Below are positions 1-42,432 of a stretch of 42,432 nt of DNA, piece after piece; positions within the stretch are counted from its first letter, which is position 1, and the number at the start of each line of letters is the position of its first letter. Location: IMG/VR virus record IMGVR_UViG_3300028840_003441, positions 1 through 42,432 of that record; one strand, written 5' to 3'. Below the pieces are notes generated by a model. The model was not told the origin of the DNA, ran no database searches, and saw only the letters and a program-made list of their open reading frames with translations. A program made the translations under genes and the position numbers. This DNA comes from a virus.

Positions 1-144
1 AGGCGGAAATAGTGAAAATCCGTGGTTTCACATAGACGAGTACAAAAAGCCCGCTATCGTTTCCGTCAAAGCCATCGGCGAAGGTTTCAACCTGCAGCGG
101 TACAGTAAAAATCTCGTGCTTAACTGCTTGCCTTTGGGCTCGGC
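1..144. repeat. terminal direct repeat, left copy
   Basis: These 144 bases are identical to the last 144 bases of the window, and the match starts exactly at base 1. Joining the two copies restores one uninterrupted helicase reading frame. The contig is therefore closed: a circular or circularly permuted genome, or one with a short direct terminal repeat. The repeat lies wholly inside a coding region, which favours an arbitrary assembly break over a true physical end. Confidence 0.97.
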
Positions 145-352
145 ATGGGAACAGATGATCGGCCGCACGCATCGCCAGGGACAAAAAGCGGACAATGTCC
201 ACGTCGAAGTTTTGATCACTGCAGAGGAGCAACGCGCGGGATTCTGGCAAGCGGTGAAGGACGCGCACTATGTGCAGGACACGACCGGGCAACGGCAAAA
301 GCTTTGCTATGCCGACATCGTAGAAAAGGAAGCCTCATGGCCTACGCACTAA
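2..352 (+). CDS. SF2/SNF2-like helicase, C-terminal part
   Basis: This is the 3' part of the helicase whose 5' part begins at 40979; the reading frame is continuous when the 144-base terminal repeat is overlapped, giving about 553 residues in total. The segment holds helicase motif V (the stretch AIGEGFNLQ) and a clear motif VI, QMIGRTHRQGQ, whose RTHRQGQ form with its arginine finger is typical of SNF2-type ATPases. It is the RecA-like second lobe that couples ATP hydrolysis to movement on double-stranded DNA. The stop codon lies inside the next gene, which starts 16 bases earlier in another frame. A role in replication or recombination is inferred from the neighbouring SSB-like, nuclease and polymerase genes. 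Confidence 0.9.
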   Translation, partial: GGNSENPWFHIDEYKKPAIVSVKAIGEGFNLQRYSKNLVLNCLPLGSAWEQMIGRTHRQGQKADNVHVEVLITAEEQRAGFWQAVKDAHYVQDTTGQRQKLCYADIVEKEASWPTH

Positions 353-573
353 AAGACATAGACACCGGCCTTTACTTCGACGGTTGCGGGACTCTCGCTT
401 CGCTTTTGAACGCCAAGCTTTACCGATATTGGGCGGACTGCCCCACGAACGTGACAGTTGACGAAGAAGCGCTCAAGATACATGTAAGTCAAGACGCTTT
501 GCTAGGGCTAGACGAATTTTATTACATAAACAAACAAGGCGAAAAACGCCTCACCATAGTTCAATTGAACTAG
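337..573 (+). CDS. hypothetical protein, 78 aa
   Basis: No family is recognised. The ATG at 337 lies inside the last codons of the helicase gene and is preceded by AAAGGAAG at good spacing, which supports translational coupling and this start over an upstream in-frame alternative. The protein is small and soluble, with no membrane segment or cysteine pair. It contains a fairly acidic middle and aromatic patches (YRYW, FYY). Its position between a helicase and an SSB-like protein suggests membership of the replication operon, but no function can be assigned. Confidence 0.75.
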   Translation: MAYALKDIDTGLYFDGCGTLASLLNAKLYRYWADCPTNVTVDEEALKIHVSQDALLGLDEFYYINKQGEKRLTIVQLN

Positions 574-588
574 AAAGGACCCAAAGAG

Positions 589-1056
589 ATGAGTATTTTT
601 GACAACCTAGATCAAGCGACAGTTTTCGAGAACTCGGTTTACTTCCAACCCGGCACCTACATTGTCGAGATCAACGCGTGCAAGTTCGTGCAAGGCTACA
701 AGGGTGAATCCTTCGTCATCGAGTCCAAAGTCTTGGGCGTGAACAGCGACGAAAGCGACGCGCCCAAAGTGGGCCAAATCGCCGCGCAGGTATGGAACGC
801 ATCCGGCGACAAGCGCGAAATCGCCCGCGCAACGTGGCTCGGCTTCCTTTGCGCCGTCTTCCAAGTGAAAAAGGAAGACTACAACGGCGAGCAATGGAAG
901 AATATCAGCGCCGAGGTCATCGACGACAACAAGCTCAAAGGCATGAAGCTCTTTGTCAGCGTCTTCATGAAAAAGACCAAGGCCGGCGGCGACTTCACCC
1001 AGCACCGGTGGAGCGTGCCCACGCAAGAGCAGCTTGCCGAGCACGGGGTCGAATAA
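589..1056 (+). CDS. SSB-like phage protein, 155 aa
   Basis: The start MSIFDNLDQA, followed by a YFQPGTYIVEI strand, a (F/V)VIESKVLG strand and a C-terminal FTQHRWSVP strand, resembles a widespread phage family of about 150-residue proteins. These are usually unnamed and lie beside RecB/Cas4-like nucleases, helicases and family A polymerases. The beta-rich pattern fits an OB-fold single-stranded-DNA-binding role, but that role is inference. The ATG follows an AAAGGA ribosome-binding site. The final TAA overlaps the next ATG by one base (TAATG). The alternative is a replication accessory protein without ssDNA binding. Confidence 0.6.
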   Translation: MSIFDNLDQATVFENSVYFQPGTYIVEINACKFVQGYKGESFVIESKVLGVNSDESDAPKVGQIAAQVWNASGDKREIARATWLGFLCAVFQVKKEDYNGEQWKNISAEVIDDNKLKGMKLFVSVFMKKTKAGGDFTQHRWSVPTQEQLAEHGVE

Positions 1057-1337
1057 TGGGCGACATAGCAGACGAGCACGCGTGTCGCTTCTTCGATGAG
1101 CTCGGCGAAGGGCGCTATATGGGGCCCCGTCGGAGTAGCGCGCGCGTTGCTCGCGTGCCCTATGTTCGAATTCTGGTCAGAAGAGAGAAGGCCTATTTGA
1201 TTCTTTTTGAGCAACCCGAATCGATTTTCGAGCCGAGCAAAAAAGAACGGCTGCCCAAGGCGGCGTGCAAGCTCGACGAAGACAAGAAAGAGGTTTTCGT
1301 CGTTGAAAGTCTCGCAATCGAGAAAGGGCTCGTGTGA
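1056..1337 (+). CDS. hypothetical protein, 93 aa
   Basis: The protein is not recognised. It starts at an ATG overlapping the previous stop (TAATG) and ends overlapping the following ATG (TGATG), so it sits in a tightly coupled operon. It is a basic/acidic mixed soluble protein with a central hydrophobic strand pair (VPYVRILVRREKAYLILF) and no visible catalytic motif. Longer upstream in-frame codons overlap the SSB-like gene and have no better ribosome-binding site, so the short form is preferred. Confidence 0.7.
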   Translation: MGDIADEHACRFFDELGEGRYMGPRRSSARVARVPYVRILVRREKAYLILFEQPESIFEPSKKERLPKAACKLDEDKKEVFVVESLAIEKGLV

Positions 1338-1543
1338 TGGCACTCTTCAAGGCGCTGACGAAAAGGGAACTTTGGGAGTCTTTCAAGAAGAAGGCCGCCG
1401 ATCTCTACAATGAAAGGGGCCCCGAATACAGCCCCGCGCCAATCTGCGCCTTCCTATTCGACCTAGTAACCGAGCGCGAAGCGGAAATCGAAAAGGCCTT
1501 CAAGGCAATAGAAAAACGACTAGACGAGCACGGTGTCGAATGA
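1337..1543 (+). CDS. hypothetical protein, 68 aa
   Basis: The family is unknown. The ATG overlaps the preceding TGA (TGATG); an in-frame GTG directly before it is a less likely start. The C-terminal half is a charged helix (EREAEIEKAFKAIEKRLDEHG) likely to form a coiled coil. The last four residues resemble the end of the SSB-like protein upstream (EHGVE in both), a small similarity that may be chance or a trace of duplication. The stop overlaps the methyltransferase start by four bases. Confidence 0.65.
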   Translation: MALFKALTKRELWESFKKKAADLYNERGPEYSPAPICAFLFDLVTEREAEIEKAFKAIEKRLDEHGVE

Positions 1544-2262
1544 AACCGTATTATCAAAATGAGTATTGCACCATATATAACGCGGACGCGCGTGACTGCG
1601 TGAGCAGACTAAGCGACATAGAACTAGTATTGACTGACCCGCCTTACTCTAGCGGCGCGCGTCGCGACGCATCGAAAAGCGCGCGTGGGGCAATGCTGCG
1701 TGGTGCCGCGCACAAGGAGAATTGGTTTTCTCATGACAATATGACGTCATGGGGTTTTCAATGGTTCTTACGCTCTTTTTTGTCGGCACTAATGCCTAAA
1801 GTGTCGTTAGGCGCTCACTTTTATGTGTTCACGGATTGGAGAATGACACCCACTGTATATGGTCTACTAGAATCCGTTAACTTACGCGTGAACCATTGTT
1901 TAGTATGGGATAAAAAAGTTTTTGGTATGGGCTCAAATTGGAGAAACCAACACGAAAACATTGTCTTCGCTTCGCTAGGTAAACCGCGTGCGATGGCGCA
2001 CCGTAACAGGGGCACCGTGCTAGGCTTCAAGGGCGTGCATCACGCAAAAAAGCAGCATCCAACAGAAAAGCCGATAGATTTACTTTTTGACATCGTACAA
2101 GCTACGGGCATGAACAACATTCTAGACCCTTTCATGGGTGTAGGTTCTACGCTTGTGGCATCTATGATATTAAAAAAGCGAGTTGTTGGCATCGACTTGA
2201 GCGAGCCTTACTGTGAAATAGCAGCGAATCGCCTTGAAGACGTACGAACTAAACTTGCATGA
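1540..2262 (+). CDS. DNA methyltransferase (N6-adenine/N4-cytosine type)
   Basis: This is an S-adenosylmethionine-dependent DNA amino-methyltransferase. The catalytic motif TDPPY lies at residues 32-36, a conserved HPTEKP at 173-178, and the AdoMet-binding motif DPFMGVGST at 196-204. DPPY preceding the FxGxG motif indicates the beta class. At 240 residues it is compact but complete. No restriction endonuclease lies beside it, so it is an orphan enzyme, probably protecting phage DNA from host restriction; the target sequence cannot be read from the gene. The gene is richer in CTA, ATA and other A/T-ending codons than the polymerase that follows, which suggests separate acquisition. It overlaps the previous gene by four bases. 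Confidence 0.93.
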   Translation: MKPYYQNEYCTIYNADARDCVSRLSDIELVLTDPPYSSGARRDASKSARGAMLRGAAHKENWFSHDNMTSWGFQWFLRSFLSALMPKVSLGAHFYVFTDWRMTPTVYGLLESVNLRVNHCLVWDKKVFGMGSNWRNQHENIVFASLGKPRAMAHRNRGTVLGFKGVHHAKKQHPTEKPIDLLFDIVQATGMNNILDPFMGVGSTLVASMILKKRVVGIDLSEPYCEIAANRLEDVRTKLA

Positions 2263-2273
2263 AAGGAGACAAA

Positions 2274-4193
2274 GTGAAAACGACAGCGATCGACAACGAA
2301 ACCTTTCTAATCACGCGACAGCGCCCGCTACCGACCGTCGTGTCGATCGCTGCATTCGATGGCGAGCGTTGCGACCTACGAACCAACGATTTTGAAACCT
2401 ATCAGTGGCTAATTGACACGCTACAAGACAAGGAAATCGGGTTCGTAGGTCACAACATTGCCTACGACTTCGGCACGATCGCGGCCACGTGGCCGCAAAC
2501 GTTGCCGCACATCTTCCGAGCCTACGAGCAAGGGCGCGTGACCGATACCGGGATACGTCAACAGCTCTTTGACATCGCCTTCGGCCGCGTGTTCGCTGAC
2601 GACAAATTGGCCGCCTATTCGCTGGCGAGTCTCTATGAGAAGATTTTCGACAAACAACTCCCGAACAAACACAGCATTTTAGACGACCCGAGCAACCCGC
2701 GCTACAACTACGGCAAGCTCTACAAAGTACCGCTCTCGGAGTGGCCGAAAGAGTCGATCGAGTATGCGGAAAAAGACGCGATCGTCACGTGGGAAATTTG
2801 GAACGAACAAAACAAAGTTGCCGACCTCCTACGCGATGACGCCTTCCAAGCCTATTCCGCCTTTTGCTTGTCCCTGATTTCCGCGTATGGCATGAAAACG
2901 GACCCTGTTCAGACCGAGCGCCTGCGCGCGAGCATGGAAAGCAAAATGAAGGAGCTCGAGCCCGAGCTCATCGACGCGGGCTTGCTCGAGTGGGACAAGC
3001 GAAACCAAAAATTCATCAAAAAGCAACAGCCCGCGCGCGAGCGCATTGTCGCGGCTTGTGAAGCTCGCGGCGTCAAGCCCCTCTTGACGAAGAAAAAACA
3101 GATTCAGATCGACAAAGCCGCTTGCTACTTTTCACAAGACGAAGTCATGCTCAAGCGGGCGAAGTACTCGACGTGCGAGAAGATTCTCAGCACCTACGTC
3201 TCGTTCATTGAGAAGGGGTATGTGTTGCCCGTGACGACCCGCTTTCACTTGGCCGCCACGGGGCGCACGACGTCGAGCGGGCCCCGCCTTCCCTTGGTAG
3301 GCGGGAACCTTCAAAATCAACCGCGTGGGGGCGGTCCCGATGCCGACATTTTGCCCTTTGGCAATACGCCGCGCGAGTGCTTCATTCCCCGCCCTGGTAA
3401 GGTGTACCTAGCGGGCGATTTCTCGGGCGCGGAGCTCCACGCCTTGGCGCAGGTCTGCAAATACAAGCTCGGATACTCCGTGCTCGGCGACGCGCTGCTC
3501 GCCGGTAAAGACGTTCACTTGCTCGTTGCCGGCAAGGCCCTTGACATGCCCTACGATGACGCGCTCGAGCGTTACAAGGCCGGCGACAAAGAGGTCAAGC
3601 AGGCGCGGCAAGACGCGAAGCCCGTCAACTTCGGCATGGCGGGCGGTATGGGCCCCGCAACTTTTATCAAGATTCGGTTGAAAGACGGGCAGTTTTGGAC
3701 GTACGAGAAAACGGTCAAGCTCAAAAACGCTTGGCTCGAAGCATTCCCCGAAATGACGGACTACTTCAAAGCCTGTCAAAAGGAACTTGGCCCGACCGAG
3801 TCTTCGACCGTCGAGTTTTTCTATACCAAGCGCCTGCGCAAAATCCGCGGCTTCTCAACAATGTGTAACGGATGGTTCCAAGCTTTGACCGCGGACGGCG
3901 CGAAGATGGCGATCAACGAAGTAATACGGCGTTGCTACATTGACCCGCAAAGCGCTTTGTATGGTTGCCGCCCTGTCAACTTCGTTCATGACGAGCTGAT
4001 TTTGGAAGTTCCCGACGACCCGACGAAGTGGCAAGCGATCGCGGACGAATTCGCCGAAACGATGGCGCATGAGTTCAACAAAGTGGTTCCGGACTATCCG
4101 ACGAAGGTCGACGCGGTTCTAATGCGTCGATGGTCGAAGGCCGCCGAGCCCACTTTCGACAACGAAGGGCGGTTGATACCGTGGTCAGACTAG
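2274..4193 (+). CDS. family A DNA polymerase with 3'-5' exonuclease
   Basis: This is the replicative DNA polymerase, 639 residues from the GTG at 2274. That start is chosen because AAAGGAGA lies directly before it; an ATG five codons upstream would place the ribosome-binding site inside the gene. Exonuclease motifs are all present: DNE at 7-9, NIAYD at about 60-64, and YAEKD at 164-168. Polymerase motif A reads DFSGAEL (metal ligand Asp near 382), motif B RQDAKPVNFG (Arg near 445, Lys near 449), and motif C VHDE (Asp and Glu near 573-574). Motif B has Phe-Gly in place of the usual Tyr-Gly, as in other divergent phage enzymes. It acts with the primase-helicase, SF2 helicase and SSB-like protein encoded here. 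Confidence 0.96.
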   Translation: MKTTAIDNETFLITRQRPLPTVVSIAAFDGERCDLRTNDFETYQWLIDTLQDKEIGFVGHNIAYDFGTIAATWPQTLPHIFRAYEQGRVTDTGIRQQLFDIAFGRVFADDKLAAYSLASLYEKIFDKQLPNKHSILDDPSNPRYNYGKLYKVPLSEWPKESIEYAEKDAIVTWEIWNEQNKVADLLRDDAFQAYSAFCLSLISAYGMKTDPVQTERLRASMESKMKELEPELIDAGLLEWDKRNQKFIKKQQPARERIVAACEARGVKPLLTKKKQIQIDKAACYFSQDEVMLKRAKYSTCEKILSTYVSFIEKGYVLPVTTRFHLAATGRTTSSGPRLPLVGGNLQNQPRGGGPDADILPFGNTPRECFIPRPGKVYLAGDFSGAELHALAQVCKYKLGYSVLGDALLAGKDVHLLVAGKALDMPYDDALERYKAGDKEVKQARQDAKPVNFGMAGGMGPATFIKIRLKDGQFWTYEKTVKLKNAWLEAFPEMTDYFKACQKELGPTESSTVEFFYTKRLRKIRGFSTMCNGWFQALTADGAKMAINEVIRRCYIDPQSALYGCRPVNFVHDELILEVPDDPTKWQAIADEFAETMAHEFNKVVPDYPTKVDAVLMRRWSKAAEPTFDNEGRLIPWSD

Positions 4194-4342
4194 AACGCCC
4201 GATAAAAGTACCGCCGCCGAAAAAGCAAAAGAGCAAAGAGTGGGTTTGCTCATACTGCGATGCGCTCAACAGTCACGAGTCACGAGCCGAGCCCTTGACT
4301 AGGTGCTCGAATTGCGGGGCGCCTCGATTGAAGGGAGACTGA
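4181..4342 (+). CDS. small RanBP2-like zinc-finger protein, 53 aa
   Basis: This short protein begins at a GTG that overlaps the polymerase end by 13 bases, with GAAGGGCGG eight bases upstream. It has a basic N-terminus rich in Pro and Lys, then a finger of the form W-x-C-x2-C-x3-N-x11-C-x2-C followed by GAPR. That matches the RanBP2-type zinc finger except for a longer central loop. Such fingers bind single-stranded RNA or protein in cellular proteins; the role here is unknown. The four cysteines and tryptophan are the direct evidence. Confidence 0.65.
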   Translation: MVRLERPIKVPPPKKQKSKEWVCSYCDALNSHESRAEPLTRCSNCGAPRLKGD

Positions 4343-4346
4343 TACC

Positions 4347-4616
4347 ATGGAAGGGCTAGAAAACGATTTTCTAACTTGGCTTGCGCTCTCTAAAGCCGAA
4401 ACAGAAACACAACTAGAAATAACTCTAGAAGAGAACTCGCCGGGCGAGCTAGAGTTTTTCCACCACTTCGCGCACGGCGCAACTAATGTACCGCTAAAAG
4501 TAAACAAGTTTTCCTTTACAATCCTGCGCTTTTTGGAGCGCGAACACGTCGAAAAGGGAATTACCTACACCATAATAATGAAAAGCGACGCGGCGCCGCC
4601 CAAGTGGATTCACTAA
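4347..4616 (+). CDS. hypothetical protein, 89 aa
   Basis: The protein is not recognised. The ATG follows AAGGGAGA. It is acidic (an N-terminal EGLENDF helix, then a Glu-rich stretch), with a beta-like C-terminal half ending in KWIH. There are no cysteine pairs or membrane segments. The gene uses many CTA leucine codons, unlike the polymerase, in common with the methyltransferase and several other small genes here. Confidence 0.65.
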   Translation: MEGLENDFLTWLALSKAETETQLEITLEENSPGELEFFHHFAHGATNVPLKVNKFSFTILRFLEREHVEKGITYTIIMKSDAAPPKWIH

Positions 4617-4618
4617 AG

Positions 4619-4975
4619 ATGACTAAAATAACTGACATAGTGACCATTGAATTGACGAAGACGCCCGCGGCGCCCAAAGAGCCGCCTTGGTTCGTCATGG
4701 AAGACGTCTACACCACTATTCTACCTTACGTACTAGAAAGGCGATTGCGCGCGGACGGGTTCAACGACGCGGCCGATTTCGTGGCAACGTGCGCGGAGTC
4801 CTTCACATGCAAAGAGTGTGGAAGTAGTGAGCGCGTAGGCTGCAGCCTAAGAGACAACGAGCCCGCTTTCGTTGTCTTTTGTGTAAGTTGCTCGGGTCAC
4901 GCCGTGCAAGAAGCCTACGAGCGCGAGTGCGAATGGGAAAAACAAAGAGAAAGGTATCTCAAATGTCAAGATTGA
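4619..4975 (+). CDS. zinc-ribbon protein, 118 aa
   Basis: The start is the ATG three bases after the preceding stop; an upstream in-frame GTG would overlap that gene and is less likely. Residues around 67-100 hold two cysteine pairs, CKECGSSERVGC and FCVSC, which form a probable zinc ribbon. The C-terminus is a charged helix. The function is unknown; zinc ribbons of this size in phage early regions often bind nucleic acids or host proteins. It overlaps the RuvC-like gene start by 13 bases. Confidence 0.7.
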   Translation: MTKITDIVTIELTKTPAAPKEPPWFVMEDVYTTILPYVLERRLRADGFNDAADFVATCAESFTCKECGSSERVGCSLRDNEPAFVVFCVSCSGHAVQEAYERECEWEKQRERYLKCQD

Positions 4976-5448
4976 TTGCGATAGACCCGGGCGTCAAAAT
5001 GTGCGGCTTTGCGAAGTTCATAGGTGGAAGGCTAGTAGACGCGGGAGTGCTGCGCGCTACGAAAACCAAAGAGCTAAACGACAAAGCACAATATATGGCT
5101 TACTTGATTACTCAATATATGAGCATAATAGGGGGATACACTCTAGCGATCGAGCGCATGCGCGTCTATAACAAGCTGCAGCAAAAAGGCGATCCAAATG
5201 ACTTACTAGACGTCGCTTACGTGTCTGGGGTCATCGCTGGACGCGTAGCGCGTTACACTCACAAAATACTAACACCCACGGCGCGAGAGTGGAAGGGCAC
5301 GATCGAGAAGCCCATTCACCACGAACGCATAAAAAGAGATTGCCCACAAGCCGAGCCCTTAGCGCAAAAAACCGCCAAAACGTATCGGCATAACGTCTAC
5401 GACGCCATAGGGCTCGGCTTGTGGGCAATAGAAAGGATCGGACGATGA
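4963..5448 (+). CDS. RuvC-like Holliday junction resolvase
   Basis: This is a 161-residue RNase H-fold endonuclease of the RuvC superfamily. IAIDPG carries the first catalytic Asp (residue 8), LAIERM the Glu (residue 64), and YDAIGLGLWA near the C-terminus the last Asp (147). Length and motif spacing match phage RuvC-like resolvases, which cleave branched DNA before packaging. The ATG at 4963 is preceded by GAAAGG and places the IDPG strand at the very N-terminus, as usual; the longer open frame upstream is not needed. It overlaps the zinc-ribbon gene before it and the next gene (ATGA). Confidence 0.87.
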   Translation: MSRLIAIDPGVKMCGFAKFIGGRLVDAGVLRATKTKELNDKAQYMAYLITQYMSIIGGYTLAIERMRVYNKLQQKGDPNDLLDVAYVSGVIAGRVARYTHKILTPTAREWKGTIEKPIHHERIKRDCPQAEPLAQKTAKTYRHNVYDAIGLGLWAIERIGR

Positions 5449-6005
5449 ACGACGAAAAAAGGCCCGTTCAAATAATGCAGCTCGACACGAGCACGGCGAA
5501 GCGCCTTATCAGAAAAGCAATGGAGCAACCGATCGACCTTTTCGGGCACATCGAAGGCCTTGTCGATTGGCTCTACACGAACTTGGTAGAGCACCAAATC
5601 ACGGAATTTACGGACTTGTGGGCAAAGAAAATCGACGCGACCATCGTCAAAAACGAGGGCGACGTCGTGGAGCTCGCTGACTTTCTTTCTACGGCGCAGA
5701 AAAAAGAACTCGCTATAGAGTGGCTAAGCGAAGAAGGTCTTTCTACGGCGCAGAAAAAAGAACTCGCTATAGAGTGGCTAAGCGAAGAAGAAATCAAAAA
5801 ACTTGTCGAGGAATACCTAAGCGAAGACGACGTCGAAGAAATCATCAGCGGCCTAGCTGCGCAAGGCAAAGTGAACCTAATGCGCAAATGGATTGACGAG
5901 CCGACTACAGTTTGCGCGTGGGCCCGACACTTCGACAAAGACACCAAACTACAACTAGTCCACGAGTGGATTGACGAACTGACCAAACAGAAAGGAAAGA
6001 ACTAA
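5445..6005 (+). CDS. acidic helical protein with internal 18-residue duplication
   Basis: The protein is not recognised. It is 186 residues, very rich in Glu, Lys and Leu, and predicted mostly helical. Recurring units ending in EWLSEE, EYLSEDD, KWIDEPT and EWIDELT suggest a helical-repeat architecture of about 18-30 residues. Two consecutive units (LSTAQKKELAIEWLSEE) are identical at protein and DNA level, which indicates a recent tandem duplication. The ATG overlaps the previous TGA. AAAGGA lies 7 bases upstream. There is no enzymatic motif; a protein-binding scaffold role is possible but unproven. Confidence 0.7.
   Translation: MNDEKRPVQIMQLDTSTAKRLIRKAMEQPIDLFGHIEGLVDWLYTNLVEHQITEFTDLWAKKIDATIVKNEGDVVELADFLSTAQKKELAIEWLSEEGLSTAQKKELAIEWLSEEEIKKLVEEYLSEDDVEEIISGLAAQGKVNLMRKWIDEPTTVCAWARHFDKDTKLQLVHEWIDELTKQKGKN
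5684..5790 (+). repeat. two tandem copies of a 53/54-bp unit
   Basis: Bases 5684-5736 and 5738-5790 are identical, at a period of 54 bp, so the reading frame is kept. The perfect identity in a protein with otherwise degenerate repeats points to recent duplication by slippage or recombination. It could also mark a variable site between isolates. Confidence 0.95.
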
Positions 6006-6211
6006 TGTACTGTTACCTATGCGGTAAAAAAGCGCGCATCGCGCAAAAGGTAGTCAGCTATGAAGAAGACGCACCGGAAGCCGTGAGCGTGCACTACACG
6101 CACTGCGAAAGGCAATGGATCATCGATGACAAGGGCATCATAACGGCTTGTGGCACCGTCGAAGCCAAGAAAGGAACACCAAATGCAGATAAAAAAACAC
6201 CCCAAGCCTGA
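6005..6211 (+). CDS. small cysteine-containing protein, 68 aa
   Basis: The ATG overlaps the previous TAA (TAATG). The N-terminus holds MYCYLCGKKA, a CxxC knuckle, and further on a His-Cys (YTHCER) and ACG, which may complete a zinc site. The C-terminal 10 residues run over the start of the following gene, whose ATG lies 29 bases before this stop. The function is unknown; it is one of several zinc-ribbon-like small proteins in this operon. Confidence 0.65.
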   Translation: MYCYLCGKKARIAQKVVSYEEDAPEAVSVHYTHCERQWIIDDKGIITACGTVEAKKGTPNADKKTPQA

Positions 6212-6884
6212 TACCTGCGACGCGATGCGTTGCAAAAAAGCGCCCGTCGAAACGAACGAGCACGGCAAGTTTTGCGCGGCGCACGCTGGCGCCGCGGTCA
6301 AAATTCAAAAGGCGGACGACACCGCGTTGCCTTCCCAAGAGGTGATCGCCGAGCTCGTCACGCCCATCAAAACGGAGTACGACGCCACGAACGCCAAAAT
6401 TGACGGGCTCACAATTCAAAACCAAGCGATGCTCGAGATCGTTTCCGAGATTCTTGTCAAGGTCAAAACCGACTTCAAAGAACTCGAGAAGCAGAGAAAG
6501 AGCGTCACCAAGCCGATGCTCGACGCAAAGAAGCAGGTCGACGCGTGGTTCAAGCCGGCTACGGATGCGCTCAAAGAGTGCGAAACCAAGCTCAAGACGG
6601 CGATTTCTGCATACCTGCAGGAGCAAGAGCGCGCGAAGCTCGCAGCGGTTCAAGAGGGCGATACGGACGCGCTCGCGCGTTCGGAAGCGCCCGAAGTCCC
6701 CGACGGAATCCAAACGCGCGCCCGATGGACTTACGAGATCTATGATGAAAAGCTCTTGCCGCGCGAGTATCTTTGTCCCGACCACGCGGAGATCGGCCGC
6801 GTCGTGAGCGAGTTCAAAGACAATACCGACATTCCGGGCGTCGAAGTGCGGCTCGACACCGGCATCGCCGTTCGCACGGGGTAG
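6183..6884 (+). CDS. coiled-coil early phage protein with N-terminal zinc knuckle
   Basis: This is a 233-residue protein starting at an ATG with AAAGGAA upstream. The N-terminus has C-x4-C-x13-C-x2-H (CDAMRC ... FCAAH), a plausible zinc knuckle. Residues about 75-155 form a long charged helix with the pattern QRKSVTKPMLDAKKQVDAWFKP. This pattern is common in unnamed phage proteins encoded near recombination and replication genes (DUF1351-like in style, not a firm assignment). The C-terminal third is a mixed domain containing RWTYEIYDEKLLP, a motif frequent in the same proteins. A DNA-repair or recombination accessory role is inference from neighbours. Confidence 0.7.
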   Translation: MQIKKHPKPDTCDAMRCKKAPVETNEHGKFCAAHAGAAVKIQKADDTALPSQEVIAELVTPIKTEYDATNAKIDGLTIQNQAMLEIVSEILVKVKTDFKELEKQRKSVTKPMLDAKKQVDAWFKPATDALKECETKLKTAISAYLQEQERAKLAAVQEGDTDALARSEAPEVPDGIQTRARWTYEIYDEKLLPREYLCPDHAEIGRVVSEFKDNTDIPGVEVRLDTGIAVRTG

Positions 6885-6887
6885 ACA

Positions 6888-7172
6888 ATGAAACACGACA
6901 AAGACAAAGCAAAAACGCCTTTCCACCTAATCCCTTTGGATTTCGTGGCGGCGCTCGCGGTCGCCATGGCCGAAGGGCTCAAAGGCACTCGAAAATCGGG
7001 CGATTGGATGCGCTTGAAGTGGGACACCGACACGCGCGACCACTATTATTCTGCGCTCATGCGTCATACTCGGCAAGCGATGGCGGGCACGGTCTCGGAG
7101 CCCCGTGACTGGCTATCGGTCGCGTGTAATGCTATGATCCTTTGGTATCACTCGAAGAAAGGGAAACAATGA
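6888..7172 (+). CDS. dATP/dGTP diphosphohydrolase-like (DUF5664) protein
   Basis: The 94-residue sequence follows the DUF5664 pattern annotated as the dATP/dGTP diphosphohydrolase N-terminal domain: HLIPLDFVAALAVAM, then GDW, Y-x2-AL-x-RH (YYSALMRH), a short loop, and WLSVACNAMIL near the end. Family members are all-helical and probably act on nucleotide pools, but the activity is poorly established. No PurZ-like adenylosuccinate synthetase is present, so a 2-aminoadenine genome is not indicated. The stop overlaps the next ATG (ATGA). Confidence 0.62.
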   Translation: MKHDKDKAKTPFHLIPLDFVAALAVAMAEGLKGTRKSGDWMRLKWDTDTRDHYYSALMRHTRQAMAGTVSEPRDWLSVACNAMILWYHSKKGKQ

Positions 7173-7699
7173 TTGCTCTATTCGTATTTCTCGCGCAAAC
7201 CTGCGTGAGCGAAATTTCATTTCAACCCGACCCGCAAGAGTGCGTCGTCATGTGGGAAGTGAACCACCGAAACGCCCGACGGTCGGGCACGGATCTCGAG
7301 ACCTTCACGCGCAAGTTTAACGCCTATTGGAAGAATCCGAATCGATCGCGGCCATGGATTCAGCACTTGAACGCGGAAGCGACCGAGCCGCACTTGTGGC
7401 CCAAGCACTCAAACTGGCAAGCAAAGCGGCGAAGCTGGCAAAGGTACTTGAGAGCGGCGCAAAAATTCATCGACGCGGTGAACTCAGGACGCCACGCCGC
7501 TTTATGCCCGTCCGCGGATGATTACGGCGGCCGCTGCGATGACGGCGGCAAGGCCGCTTGCGACCCACTATCGAAGCGCTTGAAGTGCGTGACTCTCGTT
7601 CACTGCTTGGGCAATCGAACTTTGCAAAATTATTGGTCAAGAAAGTATTGTCGGATGAAGAAGAAAAAAGGAGCCAAGCGCGGACGGCGGAAAGGATAG
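7169..7699 (+). CDS. putative secreted lysozyme-like/cell-wall hydrolase, 176 aa
   Basis: The ATG overlaps the previous TGA. The N-terminus (MIALFVFLAQTC) is hydrophobic enough to be a short signal or signal-anchor, although it lacks a charged n-region. The body has an early Glu in a helix (ECVVMWEVNHRNA), a PWIQHLNA segment, a W-rich stretch, and then CPSADDYGGRCDDGG followed by CLGNRTLQNYW. That order (helix with acidic residue, CP-x-A-x2-YGG, and a C-terminal Asn-rich Tyr motif) resembles a family of phage and bacterial lysozyme/cell-wall-hydrolase-like proteins. Cysteines suggest periplasmic disulfides. The C-terminus is strongly basic. As the last gene of its arm, opposite a holin-like gene, an endolysin role is reasonable but not proven. 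Confidence 0.45.
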   Translation: MIALFVFLAQTCVSEISFQPDPQECVVMWEVNHRNARRSGTDLETFTRKFNAYWKNPNRSRPWIQHLNAEATEPHLWPKHSNWQAKRRSWQRYLRAAQKFIDAVNSGRHAALCPSADDYGGRCDDGGKAACDPLSKRLKCVTLVHCLGNRTLQNYWSRKYCRMKKKKGAKRGRRKG

Positions 7700-7730
7700 C
7701 AGGCCAACGACCGCCCGCGCTTGACAAAAG

Positions 7731-8129
7731 TCATAGAGTGGCTTGAAGCCACTCCAGAAATTTCAAAATACCTGCAATCAATCCGCCACCGCCCACGACC
7801 CCGCCACTTGTAAACAGAATCATTCTTTTCGTACTCATCGCCGCCGGCGGCGCCATCGATTTCTTTTCTTTTTGGAGTGTCGCGAGAATGTCTTTCAATG
7901 GCTCTTGTTGCCGGCTAGACTCCACGCCTTCGACTTTCGTTCGTACGACCGCGACTTCTTCGCGCGTCTTACCTACGTCATTGGTCACTTGAGCGAGCGC
8001 GCGCTCTACTCGAGCAAAGCCGCTCGCCATTTGCCCCGCTAAGTTCCGTTCGGTTCGCTCTATTTCTTTGTCAACGTAGCGATACACGCGTCGTATTCGT
8101 TCACCGGTGTCGGGTTCGCTGTCACTCAC
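7731..8129 (-). CDS. holin-like protein with C-terminal membrane anchor, 132 aa
   Basis: The start is a GTG with AAAGGGG seven bases upstream. The first ~90 residues are a soluble, charged helix (DKEIERTERNLAGQ, VRTKVEGVESSRQQ). A basic spacer (MSTKR) follows, then one hydrophobic Gly-rich segment, about residues 105-128 (ILFTSGGVVGGGGLIAGILKFL). A coiled coil followed by a single C-terminal transmembrane helix is the architecture of XhlA-type hemolysin/holin proteins. Its place at the end of the structural arm facing the lysozyme candidate supports a lysis role. A tail or membrane-adhesion function is the alternative. Confidence 0.5.
   Translation of the reverse strand: MSDSEPDTGERIRRVYRYVDKEIERTERNLAGQMASGFARVERALAQVTNDVGKTREEVAVVRTKVEGVESSRQQEPLKDILATLQKEKKSMAPPAAMSTKRMILFTSGGVVGGGGLIAGILKFLEWLQATL
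7736..7754. terminator. hairpin at the convergent arm junction
   Basis: GAGTGGC and GCCACTC form a 7-bp stem with a 5-base loop. It lies 36 bases after the last plus-strand stop and within the final codons of the minus-strand holin-like gene. No U-run follows on either strand, so it is at best a weak or Rho-assisted terminator; it may be only coding sequence. Confidence 0.25.
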
Positions 8130-8143
8130 TGTGCACCCCTTTT

Positions 8144-8500
8144 CTAAGCGTTATCCAAGTCCAGCTCAATCGAGATTTCGATGTATCCTTCGCGCGGGTA
8201 GTGCTCCTTTTCTCCCGTCGGGAAGACGAGCTCGAATTCGGCCAAGTGTAGGCCGATCTCGGTCGTGTCACCGACTTGCCAGTCGTAGCGAACGATTCCC
8301 GCCGTTGACGGGTCTTCAATGGACGCCGGCGCGTTTACGAGCTCGGTCATGCTCCCGTCGTCATTGACCTTGTACATATGGAAAGAGGCGTTTACCCCGG
8401 TCAACGCCACCGGTTGCCCGTCGGTCTCGCTAATCACGCGCAGGCGCACGGGCTCGCCGGTGTCGTGCCGCTTCATCGGCTTGTGGTATGTTTCAGTCAT
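8144..8500 (-). CDS. Ig-fold baseplate/fibre accessory protein (BppU-N-like)
   Basis: The 118-residue protein follows the pattern of BppU N-terminal-like domains: a polar start, GQPVALTGVNASFHMY, an alanine-rich strand, GIVRYDWQVGDTTEIGLHLAEFELVF, and HYPREGYIEISI. This fold joins receptor-binding proteins to the baseplate in Siphophages and occurs as a single-domain protein in many phages. The position directly downstream of the large fibre gene, overlapping its stop by 8 bases, supports fibre attachment or chaperoning. The assignment is by pattern only. Confidence 0.62.
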   Translation of the reverse strand: MTETYHKPMKRHDTGEPVRLRVISETDGQPVALTGVNASFHMYKVNDDGSMTELVNAPASIEDPSTAGIVRYDWQVGDTTEIGLHLAEFELVFPTGEKEHYPREGYIEISIELDLDNA

Positions 8501-11500
8501 TTTTACCCCTTTTCACTTCGAAATAATCGTCGAGCCGTTGCGTCTCAAACAAACCGTCAAGCCTGCGCATGTCGAAGAAACCGTCGCGCCTCACCACGTC
8601 GAAGGCCTCCACGCTGAGATCGGCCGGCACGGTCACGTCGAGAAGGCCCGCAAGGGCGCTTACCGCGTCTATTTGCCCCTGCAGGGGCACGGGCGACGAT
8701 AGAAGGCCCGCAAGGGCGCTTACCGCGTCTATTTGCCCCTGCAGGGGCACGGTGGCCACCATGGCGCCCGTTATGACACTTTGGGCGTCGACATGCCCCG
8801 CAAGCGTCTTCAATATGAGCAGCGAGCCCGCCAAGGCGCTTTGCGCGTCGACTTGGCCCGAAAGCAGTATCAACTTGAGCAGCGAGCCGGCAAGGGCGCT
8901 TACCGCGTCTATTTGCCCCTGCAGGGGAACCACGGCGGACAGGGAGCCCGCAAGGGCGCTTACCGCGTCTATTTGCCCCTGCAGGGGAACCACGGCGGAC
9001 AGGGAGCCCGCCAAGGCGCCTTGCGCGTCTATTTGCCCCTGCAGCATGACCAGCGTGGACAGGGAGCCCGCCAAGGCGCCTTGCGCGTCTATTTGCCCCT
9101 GCAGCATGACCAGCGTGGACAGGGAGCCGGTAAGGGCGCTTGCCGCGTCTATTTGCCCCTGCAGGGGAACGACGGCGCCCGCCAAGGCGCCAGTTATGAC
9201 GCTTTGGGCGTCTATTTGCCCCTGCAGGAGCACGGTGCCTTCCAAAGCGCCTGTTATGGCGCTTTGGGCGTCTATTTGCCCCTGCAGGGGAACCACGGCG
9301 GACAGGGAGCCGGCAAGGGCGCTTACCGCGTCTATTTGCCCCCGTAGGCCTGCAGCGACCGTCACGGAGCCGGCAAGGGCGCTTACCGCGTCTATTTGCC
9401 CCTGCAGGGGAACCACGGCGGACAGGGAGCCCGCAAGGGCGCTTACCGCGTCTATTTGCCCCTGCAGGGGAACCACGGCGGACAGGGAGCCCGCAAGGGC
9501 GCTTGCCGCGTCTATTTGCCCCTGCAGGGGAACCACGGCGGACAGGGAGCCCGCAAGGGCGCTTGCCGCGTCTATTTGCCCCCGAATGCCAATCAGCTTG
9601 AGCAGCGAGCCGGCAAGGGCGCTTACCGCGTCTATTTGCCCCTGCAGGGGAACCACGGCGGACAGGGAGCCCGCAAGGGCGCTTACCGCGTCTATTTGCC
9701 CCTGCAGGCCTGCAGCGACCGTCACGGCGCCCGTAAGGGCGCTATCCGCGTCTATTTGCCCCGAAAGAAACACGGGCTTGAGCAAAAGGCCTTCTATGGT
9801 GCTTTGTGCGTCTATTTGCCCCTGCAGGAAAACGGTGGCGGATAGGGAGCCCGCAACGATGCTTCGCGCGTCAACGTGTCCCTGCAGAGCTGCAGCGGAG
9901 CACAAACAACCCCATAGATCGCTTTGTGCGTCTATTTGCCCCGAAATCTGTTTCAACTTGAGCAGCGAGCCGGTAAGGGCGCTTGCCGCATCGATTTGTC
10001 CCGAGATTGGCACCGAGTTGAACAACGAGCCTGTAAGGGCGCTTACCGCGTCTATTTGCCCCGATAGGTCTATCGCTTTTAGCAGCGAGCCGGTAAGGGC
10101 GCTTTGCCCTGCGATCTGACCCTGCAGAGCTCTAACTTCGGTAATGGCGCCCGTAATCGCGCTTTGCCCGTTGATCTGGCCAAACATGGGCACGGTAGCG
10201 GACAGGGCGCCTGTAAAGACGCTTGTCGCGTCTATTTGCCCCTGCAGGGAAGTGGTGGCGGACAGGGAGCCCGCGACAACACTTTTTGCGTCTATTTGCC
10301 CCTGCAATGCGGACAACGGCGGCGTAGAATAGGCCAAGCGGAAGCTATACCAAAAATCGGCGAAGCTTCCGGAGTCCGTCGGCCAGTTAGCGGGAAAAAC
10401 TGAGCTTTCTATGCTATTCATGCTCGACGACTGATAACGCCCGCGTGCGGTTTGGAAGTCGCCGCCGCCCGAGTCGCCCGAAAAGGCCACGCCAAAAGAG
10501 CTGTCATTGCCCTTTACGACAATCCACGTGACCGCGTTTTTTGTAAGCGACGGATTTGACGAGCTTAGAAGCGTTTGCCAAGCTTCCGTGTCGCTTCCGG
10601 CTGTCACCCCGAAGTCTTCCACTAAAGACGCCCCGGTCGGGTCAGTCAGCGTGCCGCCTTGGTAGACGGCGACGCGCACTTGCGCGCCATGGCTCGTGCC
10701 ACAATAGACGCTCACGCTTTCTAGTGTCATGTTGTCGACATCGGGCGACGTGCCCCCCATGGCGCGACACCAATTCACTGTAGTAGATTCCGCGTCCGGA
10801 TAGCGCTGGCCCCACTCCTTTTTGATGACGACGGGGAACCCGTAAGCGTTCGCCGACCCGCCGTTCGGCTTCACGTAGAGCCAAAGATTCCCGAGAGTGT
10901 TGGCAAGGCTCTTGGGTATTGTGATGTCAATTTGGGAAGCGCTCCACGAATTGATCGTGCACGTGTCGGAAGTGACCACGGAAGACCATTGATCGGCGTC
11001 GCCTATCTTGACCCACGCGTCGCCTTGGGTCGCCCCGAAAGAGCCGTCGACCTTTATATTTTTCGCGCCCGGAAAGTGGTAGGCATACGCCCAATCAACA
11101 TTCCGCACTTTCTCGATCGTAGACGTTTCAAAGGTCGCATACGTCGACACGAGCCAAGGCGAATCTGACAAGCTAAGTTGCCTTGGCCAATCGCCATAAG
11201 TGAGACTCACGTCGCGCGAATCGCCGAACGAACCAAAGTCATAATAGACGTCGATGACGCTGTCGCTCCAAATCACGTTCGTATAGTAGAGATACTGTAG
11301 CGCGGGTTTGGGGTCCGAAAAAGTGAAGGTTGCCCACTGCGCGCCCGAGTGCCCGTCGGAACGCTCGGCGGTAGATGGCGCTTTGAGATTGTTGTCGGCT
11401 CCCGTGACGAGCGCCATTTTCACTTTGTCGCCGCTTGACCAACTACCGATGTAGGCGTGAAGACTCGTGACGATACCGCGCCCCGGCGACGCAGGGCGGG

Positions 11501-12302
11501 CGTAAGTGCCTTGAATACGATCATCGCCGAACGTGGAGAACGAGCCCGCCGTCGTGTAGCCGAAAGTGGGGTCGATGCGCACGGGTAAAACCGCTCTTTT
11601 TGCGAACTCTGCAGACCCCGTCACGGTAACAGTTTTCTTTTCCGTGTCGACGTCCAGATCTGCCCACTCCCAAGCGCCCTTGGCGTCGATTACCTTCGGG
11701 CGGCGCAGGCGACCCACGCACCCCGATTTGTACTTCGCGCCGTCGGCTTCTGACATTACCGCGGGCAAATCTTTGCGATAGATGGCATATGAGTTGAGAG
11801 CTTCGGGCGCCCAAAATTCGACTTGCTTGCCTTTGGCGTCATAACCCCCGAACTCGTCACGACTCGCCACCGAGCCTATAAGAGGCGCGTTCAAAATATC
11901 TTGTTTGAAGAACGCTAGGTTGTCACTGTGCTCGAGATTCCAAGCGTAAGTGAAACCGCCCGAAAGCGGTTTTTCATAGACGACCGCTTCGAGCTCGAAA
12001 AGCCCCTCTTCTTGCTCGTGGTTTTCGCTTTCGTCTAATGGGTATAAGTGGTGCGCTTCTTTCGCGTCGTCGGAGTCGACGACCACTTTGTCGATTTTGC
12101 TGTCGCCGAGCTCCGCGGGCGTTTTTTGGGTGTACGCTTTTTGAGGCGAAAGCGAAATCCAACATTCGTCGCCCCACTTTTTAAACTTGACTTTTGGAGA
12201 GAAGAAAGCGAGCGCAGCGTCGCCTATTTCGACTTTGCAGTGCTTGTTAAAGTCGACGTTGTAGCGCGCTGCGCTCTCCTTCGTGATAGATGCCGCGGTC
12301 AC
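8493..12302 (-). CDS. giant tail fibre with 28 GQIDA repeats, 1269 aa
   Basis: This is the largest protein in the genome and probably the main tail fibre. The only reasonable start is a GTG eight bases after the preceding gene. Residues 1-250 form a mixed domain ending in the LPVRIDPTFGYTT motif seen in other phage fibre proteins. Residues ~255-395 and ~500-660 look like beta-sandwich modules (YYTNVIW; VRVAVYQGG and WIVVKGN). Residues ~410-493 resemble an IPT/TIG domain. Residues 666-1226 are 28 consecutive 20-residue repeats (one of 21) with core L-x-GQIDA-x-SALAGSL. The last 43 residues are charged (FDVVRRDGFF, MRRLDGLF), suggesting a small trimerising or adhesive tip. The regular repeats suggest a beta-helix or shaft; that is inference. 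Confidence 0.85.
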   Translation of the reverse strand: MTAASITKESAARYNVDFNKHCKVEIGDAALAFFSPKVKFKKWGDECWISLSPQKAYTQKTPAELGDSKIDKVVVDSDDAKEAHHLYPLDESENHEQEEGLFELEAVVYEKPLSGGFTYAWNLEHSDNLAFFKQDILNAPLIGSVASRDEFGGYDAKGKQVEFWAPEALNSYAIYRKDLPAVMSEADGAKYKSGCVGRLRRPKVIDAKGAWEWADLDVDTEKKTVTVTGSAEFAKRAVLPVRIDPTFGYTTAGSFSTFGDDRIQGTYARPASPGRGIVTSLHAYIGSWSSGDKVKMALVTGADNNLKAPSTAERSDGHSGAQWATFTFSDPKPALQYLYYTNVIWSDSVIDVYYDFGSFGDSRDVSLTYGDWPRQLSLSDSPWLVSTYATFETSTIEKVRNVDWAYAYHFPGAKNIKVDGSFGATQGDAWVKIGDADQWSSVVTSDTCTINSWSASQIDITIPKSLANTLGNLWLYVKPNGGSANAYGFPVVIKKEWGQRYPDAESTTVNWCRAMGGTSPDVDNMTLESVSVYCGTSHGAQVRVAVYQGGTLTDPTGASLVEDFGVTAGSDTEAWQTLLSSSNPSLTKNAVTWIVVKGNDSSFGVAFSGDSGGGDFQTARGRYQSSSMNSIESSVFPANWPTDSGSFADFWYSFRLAYSTPPLSALQGQIDAKSVVAGSLSATTSLQGQIDATSVFTGALSATVPMFGQINGQSAITGAITEVRALQGQIAGQSALTGSLLKAIDLSGQIDAVSALTGSLFNSVPISGQIDAASALTGSLLKLKQISGQIDAQSDLWGCLCSAAALQGHVDARSIVAGSLSATVFLQGQIDAQSTIEGLLLKPVFLSGQIDADSALTGAVTVAAGLQGQIDAVSALAGSLSAVVPLQGQIDAVSALAGSLLKLIGIRGQIDAASALAGSLSAVVPLQGQIDAASALAGSLSAVVPLQGQIDAVSALAGSLSAVVPLQGQIDAVSALAGSVTVAAGLRGQIDAVSALAGSLSAVVPLQGQIDAQSAITGALEGTVLLQGQIDAQSVITGALAGAVVPLQGQIDAASALTGSLSTLVMLQGQIDAQGALAGSLSTLVMLQGQIDAQGALAGSLSAVVPLQGQIDAVSALAGSLSAVVPLQGQIDAVSALAGSLLKLILLSGQVDAQSALAGSLLILKTLAGHVDAQSVITGAMVATVPLQGQIDAVSALAGLLSSPVPLQGQIDAVSALAGLLDVTVPADLSVEAFDVVRRDGFFDMRRLDGLFETQRLDDYFEVKRGKND
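8625..10307 (-). repeat. 28-unit tandem repeat, 60-bp period
   Basis: Twenty-eight in-frame units of 60 bp (one of 63) fill the C-terminal 44% of the fibre gene. Most carry the palindrome CCTGCAGG at the same place (the LQG codons) and an invariant GACGCG core for Asp-Ala. Some adjacent units are identical over 60 bases (9001-9060 and 9061-9120), while the outer units (toward 10300) are more diverged. Identity at DNA level shows recent expansion by recombination or slippage. Confidence 0.97.
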
Positions 12303-12310
12303 TCGGTACC

Positions 12311-12715
12311 CTAGTCGAGCGTGCAGTCATAGTCACCGATCGCGAAGCTGGGAGTATCGCCGCTGTCAATGGTCTTGCTCGCGGCCAAAGCGGCGTATCC
12401 GAGCATGTTACCACCGGACGCAGCGTCCATCACGGCGAAGTATGTAACCGTGCCCCACGACGCCGTGGCCGTCGGGAACGTGATCGCAACAGCGTTCGAG
12501 ATGGCGCCCCCGGAAGCGGCCGGGAAATTGGTCGTGTTCGCCGCCATATTCGCGCGCGCGTAGGCGCCGCCCGATGGCTCGGTCATGCCCGTGCCGTCGT
12601 CATTGATTGTCGTGGTCGACAGCGCAAAATAAAGATTCGTGGGGCTCGTGAACGTCGTCTGGTTGTGGACGTGGTCCAAAAGCTTGTTTTCTAGATAATC
12701 TGCGAAAGAACCCAT
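12311..12715 (-). CDS. conserved phage structural protein, tail-fibre associated, 134 aa
   Basis: The protein begins MGSFADYLENKLLDHV, then has LYFALSTTTINDDGTGMTEP, YARANM, a FP-x(5)GG-x2-SN-x-VAITFP strand and a C-terminal DTPSFAIGDYDCTLD. This is a very common single-domain phage protein family found beside tail-fibre genes or in head-tail regions and usually left unnamed. It is beta-rich with no enzymatic motif. The start ATG is preceded by GAAAGGAAAA on the minus strand. An exact structural role is unknown; a fibre-tip or collar component is likely from context. Confidence 0.72.
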   Translation of the reverse strand: MGSFADYLENKLLDHVHNQTTFTSPTNLYFALSTTTINDDGTGMTEPSGGAYARANMAANTTNFPAASGGAISNAVAITFPTATASWGTVTYFAVMDAASGGNMLGYAALAASKTIDSGDTPSFAIGDYDCTLD

Positions 12716-12732
12716 GGTTTTTCCTTTCTTTT

Positions 12733-13923
12733 TTACGGCATGTAGCCGGGAATTGACAAACTATGAGCGACTCTATTGTCGGAGCGAGCCGCTAGCAGCA
12801 TTCGCCCGTCACTTGCCACGTCTTGAATGGCCGACGGGGTTATTCTGTCACCGAAGTAAGACGCAGGATACCAAGTTTCGGCATCGTCGAAGGAGACAAA
12901 ACCCGCGCCCGAACCCAAGCCACTTAAAACGCCATTCGCGAACCACAAGCCGCCGCCGCACGCGTAAACGTTTTCGAGTTTTGTCGATTGCTCGGCGCCG
13001 TAGACGGTCGCCCTTGTCCACGTTAGCCCTTGATTTCTTGTGAATGCGACCGTTGCAACGTTTGTAGGTGCCGCCGCTGTAGCGGTGCCCACGGCTACTA
13101 TAGTGCCGGTCTCCCTATCGCACCCCATTGCCCGCGCTATGCTGTTTAGGCCGACATCGGACGGGCTGCCAGGCGTACCCGCCCAAGTGTCACCGTCATC
13201 GCTGCTAATGTAGGTTACGCCAGCGCCGCCGATTCCCATAAAAGAGTTAGCGCCCACTCGCACGCCCCCTTCTAGAGAAAGCCCCGGGTCAGTGGTAGCC
13301 GCGACCCAAGAGGAGCCCACGCCACCGGATGCGATGTAAACTTTGTTTGTCCCCGCCGACACGGCGGCGATCAAGAGGTCGCTATCCGGATACTTAGACA
13401 CAATAAAGTTAGGCGCCACCGATTCCGGTATCCCTGTGTCAACGCTCCACGAAACGCCTTTGTTTGAAGTATAAGCCAACCCCGTAGAACTGCTATGTAT
13501 GCCACCAAAAATTATATTACTGCTATCGATAGCGGCAACTTGACGCGAAGCAAGCGTGTCTAAAACGTTTGTGCCCGCAGCCGTCCAGTTGCGACCGTCA
13601 ACGCTTTTGATCACTGCTTCGGCGCTGTTAATGAGCATCCAAAGGCCGCCGTCTTCCATCGTAGGATGATGAATCAAAGCTTCCGGAAGCGACGCGGTAA
13701 TCGCTGAGTTTACCACTTGCCAGTTGCCAACTAAGAGGCCCCCGATGCGCTGCGTCCACTCGTAGTTGAGTTTTTGAAGCCAATTTTGCCAGCGAGCGGG
13801 CGGCTTCGTGCTGTCGTTCCAGCCGCTATCTTTCCAAGTGGAGTCCGGCTCAAGCGTGCGATTCGCTCCCGTCGCCCATCTAGCCAAGTTCACGGGTAGA
13901 TTCATTTTTGGATCCATTGTCAT
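12733..13923 (-). CDS. tail spike/fibre with six Asp-box (BNR-like) repeats
   Basis: This 396-residue protein starts after AGGGTGAT. Residues 1-65 form an N-terminal part (WQNWLQKLNYEWTQRIGGL) that resembles the baseplate-attachment segment of other phage fibres. The rest contains six Asp-box-like motifs spaced 42-55 residues apart: SVDGRNW (107), TSNKGVSW (152), GGVGSSW (200), SSDDGDTW (240), TRNQGLTW (295), and SFDDAETW (344). This spacing predicts a six-bladed beta-propeller of the sialidase/BNR or photosystem-assembly type. The catalytic Arg triad of sialidases was not identified, so carbohydrate binding is more likely than hydrolysis. It is the first of the fibre genes after the baseplate. 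Confidence 0.78.
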   Translation of the reverse strand: MTMDPKMNLPVNLARWATGANRTLEPDSTWKDSGWNDSTKPPARWQNWLQKLNYEWTQRIGGLLVGNWQVVNSAITASLPEALIHHPTMEDGGLWMLINSAEAVIKSVDGRNWTAAGTNVLDTLASRQVAAIDSSNIIFGGIHSSSTGLAYTSNKGVSWSVDTGIPESVAPNFIVSKYPDSDLLIAAVSAGTNKVYIASGGVGSSWVAATTDPGLSLEGGVRVGANSFMGIGGAGVTYISSDDGDTWAGTPGSPSDVGLNSIARAMGCDRETGTIVAVGTATAAAPTNVATVAFTRNQGLTWTRATVYGAEQSTKLENVYACGGGLWFANGVLSGLGSGAGFVSFDDAETWYPASYFGDRITPSAIQDVASDGRMLLAARSDNRVAHSLSIPGYMP

Positions 13924-13927
13924 TTTA

Positions 13928-14536
13928 TCACCCTACAATATCGCTGTAGGTTCCGCCCGTCGTTTGTCCGTCATTGGCGTAACCTTGATTAGAGTCTACC
14001 TCGGGAGTGTCCCCGCTTGCAAATTGAAAGATTTTGTCATCGTCGACCGTTGCATATTGGAAGAAGGCCTTCACCCCGCCGCCCTTGGCTCGCTGAAGTA
14101 CAGCATTTAAAGCCCCTAGGCTCGGAAAAGTAGCAACCCACGCTGTAACGAGCCGAACGATAAATTTCGCGTTTGGGTACTCGGTCAACTCGTAGGGCTC
14201 ATCAAGCGTCAAAGTCATGGCCGTGAGAATGTCTTCGATGCGTGAGTGCTGACGATTTATTTTGATTCTGCCTGAAATGGCGGCCTTGTAGTCCGTGTCG
14301 TTTCGACCGAGCCGGGGTTCGCCCACTATGTCGCCTATTCCGTCGAGCTGCGCGCCCTCTGCATTGTCCAAAGTGCGAAGGAGCAAGAGATCGATAAACA
14401 CGTTTTCTAGCTCTTGGATTTGTTCCATGTAGGAAGCGATCACGCCTTCCATGACGGGCAAGCCCTTGAACTGTGTCAAAATCTTAGCGAGCGCTTGCTC
14501 GAGTCGATTGTTGACTATGGTAATATCAGCGGTCAT
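13928..14536 (-). CDS. baseplate protein, DUF2612/gp48-like
   Basis: The 202-residue protein shows the DUF2612 pattern: an N-terminal helical part, LDNAEGAQLDGIGDIVGEPRLGRND, DYKAAISGRIKIN and a C-terminal mixed domain. It corresponds in position and type to the baseplate wedge proteins after gpJ (P2 gpI, Mu gp48), joining fibres to the wedge. It lies between the J-like protein and the fibre genes in the usual contractile-tail order. The ATG is preceded by GGGGAAGC. Confidence 0.82.
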   Translation of the reverse strand: MTADITIVNNRLEQALAKILTQFKGLPVMEGVIASYMEQIQELENVFIDLLLLRTLDNAEGAQLDGIGDIVGEPRLGRNDTDYKAAISGRIKINRQHSRIEDILTAMTLTLDEPYELTEYPNAKFIVRLVTAWVATFPSLGALNAVLQRAKGGGVKAFFQYATVDDDKIFQFASGDTPEVDSNQGYANDGQTTGGTYSDIVG

Positions 14537-14544
14537 AGCTTCCC

Positions 14545-15723
14545 CTAAGTCGGCGACGTCACGACAGTCACATCGACGTTGGCAACGTCGCCAGAAGCGA
14601 ATTCGTCAGCGTCAAGCAGCAAGTTGCCCGTGCCGGTTGGTGGGTCAACGAAGCCGATTTTCAACTCTTGGATGTTTACAATTCCCGTTACTTTAAAAGC
14701 GGCACACTTTACTTGGTCATAGATCACGTCGTCGCCTATGCCCAAAGAATTGTAGTAAGCCGCAATTTCGTCTTTTATATCGATGGGCCCTTGTACGCTG
14801 TCAAACACAAGAGAATCGACCAACACTTTAATTATAGTGTGTATTGCTTTTTCTACAGCATAATCCCAATGCATCGTATGAACGTACCCCTTCGAGTCAA
14901 GCACGTCTTCGGATTCGCTCCCGTTCGTTTTAATACCTGCGGCTTTCGAGTCAAAAATCGCTTGCGCGATGTCGGAATCTGACCCTCCTTGCACTATGCA
15001 GTAAATTGAGTGAGGCTCTAAACCGCCCACGACATAGTCTTTGTCGTTCTCAGTGACCACGGCGTCGACTACGTTTTCGACGCGGCGCAGAGTAGCACGG
15101 ATTGAATCGACATTCGTCGAGCCCTGCGCCTCGAGTTCGTCTTCGCGCTTGAGTCTCAACTCGTCATCTTCTTCGCTTTGCGTGCCCGTGTCGCCGGCGA
15201 CCAAGTTAGTAACCGCCGTCCAACCGTCAACGGGCTCGGCGATTTCGCTAAGTTGCCCGACAGCGACCACGATCGCGCCCGCTTCTTCCGCTTCGAAGAC
15301 GGCGTCGAAGGTACCGCCCGCGGGATTCGCGGGAACTTCGGCCAAAGTCACGAAGCGCGTGTTCGGCTGGCTTGTAAGATGCGCTACGGACCCCGCGGGC
15401 AGATTTTTGAGCGGCTGCAGGGTAACGCGCCCCGTCACCGTCGTTTTGCTGTCATCGCTGCGCCTAGTGCCCGTGAGCGCGCAAACTTGGTCAAGGTTCC
15501 AACCGTTCGAGCTGTCCGGATACTGCGACGCGTAGACGCCTTGGGCGAGCTCCCAAACTTCCGCGATCTGATTGATTATTGAAACATTCACTTGACCGAG
15601 CAAACTACGGTCTGAAAGAATGAGCCCCGGGTCTATATTCGTTCGCTGATAGTCTTCCACTTCTGACCGAATAACCGAAAATGGCTTTCGAACGAACCCG
15701 TCATTTGTTACGCCATAGACCAT
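14545..15723 (-). CDS. baseplate J-like wedge protein
   Basis: This 392-residue member of the baseplate J/gp47 family begins with a typical start (VRKPFSVIRSEVEDYQR, SNGWNLDQVCALTGTRR). It then has a beta-rich centre (GRVTLQPLKNLPAGSVA) and the signature stretch EDDELRLKREDELEAQGSTN-x-DSIRATLRRVENV. The family forms the core of baseplate wedges and triggers sheath contraction. The gene lies between the gp25-like and DUF2612-like genes as expected. The length is within the usual range. Confidence 0.92.
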   Translation of the reverse strand: MVYGVTNDGFVRKPFSVIRSEVEDYQRTNIDPGLILSDRSLLGQVNVSIINQIAEVWELAQGVYASQYPDSSNGWNLDQVCALTGTRRSDDSKTTVTGRVTLQPLKNLPAGSVAHLTSQPNTRFVTLAEVPANPAGGTFDAVFEAEEAGAIVVAVGQLSEIAEPVDGWTAVTNLVAGDTGTQSEEDDELRLKREDELEAQGSTNVDSIRATLRRVENVVDAVVTENDKDYVVGGLEPHSIYCIVQGGSDSDIAQAIFDSKAAGIKTNGSESEDVLDSKGYVHTMHWDYAVEKAIHTIIKVLVDSLVFDSVQGPIDIKDEIAAYYNSLGIGDDVIYDQVKCAAFKVTGIVNIQELKIGFVDPPTGTGNLLLDADEFASGDVANVDVTVVTSPT

Positions 15724-15735
15724 ATTGCACCTCTT

Positions 15736-16116
15736 TTAGCAGCCGCCTTTATACCTAAAGGTATGTGTTCCCTCTACGTTGTCGCAAACGGCTTCGACCG
15801 TCACTTCCACTTGACGCTTCGACAAGTCAATATCGCCCACGTCGACGTTATCAACTCTTTTGATGCCGGGCACTTCCAAAGATTTCTCGTTAAAGATTCT
15901 TTGCACTTCCGCTTTAGTCAAAAACTTCGCGAACACTTTTTGAATGTACGGGACCCCGATATTTAGATTTAGAAACCACTCGCCCAAAAAGGTGCGTATG
16001 TGAATGAGCCAAGCTTGCCTAATCACGTCCGCCTTGTCCACGAGCACGAGGTCGCCGTCGCTTAAGGCGATGTCACCGCATTCACTCATCAATATGTCTT
16101 TATAGTCAGTGGTCAT
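15736..16116 (-). CDS. baseplate wedge protein, gp25/GPW-like
   Basis: The 126-residue protein has the gp25/W pattern: GDIALSDGDLVLVDKADVIRQAWLIHIRTFLGEWFLN, followed by IGVPYIQKVF and a C-terminal beta part. In contractile tails this protein initiates sheath polymerisation from the baseplate. It lies one base downstream of the spike gene's stop and just upstream of the J-like gene, consistent with an operon. Confidence 0.9.
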   Translation of the reverse strand: MTTDYKDILMSECGDIALSDGDLVLVDKADVIRQAWLIHIRTFLGEWFLNLNIGVPYIQKVFAKFLTKAEVQRIFNEKSLEVPGIKRVDNVDVGDIDLSKRQVEVTVEAVCDNVEGTHTFRYKGGC

Positions 16117-16830
16117 CTAATCCGCCTTCAAATTTGACGACTTGAAGTCATTCAACGTAGGCGGCGCGGGAAAAGCGGCCAAGTACGCAGTTTTGAGCGC
16201 CGCCCCGCCATCGTTTGGCACGGGCACCCAAGTAGTGCGTATAAGCGTATCAAGCGCGGTCCACTGCGCGAGCACTTTGGCCGCCATGGCGACAAAATCA
16301 AGCGCAGAGACCGCGCCGCCCGTCGTCACTTCCATCGTCGAGTCTTTCGAGCGAAGCTGACAACCCCCCTTCTTTCCGAAGACCGCGCCGCTCGTCAACG
16401 CATCCGTAAAGGCCTTAGAAATAGAGCGCACGCCGCCCGGCCAAAACACGGCGCCCGATAGGGTATGCCGCCCTATATCGCCCGGGCTCGTGTTCGTGCC
16501 CTTCGTCCGCCATTGGTCGATTGACTGCTCGCTGAAAAAGACGAACCCTTGGTCGCCCTCGCTCAACGCGAACGCTAAAAAGAATTCGCTCGAGCCGGAC
16601 AAGCTCACGGGAACGTTTTTCAAAACTGGCAAGTCTTCAGTGGTGTATTCTTTTTCGTTCTTGGGAATTGTGCGCTTGACTTCGAGTACTACGTCGACAG
16701 CCAAATCTTGAGCGCCGGCGACCGCGGGGTACACCTTTTGCACCCTGCCCGGCAAACCGGTGTGAAGGTCAATGCGATCGTCTTCAATCGCCTTGGTTAT
16801 GATTTCGGCCATTTCCGGTGTGATCGTCAT
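16117..16830 (-). CDS. baseplate central spike protein (Gp138/gpV-like)
   Basis: The 237-residue protein has an N-terminal OB-fold segment typical of Gp138/gp45-type spikes: GLPGRVQKVYP, DVVLEVKRTIP, DLPVLKNVPV, and GDQGFVFFSEQSIDQWR. GRHTLSGAVFWPGG follows. A repetitive beta region (CQLRSKDSTMEVTTGGAV) fits the needle part. The spike trimer pierces the host outer membrane and caps the tail hub. The ATG overlaps the hub gene by four bases. Confidence 0.85.
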   Translation of the reverse strand: MTITPEMAEIITKAIEDDRIDLHTGLPGRVQKVYPAVAGAQDLAVDVVLEVKRTIPKNEKEYTTEDLPVLKNVPVSLSGSSEFFLAFALSEGDQGFVFFSEQSIDQWRTKGTNTSPGDIGRHTLSGAVFWPGGVRSISKAFTDALTSGAVFGKKGGCQLRSKDSTMEVTTGGAVSALDFVAMAAKVLAQWTALDTLIRTTWVPVPNDGGAALKTAYLAAFPAPPTLNDFKSSNLKAD

Positions 16831-17696
16831 AGTGCTATCGCCTCAATATCAATATACCAGTCGTTGCCCGCCGTGTCGCCTGAATAGGAACACCGCTGCG
16901 CGACGGCTTGGGCGTTCATGTAGCTTGTAACCACGCTCAACAGGCGACCCGGCTCGACTCCCGGTATGATCAAAGAGCGCAAGTAGATGACCCCGTCGCT
17001 ACTCACACGAGGCGCGCCCACAAGGCCCGTTCTCGGGCTCAAAACGACCGCTGGTACTGGGACAGGCGCGCCCACGGTCAAGAGCTGTATGACGTTGTTT
17101 TGGATGCTCCACTCGAGCCCCGCACTTTTGCAGATACGACTAAACTCTTTTGCGCTCGGTCCACTAACGGTGCATCCGTTTAAGAATTGAGTGCCCGACC
17201 CGAGCAGCGCGCCTTGCGGCGCTATCGATACGACGTTCCCTATTTGGGCGCCCTTGCCGCCATTTGCGTCCGCCATGGTTTTGGCGATCTCGGTCAAAAC
17301 CGTGGTTACCGTCGTGCCCGCGGGAAAGGACTTATTGACGCGCGCCTCTTGAATGGTTTTCTCGCCATCGCCACTTGAAAGCGTCGTTATCCAGTCAACG
17401 CGCTCTTTGTTGTTTTCAATGTCTCGTATGTCACCTTTAAAAATGATACTGCTTCCGCTTACATAGCCGGCTTCGAGCTCGATCGTAGACTTCCCCATTG
17501 TCTCAAGCTCTGACCGCGTTTCGGGCTTCAAGTTGAAAACATTAACTTCGCTAGTGTTAGGCTCTTGCGACAGCGTGCGCACGACGTTGAAAGTAAAATC
17601 GAGTTGGCGAAAGCCGGCGAGAGAGTTGATCTCTACAAAGACCAAGGGCAAAGTTTGCACCTTCAATCTGTACTTTCTGTTGTAGAGTTTACCCAT
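16827..17696 (-). CDS. baseplate hub protein (gp27/gpD-like)
   Basis: The 289-residue protein contains the hub pattern: FTFNVVRTLSQEPNTSEVNVFNL near the N-terminus, IIFKGDIRDIENNKE, SGDGEKTIQEARVNKSF, and a C-terminal SLIIPGVEPGRLLSV segment. Such proteins form the trimeric hub ring linking tail tube and spike. Its place between plug and spike genes is conserved in Pam3- and Mu-like baseplates. It overlaps both neighbours by a few bases. Confidence 0.84.
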   Translation of the reverse strand: MGKLYNRKYRLKVQTLPLVFVEINSLAGFRQLDFTFNVVRTLSQEPNTSEVNVFNLKPETRSELETMGKSTIELEAGYVSGSSIIFKGDIRDIENNKERVDWITTLSSGDGEKTIQEARVNKSFPAGTTVTTVLTEIAKTMADANGGKGAQIGNVVSIAPQGALLGSGTQFLNGCTVSGPSAKEFSRICKSAGLEWSIQNNVIQLLTVGAPVPVPAVVLSPRTGLVGAPRVSSDGVIYLRSLIIPGVEPGRLLSVVTSYMNAQAVAQRCSYSGDTAGNDWYIDIEAIAL

Positions 17697-18036
17697 TCTC
17701 TAGCGCCTCTAAGTCCGTTTCGGGAATGTAGTGTAAGAGCACGCTCTCGCCCAAGTCAGTGAGCCCCGGGTCGGCGTGCCCTTGGCTTGCCGCAAGTATT
17801 GCGCCGCTCGGTTTATCTGGCGACGTCGCTCTAACTAGGGTGCTCCAATTCACAACGATCTTTCTACTCACGAGCCCTTCAATCGGTTGGTCGCCACTGT
17901 CATGGATAGTCAAATACCAATGAAGGTCACGCGCATTGTAGTCAAAATACAGAATGTAAGAAATCCCATCAAAAACGATTGACTCTTTGTAGTGGCTCGT
18001 TCCGTCCGCGCGTGTCGGTATGTTTTGAATGGCCAT
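17689..18036 (-). CDS. baseplate plug protein (Pam3 gp18-like)
   Basis: This 115-residue protein resembles the small plug protein family of Pam3-type baseplates: an opening TRADGTSHYKESIVFDGISYILYFDYNARDLHWYLTI, then GLVSRKIVVNW, and a C-terminal DLGESVLLHYIPETDL. The protein is thought to sit inside the hub. It overlaps the Dit-like gene stop by one base (TAATG) and the hub start by eight bases. Confidence 0.72.
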   Translation of the reverse strand: MAIQNIPTRADGTSHYKESIVFDGISYILYFDYNARDLHWYLTIHDSGDQPIEGLVSRKIVVNWSTLVRATSPDKPSGAILAASQGHADPGLTDLGESVLLHYIPETDLEALENG

Positions 18037-18650
18037 TAAATTACACCTTGCGCCGCTAGAGAGTCGAGCAGATGCTCGGCTTGCGCCGCTTCCGTCGTGC
18101 TCGCGTCCGCTGTCGTTTGCGCTCCGTCGCTGACTTGTCCGTCAACAGTTGTTGACGCGGTCTCGGCGGCGATTTCCGCAAGTGCGTCGATTTCCGAAGT
18201 GTAGGCGAATTCAATAGGCCGCGCGGTCGCCGTGAAAGAGAGCTTGCCCCCATTTTGATTGTTTCGCGTAGCACTAAACGAGGTCAGCACCATGTCGCGA
18301 TATGTCTCTAAGCTGGTTTCTATAACGATTGTGACTTGCTCGGCAAAAAGGCGCTTGAACTCCTTCCAAGCGTTTTGCACGGGGCTTCCACCCAAGAAAG
18401 CGGTTTTCGCGCTATTGATAGCCGTTTGAAAGGGAAAGTCCGTGCTTAGTGGCGTGTCGCTCACTTCTCCCTGTATCGATAGCGTGGCGGGCTCGGGTCT
18501 GTAGTGGTCAGTGATGTCTGAACCGAATTCGACAGGGTGTTCGCTCACTGTCGCGTTTTGCTCGTGCTCCTCTTGGATAGAAGCGTCGCAACGCACTTCA
18601 CCGATCACGCACTTTGATTTGACCCCCTTTAAGTCTTCTTGGAAAGCCAT
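18036..18650 (-). CDS. Dit-like distal tail/baseplate adaptor protein
   Basis: The 204-residue protein (ATG start preceded by AAAGGGGC; a TTG just before it is ignored) has a Dit-like N-terminal pattern: CDASIQEEHEQNATVSEHPVEFGSDITDHYRPEPATLSI, a central LETYRDMVLTSFSATRNNQNGGKLSFTATARPIEF, and a low-complexity Ala/Thr C-terminus. It connects the tail tube end to the hub. The first half matches the conserved motif of myophage Dit-like tail proteins that follow the tape measure gene. Confidence 0.8.
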   Translation of the reverse strand: MAFQEDLKGVKSKCVIGEVRCDASIQEEHEQNATVSEHPVEFGSDITDHYRPEPATLSIQGEVSDTPLSTDFPFQTAINSAKTAFLGGSPVQNAWKEFKRLFAEQVTIVIETSLETYRDMVLTSFSATRNNQNGGKLSFTATARPIEFAYTSEIDALAEIAAETASTTVDGQVSDGAQTTADASTTEAAQAEHLLDSLAAQGVI

Positions 18651-20413
18651 CAAGAGCCCCTTTGCACTAAGGCCGCGAGCGTTTTTTGGTTTTCCCTGCG
18701 CACGCTGCTAGCGGAAGCATCCGCGATCGTGGTCGCGTCGCTCGCGCTAGCGCTCCCTGCTACATTCACGGCGACGGTTTGGTTTATGGTCGCGGGTCCT
18801 GCGCTCGAGTGGAAGGGCGCTGCAACCGTGGGGCGCGCGCCCGCAAATTGAATATTTACAAAGTAACGCGTTTGCGCTTGCATAGCAGCCCGATCGAGTT
18901 TCCGCGCTTCGGCTAGCGCTTTTTTCTTCGCGTTCAATGCCTTTTTGCGCCTAGCTGCCGCGCGACTATCTGCTTTCTTGTCTCCTTTGCCCCTCTTGTT
19001 GCGAGCGCGCTTTCGCTCTCTTTCTTCTTTTTCGTTTTGCCTCTTGTATTCCGCCATTCGCTTTTCGTATTGCTTCCGCTGCTCACGCGCTCTCGCGGGG
19101 TCATACTTGTAGTCATCATCAATAGACTGTTGCCGCTCCTCTTCAAACTTGAGCTCGAAGCCCAAGAAGTCGGCGACAACCTGCGCTTTTTCTTTGATAA
19201 AGTTCACGAAAGCATTAAACCGATCCATAAAAGAAGCGATTCCGCTACGAATCGCCGCGAACATATCGACAAAAAGCTCCTTCCAAAACTTGATAGAATC
19301 CACGAGAGCAGCGCCCAAAAAGCGCAAAGCGGGCACAACTTCATTGGTCCAAAAAAGCGTCATGCCTTCCCAAGCCATCTTCAGATTTTTGACGGCTTCA
19401 GTAGCGGACCCGGGACCGAAGACGGCGTCGATGAAATCACCGATCACGCTCTCACCGCCTTCGAACATTGAGATCAAGTCTTCAAGCACGATAGTCGCAA
19501 CGGCGACCACGGCGATCAACTTCAGCAAAGGAATGAGGATAGGCAGCATTGCGATCACGACCGCGGCCGCGACCTTGACGGCGACGGCGCCGAGCACAAT
19601 CAAAGCGGCTTTCAAAATGTGTGAATTCTTCGCGTATTCGTTGAAAGCTCGTAGACCGTCACGAGCCATGCCGACAATCTTCTCGGTCGCCGGCAAGAGC
19701 ACTTGCCCCGCTCTAGTAGCCACGTCTTTAAACGCCGCTCCGAGTCCCTTTGACGCGTTCGCGAAGCCGTCCGCGGTTTTTGCCGCGTCACCGTGAGCGC
19801 TCGCGGTCTGCTCGAGAATGAATTCATAACGAAGCGCCGTTTTTTCGGCGTTCGTCATGTCCTTCATGTTCTTTTTGATGCCTTTGGAAAGCGCGAAAGC
19901 TTCCAAAGTGGCGACGCTCATGACCACGCCGAATTGCTTTAGCGGCTCGGCTTCGCCTACGAGACCCGATCGCAGCGCTTCAAGGGCTTGCTTGTCCGTC
20001 TTGTTGAAAAAAGACCCCAAGTCGACCGCGAGCTCGGAAAATCTTTTCGACATCTTCGCGGCTTTTTCCTCATTCCGATCCATCATCGGATTGAGCACGG
20101 CGCCGAGAGTCCCCGCCATCTCACGCAGGGCGTATTCGGAACGCCCCGCGGCTTCGCCGGTGGCGGCCGCCCACTCTTTCACCGCGTTTGTGTTGTCGCC
20201 GAAGGATGCTTCGAGCACGTTCAAGGTCTCTTGCGCGTCGCTTGCGAAATCGACGATCTTGAAAGCAGCGAACGCGGCCGCGGCCAAGGCGATTTTACCT
20301 TCGAGACCGGCAAAGCGCTTGGTCAAGCTACCGATTGACGTATCGGCTTCTTTGAAGCTCTTTTTGTCGAGGTCTAAGGAGAGTTTCGCTACTATGTCGC
20401 GCAAGACTGGCAT
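18650..20413 (-). CDS. tail tape measure protein
   Basis: The 587-residue protein has the tape-measure layout: an N-terminal amphipathic helical region with DAQETLNVLEASFG and EAAGRSEYALREMAG, a helical body, a hydrophobic segment around residues 268-312 (AALIVLGAVAVKVAAAVVIAMLP), and a Lys/Arg/Glu-rich coiled coil near 430-510. It sets tail length and is ejected into the cell envelope. At roughly 1.5 angstrom per residue a tail of about 90 nm is expected. It lies between the frameshifted chaperone genes and the Dit-like gene, the canonical order. Confidence 0.93.
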   Translation of the reverse strand: MPVLRDIVAKLSLDLDKKSFKEADTSIGSLTKRFAGLEGKIALAAAAFAAFKIVDFASDAQETLNVLEASFGDNTNAVKEWAAATGEAAGRSEYALREMAGTLGAVLNPMMDRNEEKAAKMSKRFSELAVDLGSFFNKTDKQALEALRSGLVGEAEPLKQFGVVMSVATLEAFALSKGIKKNMKDMTNAEKTALRYEFILEQTASAHGDAAKTADGFANASKGLGAAFKDVATRAGQVLLPATEKIVGMARDGLRAFNEYAKNSHILKAALIVLGAVAVKVAAAVVIAMLPILIPLLKLIAVVAVATIVLEDLISMFEGGESVIGDFIDAVFGPGSATEAVKNLKMAWEGMTLFWTNEVVPALRFLGAALVDSIKFWKELFVDMFAAIRSGIASFMDRFNAFVNFIKEKAQVVADFLGFELKFEEERQQSIDDDYKYDPARAREQRKQYEKRMAEYKRQNEKEERERKRARNKRGKGDKKADSRAAARRKKALNAKKKALAEARKLDRAAMQAQTRYFVNIQFAGARPTVAAPFHSSAGPATINQTVAVNVAGSASASDATTIADASASSVRRENQKTLAALVQRGS

Positions 20414-20670
20414 TACTTACCCCGCGGCTTATTGTCTCTCAAGTACCGCGCGTGCGCTTCGTCAAGTGCGTCGAGCGTTTGATGCGCGCGGTATATGTCG
20501 CCTAGGCTCCACAGTGTTTGAATCTCGATCAATCCGCTACTGTAGCGATCGTCGGCGGCGACTCGTTGGATATTCCAGTCGAGCCCCTTTGGGATTTTGA
20601 TCTCGACTCGTTCGCCATCGCTCGCAACGCCACCGCTTGACCCGCTAGAGTCTGAAATAGCCCGAAAAAA
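20413..20670 (-). CDS. tail assembly chaperone, -1 frameshift extension
   Basis: This is the -1-frame extension of the chaperone. Slippage on TTTTTTC joins 139 residues of the 0-frame to 83 residues here, giving a product of about 222 residues. The extension has a Ser/Gly linker (SDSSGSSGG), a WNI segment and a C-terminal helix typical of gpT/E' proteins (LWSLGDIYRAHQTLDALDEAH). Its stop overlaps the tape-measure ATG. An open frame continues upstream of the slip site (to 20793), but that part is antisense-like, arginine-rich sequence overlapping conserved 0-frame codons, so it is unlikely to start independently. Confidence 0.82.
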   Translation of the reverse strand, partial: FFRAISDSSGSSGGVASDGERVEIKIPKGLDWNIQRVAADDRYSSGLIEIQTLWSLGDIYRAHQTLDALDEAHARYLRDNKPRGK

Positions 20671-21080
20671 TCGGAAAACTGCACCTCCAAGCAGAACGCG
20701 ATCCATTTGAATTCGGTCAGTAAATTCGTGGCGAAAAGCACTTCGCGCATGTCTTTCTTCAAAGGCACGAAGTTTCCTTCTTCGTTTCGCCACTCCGTTT
20801 GCTTCCCAAGGTCCTCGACAAGCTTGTGGTGAAAGGCGGGTTGAACGGCTCCCGCGATTTCTCGCAGGGAGCCACCGATCGAGCCCATAGCCGATCCAAG
20901 GATGTCGGTGACTTTCATGTCAACACCGACGTCCGCGCCTTCGAGCCCCTCGACAGCGGCCGCGATAGACGGGCCGAACATGCGAATGAGCTTGTCGAGA
21001 AGCTCACGCGCGGGCGTCGCCATTAACGGGTAATACTTGAAGTCATACCCATCGATGGTTCTTTCTTTGGTTTCGAGCAT
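20529..21080 (-). CDS. tail assembly chaperone, short (0-frame) form
   Basis: This 183-residue protein lies between the tail tube and tape measure genes, the position of gpG-type chaperones. The conserved-looking body runs to LTEFKWIAFCLEVQFSDFF (residue 139). After that the 0-frame tail (GLFQTLAGQAVALRAMANES) appears less constrained. At residue 139 the heptamer TTTTTTC permits -1 frameshifting into the overlapping frame, producing a longer fusion. These proteins coat the tape measure during tail assembly and are not in the virion. AAAGGATA precedes the ATG. Confidence 0.85.
   Translation of the reverse strand: MLETKERTIDGYDFKYYPLMATPARELLDKLIRMFGPSIAAAVEGLEGADVGVDMKVTDILGSAMGSIGGSLREIAGAVQPAFHHKLVEDLGKQTEWRNEEGNFVPLKKDMREVLFATNLLTEFKWIAFCLEVQFSDFFGLFQTLAGQAVALRAMANESRSKSQRGSTGISNESPPTIATVAD
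20664..20670 (-). promoter_or_regulatory. programmed -1 ribosomal frameshift site TTTTTTC
   Basis: On the minus strand the chaperone reads GAT TTT TTC GGG, so the heptamer T TTT TTC fits the X XXY YYZ slippery rule in the correct register. Slipping back one base gives TTT TTT CGG and enters the frame that ends at the tape measure start. Conserved frameshifting at this gene is established for most long-tailed phages. A downstream stimulatory structure was not evaluated. Confidence 0.85.
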
Positions 21081-21105
21081 TTTGCTATCCTTTCCTAGTT
21101 GCGCG

Positions 21106-21546
21106 CTAGTTTCCGCCGTCGAAGCGTATCAGGTGAGCCGCTCGGATGGTCCACTCGCGCGGGGTAGCTTGCCGGTCAAAAGCAACATCTGGTGGCTTCT
21201 TGATCCAAGCGTTTTCCGCGGTGTAGAGCGCGCGCCCGTTGCGGTCTTTGATCTTCAAGGGCACAATACCGCCGACCATGCCGGGCGCCGTTCTAAGCAA
21301 GTTCGAGAGAATCGAAAGTTGATCGTTGCCGGTCGACGTACTCATCACAATGATCGTGATGTCGGTTCGCTTGTCGTTCGTTCGGCTAACCGACACTTCC
21401 CCGTCGACGCCCACGACGTCGACGGTGTCGTCGCTCTCTTGCTCGACTCGGACGAACTCCCCGTCGGCGAGACCGCTATCGATGAGAGCGGGCCCCAAGA
21501 CGACCGTGACTTCGTCAGCGTTGTAGACTTTGACTTGGTTGCTCAT
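21106..21546 (-). CDS. tail tube protein (DUF3277-like)
   Basis: The 146-residue protein matches the contractile-tail tube family called DUF3277: VKVYNADEVTVVLGPALIDSGLADGEFVRVEQES, VVGVDGEVSVSRTNDKRTDITIIVMSTSTGNDQLSILSN, and a final REWTIRAAHLIRF. It forms the inner tube that is driven through the cell envelope. It directly follows the sheath gene, with AGGTGACACC before its ATG. Confidence 0.88.
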   Translation of the reverse strand: MSNQVKVYNADEVTVVLGPALIDSGLADGEFVRVEQESDDTVDVVGVDGEVSVSRTNDKRTDITIIVMSTSTGNDQLSILSNLLRTAPGMVGGIVPLKIKDRNGRALYTAENAWIKKPPDVAFDRQATPREWTIRAAHLIRFDGGN

Positions 21547-21554
21547 GGTGTCAC

Positions 21555-22898
21555 CTATACCTTAATAACGCCGTTGAGCGGGTCAACGATGTGAATAGCT
21601 CCCGCGAGCGTTGCTTCGAAGTTGACGTCGGGCAGCGTCCGCGCGATCTTGCTGTCCTTCGGCACGTCCGCCACTAGTGGCGCAGTGACCACGGGCTCGG
21701 GGTCCGCGGCCAAGTAAGTGGCTCCGATGCCTTCTTCCATCTGCGCTTCGACTTGCACGACCACTTGGTCGACGCCCGGGTCGGTGAAGGGCACCTTCGG
21801 CGTATTCGCGAAAAGCCCGAAGATTCGCTCGCGCAAGCGCGCGACGGTCCAGTCGCGCCCGCGAATCACGTCGATCCATTCGCCGGCGGCCATCTTACCA
21901 TCATAGGTCACGGGCAATCCCGCGATCTCTTGGTAGTAGTTGCCCTTCTTGGCGAAGACGGCATCGGTGAAGGACGCCGTGAGCTCGTCCACGATCACGC
22001 CCGAGAGCGCCTTGTAGGCCCACGTGGAGCCGCCCGGGTCAATGGGGAACCGGTTGCCCATCCAAACGGCCCCGGCGTGCTTGCCCTGGTCTCCGCTGTA
22101 GATACCGTAAGTCCTGAAGTACTGCGCGGCATTCAAGGTGTAGAAGACGTCGGTCGTGCTCGTGCCATTGCCGACTTCGGTGTCGTGCGTGGTGTAGCCG
22201 AAGATGCGCTCCATTGTCTCGACTTGGGCGGCGAGAGCGGTGACGCGGGCCTTTGAATTCGGGTCCGCCAAAATGAGCCCATACCAGTGCGGATAAAGCG
22301 CGTCGATTTCGCCGAGTTCCGTGACGAGCGAACTGTCGATCGTGGTGTCTTCGAAGCCGAAGTCGAGCAAGTTCAAGCCGCTGACGTACCATTGCTCATT
22401 TGGATTGTCAGCGGCGCAACTGACTACCGCGGCCGCTGACGTCGCCGTGAGATTCGTGACCGCAGTGATCAACGCCGCCAAGGCCGTGGCTATGTCGGTC
22501 GGCGTGTCTCCGCTTAATACGGTGTAGCTGATTTCAGTTGTCGCCCCACCATTAGGTGCGATGACGCTAAAACTTACCTCTTTGCCTTCGACCGCGGCCG
22601 CGGCATTGACTGTGATTTCGAAAGTGTGGTCGAAGTCGTCAACAAGACGCCCTACGGCGACTTGACGCGCCTTCGGCGTGTTCCTCGCGAGCGCAGAAAC
22701 CGCCCGATGTATGGGACTGTCCGCGACAATTCCGTCGGCCACGAGGTCGGCGGGCGCGGTTCCCATGTTATAAACGCGATAACGGTCACCGTAGGCGTCG
22801 TGCTTGCCTATCACAAGGGGAATCCCGAAAGATCGCCTCGTCACGCCGCGGCCTTCGCTCGTTATCACGACGTTGACAATATTGCTCAATGTCGTCAT
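21555..22898 (-). CDS. contractile tail sheath protein (DUF3383-like)
   Basis: The 447-residue protein follows the DUF3383 sheath pattern: an N-terminal VNVVITSEGRGVTRRSFGIPLVIG, a central WYGLILADPNSKARVTALAAQVE, HAGAVWMGNRFPIDPGGSTWAYKALSGV, a KKGNYYQEIAGLPVTYDGKMAAGEWIDVIRGRDW stretch and a C-terminal domain. Residues about 110-180 form an inserted alanine/threonine-rich domain (TDIATALAALITAVTNLTAT) seen in many sheaths of this type. The ATG overlaps the terminator gene by four bases. This gene establishes the contractile-tail morphotype. Confidence 0.93.
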   Translation of the reverse strand: MTTLSNIVNVVITSEGRGVTRRSFGIPLVIGKHDAYGDRYRVYNMGTAPADLVADGIVADSPIHRAVSALARNTPKARQVAVGRLVDDFDHTFEITVNAAAAVEGKEVSFSVIAPNGGATTEISYTVLSGDTPTDIATALAALITAVTNLTATSAAAVVSCAADNPNEQWYVSGLNLLDFGFEDTTIDSSLVTELGEIDALYPHWYGLILADPNSKARVTALAAQVETMERIFGYTTHDTEVGNGTSTTDVFYTLNAAQYFRTYGIYSGDQGKHAGAVWMGNRFPIDPGGSTWAYKALSGVIVDELTASFTDAVFAKKGNYYQEIAGLPVTYDGKMAAGEWIDVIRGRDWTVARLRERIFGLFANTPKVPFTDPGVDQVVVQVEAQMEEGIGATYLAADPEPVVTAPLVADVPKDSKIARTLPDVNFEATLAGAIHIVDPLNGVIKV

Positions 22899-23521
22899 GG
22901 CATCAACTCCTCATTTAGTTGTAGCGACGCGTCAAGGAGTTCCCCGCCCGCGTTGCGTAGTCTGCTCGTTACCTCTACGTGTTCGATCCAAGTACCGATG
23001 GCGGCCGCGTCACGGTCGCACAAAAAGGTGTTTAATCGAAACTCCCAGTTCGCGACGTCTTCGATTCGGTCATCCCATTCGATTGTATCCGGCATATTGA
23101 CCAAGGCGTCGGCGTCGGCGAAAGACATGTCGTTAGGCTCGAGCCACCTGTCGCGCCCATAGCGGTGACTTGAACGCGTTTCCGCTCGAGCGCCCGCATA
23201 CCATGCGCTTTGCCGGTGTTCCTGGTCTCGTGACCGCATGCGCAGCTCAAAAGCGATTTGGCGCCATGCAATGAGAACGTCTTGCCGCGGGAACTCCGCG
23301 TCGCCCGCTTGATTGTCGACGTCTTCGTGGCGGATTTCGTCCGTACCTTGTCTCGTGATTTGACGCGGGCGAAGTTCGCCCCAAACGCGGTTCGCTTTGC
23401 GGAAGTTGCCGCCGTCTTTTTGGTCTATCCAAATGATATTGGAGTCCGAGCACCAAGCGAGCCAATCACGGACGGCTTCCATCTTCTTGTCAAGGTCGGG
23501 ATGTTCAAAACGCCCGGTCAT
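22895..23521 (-). CDS. tail terminator/neck protein, gp12-like
   Basis: The 208-residue protein lies between the HK97-gp10-like and sheath genes, where the neck/tail terminator is expected. It carries the W-rich pattern of phage neck terminator gp12-like proteins (DWLAWCSDSNIIWIDQKDGGN at the start, LIAWRQIAFELRMRSRDQEHRQSAWY in the middle, a late WEFRLNTFLC). It caps the tail tube and sheath and contacts the head connector. The family assignment rests on pattern and position. Confidence 0.7.
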   Translation of the reverse strand: MTGRFEHPDLDKKMEAVRDWLAWCSDSNIIWIDQKDGGNFRKANRVWGELRPRQITRQGTDEIRHEDVDNQAGDAEFPRQDVLIAWRQIAFELRMRSRDQEHRQSAWYAGARAETRSSHRYGRDRWLEPNDMSFADADALVNMPDTIEWDDRIEDVANWEFRLNTFLCDRDAAAIGTWIEHVEVTSRLRNAGGELLDASLQLNEELMP

Positions 23522-24003
23522 CTCGTCACTTTGTAGGTAATGGCGCTTTTCAACTGACCGGTAAGAATGAGCGGCGTGTTTTTAGGTTTTCCCTTCTTCC
23601 TTTTTTGCGCCTTGGTGGCGGGCTTTAGACCGGGCGCGATTCCCCGTGTGATCGCGTTGCGCATGTCAGCTTGAGCTTTCAACCCGAGCACGTTTAGCGC
23701 TTGGGTCAGCGACAGCTTGAGCGAATACACCTTGCGCCCGAGCGCCTTGGTCAAAGGGCGATACTTGTTCAAGTTCGCGTCAACGGGGTCTCGGATGAAA
23801 GAGCGCTCGGGAACGTTTCCGAGCCCGAACTCGTGAATAGCGCCAAGCTCCACATTGCCCAAGGCGTCGCCGGTGCGCGGGTCGTCATCTCCGCGGATTC
23901 CTACGACCACGTGTTTTTTGATGCTCGCCTCTTTCAGCACGCGTTTCCATCCACGATCTTTGTCGATGACGCGAGTCGTTACTTTTAGAGGCGTTCGCGC
24001 CAT
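23518..24003 (-). CDS. HK97-gp10-like neck protein
   Basis: The 161-residue form starts at the ATG preceded by GGAAGGGTGA, overlapping the DUF4054 stop by one base; a longer upstream frame is rejected because it would cover that gene. The protein has KKHVVVGIRGDDDP, LGAIHEFGLGNVPERSFIRDPVD and TPLILTGQLKSAITYKV, the hallmark order of the phage gp10/HK97-like minor structural family (AxIHEFG ... PERSF ... LxxTGxLxxSI). It is a head-tail connector component. Confidence 0.88.
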   Translation of the reverse strand: MARTPLKVTTRVIDKDRGWKRVLKEASIKKHVVVGIRGDDDPRTGDALGNVELGAIHEFGLGNVPERSFIRDPVDANLNKYRPLTKALGRKVYSLKLSLTQALNVLGLKAQADMRNAITRGIAPGLKPATKAQKRKKGKPKNTPLILTGQLKSAITYKVTR

Positions 24004-24287
24004 CAAATCACCCTTCCCAGTCCCATGACCGCGGCCTTTCTCAAACGCTCGTACTCGATCCAATAAGTGGTGACCCTGTTCTCTTTCTTCAAGCGGGCTT
24101 GTTCCCCTTCTGGCGTGGCCGTGAGTAGATGCGCGGCCAAGTACATCTGGCCGGTGTCGGCCTTACTTCCCCAAGCGCCCGGGTCAATCAGATTGAACGC
24201 GGTGTCGAGCTTCTTCTGCACAAGTGTCCTATCCGTTTTGTTGAACTCGGGGAAGTTCTGAACAAAGCTTTGGAGAGTCACCGTCAA
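24003..24287 (-). CDS. head-tail connector protein, DUF4054-like
   Basis: The 94-residue protein has the DUF4054 pattern: FVQNFPEFNKTD, a helix ending in IDPGAWG, and GQMYLAAHLLTA. It forms part of the connector ring under the portal. The start is an unusual TTG at 24287, supported by GGAAGG nine bases upstream; a GTG two codons later is too far from this site. The TTG overlaps the previous stop (TTGA). Confidence 0.83.
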   Translation of the reverse strand: MTVTLQSFVQNFPEFNKTDRTLVQKKLDTAFNLIDPGAWGSKADTGQMYLAAHLLTATPEGEQARLKKENRVTTYWIEYERLRKAAVMGLGRVI

Positions 24288-24685
24288 GCGTCGTCACCTT
24301 CCGACTTTATCAAGTCATTGATGCGATCGTCGCACGCTTTCTTGAGCTCCGAGCTCTCGGTCTTGTCCGCCCAATCACGCAAGAGCTTGACGCTTCCGCA
24401 CTTGAAAATCCGCGTGTTAGCCTCGACTTTGGTCAAGCTGTCGAGACCGGCGTCGAGCGGCTTGGCGGTGCCCGCCCCCTTGTCCTTCAAAATCTCGGAC
24501 AAGTGCCAGATCTTCACGCACTTCACCGTCAAGCACTTCCTCCAGTACCACTCGGGAACATTGTTCTCGCCTGGCAAGAGGGCGAGACCCGCGGCCAACT
24601 TTGGGTCCTTGCTCGGAAAACCGGGCAGTTGCACCATAGAAGGCCGCGTATTCTCGATCACTAGGTTTTTATCTTTGCTGCTCAT
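24284..24685 (-). CDS. small head/neck-region structural protein, 133 aa
   Basis: The protein lies immediately downstream of the major capsid gene and upstream of the DUF4054 connector. It begins with a short basic part, then VIENTRPSMVQLPG, a LAAGLALLPGENNVPEWYW strand and a helical Lys-rich C-terminus. The ENTRPS and LLPG-NNVP stretch is common in small capsid-region proteins of environmental myophages, which have no agreed name. AAAGGATA precedes the ATG. It may be a capsid accessory or head-completion protein. Confidence 0.6.
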   Translation of the reverse strand: MSSKDKNLVIENTRPSMVQLPGFPSKDPKLAAGLALLPGENNVPEWYWRKCLTVKCVKIWHLSEILKDKGAGTAKPLDAGLDSLTKVEANTRIFKCGSVKLLRDWADKTESSELKKACDDRINDLIKSEGDDA

Positions 24686-24725
24686 GGTCCTTGCTATCCT
24701 TTCCTTTATCGTTGCGCTGTAGGGC

Positions 24726-25664
24726 TTAGAGCCCGTCCATATACCCCATACCGATCGGGTAGTAGACGATCACGCCGCCCGTTCTCGCATGCACGGGCAC
24801 TTGGAAAGCGAGATTCTTGTTTTGGGGCGGCAACTGCTCGAATTCCTGCGGTACTTCGAGCGTGAGCACTTCGGGGTCTCGCTTGTAGCAAATCGCCCGC
24901 GGGCCGGTGCCGGCAGCGTCCGCGGTCCCGAGCTTGTACCACGAGCCCACATTTTTAATGTAAGGACTCGAAGCGAGAAACGCTTGAAGCGCGGTCGTGT
25001 TCGTGTCGCCGGTCGTACTGATACGCTTATTCGCGAATCTGTTGTAATTCGTGACATCGAGAATGACAGTATCAGGGATGATGGTCTCTTTGTTGGCAAT
25101 CACGATCGAGCTCGCGAAGTGCATCATATCAGCGACCATCTGCTCGCCGGTGGCCGTGGACCAAGTCCCCGTCACGGGCGAAACAAGGGAAACGTTCGCG
25201 TTATTCGCGATACCGGTCAGACCTGCGTTCGCGTTTCCGAGTGCGGCGATCGCGTCGATCTGCAGTTCGATCGCCTTGCGCGCCGCGTTTGCCCTGCGCT
25301 GGTCAAGCCGCGAGTTCGCCATCGCTGACCGTCGCAAGTCTTGAAGTGAATATTGATACGCCGCGCCGAGCCCCTTGACTTTTTGCTGGAATTCTTCGAC
25401 TAGCGCATCAATAAGCGGAAGGTCATCCGCATAGTTCGAAATGATTTGAGCCATGCCGAACTCGTCCCACTGTCGGTAAGCGATCGTTTCCGCGCCCGGG
25501 TCGGCTTCGTTTGAAACCGGACAGTAGAGCCGCCCTTTCAGCTCCGGATAGAGCACGTCATAGGTCTTTGTTTTAACGTACTCGAGTTGCTTCTCGAGCA
25601 CCGCGTTGAACTTCGCGTCCATTCGGAGCCCGATCGCCATCAAAATTGTAGCCAAGTAGTTCAT
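24726..25664 (-). CDS. major capsid protein (DUF2184-like, HK97 fold)
   Basis: The 312-residue form starts at an ATG with AAAGGAGC seven bases upstream; a longer frame would overlap the cement gene. The DUF2184 pattern is clear: YPELKGRLYCPVSNEADPGAETIAYRQWDEFGMAQIISNYADDLP, FQQKVKGLGAAYQYSLQDLRRSAM, DAIAALGNANAGLTGIANN, and the C-terminal FQVPVHARTGGVIVYYPIGMGYMDG. It forms the icosahedral shell and is matured by the DUF2213 protease encoded upstream. Confidence 0.93.
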   Translation of the reverse strand: MNYLATILMAIGLRMDAKFNAVLEKQLEYVKTKTYDVLYPELKGRLYCPVSNEADPGAETIAYRQWDEFGMAQIISNYADDLPLIDALVEEFQQKVKGLGAAYQYSLQDLRRSAMANSRLDQRRANAARKAIELQIDAIAALGNANAGLTGIANNANVSLVSPVTGTWSTATGEQMVADMMHFASSIVIANKETIIPDTVILDVTNYNRFANKRISTTGDTNTTALQAFLASSPYIKNVGSWYKLGTADAAGTGPRAICYKRDPEVLTLEVPQEFEQLPPQNKNLAFQVPVHARTGGVIVYYPIGMGYMDGL

Positions 25665-25678
25665 TTTCTTTGCTCCTT

Positions 25679-26812
25679 TTACGGCAAGTTGACTTCGAGC
25701 AAGCCGTAGTAAACGGACCCGATTGTTTCGGACGCCTTCCACTGCATACCTGTCATGAGTTGATAGTCGGCGTTCGCCGTGGCTCGAAACGAGCCAAGCG
25801 TGTTCGCTGGCGCCGCGGCGCCGTTCTGATAGCGCACGTATACGCCTTTGCTCAAGTCGTCAACTGCGTCCGCGGACACGACCCAAACCAAGCCCTTGCG
25901 CATGACGGTGACCGAATCCTTGTCAGCGTAACCGCCGTAAGTGGACGCGATCGGCTCTTTGGTCACGTCCGCGATCGCGATGCCTCGGAAATTGGTAGGC
26001 GCCAGGTCACCGGCGGACGGCGCGGAAATGGTCTCGACGCTGAGACCGAGCTTGGCGAGCATTGTGCCCGAAATGAAATCGAGTTCCGAGCCTGTCCCGT
26101 AAGTGGGCGACTGAATGGTTGGCACGCCACCGGAAACGCTCACGAGCGCGGTACTGTCGCCCTCGATAAGAGTCTCGATTTCGGCCGCGGTCACCGCGTC
26201 CGCGTTCACCGCGTCGCCGGTGCCCGCTACCGCGGTCGCCCAAGTCGTGCCGGAATCGACGGGCGTGATCGCGATACTCGAGCCCGTGCCTTCGGTGTCG
26301 GAAGTTCCAACGACATCCGAGCCGACGACGGTAAACGAGGCGCCTTCTACCTGCGCGTTCAAAGCCGCGGCCACTTGCAAAGCCGTGGTTGTCGACGCCG
26401 GATACGTGACGACCTGCGCAGCGCCGCCGTCCACGACCACGCTATCTTTGAGCCCGTCTTGGTCACTGAGCGGCCAAGAATTGCTTGAAGTTTGGGACCC
26501 CGCCGCTGCGTTGAAAGTGATGGTGGCGTTTCCTACGTTGTCAACGTCGAGCACGAAAGCGTCACCGTCTACGAGCGCGTAGGTCTCCGCGTCGCATGCT
26601 TTCTTCGCGGGCCCTTGGTCTCCCGAGGTCGGCAACTTACAGCGCTGATTACCTAGGGAGACCTCGTTGTCGGCATAGATTGACACCGCTTTGCCGAAGG
26701 GGATTTCGCCGCTTCCTAGCAAGCTTTCGAAAGTGGTGGGATATTCGCCGGACGCGTGAACTTTTCCCTCATACGCTCGAGCCGGCTGGTCTGCTACGGA
26801 TGTTTGAGACAT
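25679..26812 (-). CDS. capsid cement/decoration protein with large insertion
   Basis: The N-terminus (QPARAYEGKVHASGEYPTTFESLLGSGEIPFGKAVS) and the last ~100 residues (RGIAIADVTKEP, KDSVTVMRKGLVWVVSADAVDDLSKGVYVRYQN, WKASETIGSVYYGLLEVNLP) match the phage structural cement family that lies before the major capsid gene. At 377 residues it is about twice the usual size, because residues ~75-270 hold an alanine/threonine-rich beta insertion. This insertion resembles the inserted domain of the sheath protein. It probably projects from the capsid surface. AAGGAG lies eight bases before the ATG. Confidence 0.8.
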   Translation of the reverse strand: MSQTSVADQPARAYEGKVHASGEYPTTFESLLGSGEIPFGKAVSIYADNEVSLGNQRCKLPTSGDQGPAKKACDAETYALVDGDAFVLDVDNVGNATITFNAAAGSQTSSNSWPLSDQDGLKDSVVVDGGAAQVVTYPASTTTALQVAAALNAQVEGASFTVVGSDVVGTSDTEGTGSSIAITPVDSGTTWATAVAGTGDAVNADAVTAAEIETLIEGDSTALVSVSGGVPTIQSPTYGTGSELDFISGTMLAKLGLSVETISAPSAGDLAPTNFRGIAIADVTKEPIASTYGGYADKDSVTVMRKGLVWVVSADAVDDLSKGVYVRYQNGAAAPANTLGSFRATANADYQLMTGMQWKASETIGSVYYGLLEVNLP

Positions 26813-26828
26813 TTTTTCAATCTCCTTA

Positions 26829-26845
26829 GAGCCCTCGTGGGGCTC
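26829..26845. other. hairpin between protease and cement genes
   Basis: GAGCCC and GGGCTC form a 6-bp stem around a 5-base loop, in the 43-base gap between the protease/scaffold gene and the cement gene. On the minus-strand transcript it stands just before the cement AAGGAG site. There is no U-run. It could be an mRNA-processing, attenuating or stabilising element, given the need for much more cement and capsid than protease. Confidence 0.35.
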
Positions 26846-26855
26846 CTTCTTGGGT

Positions 26856-28091
26856 TTAAGCTTCGGCCGTCTCTTTCGACGCGTCCAAGCGTTTTTCGTA
26901 CAATTTCCGATTGCGTTCCATCATGCGCTCGCGCGCGGTGTCGGGCGTGTCGTCGGCGGCGTCCGCCTTCGGTTTCGGGTCCGCGCCCACGCTGCGCGCG
27001 CCTTCGTCGCCGGTGTCGGTGTCGCCGGCGGTGTCGGTCGCCGGCTCTTTGCGGGATTCCGCTGCGAAGACTCCATTGACGAAAGAGTCCTCTTTCCCGT
27101 CGAAGGCCTCTTTTTCGTAGCCCCTCTTGGCGAGCGCCTCGACTTTGAGCTCGCGCGCGGTCTTGCCGTCGGTCTTGATTTCGGGGTCGAGCTTCTTGAC
27201 TTGCTCCACGAGGTCAACGCGCTCGTTGACCGCTTGCTCGAGCAGCTCGGGCGACTGCGCGGCGTCGAGCTTCTCTTTCAGCTCTTTGACCTCTTTCTCG
27301 CTCGCTGTGCGCTCCCCTTCGAGCTCGGCGACGAGCTCTTTACCGTCTTTGTGCTCTTGCTTCAAGCGCTCGAGCGCCGCCTTGAAGTTGGCCGCGAGCG
27401 GCTCGGCGATTTCGACCTCGTACTCGACGCCATCCAAATGAATCTTGATTTTCATGCCTTTTACCTCTTTTTTCGGTTTATGCTCGGGCGGCTCGCCGCT
27501 TTGGAAGGCGGCGCCGTCTTCGATTCCGTCCATATGCAAGGCAACTTCATTGCCCGATCGCCCTGCGTCCTTCGGCAAAATAGCCAAGTGATTGTAAACG
27601 ATGCCCCGTTGTATGCCGTCGTAGCGCTCGCCCTGGTAGACCCCGGGCGAGTCTTCCACGAAGCACGTGTAACCGGGCGAGAGCTCGCGCCGATCGCCTT
27701 TTTCAACGAGGGCGATCGCGTTTTCGTCCTGAATCACGAGCGAGCCCTTAACGAACTGCGCCTCTTCTCGCACATCTTCTTTGACAAAGCCGACTTGCAC
27801 GCTCTTGACGTTTTGCGGGGTAACCATGCCGATATGAAGGTCGGTAATCGGGGCGCCTTTGAGCGACTCGAGTGACGCGGCGTCGAAGACTTCTTCGGGC
27901 AAGCGAAGCTCTTTAAAAGTGGTTCCGTCGGCGCGCTTGTACTCGAGCACGCCCGTTCGGGTCAAGTTGCCCGAAACGCGCAAGAAACCTTGCGGTGTTC
28001 GGGTCGGTTTATCGCTCAAGTTTGAGTAGTCGAAGCGCTGGAATCTTTTGGGCGCGTCCGCGGAATCGAACCTTTGAAGCCTTTTGACCAT
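26856..28091 (-). CDS. prohead protease with scaffold domain (DUF2213-like)
   Basis: The 411-residue protein has a DUF2213 protease N-terminus: LQRFD, TPQGFLRVSGNLTRTGVLEYKRADGTTFKELRLPEEVFD, LKGAPITDLHIGMVTPQN, and RRELSPGYTCFVED. A linker of Pro/Lys leads to a ~110-residue Glu/Lys coiled coil and an Asp/Thr-rich tail, the scaffold half. The enzyme cleaves scaffold and capsid during maturation. No convincing Shine-Dalgarno sequence precedes the ATG, which is unusual in this genome. Confidence 0.88.
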   Translation of the reverse strand: MVKRLQRFDSADAPKRFQRFDYSNLSDKPTRTPQGFLRVSGNLTRTGVLEYKRADGTTFKELRLPEEVFDAASLESLKGAPITDLHIGMVTPQNVKSVQVGFVKEDVREEAQFVKGSLVIQDENAIALVEKGDRRELSPGYTCFVEDSPGVYQGERYDGIQRGIVYNHLAILPKDAGRSGNEVALHMDGIEDGAAFQSGEPPEHKPKKEVKGMKIKIHLDGVEYEVEIAEPLAANFKAALERLKQEHKDGKELVAELEGERTASEKEVKELKEKLDAAQSPELLEQAVNERVDLVEQVKKLDPEIKTDGKTARELKVEALAKRGYEKEAFDGKEDSFVNGVFAAESRKEPATDTAGDTDTGDEGARSVGADPKPKADAADDTPDTARERMMERNRKLYEKRLDASKETAEA

Positions 28092-28183
28092 ACTTTAAAA
28101 ATGAGTGCTTTTGGGGCGAGAGTCAACAAAAAATTACAGTGGTAACGTAATTGAAATAAAGTTGCAACGAAAAAGGCGAGTGT
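28092..28183 (-). promoter_or_regulatory. intergenic segment upstream of protease, possible promoter
   Basis: This 92-base AT-rich gap is one of the longer ones inside the structural arm. On the minus strand it holds TGTAAT (five of six bases of a -10 box), a TTGACT, and an interrupted inverted repeat ATTAC/GTAAT. No well-spaced -35/-10 pair was found. It may carry a promoter for capsid genes, but the evidence is weak. Confidence 0.25.
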
Positions 28184-29059
28184 TTACGCGGCTTTGTCCC
28201 AGTCTTTACCTAAAAGGTGCTCTAAGTCGGGTTCGGACGAGCAACGACAATGAACCTCTTGACCTGGATTCTGACCGCCCGGGGGGCCCTTGCTCCAAAA
28301 GTAGCTTTTGCCCTCACGCGCTCGGTGTTTCGCTCTCACGGCTTCGTCTTTGCTTGTCCGCCAAATATACTTTTCGATACCTGCGTTTTCGTTTTTGACC
28401 CGGTCAAGTTGCCCGTTTAGTTTGAGCGTTTGGTCGACGGCGATGAGCGACGCGCGGTTCACGCTCGACTTCATTATCTTGGCTATGGCTCGGGTAATGT
28501 CGGAAGCGCGCGAGCCGTCCCTTAAAGATCTGTAGAGGAGCGCCTTTATTTTCTGCAACTGCTCGACGTTCACGTTTTTTATCAGCTCGAGATTCTCGAC
28601 GGTCCAACCGTTCACGATGCCGAGTTCGGTGCCCGCGGGCAAGTTGTTGATTCCTAGAATCCTATAAACCTTCTTTTTGTCGAACTTTTTCTCGTTCCAA
28701 AGGGCAATGTCGTTGCCTTGCTTGTTGATTCCCACGACCAAGCGCTCGGGATTTAGAAAGTTGTCGATGACGCCCTCGACACGGAGCGCGGTCTTGAAGG
28801 TCTCCGTGATTAGGTCGTCAAGCGCGTCTTGTCGTAGCTCGAACAAAGTCTTTTTCAGCGGGTTCAAAATCTCGCGGATTCGCCGGTTGACCTCTTTTTG
28901 CGCTCGAGTCAAAAAAGCCGAGTATCGCGTCGCAAGCGCCTTCGGCACGGGCGGGCGGTCTTGGCTCAATACTTCGAGCGTGCGGGCGGTAACGCGCTCT
29001 TGCTTGAAACGCTTCAAGCGCTCCGCGAGTATGATCGATTTTAATGGGTCGCGCGGCAT
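28184..29059 (-). CDS. head morphogenesis protein (SPP1 gp7/Mu gpF-like)
   Basis: The 291-residue form starts at an ATG that overlaps the portal stop (TAATG); a longer frame is arginine-rich antisense-like sequence and is rejected. The C-terminus has the family signature W-RTSKDE-x-VR-x-KH-x5-GK, followed by PPGGQNPGQEVHCRC. The N-terminal two-thirds is helical. Members associate with the portal and may be injected or help capsid assembly. The position right after the portal gene is typical. Confidence 0.88.
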   Translation of the reverse strand: MPRDPLKSIILAERLKRFKQERVTARTLEVLSQDRPPVPKALATRYSAFLTRAQKEVNRRIREILNPLKKTLFELRQDALDDLITETFKTALRVEGVIDNFLNPERLVVGINKQGNDIALWNEKKFDKKKVYRILGINNLPAGTELGIVNGWTVENLELIKNVNVEQLQKIKALLYRSLRDGSRASDITRAIAKIMKSSVNRASLIAVDQTLKLNGQLDRVKNENAGIEKYIWRTSKDEAVRAKHRAREGKSYFWSKGPPGGQNPGQEVHCRCSSEPDLEHLLGKDWDKAA

Positions 29060-30588
29060 TATTCGCCGCCGTCGGTGTCGGTGTCGGTGTCGATGTCGGG
29101 CTCGTCTTCGAGCGCTTCTTCGGTGCCCGACTCGAGTATGTGGACGCGCGCCGCGGTGTCGATAGTGGTTTCGCCGCTCCACCCGTCCGGACGGAAGCGA
29201 GAGAGCGCCACTTCTTCGGGCAGTAGTACCCCGTTCGTTAAGTAGACGTTATCGGTGCGTGACTGTAGCTCGCGAATCTCGGCTTCCTCTTTCGGGGTCA
29301 TTTGCCAAAGTGACGGATACTGAAGAGACCAACTATCAGGCACCTTGCCTTTAGTGGGCCCGCTTTTCGAAAGCATAATCAGTTCATGAACGCGGCGAAG
29401 CTTTGGATCGAGTTCGTTCTCACGCTTGGTTCGGATGGTATCGTAAAACCATCGAATGTCGGAATCGCCGGTGGCATCCATACCGGCGGGAGACTGACCC
29501 ATCAAAATCGTTACCGGTATGCGGGCGCAAGCCGAAAGACGCAACATAAGCATAATATAGGGCTTGTCGATGCCCGACCAATTGAAGTTTTCGCGGGCGT
29601 ATTCTTCAGTCTCGCGGTCTATCACAACCGATCTCGCGTTGCTCTTTGCCATGTCAACGAGCTCGAGCCGCGTTTGGATAGTGGCGAGCTCGCTTTGCGC
29701 GAGCGCCTCGATCAAGCCGTCCATCTTAAAGACGCCCACGTTTGCGTCTTGCAAAATGTGCGTGAGCGCCGACCAACCTATTCCAAACTGTTGCAAGACG
29801 GTATGACACCGTTGCAAAAGACTTCGATGCCACCCGTTGTTGCGCTGTCGCTCTCGGGTCGTGGTACGCACGCCGCCGAAGATTACCATTCTAGACTCGT
29901 GCACTTCTACGGCGCCCGTGAAAGCGCTCCTCTTCTTGTCGATGTCGTTTGCATTGAACTCGGCGAGCGCCGCGGTCGGGACCGCATCCGGCGTCACGAG
30001 ATAGGTCGCGGGGTAGCCGAACTTGGGCGCGGTCGGGTCACTGTACCACTTGAGCGGCACCAAATAGCGCTTGTCAAGCACGTTCATGTGGTCGAAAGTG
30101 GTTATCCGTTTTTCGTCCAAAGGCAAGGCGAGCTCGTTATCTCTCGCCCCGTCATCACATCCGAGATAGATGCCGGCACCGCCGAAGACACGCGCCCACG
30201 TTTCCGCTTCGATAAACTTCCCTTGCGTGTTCATCGCCTTGGCCGCTTCTTTGACCGCGTTCGCGGTCTCGTTCGCTCTCGCGGCTTCTTCGTCGATGTC
30301 GTCGCTTTCGTCAGACACATCGATTTTGACGCTGTAGCCTTGGCGCAGCATTTCATCGGGCACGGTGTCGGCAATGGTCGCGGCCATGTCTTCACCGTTG
30401 TAGAGCGCTTCAAGCTGGTCATCCGATAGGCGCGTGTCGGCTGCGAACGTCGTTGCGGTCGCCTTGTCGCGGTCGGTTCCGAAGCCGGTGAAGGGGTTTT
30501 GCCAAGCATCCGTCCGAAGCAAGCTCATAGCCTTCTTCATTCGCGTGACGCCGCCGAAAACCGGCACTTTCTCGTTTAGTTCGGGCAT
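29059..30588 (-). CDS. portal protein (DUF1073-like)
   Basis: The 509-residue form begins MPELNEKVPVFGG at an ATG preceded by AGGAG eight bases upstream. It shows the DUF1073 portal pattern: DQLEALYNGEDMAATIADTVPDEMLRQGYSV, FGGAGIYLG, ALTHILQDANVGVFKM, ARIPVTILMGQSPAGMDATGDSDIRWFYD, and a C-terminal acidic Asp/Thr tail. The dodecameric portal is the DNA entry and exit channel and docks the terminase. A longer frame to 30654 overlaps the upstream gene and lacks a ribosome-binding site. Confidence 0.92.
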   Translation of the reverse strand: MPELNEKVPVFGGVTRMKKAMSLLRTDAWQNPFTGFGTDRDKATATTFAADTRLSDDQLEALYNGEDMAATIADTVPDEMLRQGYSVKIDVSDESDDIDEEAARANETANAVKEAAKAMNTQGKFIEAETWARVFGGAGIYLGCDDGARDNELALPLDEKRITTFDHMNVLDKRYLVPLKWYSDPTAPKFGYPATYLVTPDAVPTAALAEFNANDIDKKRSAFTGAVEVHESRMVIFGGVRTTTRERQRNNGWHRSLLQRCHTVLQQFGIGWSALTHILQDANVGVFKMDGLIEALAQSELATIQTRLELVDMAKSNARSVVIDRETEEYARENFNWSGIDKPYIMLMLRLSACARIPVTILMGQSPAGMDATGDSDIRWFYDTIRTKRENELDPKLRRVHELIMLSKSGPTKGKVPDSWSLQYPSLWQMTPKEEAEIRELQSRTDNVYLTNGVLLPEEVALSRFRPDGWSGETTIDTAARVHILESGTEEALEDEPDIDTDTDTDGGE

Positions 30589-30599
30589 GGTGGTTGCTC

Positions 30600-31514
30600 C
30601 TAAAATTGATAGGGCATTATCGCGCCCTTGCCTTTGAATAGCTCCGCGGGCCAAAGCTTCCGCGCCGCGCGCCTTGTTCGTTGATACCTACCATTTTTGA
30701 TTGTGTAGTGCCATCGACCATAACGCGCTTTTCCGAGTCTCCTTATTAGAGCTTTGGCGAAATCGCGCGGATTGTCAAGCGGGTCCGCTTCATCGACCGC
30801 CTTGCAAAGGCGACGAAACGCGGCGCCCGGGGCGTTGACCGAGTGAGACCAGTAAACAGCGAGAGCGAGGTCTTTTTCGATGCCGAGATCGATCATTTCC
30901 GCACGTTGCAGCCAAGCGCCGCCATAGACCGCGGCTCGAATAGACTGATCGCTGCAGCGAACAGAAAAGCGCAAGCGTTGACGCTCTCTATCAAGGCACC
31001 AATTTTTGCCCGCTCGCTTTTGAATCTCGAACGTTGCCGGATTGGAAAAGCACTCGTGAAAGAGCCAAGCCCATTCTTCGGCGCGCTTTCGGTCGGGCCC
31101 GCGAAGGGGCATGACGCCATTGCGGGCGCCCGTGAACTCGTGGCGAATGCGAGCTCGCCTTGCACTGCGATCGGTTTCGAGGTCTACTAACTCGCCCGCC
31201 GTCCCGAGCCAAAAGCCCCTTTCTTTTAGCTTCTCGAATAACTCATCACCTACGGGGAAAGTGTCAACGAGCCGCCACAAAGGCCCCTGCCCCTTCGCTC
31301 TCGGGTAACAAGCAACGGCTTGGTGAAGGCCCGCGGTCATGCCCGTGCCGTCGTAGTTTTGGACGGTGCCGAACACGCCGCCCGATTCTACCGTCGCCGT
31401 GAGCCACTCGACGCGGTTTAGATGGCCTATAGACGCAAGCGCCCCGGGCGTCTCGATCGGCACCTTGCCCTTGATTCGGACGCCGGCAAAATTCTTGAAC
31501 TTGATTCTTTTCAT
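30600..31514 (-). CDS. lysozyme-like putative peptidoglycan hydrolase, 304 aa
   Basis: Located between the terminase and portal genes. The N-terminal region has ATVESGGVFGTVQNYDGTGMTAGLHQAVA: an ESGG motif with a candidate catalytic Glu, then an aromatic/Gly stretch and a Gly-x-x-Gln. This is the layout of lysozyme-superfamily transglycosylase/muramidase domains (E-SGG ... YD-x2-G-x-T-x-G-x-x-Q). The remaining ~220 residues are helical and basic, with WAWLFHECF and YGRWHYTIKNGRY segments. No signal peptide is visible, so export would need a holin or packaging in the virion. A virion-associated lysin for genome entry is plausible. The family is inferred from this one motif region. Confidence 0.52.
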   Translation of the reverse strand: MKRIKFKNFAGVRIKGKVPIETPGALASIGHLNRVEWLTATVESGGVFGTVQNYDGTGMTAGLHQAVACYPRAKGQGPLWRLVDTFPVGDELFEKLKERGFWLGTAGELVDLETDRSARRARIRHEFTGARNGVMPLRGPDRKRAEEWAWLFHECFSNPATFEIQKRAGKNWCLDRERQRLRFSVRCSDQSIRAAVYGGAWLQRAEMIDLGIEKDLALAVYWSHSVNAPGAAFRRLCKAVDEADPLDNPRDFAKALIRRLGKARYGRWHYTIKNGRYQRTRRAARKLWPAELFKGKGAIMPYQF

Positions 31515-31524
31515 CTTCCGCCCC

Positions 31525-31740
31525 TTACTCACTTTTTAGTAGCTCTTCTAAAAATGCAATTCTAGACGTTAACTCCGCTCTTTCTACTTCTAGTTTTACT
31601 AGCTCCTCTAGCGTAGCCCTGCGCGCTTCAAGTCTCTCTACATCTTCTCTTAAAGCGCTCTCACCTTCTTCTTCTATGGCTTCAAGACACGCTGGACAAA
31701 AGCGCATATAAAACTCGTCTTCGCATCTCTCACATTTCAT
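31525..31740 (-). CDS. zinc-ribbon plus coiled-coil protein, 71 aa
   Basis: The N-terminal CERCEDEFYMRFCPAC is a CxxC-x9-CxxC zinc knuckle. The remaining ~50 residues are a Glu/Leu-rich coiled coil (LEARRATLEELVKLEVERAEL). The ATG overlaps the terminase stop. The gene is notably rich in CTA codons and CTAG tetranucleotides compared with the terminase, suggesting insertion as a small accessory gene. The function is unknown. Confidence 0.7.
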   Translation of the reverse strand: MKCERCEDEFYMRFCPACLEAIEEEGESALREDVERLEARRATLEELVKLEVERAELTSRIAFLEELLKSE

Positions 31741-33242
31741 CTTCCACCCCTTGCGGCCGCCATCGCGGCTTTTAGTCTGTCAATGCTCTTTCTATAGAGT
31801 TCGTTTAGTGCCTGCGTAGTCGCGTCGACTTGGTCATCGTTGAGACCGGACGGGAAAGCGACCATTTCTTCCTCATACTCTTTAATCCATGGCGCGATGC
31901 TCGGGTCGGGCAAATACACGTTACCGGCATCGAACAAGGGCTCGACAGCGTTCGCCCGCGCCTCTTTCCCGCCTTGCGGGTTCACTAGCTTTAGCCCCGG
32001 TATCTTCTTCTTTAGGAGCGCCACGACCGCGGGCCCGTTCGCCTTGTCTTCCACGAGCTTGCTTACCGCTTTCGGATAGCGCTTGGTCATCTTCTCAATA
32101 GCGCGACACGTTGCGCTAACGTTCAAACGGCCGCGCGTTTGCGCTAAAAAGTAGTAATCGCCCTCATAGATGCCCCATACTTGCCCGACGACGAAGTCGC
32201 TTGTATCTAGGTCTTTAAAAGTACAGTCCCAAGATTGAATCATTTGCGTGCACGGCGGACGCTTCGTGTAGTGCTTGAACTTCTCACGCTTGAAAAGGTT
32301 CCCGCTTGCCGGTGTCGGGTCTTGTTGCAACTGCGCCGCCGTGCCCCTTGGCCCGAGCTCCTCTTTCAACTGGTCAACGGCTTCGCGTGGATAGCGCACG
32401 GGGTCAAGCAGTTCGCCCGCTTCCGTTCTCGGGTCCGGCTCGCCAAGGCACGTCATGCACTTGCGCTTGGGCTCATACTCCATTGGTAAGCAAAGATGCT
32501 CATAACCGCCCGCGCGCAGCATCTCGCCCGCGAGGTCGCCCATGTGAAGCCGTTGCATAATGATGATTCGCGCGGATTGCTGCGCGGACACCATACGAGT
32601 GGCCATTGTGTCATTCCACCAAGTCAAAACGCGCTCGAGTGCGGTCTTTGATATAGCCAGCGAGCCCGTGACTTCGAGCGGCTTCAATGGGTCGTCTACC
32701 ACTTGGATATGGGCGTGCTCGCCAGTGACCCCGCCCTTGATTGAAGTGATGAGACGGAAGCCGCCCTCGTTCGTGTGAAAGATTCTCGATGAGTCTTCGG
32801 CCTTGTCTCGCCTCGTGTCAAGTATCCGGTATCGGTAGCCCCATCTCTCTTGATACCAGTCTGACCCGATGAGACGCCGGCATTTCCGACTATCCCTTCG
32901 CGAAAGCTGGTCATTGTAGCAAGCGTAAATAAAGCGCGTTTGTGGCTCCTGCGTCCACGCCCACGTAGGAAAGAACACCGAACACGTCAACGATTTCATT
33001 GTGCCGGGCGGAACGTTAATGACAAGGCGCCTTATTTCGCCGTCGAGCACGGCTTCCAAATGCTCGCAAATCGCATCAATATGCCAGTTTGAAACGTAAA
33101 TGCTGCTCGGCTCGACTTCATCCCATGCGGCCTTGATATAGTGGCGCAAACCTCGGTTCGCGAGCTCGTGTTCGATAGTGGCGAGACTCGCCATGCTAAG
33201 AAGCTCGCTCACTTGCTCTTGACTGATAAAAGGTTCACTCAT
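31737..33242 (-). CDS. terL: terminase large subunit
   Basis: The 501-residue ATPase-nuclease packages the genome. Walker A is NVPPGTMKS (76-84), Walker B IQVVDDP (179-185), and the RNase H-like nuclease triad appears in SWDCTFKD (337-344), VEDKANG (397-403) and DDQVDA (469-474). Length and order are those of a full-length phage terminase. A CMTC near residue 262 is an extra cysteine pair. Its ATG overlaps the stop of a 28-residue upstream membrane peptide gene, so translation is coupled. Confidence 0.95.
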   Translation of the reverse strand: MSEPFISQEQVSELLSMASLATIEHELANRGLRHYIKAAWDEVEPSSIYVSNWHIDAICEHLEAVLDGEIRRLVINVPPGTMKSLTCSVFFPTWAWTQEPQTRFIYACYNDQLSRRDSRKCRRLIGSDWYQERWGYRYRILDTRRDKAEDSSRIFHTNEGGFRLITSIKGGVTGEHAHIQVVDDPLKPLEVTGSLAISKTALERVLTWWNDTMATRMVSAQQSARIIIMQRLHMGDLAGEMLRAGGYEHLCLPMEYEPKRKCMTCLGEPDPRTEAGELLDPVRYPREAVDQLKEELGPRGTAAQLQQDPTPASGNLFKREKFKHYTKRPPCTQMIQSWDCTFKDLDTSDFVVGQVWGIYEGDYYFLAQTRGRLNVSATCRAIEKMTKRYPKAVSKLVEDKANGPAVVALLKKKIPGLKLVNPQGGKEARANAVEPLFDAGNVYLPDPSIAPWIKEYEEEMVAFPSGLNDDQVDATTQALNELYRKSIDRLKAAMAAARGGR

Positions 33243-33325
33243 AACGCGTCATCGTCATCGAAAAAGAGCCAGTAAACCAAAATGATCAAAGCCACAATCC
33301 CGCCTATCATAATGTCATAAGTCAC
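33239..33325 (-). CDS. 28-residue membrane peptide between TerS and TerL
   Basis: A GTG start preceded by GGGGAGCGAAA opens a 28-codon frame, too short for ordinary gene finding. The peptide has a polar N-terminus (VTYDI), one hydrophobic segment (MIGGIVALIILVYWLFF), and an acidic end (DDDDAL). Its stop overlaps the terminase ATG (ATGA), and its start overlaps the TerS end by 11 bases, so it fills the gap exactly. Hydrophobicity, a ribosome-binding site and tight coupling support a real gene. A single-span membrane role (holin, antiholin or lysis regulator) is inference. Confidence 0.6.
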   Translation of the reverse strand: MTYDIMIGGIVALIILVYWLFFDDDDAL

Positions 33326-33869
33326 TTTCGCTCCCCTCTTTTTTCTTGAGCTTCTTATACATAACCTGCAGCATTTCGAGTTCGGTCACGTCAAGATTTT
33401 TAATGTCCGGCGGCGTCTCTTCTACCGTGGCCACAATCTCTCGGGGTTGCCCTCGGTTCAAGCGTTCTTGTTCGGCGCCCTGCTTGAGATACTCGAGCGC
33501 GAGCTTGGGGTCGATGGCTAAAGACTCTTGTTTTTCCGCATGCGCGAGCAGTTTCTCGATCTCGGTCTCGCCCAATTTTTGGAGCTTTAAGGCGGTCTCA
33601 ATGTGCCGCTTGCGCATCTTCTCGATCGCTTCGAGCTCCGCGCGCCTTTGGGCGGCTTCGTTCTCGCGGTCGTAGATTAAAACGCGTTGCTTCCAATTGT
33701 GCTTTAACGCCCACTTTGAGATCTGTTGCGGTGTTTTGTTAACCTCGCGCGCAACTTGCATGTATTGTCTATTAGAGCCCAAATTGCGGTAAATAAGGAA
33801 AGCCGCCCACGCTTCCGGCCCCTCATTCGCCTTGCGAAAGTAGGGCTTTATTTTAACGTCGCTTCTCAT
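33315..33869 (-). CDS. terS: terminase small subunit (HTH type)
   Basis: The 184-residue protein has an N-terminal helix-turn-helix-like region (AFLIYRNLGSNRQYMQVAREVNKTPQQISKWALKHNWKQR), typical of phage TerS proteins that recognise the packaging site. A long charged helix and a C-terminal helical domain follow. The ATG overlaps the previous TGA. The pair TerS/TerL flanks the small membrane peptide. Confidence 0.84.
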   Translation of the reverse strand: MRSDVKIKPYFRKANEGPEAWAAFLIYRNLGSNRQYMQVAREVNKTPQQISKWALKHNWKQRVLIYDRENEAAQRRAELEAIEKMRKRHIETALKLQKLGETEIEKLLAHAEKQESLAIDPKLALEYLKQGAEQERLNRGQPREIVATVEETPPDIKNLDVTELEMLQVMYKKLKKKEGSESDL

Positions 33870-34072
33870 CGGACCCACTCCGCGAGCCACTCGACAACGA
33901 GCAAGAGGAGCATTCCCGTCAATATCCCGGTCAAGAAAGTCTTGCGCAGCGTGTTCTTTATCAGGAGCGGGAGCGCCGCGCGCTTCGCGGCTTCGATACC
34001 GACCGCGACGTCTTGCGCGCGCTTGTGGCGTTGAAAGAGCGTTTCTTTTGGTTTTATCGTTCGCTTGGTCAT
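33866..34072 (-). CDS. small membrane protein, 68 aa
   Basis: A basic N-terminal half (KRTIKPKETLFQRHKRAQDV) precedes one strongly hydrophobic helix (FLTGILTGMLLLLVVEWLAEWV). The stop overlaps the TerS start by four bases. The single C-terminal membrane segment and small size are compatible with a holin or membrane-anchored packaging/entry factor, but no family is recognised. Confidence 0.65.
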   Translation of the reverse strand: MTKRTIKPKETLFQRHKRAQDVAVGIEAAKRAALPLLIKNTLRKTFLTGILTGMLLLLVVEWLAEWVR

Positions 34073-34407
34073 CGTCTCTCTTTCTCCTCGACTATTCTAT
34101 CACAGTTTTTCTTGACCCCTTTCAGCGGCATCCACATCGACACCGGAATCCGTAGATCCATACCATCGACGGGCTTGCTCTTGTCGAAGAAGGCCTCGAT
34201 CACTCCCGACACCGACTTCGCCAGCGTCACGAGTTCGTCTTCCAAGTCGGCGTAACATCTTTTATGTCTGTTCATAAACTCGTTTTGACGTTCTCGGTAT
34301 CGCCAAAGAGTGCTATTCACTCTTTTCGTCAAGTCCTCCACTTCCGCCTTTAACTGCGAGAGCTCCTTCCGCGTCACGGGCCCATTAAATTTTCGTTCTT
34401 CGCTCAT
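34069..34407 (-). CDS. hypothetical coiled-coil protein, 112 aa
   Basis: This is the first gene of the packaging/structural operon after the non-coding repeat region. The ATG is preceded by AAAGGGGCG. Residues ~10-45 form a charged helix (TRKELSQLKAEVEDLTKRVN) followed by an Arg/Asn-rich stretch and a C-terminal basic end. It overlaps the next gene by four bases. No family is recognised; it may regulate packaging or lysis. Confidence 0.65.
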   Translation of the reverse strand: MSEERKFNGPVTRKELSQLKAEVEDLTKRVNSTLWRYRERQNEFMNRHKRCYADLEDELVTLAKSVSGVIEAFFDKSKPVDGMDLRIPVSMWMPLKGVKKNCDRIVEEKERR

Positions 34408-34735
34408 AAAGCGCCCCTTTCTCCGTTTTTCGCTCCTACATGTCGCACAAACACCTACTTTTCAGATCGCCGTTTTTAACGCGCCTGGAATTTTACGTGT
34501 ATACCTGTAAAACGGCCGTTTAGCGAAAAAATGAACGGCCCTAAACAAGTTTAGTAGTTCCGCGCACTTACGGCCCGTCGGGCCGTTCGGGCCGTTTAAA
34601 TCCCTATTTCGCCATAAAAAACACGATATAAATATCCTACTATATCCTACCACTACATACATTCTACTTCCCAGCCCTACTAAATAGCGTAAATGAACGG
34701 CCAAACGGCCTTTTCGGCAAAAAAGACGCGTCATT
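34408..34735. other. non-coding segment; candidate replication origin
   Basis: This 328-base gap between the primase and packaging genes holds no convincing gene; the minus-strand frame crossing it is repeat-driven. It contains many AACGGCC/GGCCGTT motifs in both orientations, one 7-bp stem (ACGGCCC-GTC-GGGCCGT at 34570-34586), and an AT-rich block at about 34597-34693 with a direct repeat TATCCTAC. Iterons beside an AT-rich unwinding-like region and a primase-helicase gene are features of origins. It may also hold the promoter for the late operon; no clear -35/-10 was found. Confidence 0.5.
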
Positions 34736-34797
34736 TTAGTCACTTGCTTCACGGCCGTTCGCCGAAAAAGTAACGGCCCGCGAACGGCCAAACGGCC
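34511..34797. repeat. GGCCGTT/AACGGCC motif cluster
   Basis: At least eleven copies of ACGGCC or its complement occur in 287 bases: palindromes at 34511-34520 and 34751-34758, single motifs at 34534, 34570, 34581, 34590, 34696, 34704, 34772, 34783 and 34791. Pairs are spaced 8-11 bases apart. The last group lies inside the coding end of the primase gene. Confidence 0.9.
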
Positions 34798-37237
34798 CAC
34801 TTGTATCGGCTACCGAAACTTTAAAGACTTTTTTAACGGCTTCTTTTAAGTCTTCCCACGTGTAGCGATCGGTATTTTCGATAAATCGCTTTAATGTAAC
34901 GTGGTCAATCTTCCAAGCTTTTAACTTTGTTTTACTCGCTCTTTCTTCCGAATCCAGCTTAAAACCCGCCTTCGTCAAGTAGCGTCCGATCGTAGTCGGA
35001 GCCGGTTTTTTGACTCGGGAGCCCGCCACGACATTGGACTCGCCCCAAGCGGCGTTGATTCGGTCGGGCGAGATGCGAAGCTGGCCTTCGGAGTCGCAAA
35101 CCAGGGGCAAGCGGTCGATTTGCCCGGGCACGGAGTGATTGCATTCTTCCATGAGGCAATCGAGGGCAATCATTAGGCAGTAGTTCAAGGTCTCATCGGC
35201 GAAGCGAGCCCGCCAAACCATGTCGAGGTCGCTCGCGGTGTTGACCCAAAACCGGCCTTGACTCTCGTGCGTGGTGTTCTCTTCAATCCAGCGCACGTGC
35301 TCGAGCAAGCCCGCGCCTTCGCGGAGCCGCTCGAGCTCCTCAGTCCCCGCCCACTTCTCCTCAAAGCGTTCAATCACACGCTTCCGGATGCGCAGCACCA
35401 AAAACCGAATCATTGTGGCTTCGACCGAAGACGCGTCAACTTCCGCGGAAAACACCTTCTCCTCTTCATTGACGCTTATTACGTGACGAGTGCAAGAGAA
35501 CAGCGTCAAGGGGTCAACGCCTTTCATTTCGACCATATGTACGCGCTCGGAAATCGACTCGCGGTAGCGCTCCGGAATCCCGTGTTCGCCCCTGTCGGAA
35601 GCGAGTTTCTCATCGGACCATATGACGGGGTTTTGAAGCAGGGGAGCGGCGAACTTGAAGAGAACTTTTTCGGGGCGGCACGGTGTCGGCGCGTCGCGAT
35701 GCCCCCAAAAGCGGGAAAGGGCTTGGGCGATCTGGGACTTCCAAACCCCTTGCGTGCCTACCAGGGTCAAGGCGGGCAAGGGCTGGTCAAGGTCCCGAAA
35801 CTTGTACAAGTAGGACTCCAAAAGGTCGTATTTGCTCCCGCCAATCGCCCGCAAGAGCTCATCGCAACACGCCGAGAAGCGGGGTTCCCATTCAATCCAC
35901 TTGTAAGCCTGCAGCCGGATAGCGTTCTCTTTCCCGTCGTAGGCCACGCCATTGCACCGCGCGTAGTACTGGACGGCGCCGACCGTGCACCCATACTCGT
36001 GATTCAACTTTCCCGCCGACTTCAAGCCGGGCGGGCCATTGACGTTTCGAAAGTCGAGCTCGGAAACGCCGGGCATTGCCCCCAAACACTCGCGAAACGC
36101 GATCGGCACTTGCGCCGCCTTGAAGGGCCCCTGATAGGCGGCCTTGTAAGGGGAATAGACGTAATAGGACGAACCATAAGACGCCACGAGCGCCCCGCGT
36201 AGGCCTTCGACGTTCGCGATTTGGTCTTCATTCAACGGAGCCGCGGCGCTCGGGCGGACTCGCTCCCGCTCCGCGTCCATTTTGAGCAGCTTCGCTCGAG
36301 CGGAATCGACGCACTTGACCCAATCGCCGAGCCGATACTCCCACTTGGACTCGCCCGGCTCCGTGGCCGCCCACGAGACCCGCAAGTGCTGCTCGGCGAA
36401 CCACTCCGCGTCAATCTCCCGCCATTTCCGGACGCACTCGAAGGCGAGCTTGACCCGGATGTCGTGCAAGACTCCGCGTGAGCCGTAGGCGTCGCCCTTC
36501 ACGGCCGCCTTCAAAGCTTCGCCGGCGGTGCGCTGCGCCCGATTCTTCCGCTTGAGCAGCCACTCGGCGAACGCCTTGACTTCTTTTCGGTCGGGCCTAT
36601 CCGAGAGCGCCATCGCCCCCCTTGACGGCACCAAGGCCGCCGGCGACTCGTAGGGCATCTTCGCGAGCTCGCCCACGTCAAGAGCCTTGCCCCGAAAGCG
36701 CAGGCGCTCGACTTGGTCTTTCGTGTCCGGCATGTGTTGCGGGCCAAGAAAAAAGTTCGCGACCTTTAGAGTGACCGGGTCGTGAGAAACGCCAAGCAAG
36801 CGAGCGCCCGCCGCATACAACGACTTGAAAGGCAAATCACTGACATTCGGCACCGCTTTGGACAAGCGCACGAGCAAGCGCAAGCGGGGCGCCTTCTCGG
36901 TGTGCTTCCAAGTCGAATAGACGGCGCAGTCATACTCACGCCAGCGCACCGCGGCCGCCCGAACTTCCGCCCGCGTCATCGAATCGATGTCATAGACAAA
37001 AACATCGGTGGCGGAATCTGGCGCGAGTTCCGAATTGTGCTTCGATTTCGCGCTCGGCTTGTACCGCCCGCAAACGAAGCCCAAACCATTGAGCTTTTCG
37101 CGTTTGCTCGAGCAAGCTACCGACGGCCACTTCTCCGCGTCGCCCACGTAGTCGAGGAAGCCGCCGGCGTCAAGCTCGGCGACTTTTGCCCCGTCGGGCG
37201 TGTCATAAACCCCGTTCAAAAAGGTAATCCAAGCCAC
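34736..37237 (-). CDS. primase-helicase (AEP primase plus D5/VirE-like ATPase)
   Basis: This 833-residue protein is read from a GTG preceded by AGGGGG, 14 bases after a small regulator gene; a longer frame to 37357 is covered by that gene. The N-terminal part has DVFVYDID (DxD near 83-85) and KAPRLRLLV (about 115-123), as in archaeo-eukaryotic primase domains. The C-terminal part carries an SF3/D5- or VirE-like ATPase: LVGTQGVWKS (Walker A, about 492-501) and NPVIWSDEK (Walker B, near 538-544). The residue before the Walker A lysine is Trp rather than Gly. The C-terminal residues (TSGPFGRSRAV ... ANGREASD) are encoded by GGCCGTT repeats. It provides primers and unwinds DNA for the family A polymerase encoded here. 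Confidence 0.85.
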   Translation of the reverse strand: MAWITFLNGVYDTPDGAKVAELDAGGFLDYVGDAEKWPSVACSSKREKLNGLGFVCGRYKPSAKSKHNSELAPDSATDVFVYDIDSMTRAEVRAAAVRWREYDCAVYSTWKHTEKAPRLRLLVRLSKAVPNVSDLPFKSLYAAGARLLGVSHDPVTLKVANFFLGPQHMPDTKDQVERLRFRGKALDVGELAKMPYESPAALVPSRGAMALSDRPDRKEVKAFAEWLLKRKNRAQRTAGEALKAAVKGDAYGSRGVLHDIRVKLAFECVRKWREIDAEWFAEQHLRVSWAATEPGESKWEYRLGDWVKCVDSARAKLLKMDAERERVRPSAAAPLNEDQIANVEGLRGALVASYGSSYYVYSPYKAAYQGPFKAAQVPIAFRECLGAMPGVSELDFRNVNGPPGLKSAGKLNHEYGCTVGAVQYYARCNGVAYDGKENAIRLQAYKWIEWEPRFSACCDELLRAIGGSKYDLLESYLYKFRDLDQPLPALTLVGTQGVWKSQIAQALSRFWGHRDAPTPCRPEKVLFKFAAPLLQNPVIWSDEKLASDRGEHGIPERYRESISERVHMVEMKGVDPLTLFSCTRHVISVNEEEKVFSAEVDASSVEATMIRFLVLRIRKRVIERFEEKWAGTEELERLREGAGLLEHVRWIEENTTHESQGRFWVNTASDLDMVWRARFADETLNYCLMIALDCLMEECNHSVPGQIDRLPLVCDSEGQLRISPDRINAAWGESNVVAGSRVKKPAPTTIGRYLTKAGFKLDSEERASKTKLKAWKIDHVTLKRFIENTDRYTWEDLKEAVKKVFKVSVADTSGPFGRSRAVTFSANGREASD

Positions 37238-37251
37238 GGCCGCCCCCTGGT

Positions 37252-37428
37252 TTAATGTAGATGTTGACGTATTAACGACCGGATTACGTGCGAAACGGAA
37301 GCCTCGATCACTCCTTCTTTTCGAAGCCGCTTTAACTCTTTGACGATTGACGCCCACTCACTTCGACCGAGTATAACGGCGATTCGCCGCTTGGGCGCTC
37401 TACTGTTCTGCAATTGTAAACTTGGCAT
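37252..37428 (-). CDS. 58-residue ribbon-helix-helix-like regulator
   Basis: A frame of 58 codons starts at an ATG preceded by ATGGGGTAAAAC and ends 14 bases before the primase GTG. After a basic start, the sequence gives a strand RRIAVILG, a helix WASIVKELKRLRKEG and a second helix SVSHVIRSLIRQHLH. This strand-helix-helix order is typical of CopG/MetJ-type dimeric DNA-binding proteins. It overlaps the upstream gene by 29 bases in another frame. It probably controls the divergent promoter region directly upstream. Confidence 0.65.
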   Translation of the reverse strand: MPSLQLQNSRAPKRRIAVILGRSEWASIVKELKRLRKEGVIEASVSHVIRSLIRQHLH

Positions 37429-37669
37429 GTTTTACCCCATATCTCTTTTCAAGTTCTGCGAACACCAAAGGGTGAACTACGAGATTCGCGCCGTTCCATA
37501 TCGCGCCCGGCGTCCAGATCTCCCGCCTTCCATAGCGCTTTAGCCATTTTTTATTGATGCGTTTTCGTCTATGTCTTTTGACTTGCGCATGCGACCTCAC
37601 AAGAGCAAGCGGGCTCACCATAACGGGCGAGCCGGCAAAAAACAAAATATCGGGCGCTAAGTGGTCCAT
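37400..37669 (-). CDS. hypothetical basic protein, 89 aa
   Basis: First gene of the leftward arm. The ATG at 37669 is chosen; a TTG eight codons upstream is also possible. The centre is very basic (KRHRRKRINKKWLKRYGRRE) and the C-terminus has WNGANLVVHPLVFAELEKRYGV. No family is recognised. The basic patch suggests nucleic-acid binding. Confidence 0.6.
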   Translation of the reverse strand: MDHLAPDILFFAGSPVMVSPLALVRSHAQVKRHRRKRINKKWLKRYGRREIWTPGAIWNGANLVVHPLVFAELEKRYGVKHAKFTIAEQ

Positions 37670-37885
37670 GAATCCGTTGTAATACCGTTTCAAAAAGATT
37701 TCAACAAAAGATCGGAAGAAAACAAAAATAATTTTCGGGCGGCGTAAAAAGACAGTAAAAACGGGCGCTTAAAACTTTGTTGAAAAAAGCGTTGAAATTA
37801 AGTTGACACGCCCCCCGAAGTGCTTTAAATATGCCTTAAGCGATAACGAAGACGCAAAAAACAGCGAAGACGAAAGCGAGGAAGC
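37670..37885. promoter_or_regulatory. divergent control region between the two arms
   Basis: This 216-base segment separates the leftward and rightward arms. It holds GTTGAA/GTTGAC at 37779, 37791 and 37802 on the plus strand, at 11-12-base spacing, and the same motif inverted at 37700-37705. The last direct copy overlaps the -35 box of the rightward promoter. The segment is AT-rich near 37690-37740. A leftward promoter is expected here, but only a weak candidate (TTTACT with AAAATT) was seen. Confidence 0.55.
37803..37831 (+). promoter_or_regulatory. rightward sigma70-like promoter
   Basis: A perfect -35 TTGACA (37803-37808) is followed after 16 or 17 bases by TTAAAT or TAAATA as a moderate -10. 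It points at the first rightward gene, 55 bases downstream, which has a GAGGAAGC ribosome-binding site. It is the only strong promoter found for the 12-kb plus-strand arm. Confidence 0.65.
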
Positions 37886-38155
37886 ATGAGCAAGCAAGTC
37901 AGAAACTCCCTAGAACACATTGACCTGATAAACTTGACCGTCCACGCGGTCAAGGCATCGGGTAGAAATCTCATCCTTCAAGAGGCGATCGCCTTGGCTC
38001 TTGATCAGTGGGTGACGGTCAACGTGACCATTTACGAAACAGTTGACGATGACGCGGCGATTTGGGAAGCGTACACAGTACACCCCGATCAAATAATCCA
38101 AAGCGTTGAAAAAACATATAGCGCTCTAGGTCGCGACGAAAGCGAGGGGCAATGA
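37886..38155 (+). CDS. hypothetical early protein, 89 aa
   Basis: First gene of the rightward operon; the ATG follows GAGGAAGC. The protein is acidic with helical N-terminal and C-terminal parts and a central DQWVTVNVTIYE strand. No cysteine pairs or membrane segment. No family is recognised; as the first early gene it may act on the host. It overlaps the next gene by four bases. Confidence 0.7.
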   Translation: MSKQVRNSLEHIDLINLTVHAVKASGRNLILQEAIALALDQWVTVNVTIYETVDDDAAIWEAYTVHPDQIIQSVEKTYSALGRDESEGQ

Positions 38156-38460
38156 ACTACCCAAGCGAAAACGATTTTCGAGTGACCGAGAAGACGCTCT
38201 TGTGGCTCAAAGCGTGGTACGAGCTCACGCGCCCCGACATGCACGGCGTGATCAAAATGCTCGAAGACGCAGAGCTCGAGATTCCGAGAAACGTCGACGA
38301 GCTGCTCGCGGCGTTGCGCTTGGGCGAGAGCGAGCCGAAAAAGGAAGGGCCCTTTCCCGCCACCGGTAAAGCGACGCGCGTTTGCCCGCGGTGCCAAGGC
38401 AAACCCATAATCGACGACATGATAAGATGCCCGAGCTGTCACGGCAAAGGCAGGGTCTAA
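38152..38460 (+). CDS. protein with DnaJ-type zinc ribbon, 102 aa
   Basis: The first ~60 residues are helical (VTEKTLLWLKAWYELTR, MHGVIKMLEDAE, NVDELLAAL). A Pro/Gly linker leads to a C-terminal zinc ribbon of two CxxC-x-GK units, CPRCQGK and CPSCHGKGRV, very like the DnaJ zinc finger. It may be an adaptor that engages host proteins. ATGA overlap with the previous gene. Confidence 0.72.
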   Translation: MNYPSENDFRVTEKTLLWLKAWYELTRPDMHGVIKMLEDAELEIPRNVDELLAALRLGESEPKKEGPFPATGKATRVCPRCQGKPIIDDMIRCPSCHGKGRV

Positions 38461-38462
38461 CG

Positions 38463-38660
38463 ATGCGCTTCAAAATCGTACATCTCAAAAAGCCCGAAGT
38501 CGTGAGCGTCCACGACTCCAAAGAAAAAGCCGAGCACGCGCTCGCCGTGAAAATGGTCAAGTTCCGGATGGTCAACAAGAAGGACCCGTTTTTGTATGGC
38601 GTCGTACCTTCGCGCGCCATCTTCAAAAACACGCGTTGCATGGGGGGTATTTGGACATGA
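38463..38660 (+). CDS. hypothetical protein, 65 aa
   Basis: The ATG at 38463 lies two bases after the preceding stop. The protein is basic (MRFKIVHLKKPEVVSVHDSKEKAEHALAVKMVKFRM), with a beta-alpha pattern and a C-terminal RAIFKNTRCMGGIW. No family is recognised. It overlaps the next gene (ATGA). Confidence 0.65.
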   Translation: MRFKIVHLKKPEVVSVHDSKEKAEHALAVKMVKFRMVNKKDPFLYGVVPSRAIFKNTRCMGGIWT

Positions 38661-38959
38661 AAGACAAAGAGTCAATAACGATGACCGCCCAAAATCGTCA
38701 TGGTCCCGTGCGCGTCACGCTGACTTTTGACGAACACACCGGTGGTTACACGATACGCGTCGAGCAGCCCGTCGCGCTCACGGTGTTTATTGAGCAAAAA
38801 ATCGACGGCGCCCGCGCCGCGGTCATAGACACGAGCGCCCCGACGATGCCCGACACTTTGAGCCAACAGATAGAAAGCGTCGTGAACGCGCTTGCTCGCA
38901 GGCAAGACCGTTTTATCGAACAATACAAAAAGGAGAAAAACAAAAATGACCGAGGTTAA
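38657..38959 (+). CDS. hypothetical protein, 100 aa
   Basis: ATG overlaps the previous TGA. Residues 10-50 form beta strands (VRVTLTFDEHTGGYTIRVEQ, ALTVFIEQK) and the C-terminal third is a Lys/Asn-rich helix. No family or active site is recognised. The stop overlaps the next gene's start by 14 bases. Confidence 0.65.
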   Translation: MKDKESITMTAQNRHGPVRVTLTFDEHTGGYTIRVEQPVALTVFIEQKIDGARAAVIDTSAPTMPDTLSQQIESVVNALARRQDRFIEQYKKEKNKNDRG

Positions 38960-39299
38960 ACAAGAAATCAAGTTGCACGGTAGCTTGACCACGATCGAAA
39001 ACATTCAAGACGTCGAGACGCTGCGCGCTATGTACAAGAAACTAAACGAATCTTACGCGCAGTCCCAAAGCCGGGCGGACGGTCTCGACGACAGTCTAAG
39101 AGCGCTGCGCGAAACCCTCGATAATCTCGTGAATCAATCCTTTCTTGCTCACGTCGTGCGCGACCTGCAGGGCGTTCTCGACAATCACATCGACGCAACC
39201 GAGTCTTTGGCGACCGCCCTGCAGGCTCAAGAAGTGCAAATTCACAATCTCGCACAGCGTCTCGAGACGCTGGAGCTCGGGTCAAAATGCACAAAGTAA
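38946..39299 (+). CDS. coiled-coil protein, 117 aa
   Basis: The ATG follows AAAGGAGAAAAAC, one of the stronger ribosome-binding sites here. The protein is a long helix with several heptad-like stretches (TLRAMYKKLNESYAQSQSRADGLDDSLRALRETLDNL). Its C-terminus overlaps the nuclease start by 13 bases, so the two are probably coexpressed. No family is recognised. Confidence 0.68.
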   Translation: MTEVKQEIKLHGSLTTIENIQDVETLRAMYKKLNESYAQSQSRADGLDDSLRALRETLDNLVNQSFLAHVVRDLQGVLDNHIDATESLATALQAQEVQIHNLAQRLETLELGSKCTK

Positions 39300-40564
39300 G
39301 CGCGACACAGGTCAAGACCTTCAAGCTTTGCCCGCGAAAGTGGGCTTGGCAGTACATCGCGGGGCACCGCTCGCCCGAGACCGCGGCCAAGGCGATCGGG
39401 TCGAAGGTCCACGAGATACTCGAAGCGTATCTCAAAGGCGACGCGACGCCCGCGCCCGACTACACGTGGCAGTTTGAAGGAAAGGGCCCCGTAAAATACC
39501 CCGGCAAAATCGCGCTGCAGATGATCAACGCGCACTTGCCACAACCGGGCAAAGCGATCGTCGAAGGCAAAACCGATTTTGACTACAACGGGATTCGATA
39601 CACTGCGATCATTGACTGCCACTCGCTTGACCGCTCGGCTATGGGCCAAACCGCCGTAGTCATCGACCACAAGACCAGTTCGGACCCCAAAAAGTGGGGA
39701 ATGAGCGACAAGGATCTCGAGCACGACCCGCAAGCGCTCCTCTATGCCGTTTGCATGCTCGAGAAATACCCCGATCTCGGTCTGGTCAATTGCCTTTGGA
39801 ACTACGGCTCGACGAAGGCGATCGCGGCCGCTGCTTATGTGGCGCGCTGCGCCATGACCCCGAAAATCGCAAGAGCGCGCTTTGCCGAACACGTCGAGCC
39901 GTTCGCAAAACTGATTTTGAGACACAAGAAACGAGGCACCGACCCGCTAGAAATGACATTCAACGCGGACGCTTGCGGCGTCTTCGGTGGCTGCGAACAC
40001 GTTGGGCGGTGCAAACTGACAGACAAAGAAAGGATAGGAGCTTTTGTCATGGGAACATCATTGGTTGACCAGCTAATCAAAGAAGCAGCGAAAGAGAACG
40101 CGAGACCCGAGGAGAAGGCCGTCGAGAAGGCCGCCACGGAGCCCGAGAAGGCCGCCACGGAGCCCGAGAAGGCCGCCACGGAGCCCGAGCAACCCGAGCC
40201 GAGCCCGCACGACGGCGTGAACCCGCCCGAGGCGCAAGAGCCGCTCGCGCCCGAGCCGCTCGGCGTGGAATCGTTGCCGGTGGCGAGCAAGCCGGCGAAG
40301 GGTAAGAAGGGGAAGAAGGCGGCATCGGCGTCGGCGATGGCGGAATCGGTGGCGGCGATGGCGGGCAAGTCCCCGAAAAAACAAAAGAAAAAAGAATCGC
40401 CGATGACGGAATCGCCGAGACCGGCATCGCCGGCGTCCGAGCCGATCAAAGCGGCCGCGGCATCGGGCCAGTTCGACGCGCTTCTCGACGAAATGATTGA
40501 CATTTTGGCCGAGCGCGCGGTCGCTCGCTTGATTCAACGCATGCGCGAGACGCTCAAGAGGTAG
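39287..40564 (+). CDS. Cas4/RecB-like PD-(D/E)XK nuclease with C-terminal extension
   Basis: The 425-residue protein has a Cas4/RecB-like nuclease domain in residues 1-245. Conserved residues are a first Cys in KLCPRKW (C15), GSKVHEILEAYL (H42), IIDC (D110), VVIDHK (D127 and K129) and QALLYAV (Q149, Y153). A cluster C-x5-C-x5-C (C230, C236, C242) together with C15 can hold a [4Fe-4S] centre. Residues ~275-395 form a Pro/Ala/Glu/Lys extension, including three EKAATEP units; the last ~30 residues are a conserved-looking helix (LLDEMIDILAERAVARLIQRMRE). In phages such nucleases act in recombination with an SSB-like protein and helicase, both encoded here. Confidence 0.85.
   Translation: MHKVSATQVKTFKLCPRKWAWQYIAGHRSPETAAKAIGSKVHEILEAYLKGDATPAPDYTWQFEGKGPVKYPGKIALQMINAHLPQPGKAIVEGKTDFDYNGIRYTAIIDCHSLDRSAMGQTAVVIDHKTSSDPKKWGMSDKDLEHDPQALLYAVCMLEKYPDLGLVNCLWNYGSTKAIAAAAYVARCAMTPKIARARFAEHVEPFAKLILRHKKRGTDPLEMTFNADACGVFGGCEHVGRCKLTDKERIGAFVMGTSLVDQLIKEAAKENARPEEKAVEKAATEPEKAATEPEKAATEPEQPEPSPHDGVNPPEAQEPLAPEPLGVESLPVASKPAKGKKGKKAASASAMAESVAAMAGKSPKKQKKKESPMTESPRPASPASEPIKAAAASGQFDALLDEMIDILAERAVARLIQRMRETLKR
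40124..40186 (+). repeat. three tandem 21-bp units (EKAATEP)
   Basis: Three exact 21-bp copies encode EKAATEP within the linker of the nuclease. The surrounding 120 residues are also low-complexity (GKKGKK, AMAESVAAMAG). The array is likely length-variable and serves as a flexible spacer. Confidence 0.95.
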
Positions 40565-40566
40565 CC

Positions 40567-40797
40567 ATGCCAACCGAAACCCATTCAACGGGCGTCTTGT
40601 GCTCGGCTTGCGGAAAAAGCGCCTATGCGGTCGACATCGATAAGATTACCGTCGTGATCGAAGTGCGCGACCTCGTAGGCCTGCGCGCATGGTGCCCGAA
40701 TTGTGGGATTTCCTATGACATTGAATGGTTAAAGCGAAATAGCAAACAACTTTGTCAAATCCTGCGCTTCGATTTGTTTGAACCATGGCGCAAGTGA
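40567..40797 (+). CDS. zinc-ribbon protein, 76 aa
   Basis: ATG follows GAGGTAGCC, two bases after the nuclease stop. Two CxxC pairs, CSACGKSAY and CPNCGISYDI, about 30 residues apart, make a rubredoxin-like zinc ribbon. Between them are two beta strands (ITVVIEVRDL). The function is unknown. A close neighbour in the operon, the next gene, also has a zinc site. Confidence 0.72.
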   Translation: MPTETHSTGVLCSACGKSAYAVDIDKITVVIEVRDLVGLRAWCPNCGISYDIEWLKRNSKQLCQILRFDLFEPWRK

Positions 40798-40806
40798 GGT
40801 GAACAA

Positions 40807-40974
40807 ATGTACGAAACAAAGACAGTGCACAAATATACTTGCGATAGGTGCCATAGAACCAAAATTTCTGAAAATGAAGACGATCGCATCTTAACGCCCA
40901 TTACAGCACCGACTAGAGAAGTTTGTGTTTGCGCCGATTGTCTCGCCTCTTTTTCCGAATGGCTCGAAGACTAG
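40807..40974 (+). CDS. 55-residue zinc-binding protein
   Basis: A 55-codon frame starts at an ATG preceded by GAGGTGAACAA and ends four bases before the helicase start. The protein has CDRCHRTK near the N-terminus and CVCADC near the C-terminus, a four- to five-cysteine zinc site, with an acidic SENEDD loop between. Good ribosome-binding site, tight spacing and cysteine pattern support it, although its length is below common cutoffs. Confidence 0.65.
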   Translation: MYETKTVHKYTCDRCHRTKISENEDDRILTPITAPTREVCVCADCLASFSEWLED

Positions 40975-40978
40975 CGCA

Positions 40979-42432
40979 ATGACAAGCGTCGCCACTATAT
41001 TTGACAGCGAGCCCCACTTCGGCGAAGTTCGCAACACCGCGGAGCTCAAGCGCGTGCTCGCTCTGCCCGAGAGAGACCCCGACAAGGTGGGCGAGCTCAT
41101 CGCGGCGCCGCTCACCGCCCGCCTGAAGACCCCACAAGGGACCATGGCGCTTTGGCCCAAGCAAGCGCTCGCGCTCGCTGAAGCGGCCGATTACGAGGGC
41201 GCCATGGTACTCTTACCTGTGGGCGAAGGCAAGACGTTGATCACGTATCTCTTGCCGGCGGTGCTTAACGCGCAACTTGAGTCTGTTTTGATAGTGCGCG
41301 CCGCGTTACTTCAAAAAACTGCTAACGACTTTTTGACACTGAAAAAGCACTGGAATGCAAAAAGCGCTCATCGTATTGTTACATACGAAACCGTGAGCCG
41401 CGACCCCGATATATTGAATAGATTGAAGCCAAAGCTCATAATCGCCGATGAGTGTCACAAGCTGAAAGACCCCAAGGCCGCGTGCACCAAGCGCGTGTAT
41501 CGGTACATGAAAGAAAATCCCGAGACTACCTTCGTGGGCTTGTCCGGCACCGTGGCGCAGCGCTCTTTTAAAGACTATTGGCACTTGATGCAATGGGCGC
41601 TCCCGAAGGGCCTACAGCCCCTTCCCTATGGCTTCAAAGAAATGGAGACATGGACCGAAGCGCTTGACTCAAAGATGAAAGTGCGGCGCGGTCTCGGCGC
41701 GCTCACGGTATGGGGGGACGACGTTCCGACCGTCCGCAAGGCCTACGGCGAAAAACTGCGCAAAACGCCCGGTATCGTCACCATACAAAACCCCAAAGTG
41801 CGCGCGAGCCTCACGATCGAGCTCGTAGAACTCAAGATTCCCGCCATCGAAGAAGCGCTCAAAGAAATGCGGCGCACGTGGGCGACCCCGGGCGGCGAAG
41901 AATTTTGTGAAGCCGTCGACCTTTGGCGGCACGCGCGCGAGATTGCAAACGGCTTTTACTACAAGTGGGACCCCGAGCCGCCGAAGGAGTGGCTAGAAGC
42001 CCGCTCGGAGTTTATGAAGTTCGTCCGCGGCAAGTTGCAAGGGTCACGGAAGCTAGACACCATGGCGCAGGTTTGCGACGCCTACGCGGACGCGTTCGAA
42101 GTGCTCGAGTGGAAGGAGATCGCGCCCTCGTTCAAGTTGCGGACGGTGGCGGTGCCTTTGGAGGGGCAAACCGCTTTACGTGACTACGTGGCAAGCTGGC
42201 AAAGCTTCAATGAAGGCCTTGTGTGGGTAGAGCACCGCGCCGCGGGCGAGTGGCTACACAGTCAAACACCTTACCCATATTTTAGTAAAGGCGGAAATAG
42301 TGAAAATCCGTGGTTTCACATAGACGAGTACAAAAAGCCCGCTATCGTTTCCGTCAAAGCCATCGGCGAAGGTTTCAACCTGCAGCGGTACAGTAAAAAT
42401 CTCGTGCTTAACTGCTTGCCTTTGGGCTCGGC
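40979..42432 (+). CDS. SF2/SNF2-like helicase, N-terminal part
   Basis: This open frame runs off the window end and continues at base 2, for about 553 residues. The start ATG is 4 bases after the preceding small gene. Walker A reads LPVGEGKT (residues 79-86), Walker B/DEAH box IIADECH (154-160), motif III FVGLSGT (186-192). The other lobe, on the left end, carries motif VI, RTHRQGQ. The DECH box and RTHRQGQ together indicate an SF2 ATPase close to SNF2-type remodelling helicases, common in phage replication modules. It acts on duplex DNA, probably with the SSB-like protein and nuclease. An uncertain branch within SF2 is the main doubt. Confidence 0.9.
   Translation, partial: MTSVATIFDSEPHFGEVRNTAELKRVLALPERDPDKVGELIAAPLTARLKTPQGTMALWPKQALALAEAADYEGAMVLLPVGEGKTLITYLLPAVLNAQLESVLIVRAALLQKTANDFLTLKKHWNAKSAHRIVTYETVSRDPDILNRLKPKLIIADECHKLKDPKAACTKRVYRYMKENPETTFVGLSGTVAQRSFKDYWHLMQWALPKGLQPLPYGFKEMETWTEALDSKMKVRRGLGALTVWGDDVPTVRKAYGEKLRKTPGIVTIQNPKVRASLTIELVELKIPAIEEALKEMRRTWATPGGEEFCEAVDLWRHAREIANGFYYKWDPEPPKEWLEARSEFMKFVRGKLQGSRKLDTMAQVCDAYADAFEVLEWKEIAPSFKLRTVAVPLEGQTALRDYVASWQSFNEGLVWVEHRAAGEWLHSQTPYPYFSKGGNSENPWFHIDEYKKPAIVSVKAIGEGFNLQRYSKNLVLNCLPLGS
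42289..42432. repeat. terminal direct repeat, right copy
   Basis: Identical to the first 144 bases of the window. See the left copy for the meaning of this overlap. Confidence 0.97.

Follow-up and report, generated by a model that had tools for sequence, protein, structure and literature searches.

An AACGGCC iteron array at the 3' end of a putative primase-helicase replicase gene: a probable replication origin in a phage known from metagenomic records

The stretch of DNA analysed here (the window) is the 42,432-bp virus record IMGVR_UViG_3300028840_003441, which carries a 144-bp direct repeat at both ends, as expected for a circularly assembled genome. In the list of its open reading frames (ORFs), the genes lying between 37.4 kb and about 8.5 kb occupy the - strand. 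One of them, at 34736-37357 (- strand), encodes an 873 aa protein with PHROG helicase and primase matches and a DUF5906-type core, referred to below as the replicase. A cluster of short repeats at 34511-34797 overlaps the last ~20 codons of this gene and extends through 225 bp of the 328-bp gap that separates it from an ORF of 112 aa without a family match (34069-34407, - strand), which is the first ORF beyond the cluster in the direction of transcription. The 112 aa ORF is followed by a 68 aa ORF and then by the genes for the terminase small subunit (33315-33890, - strand; phrog_6299, 3.2e-21) and the terminase large subunit (31737-33242, - strand; identified by a family match). A family-A DNA polymerase is encoded at 2259-4193, and a gene for an N4/N6-type DNA methyltransferase (1540-2262) lies beside it. 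A perfect 54-bp tandem duplication is present inside an ORF at 5684-5790, and an ORF of 1269 aa (8493-12302, - strand) contains tandem repeats of about 60 bp at 8646-10306. A second record, IMGVR_UViG_3300017963_000421, represents the same virus and is 100% identical to the window except in this tail-repeat region, where the difference (at 8493-12302) is probably one of repeat-copy number or of misassembly; because it is the same virus at 100% identity, this record provides no independent information on conservation.

Our analyses have identified 13 copies of the word AACGGCC/GGCCGTT in the window, counting both strands, of which 11 (7 on the + strand and 4 on the - strand) are found inside 34511-34797, the first AACGGCC starting exactly at 34511 and the last ending exactly at 34797; the two other copies are located at 22065 and 32126. 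The shorter form ACGGCC/GGCCGT occurs 25 times in the window and 13 times in the cluster (9 + and 4 -), where these copies represent 11 distinct GGCC centres because two of the sites (at 34512 and 34751) are palindromic (ACGGCCGT). The original prediction for this region, that at least 11 such motifs in both orientations are packed into 287 bases, is thus borne out. The level expected by chance was estimated from 60 order-4 Markov genomes, trained without the region 8.6-10.4 kb, by counting the copies of each 7-mer per 300 bp. The densest 7-mer cluster in the window consists of 10 non-overlapping copies, whereas the top cluster of the simulated genomes had 4 copies in 51 of the 60 and 5 copies in the remaining 9, so that clusters of this kind, whose random occurrence would have spoken against the prediction, are absent from them. 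The motif density had also been claimed to exceed that of the rest of the genome, and the next-best 7-mer clusters of the window reach only 6 copies each; one of these runners-up (ACGGCCC) is a second frame of the AACGGCC cluster itself and the remaining three belong to the tandem repeats at 8.6-10.3 kb. The AACGGCC array is therefore far above chance.

The cluster is divided into two blocks of sites by a central AT-rich core. Block A (34511-34597) contains five GGCC-centred sites (at 34514, 34537, 34572, 34581, and 34590), with a pair spaced by 9 bp adjoining the core, and block B (34695-34798) contains six (at 34699, 34707, 34753, 34775, 34786, and 34794), among which are two exact copies of GAACGGCCAAACGGCC (34695-34710 and 34782-34797). 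Within the blocks, sites are repeatedly placed 8 to 11 bp apart, and the inner pairs that flank the core are inverted relative to each other. A search for the pattern GAACGGCCAAACGGCC in the viral_contigs collection recovered 10 stretches, and two copies were present only in the same virus as the window. The hairpin that had been claimed for the region is real: it is located in block A at 34570-34586 (ACGGCCCG-T-CGGGCCGT) and is made of two repeats placed head to head. The replicase gene ends inside block B, its stop being at 34736. The core (34598-34694) corresponds to the predicted AT-rich block of about 100 bases, being 97 bp in length with a GC content of 34% compared to 55.6% for the genome; a 97-bp stretch as low in GC is found at four places in the window, the core among them. 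Its + strand contains 5 G in 97 positions, the minimum for any 97-bp stretch in the window. We infer that this core is a DNA-unwinding element. The + strand of the core also carries five CTAC words (34637, 34647, 34653, 34664, and 34677; spacing 6-13 bp), which could be putative single-strand contacts for an initiator or primer start sites.

The assignment of the 873 aa ORF as a likely primase-helicase replicase is based on sequence comparisons. Residues 84-207 match PHROG families 256 (7.4e-8) and 9765 (1.6e-6), which are named DNA helicase and DNA primase, and residues 532-635 match DUF5906, which we take to be of the SF3 type, with 21 bits against a Pfam cut-off of 27.6. The helicase core was also matched to the DUF5906 protein of Microcystis phage MJing1 (E 8.7e-8 among 24 proteins compared) and to a profile of four DUF5906 proteins (6.2e-10 for one sequence). 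Both a primase and an SF3-type helicase domain are accordingly assigned to the protein, with DUF5906 below its cut-off and with no match to the Pfam Prim-Pol family. A P-loop-like motif, GTQGVWKS, is present at residues 534-541 (35735-35758), with tryptophan at the usual glycine position; the P-loop pattern was matched in 14 of 24 replicases, with glycine at this position in 12 of them, tyrosine in BF486P3 (GEQGVYKS) and tryptophan in the window, and was unmatched in the other 10. The winged-helix domain Pox_D5 was found at the C-terminus in 2 of the 8 proteins scanned (viz. Sfi21 and Javan633), and the Pfam scan of the window replicase detected no winged helix and no match at its C-terminus. 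The AlphaFold2 models were too poor to reveal such a fold, with a mean pLDDT of 33 for the full replicase (two-row alignment) and of 43 for residues 735-850 alone, and a search of solved structures returned one match, with an E value of 0.63.

Searches for close relatives were carried out in several collections. None were recovered with the replicase in viral_contigs or genome_contigs, and none in the phages collection either by DNA or, at an E value of 1e-5, by protein. When E values up to 10 were admitted, the replicase gave partial matches in 56 phage records, the best among the 20 listed being MJing1 (0.02). The DNA polymerase as a query recovered only the same virus. Among records sharing the large terminase, a replicase of this kind was present in one of 8 (G002), and in none of 30 further large-terminase records, in a search run without a positive control. 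The G002 replicase, which is the best match to the window replicase among those compared, had no match in the phages collection. The AACGGCC cluster itself is seen in no relative because none is close enough, and comparative evidence was therefore sought in the position of clusters of any word.

A first set of five loci (viz. G002, MJing1, NatCom_34192, Pd_22F, and VP5) was scanned blindly for the strongest k-mer cluster. Four of these phages were taken from the loose list (E up to 10), and MJing1, NatCom_34192, and Pd_22F were then confirmed by direct comparison; VP5 is linked to the window replicase through MJing1 only, by a helicase segment in the MJing1-based profile, and Vibrio phages also occur in one of the two lists from which the survey set below was drawn. 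The top cluster was located at the 3' end of the replicase gene in 3 of the 5 (MJing1, NatCom_34192, and Pd_22F) and elsewhere in VP5 and G002. G002 has at most a weak group of five AGCGCC copies past its replicase gene. In Vibrio phage VP5 (locus L103) the top cluster consists of 13 TGGACA copies at 448-748, ahead of the first annotated gene and far from the primase, and is possibly an origin or a promoter array.

A test whose terms were fixed beforehand was carried out on 16 phages, hand-picked for diversity, using flanks of up to 8 kb and k = 6 and 7, with a match defined as a top cluster overlapping the interval from -150 to +600 of the replicase stop. The rule for combining the two values of k was not fixed beforehand, and both counts are reported: 6 of the 16 phages matched by both k and 8 of 16 by either, with words that differ between phages. 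The matches by both k were in Corynebacterium IME1320_01, Paenibacillus Logan, Streptococcus Javan633, Rhodobacter RcBigEagle, Flavobacterium FPSV-F8, and Stenotrophomonas QDWS359, and those by one k in Faecalimonas NatCom_33527 (weak) and Streptococcus D4446. The 8 misses comprise Bacteroides BF486P3, BO668P2, and BU183P1 and Parabacteroides PM116P1 (all four phages of these genera in the set), together with Oenococcus phiOE33PA, Leuconostoc phiLNTR2, Xanthomonas Murka, and Rhizobium RHph_X2_30. The last of these (locus L124) has twelve GGTCCA copies in 0.3 kb at 12159-12451, 2.9 kb past the replicase and near the end of the record, which is possibly a displaced origin. As a control, the 5' end of the replicase gene gave 1 match in 16 (NatCom_33527, weak and by one k). 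The chance of a match per phage is on average 6.8%, and the probability of at least 6 matches in 16 is about 4.5e-4, a value to be taken as a guide only because the phages were chosen non-randomly and some of them are related. Iterons at the 3' end of the replicase gene are hence common in this set and not universal. At locus L031 the cluster lies inside a reading frame which, by eye, looks like an initiator; origin sites inside the initiator gene are the arrangement found in lambda.

This arrangement has counterparts in several well-described systems. In the record of Streptococcus phage Sfi21 the origin (34487-34784) overlaps the end of the primase gene (33367-34515), and our scan applied to this record placed the top 6-mer cluster at the annotated origin and the top 7-mer cluster elsewhere. 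Sfi21 resembles the window in that its origin, 0.3 kb long, extends over the end of a gene encoding a DUF5906/Pox_D5 protein, and in that short repeats of either orientation flank an AT-rich core; however, its word is AGTAAC, it has a separate annotated polymerase/primase gene, and its terminases and cos (40722-40736) are far from the origin. In P4 the crr (4291-4590) lies 45 bp past the end of alpha and consists of two units of 120 bp with five type-1 repeats per unit, so that, as in the window, a two-unit repeat set is located directly past the 3' end of the replicase gene. P4 differs in that it has a separate annotated origin (9086-9809) with the same type-1 repeats, whereas the window has one cluster, and in that its primase is described as being of the bacterial (Toprim) type (PMC4234260). 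MJing1 is the closest to the window in geometry. It shares a homologous DUF5906 core, the gene order from replicase to terminases, and inverted iteron blocks around an AT-rich core with inner sites 101 bp apart; its word, however, is about ACCCTGACC, its annotated gene is shorter (448 aa), and its array is not annotated as an origin. The replicase of pRN1 (orf904) is likewise of the primase-polymerase/SF3 kind and its origin lies just downstream of the gene, but this origin is a 100-nt stem-loop without iterons (PMC4234260). The staphylococcal pathogenicity islands (SaPIs) have a Rep-ori arrangement in which the SaPI5-type Rep possesses primase and helicase domains (PMC7581432); the SaPI is likened to the window on the basis of this published description, and the window is by comparison a 42-kb virus with its own DNA polymerase. 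Among the matches listed in a search of the open-licence PMC literature, there was no survey of a rule placing origins at the 3' end of replicase genes.

Taken together, these results indicate that the region 34511-34798 is in all probability the replication origin of this phage, and by analogy with the systems described above the replicase is presumed to bind it. The region combines an array of one word above chance, a position at the replicase 3' end, and an AT-rich element between two blocks, and we accordingly place it in the class of iteron origins at the 3' end of primase-helicase replicase genes (of the SaPI Rep-ori, Sfi21, and P4 crr type), a kind that is already known. The original prediction of an iteron-bearing origin that has an unwinding element and lies next to a primase-helicase gene accords with most of the comparative evidence (viz. 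the survey, the Sfi21 origin, and the P4 crr). As an alternative to an origin it had named a site bound by the primase. Two points refine this picture: the cluster overlaps the replicase gene, and the part of the protein that probably binds the repeats, by analogy with the SaPI system, is its C-terminal region rather than the primase part (PMC7581432).

The main rival to an origin is a packaging site (pac/cos) whose repeats would be bound by the terminase small subunit, since the gene for this subunit is only 0.6 kb away. Both terminase genes start within 1.3 kb of the cluster in the direction of transcription, and the order replicase, small terminase, large terminase is common to MJing1, Stenotrophomonas QDWS359, and Bordetella BPP-1. 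An array serving packaging should travel with the terminase genes, and in phages whose replicase and terminase genes are separated the clusters are instead found beside the replicase: the annotated terminase is 4.7 kb off in IME1320_01, 5.5 kb in Javan633, 13 kb in NatCom_34192, and about 14 kb, on the other strand, in Pd_22F, and in Sfi21 the annotated origin is at the primase end with the annotated cos 6 kb away. Further, we examined 79 related large-terminase loci, and a top strong cluster within 2.5 kb upstream was found in none of the 49 having that length; among the remaining 30 only one locus (L009) qualifies, with a 12-bp head-to-tail repeat at a contig end. A packaging site is thus disfavoured because the clusters follow the replicase and not the terminase, and we consider this reading unlikely.

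The array could alternatively be an operator or partition site, bound by a regulator of the late operon or by a segregation protein acting in stability. Plasmid iteron arrays also act as operators or centromeres, and the 328-bp gap between the replicase gene and the 112 aa ORF offers room for regulatory DNA. However, the array is located inside a likely transcription unit, as the flanking ORFs share their direction, and away from the divergent region at about 37.4-37.9 kb; no partition gene was found among the window proteins searched (two sets of ten, largely the same); and unrelated words hold the same position in other phages with related replicases. A role of this sort is, on these grounds, quite improbable.

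Bordetella phage BPP-1 (locus L126), which was examined after the survey, has two inverted pairs of TTTGCCTCG (9-bp) around an AT-rich core at 2608-2711, about 0.47 kb past the replicase, with a small ORF annotated on the opposite strand in between; these pairs are a candidate origin for a well-known phage group. For the related BIP-1, called nearly identical to BPP-1, a stem-loop and no iteron origin is reported (PMC4234260). Such a pRN1-type origin, in which the replicase recognises a large cruciform and not iteron words, is very improbable for the window, even though its blocks are partly inverted, its single-strand fold beats shuffled sequences (z -2.22; 2 of 100 shuffles as good) and the pRN1 authors propose a stem-loop for primase-polymerase/SF3/winged-helix replicases including that of BIP-1 (PMC4234260), because the fold is only mildly better than the shuffles, the sites occur in both orientations and at varied spacing as expected of words and not of one stem, iterons are present in place of one long stem-loop without them, and BPP-1, of the same phage group as BIP-1, has the inverted 9-bp pairs described above downstream of its replicase.

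Base skew was examined as a further check on the origin. An inflection of the cumulative GC skew had been sought at the cluster, and one located elsewhere was to count against the prediction. The minimum is indeed elsewhere (at 40.0 kb in the raw and 37.5-37.75 kb in the detrended curve), and in formal terms this result goes against the prediction; however, the test has little power, because at fourfold-degenerate sites the GC skew shows no difference beyond error between five gene groups, and for the same reason the GC skew of the genome as a whole is largely a reflection of the coding strand. The fourfold AT skew is biased towards A on the + strand in each of the five groups, in either gene direction (40 ORFs), which is a hint of one-way replication or of a packaging-linked asymmetry. 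No change of sign is seen at the cluster in either the GC or the AT skew, such as two-way replication starting there might produce. This result does not speak for two-way replication from the cluster; it would be compatible with one-way replication, or with a neutral skew having had too little time to develop.

If the region is an origin, as we propose, initiation could take the following course. The C-terminal region of the replicase would bind the iterons of blocks A and B, two helicase rings would assemble, one on the set of sites in each block, and the rings would melt the AT-rich core between them; the primase part of the same replicase would then prime the exposed strands and the family-A DNA polymerase would extend the primers. 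Because the presumed binding sites are located where the gene of their own binder ends, gene and origin would travel as one replication cassette.

A broader proposition, which we regard as evenly poised, is that a large share of the tailed phages with primase-polymerase/SF3-helicase replicases have a self-contained origin where the replicase gene ends. Each such origin would use a short word of its own, repeated in blocks that are partly inverted and surround an AT-rich core, and the C-terminal part of the replicase would recognise it. Under this proposition the word varies while position and geometry persist, and gene and origin would therefore evolve as one exchangeable cassette. If it is true, origins would become predictable for many phages, including viruses known only from metagenomes, and iterons would replace the published stem-loop proposal for Bordetella-type replicases. 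Should the word prove to vary together with the replicase C-terminus, the phages assembled here would provide material for understanding how these initiators read DNA. The present work offers a testable candidate origin for a virus that is represented here by metagenomic records alone, and it suggests a simple rule for finding origins in phages with this type of replicase, for which the printed or annotated examples are few (viz. SaPI, SCC, P4, pRN1, and Sfi21).
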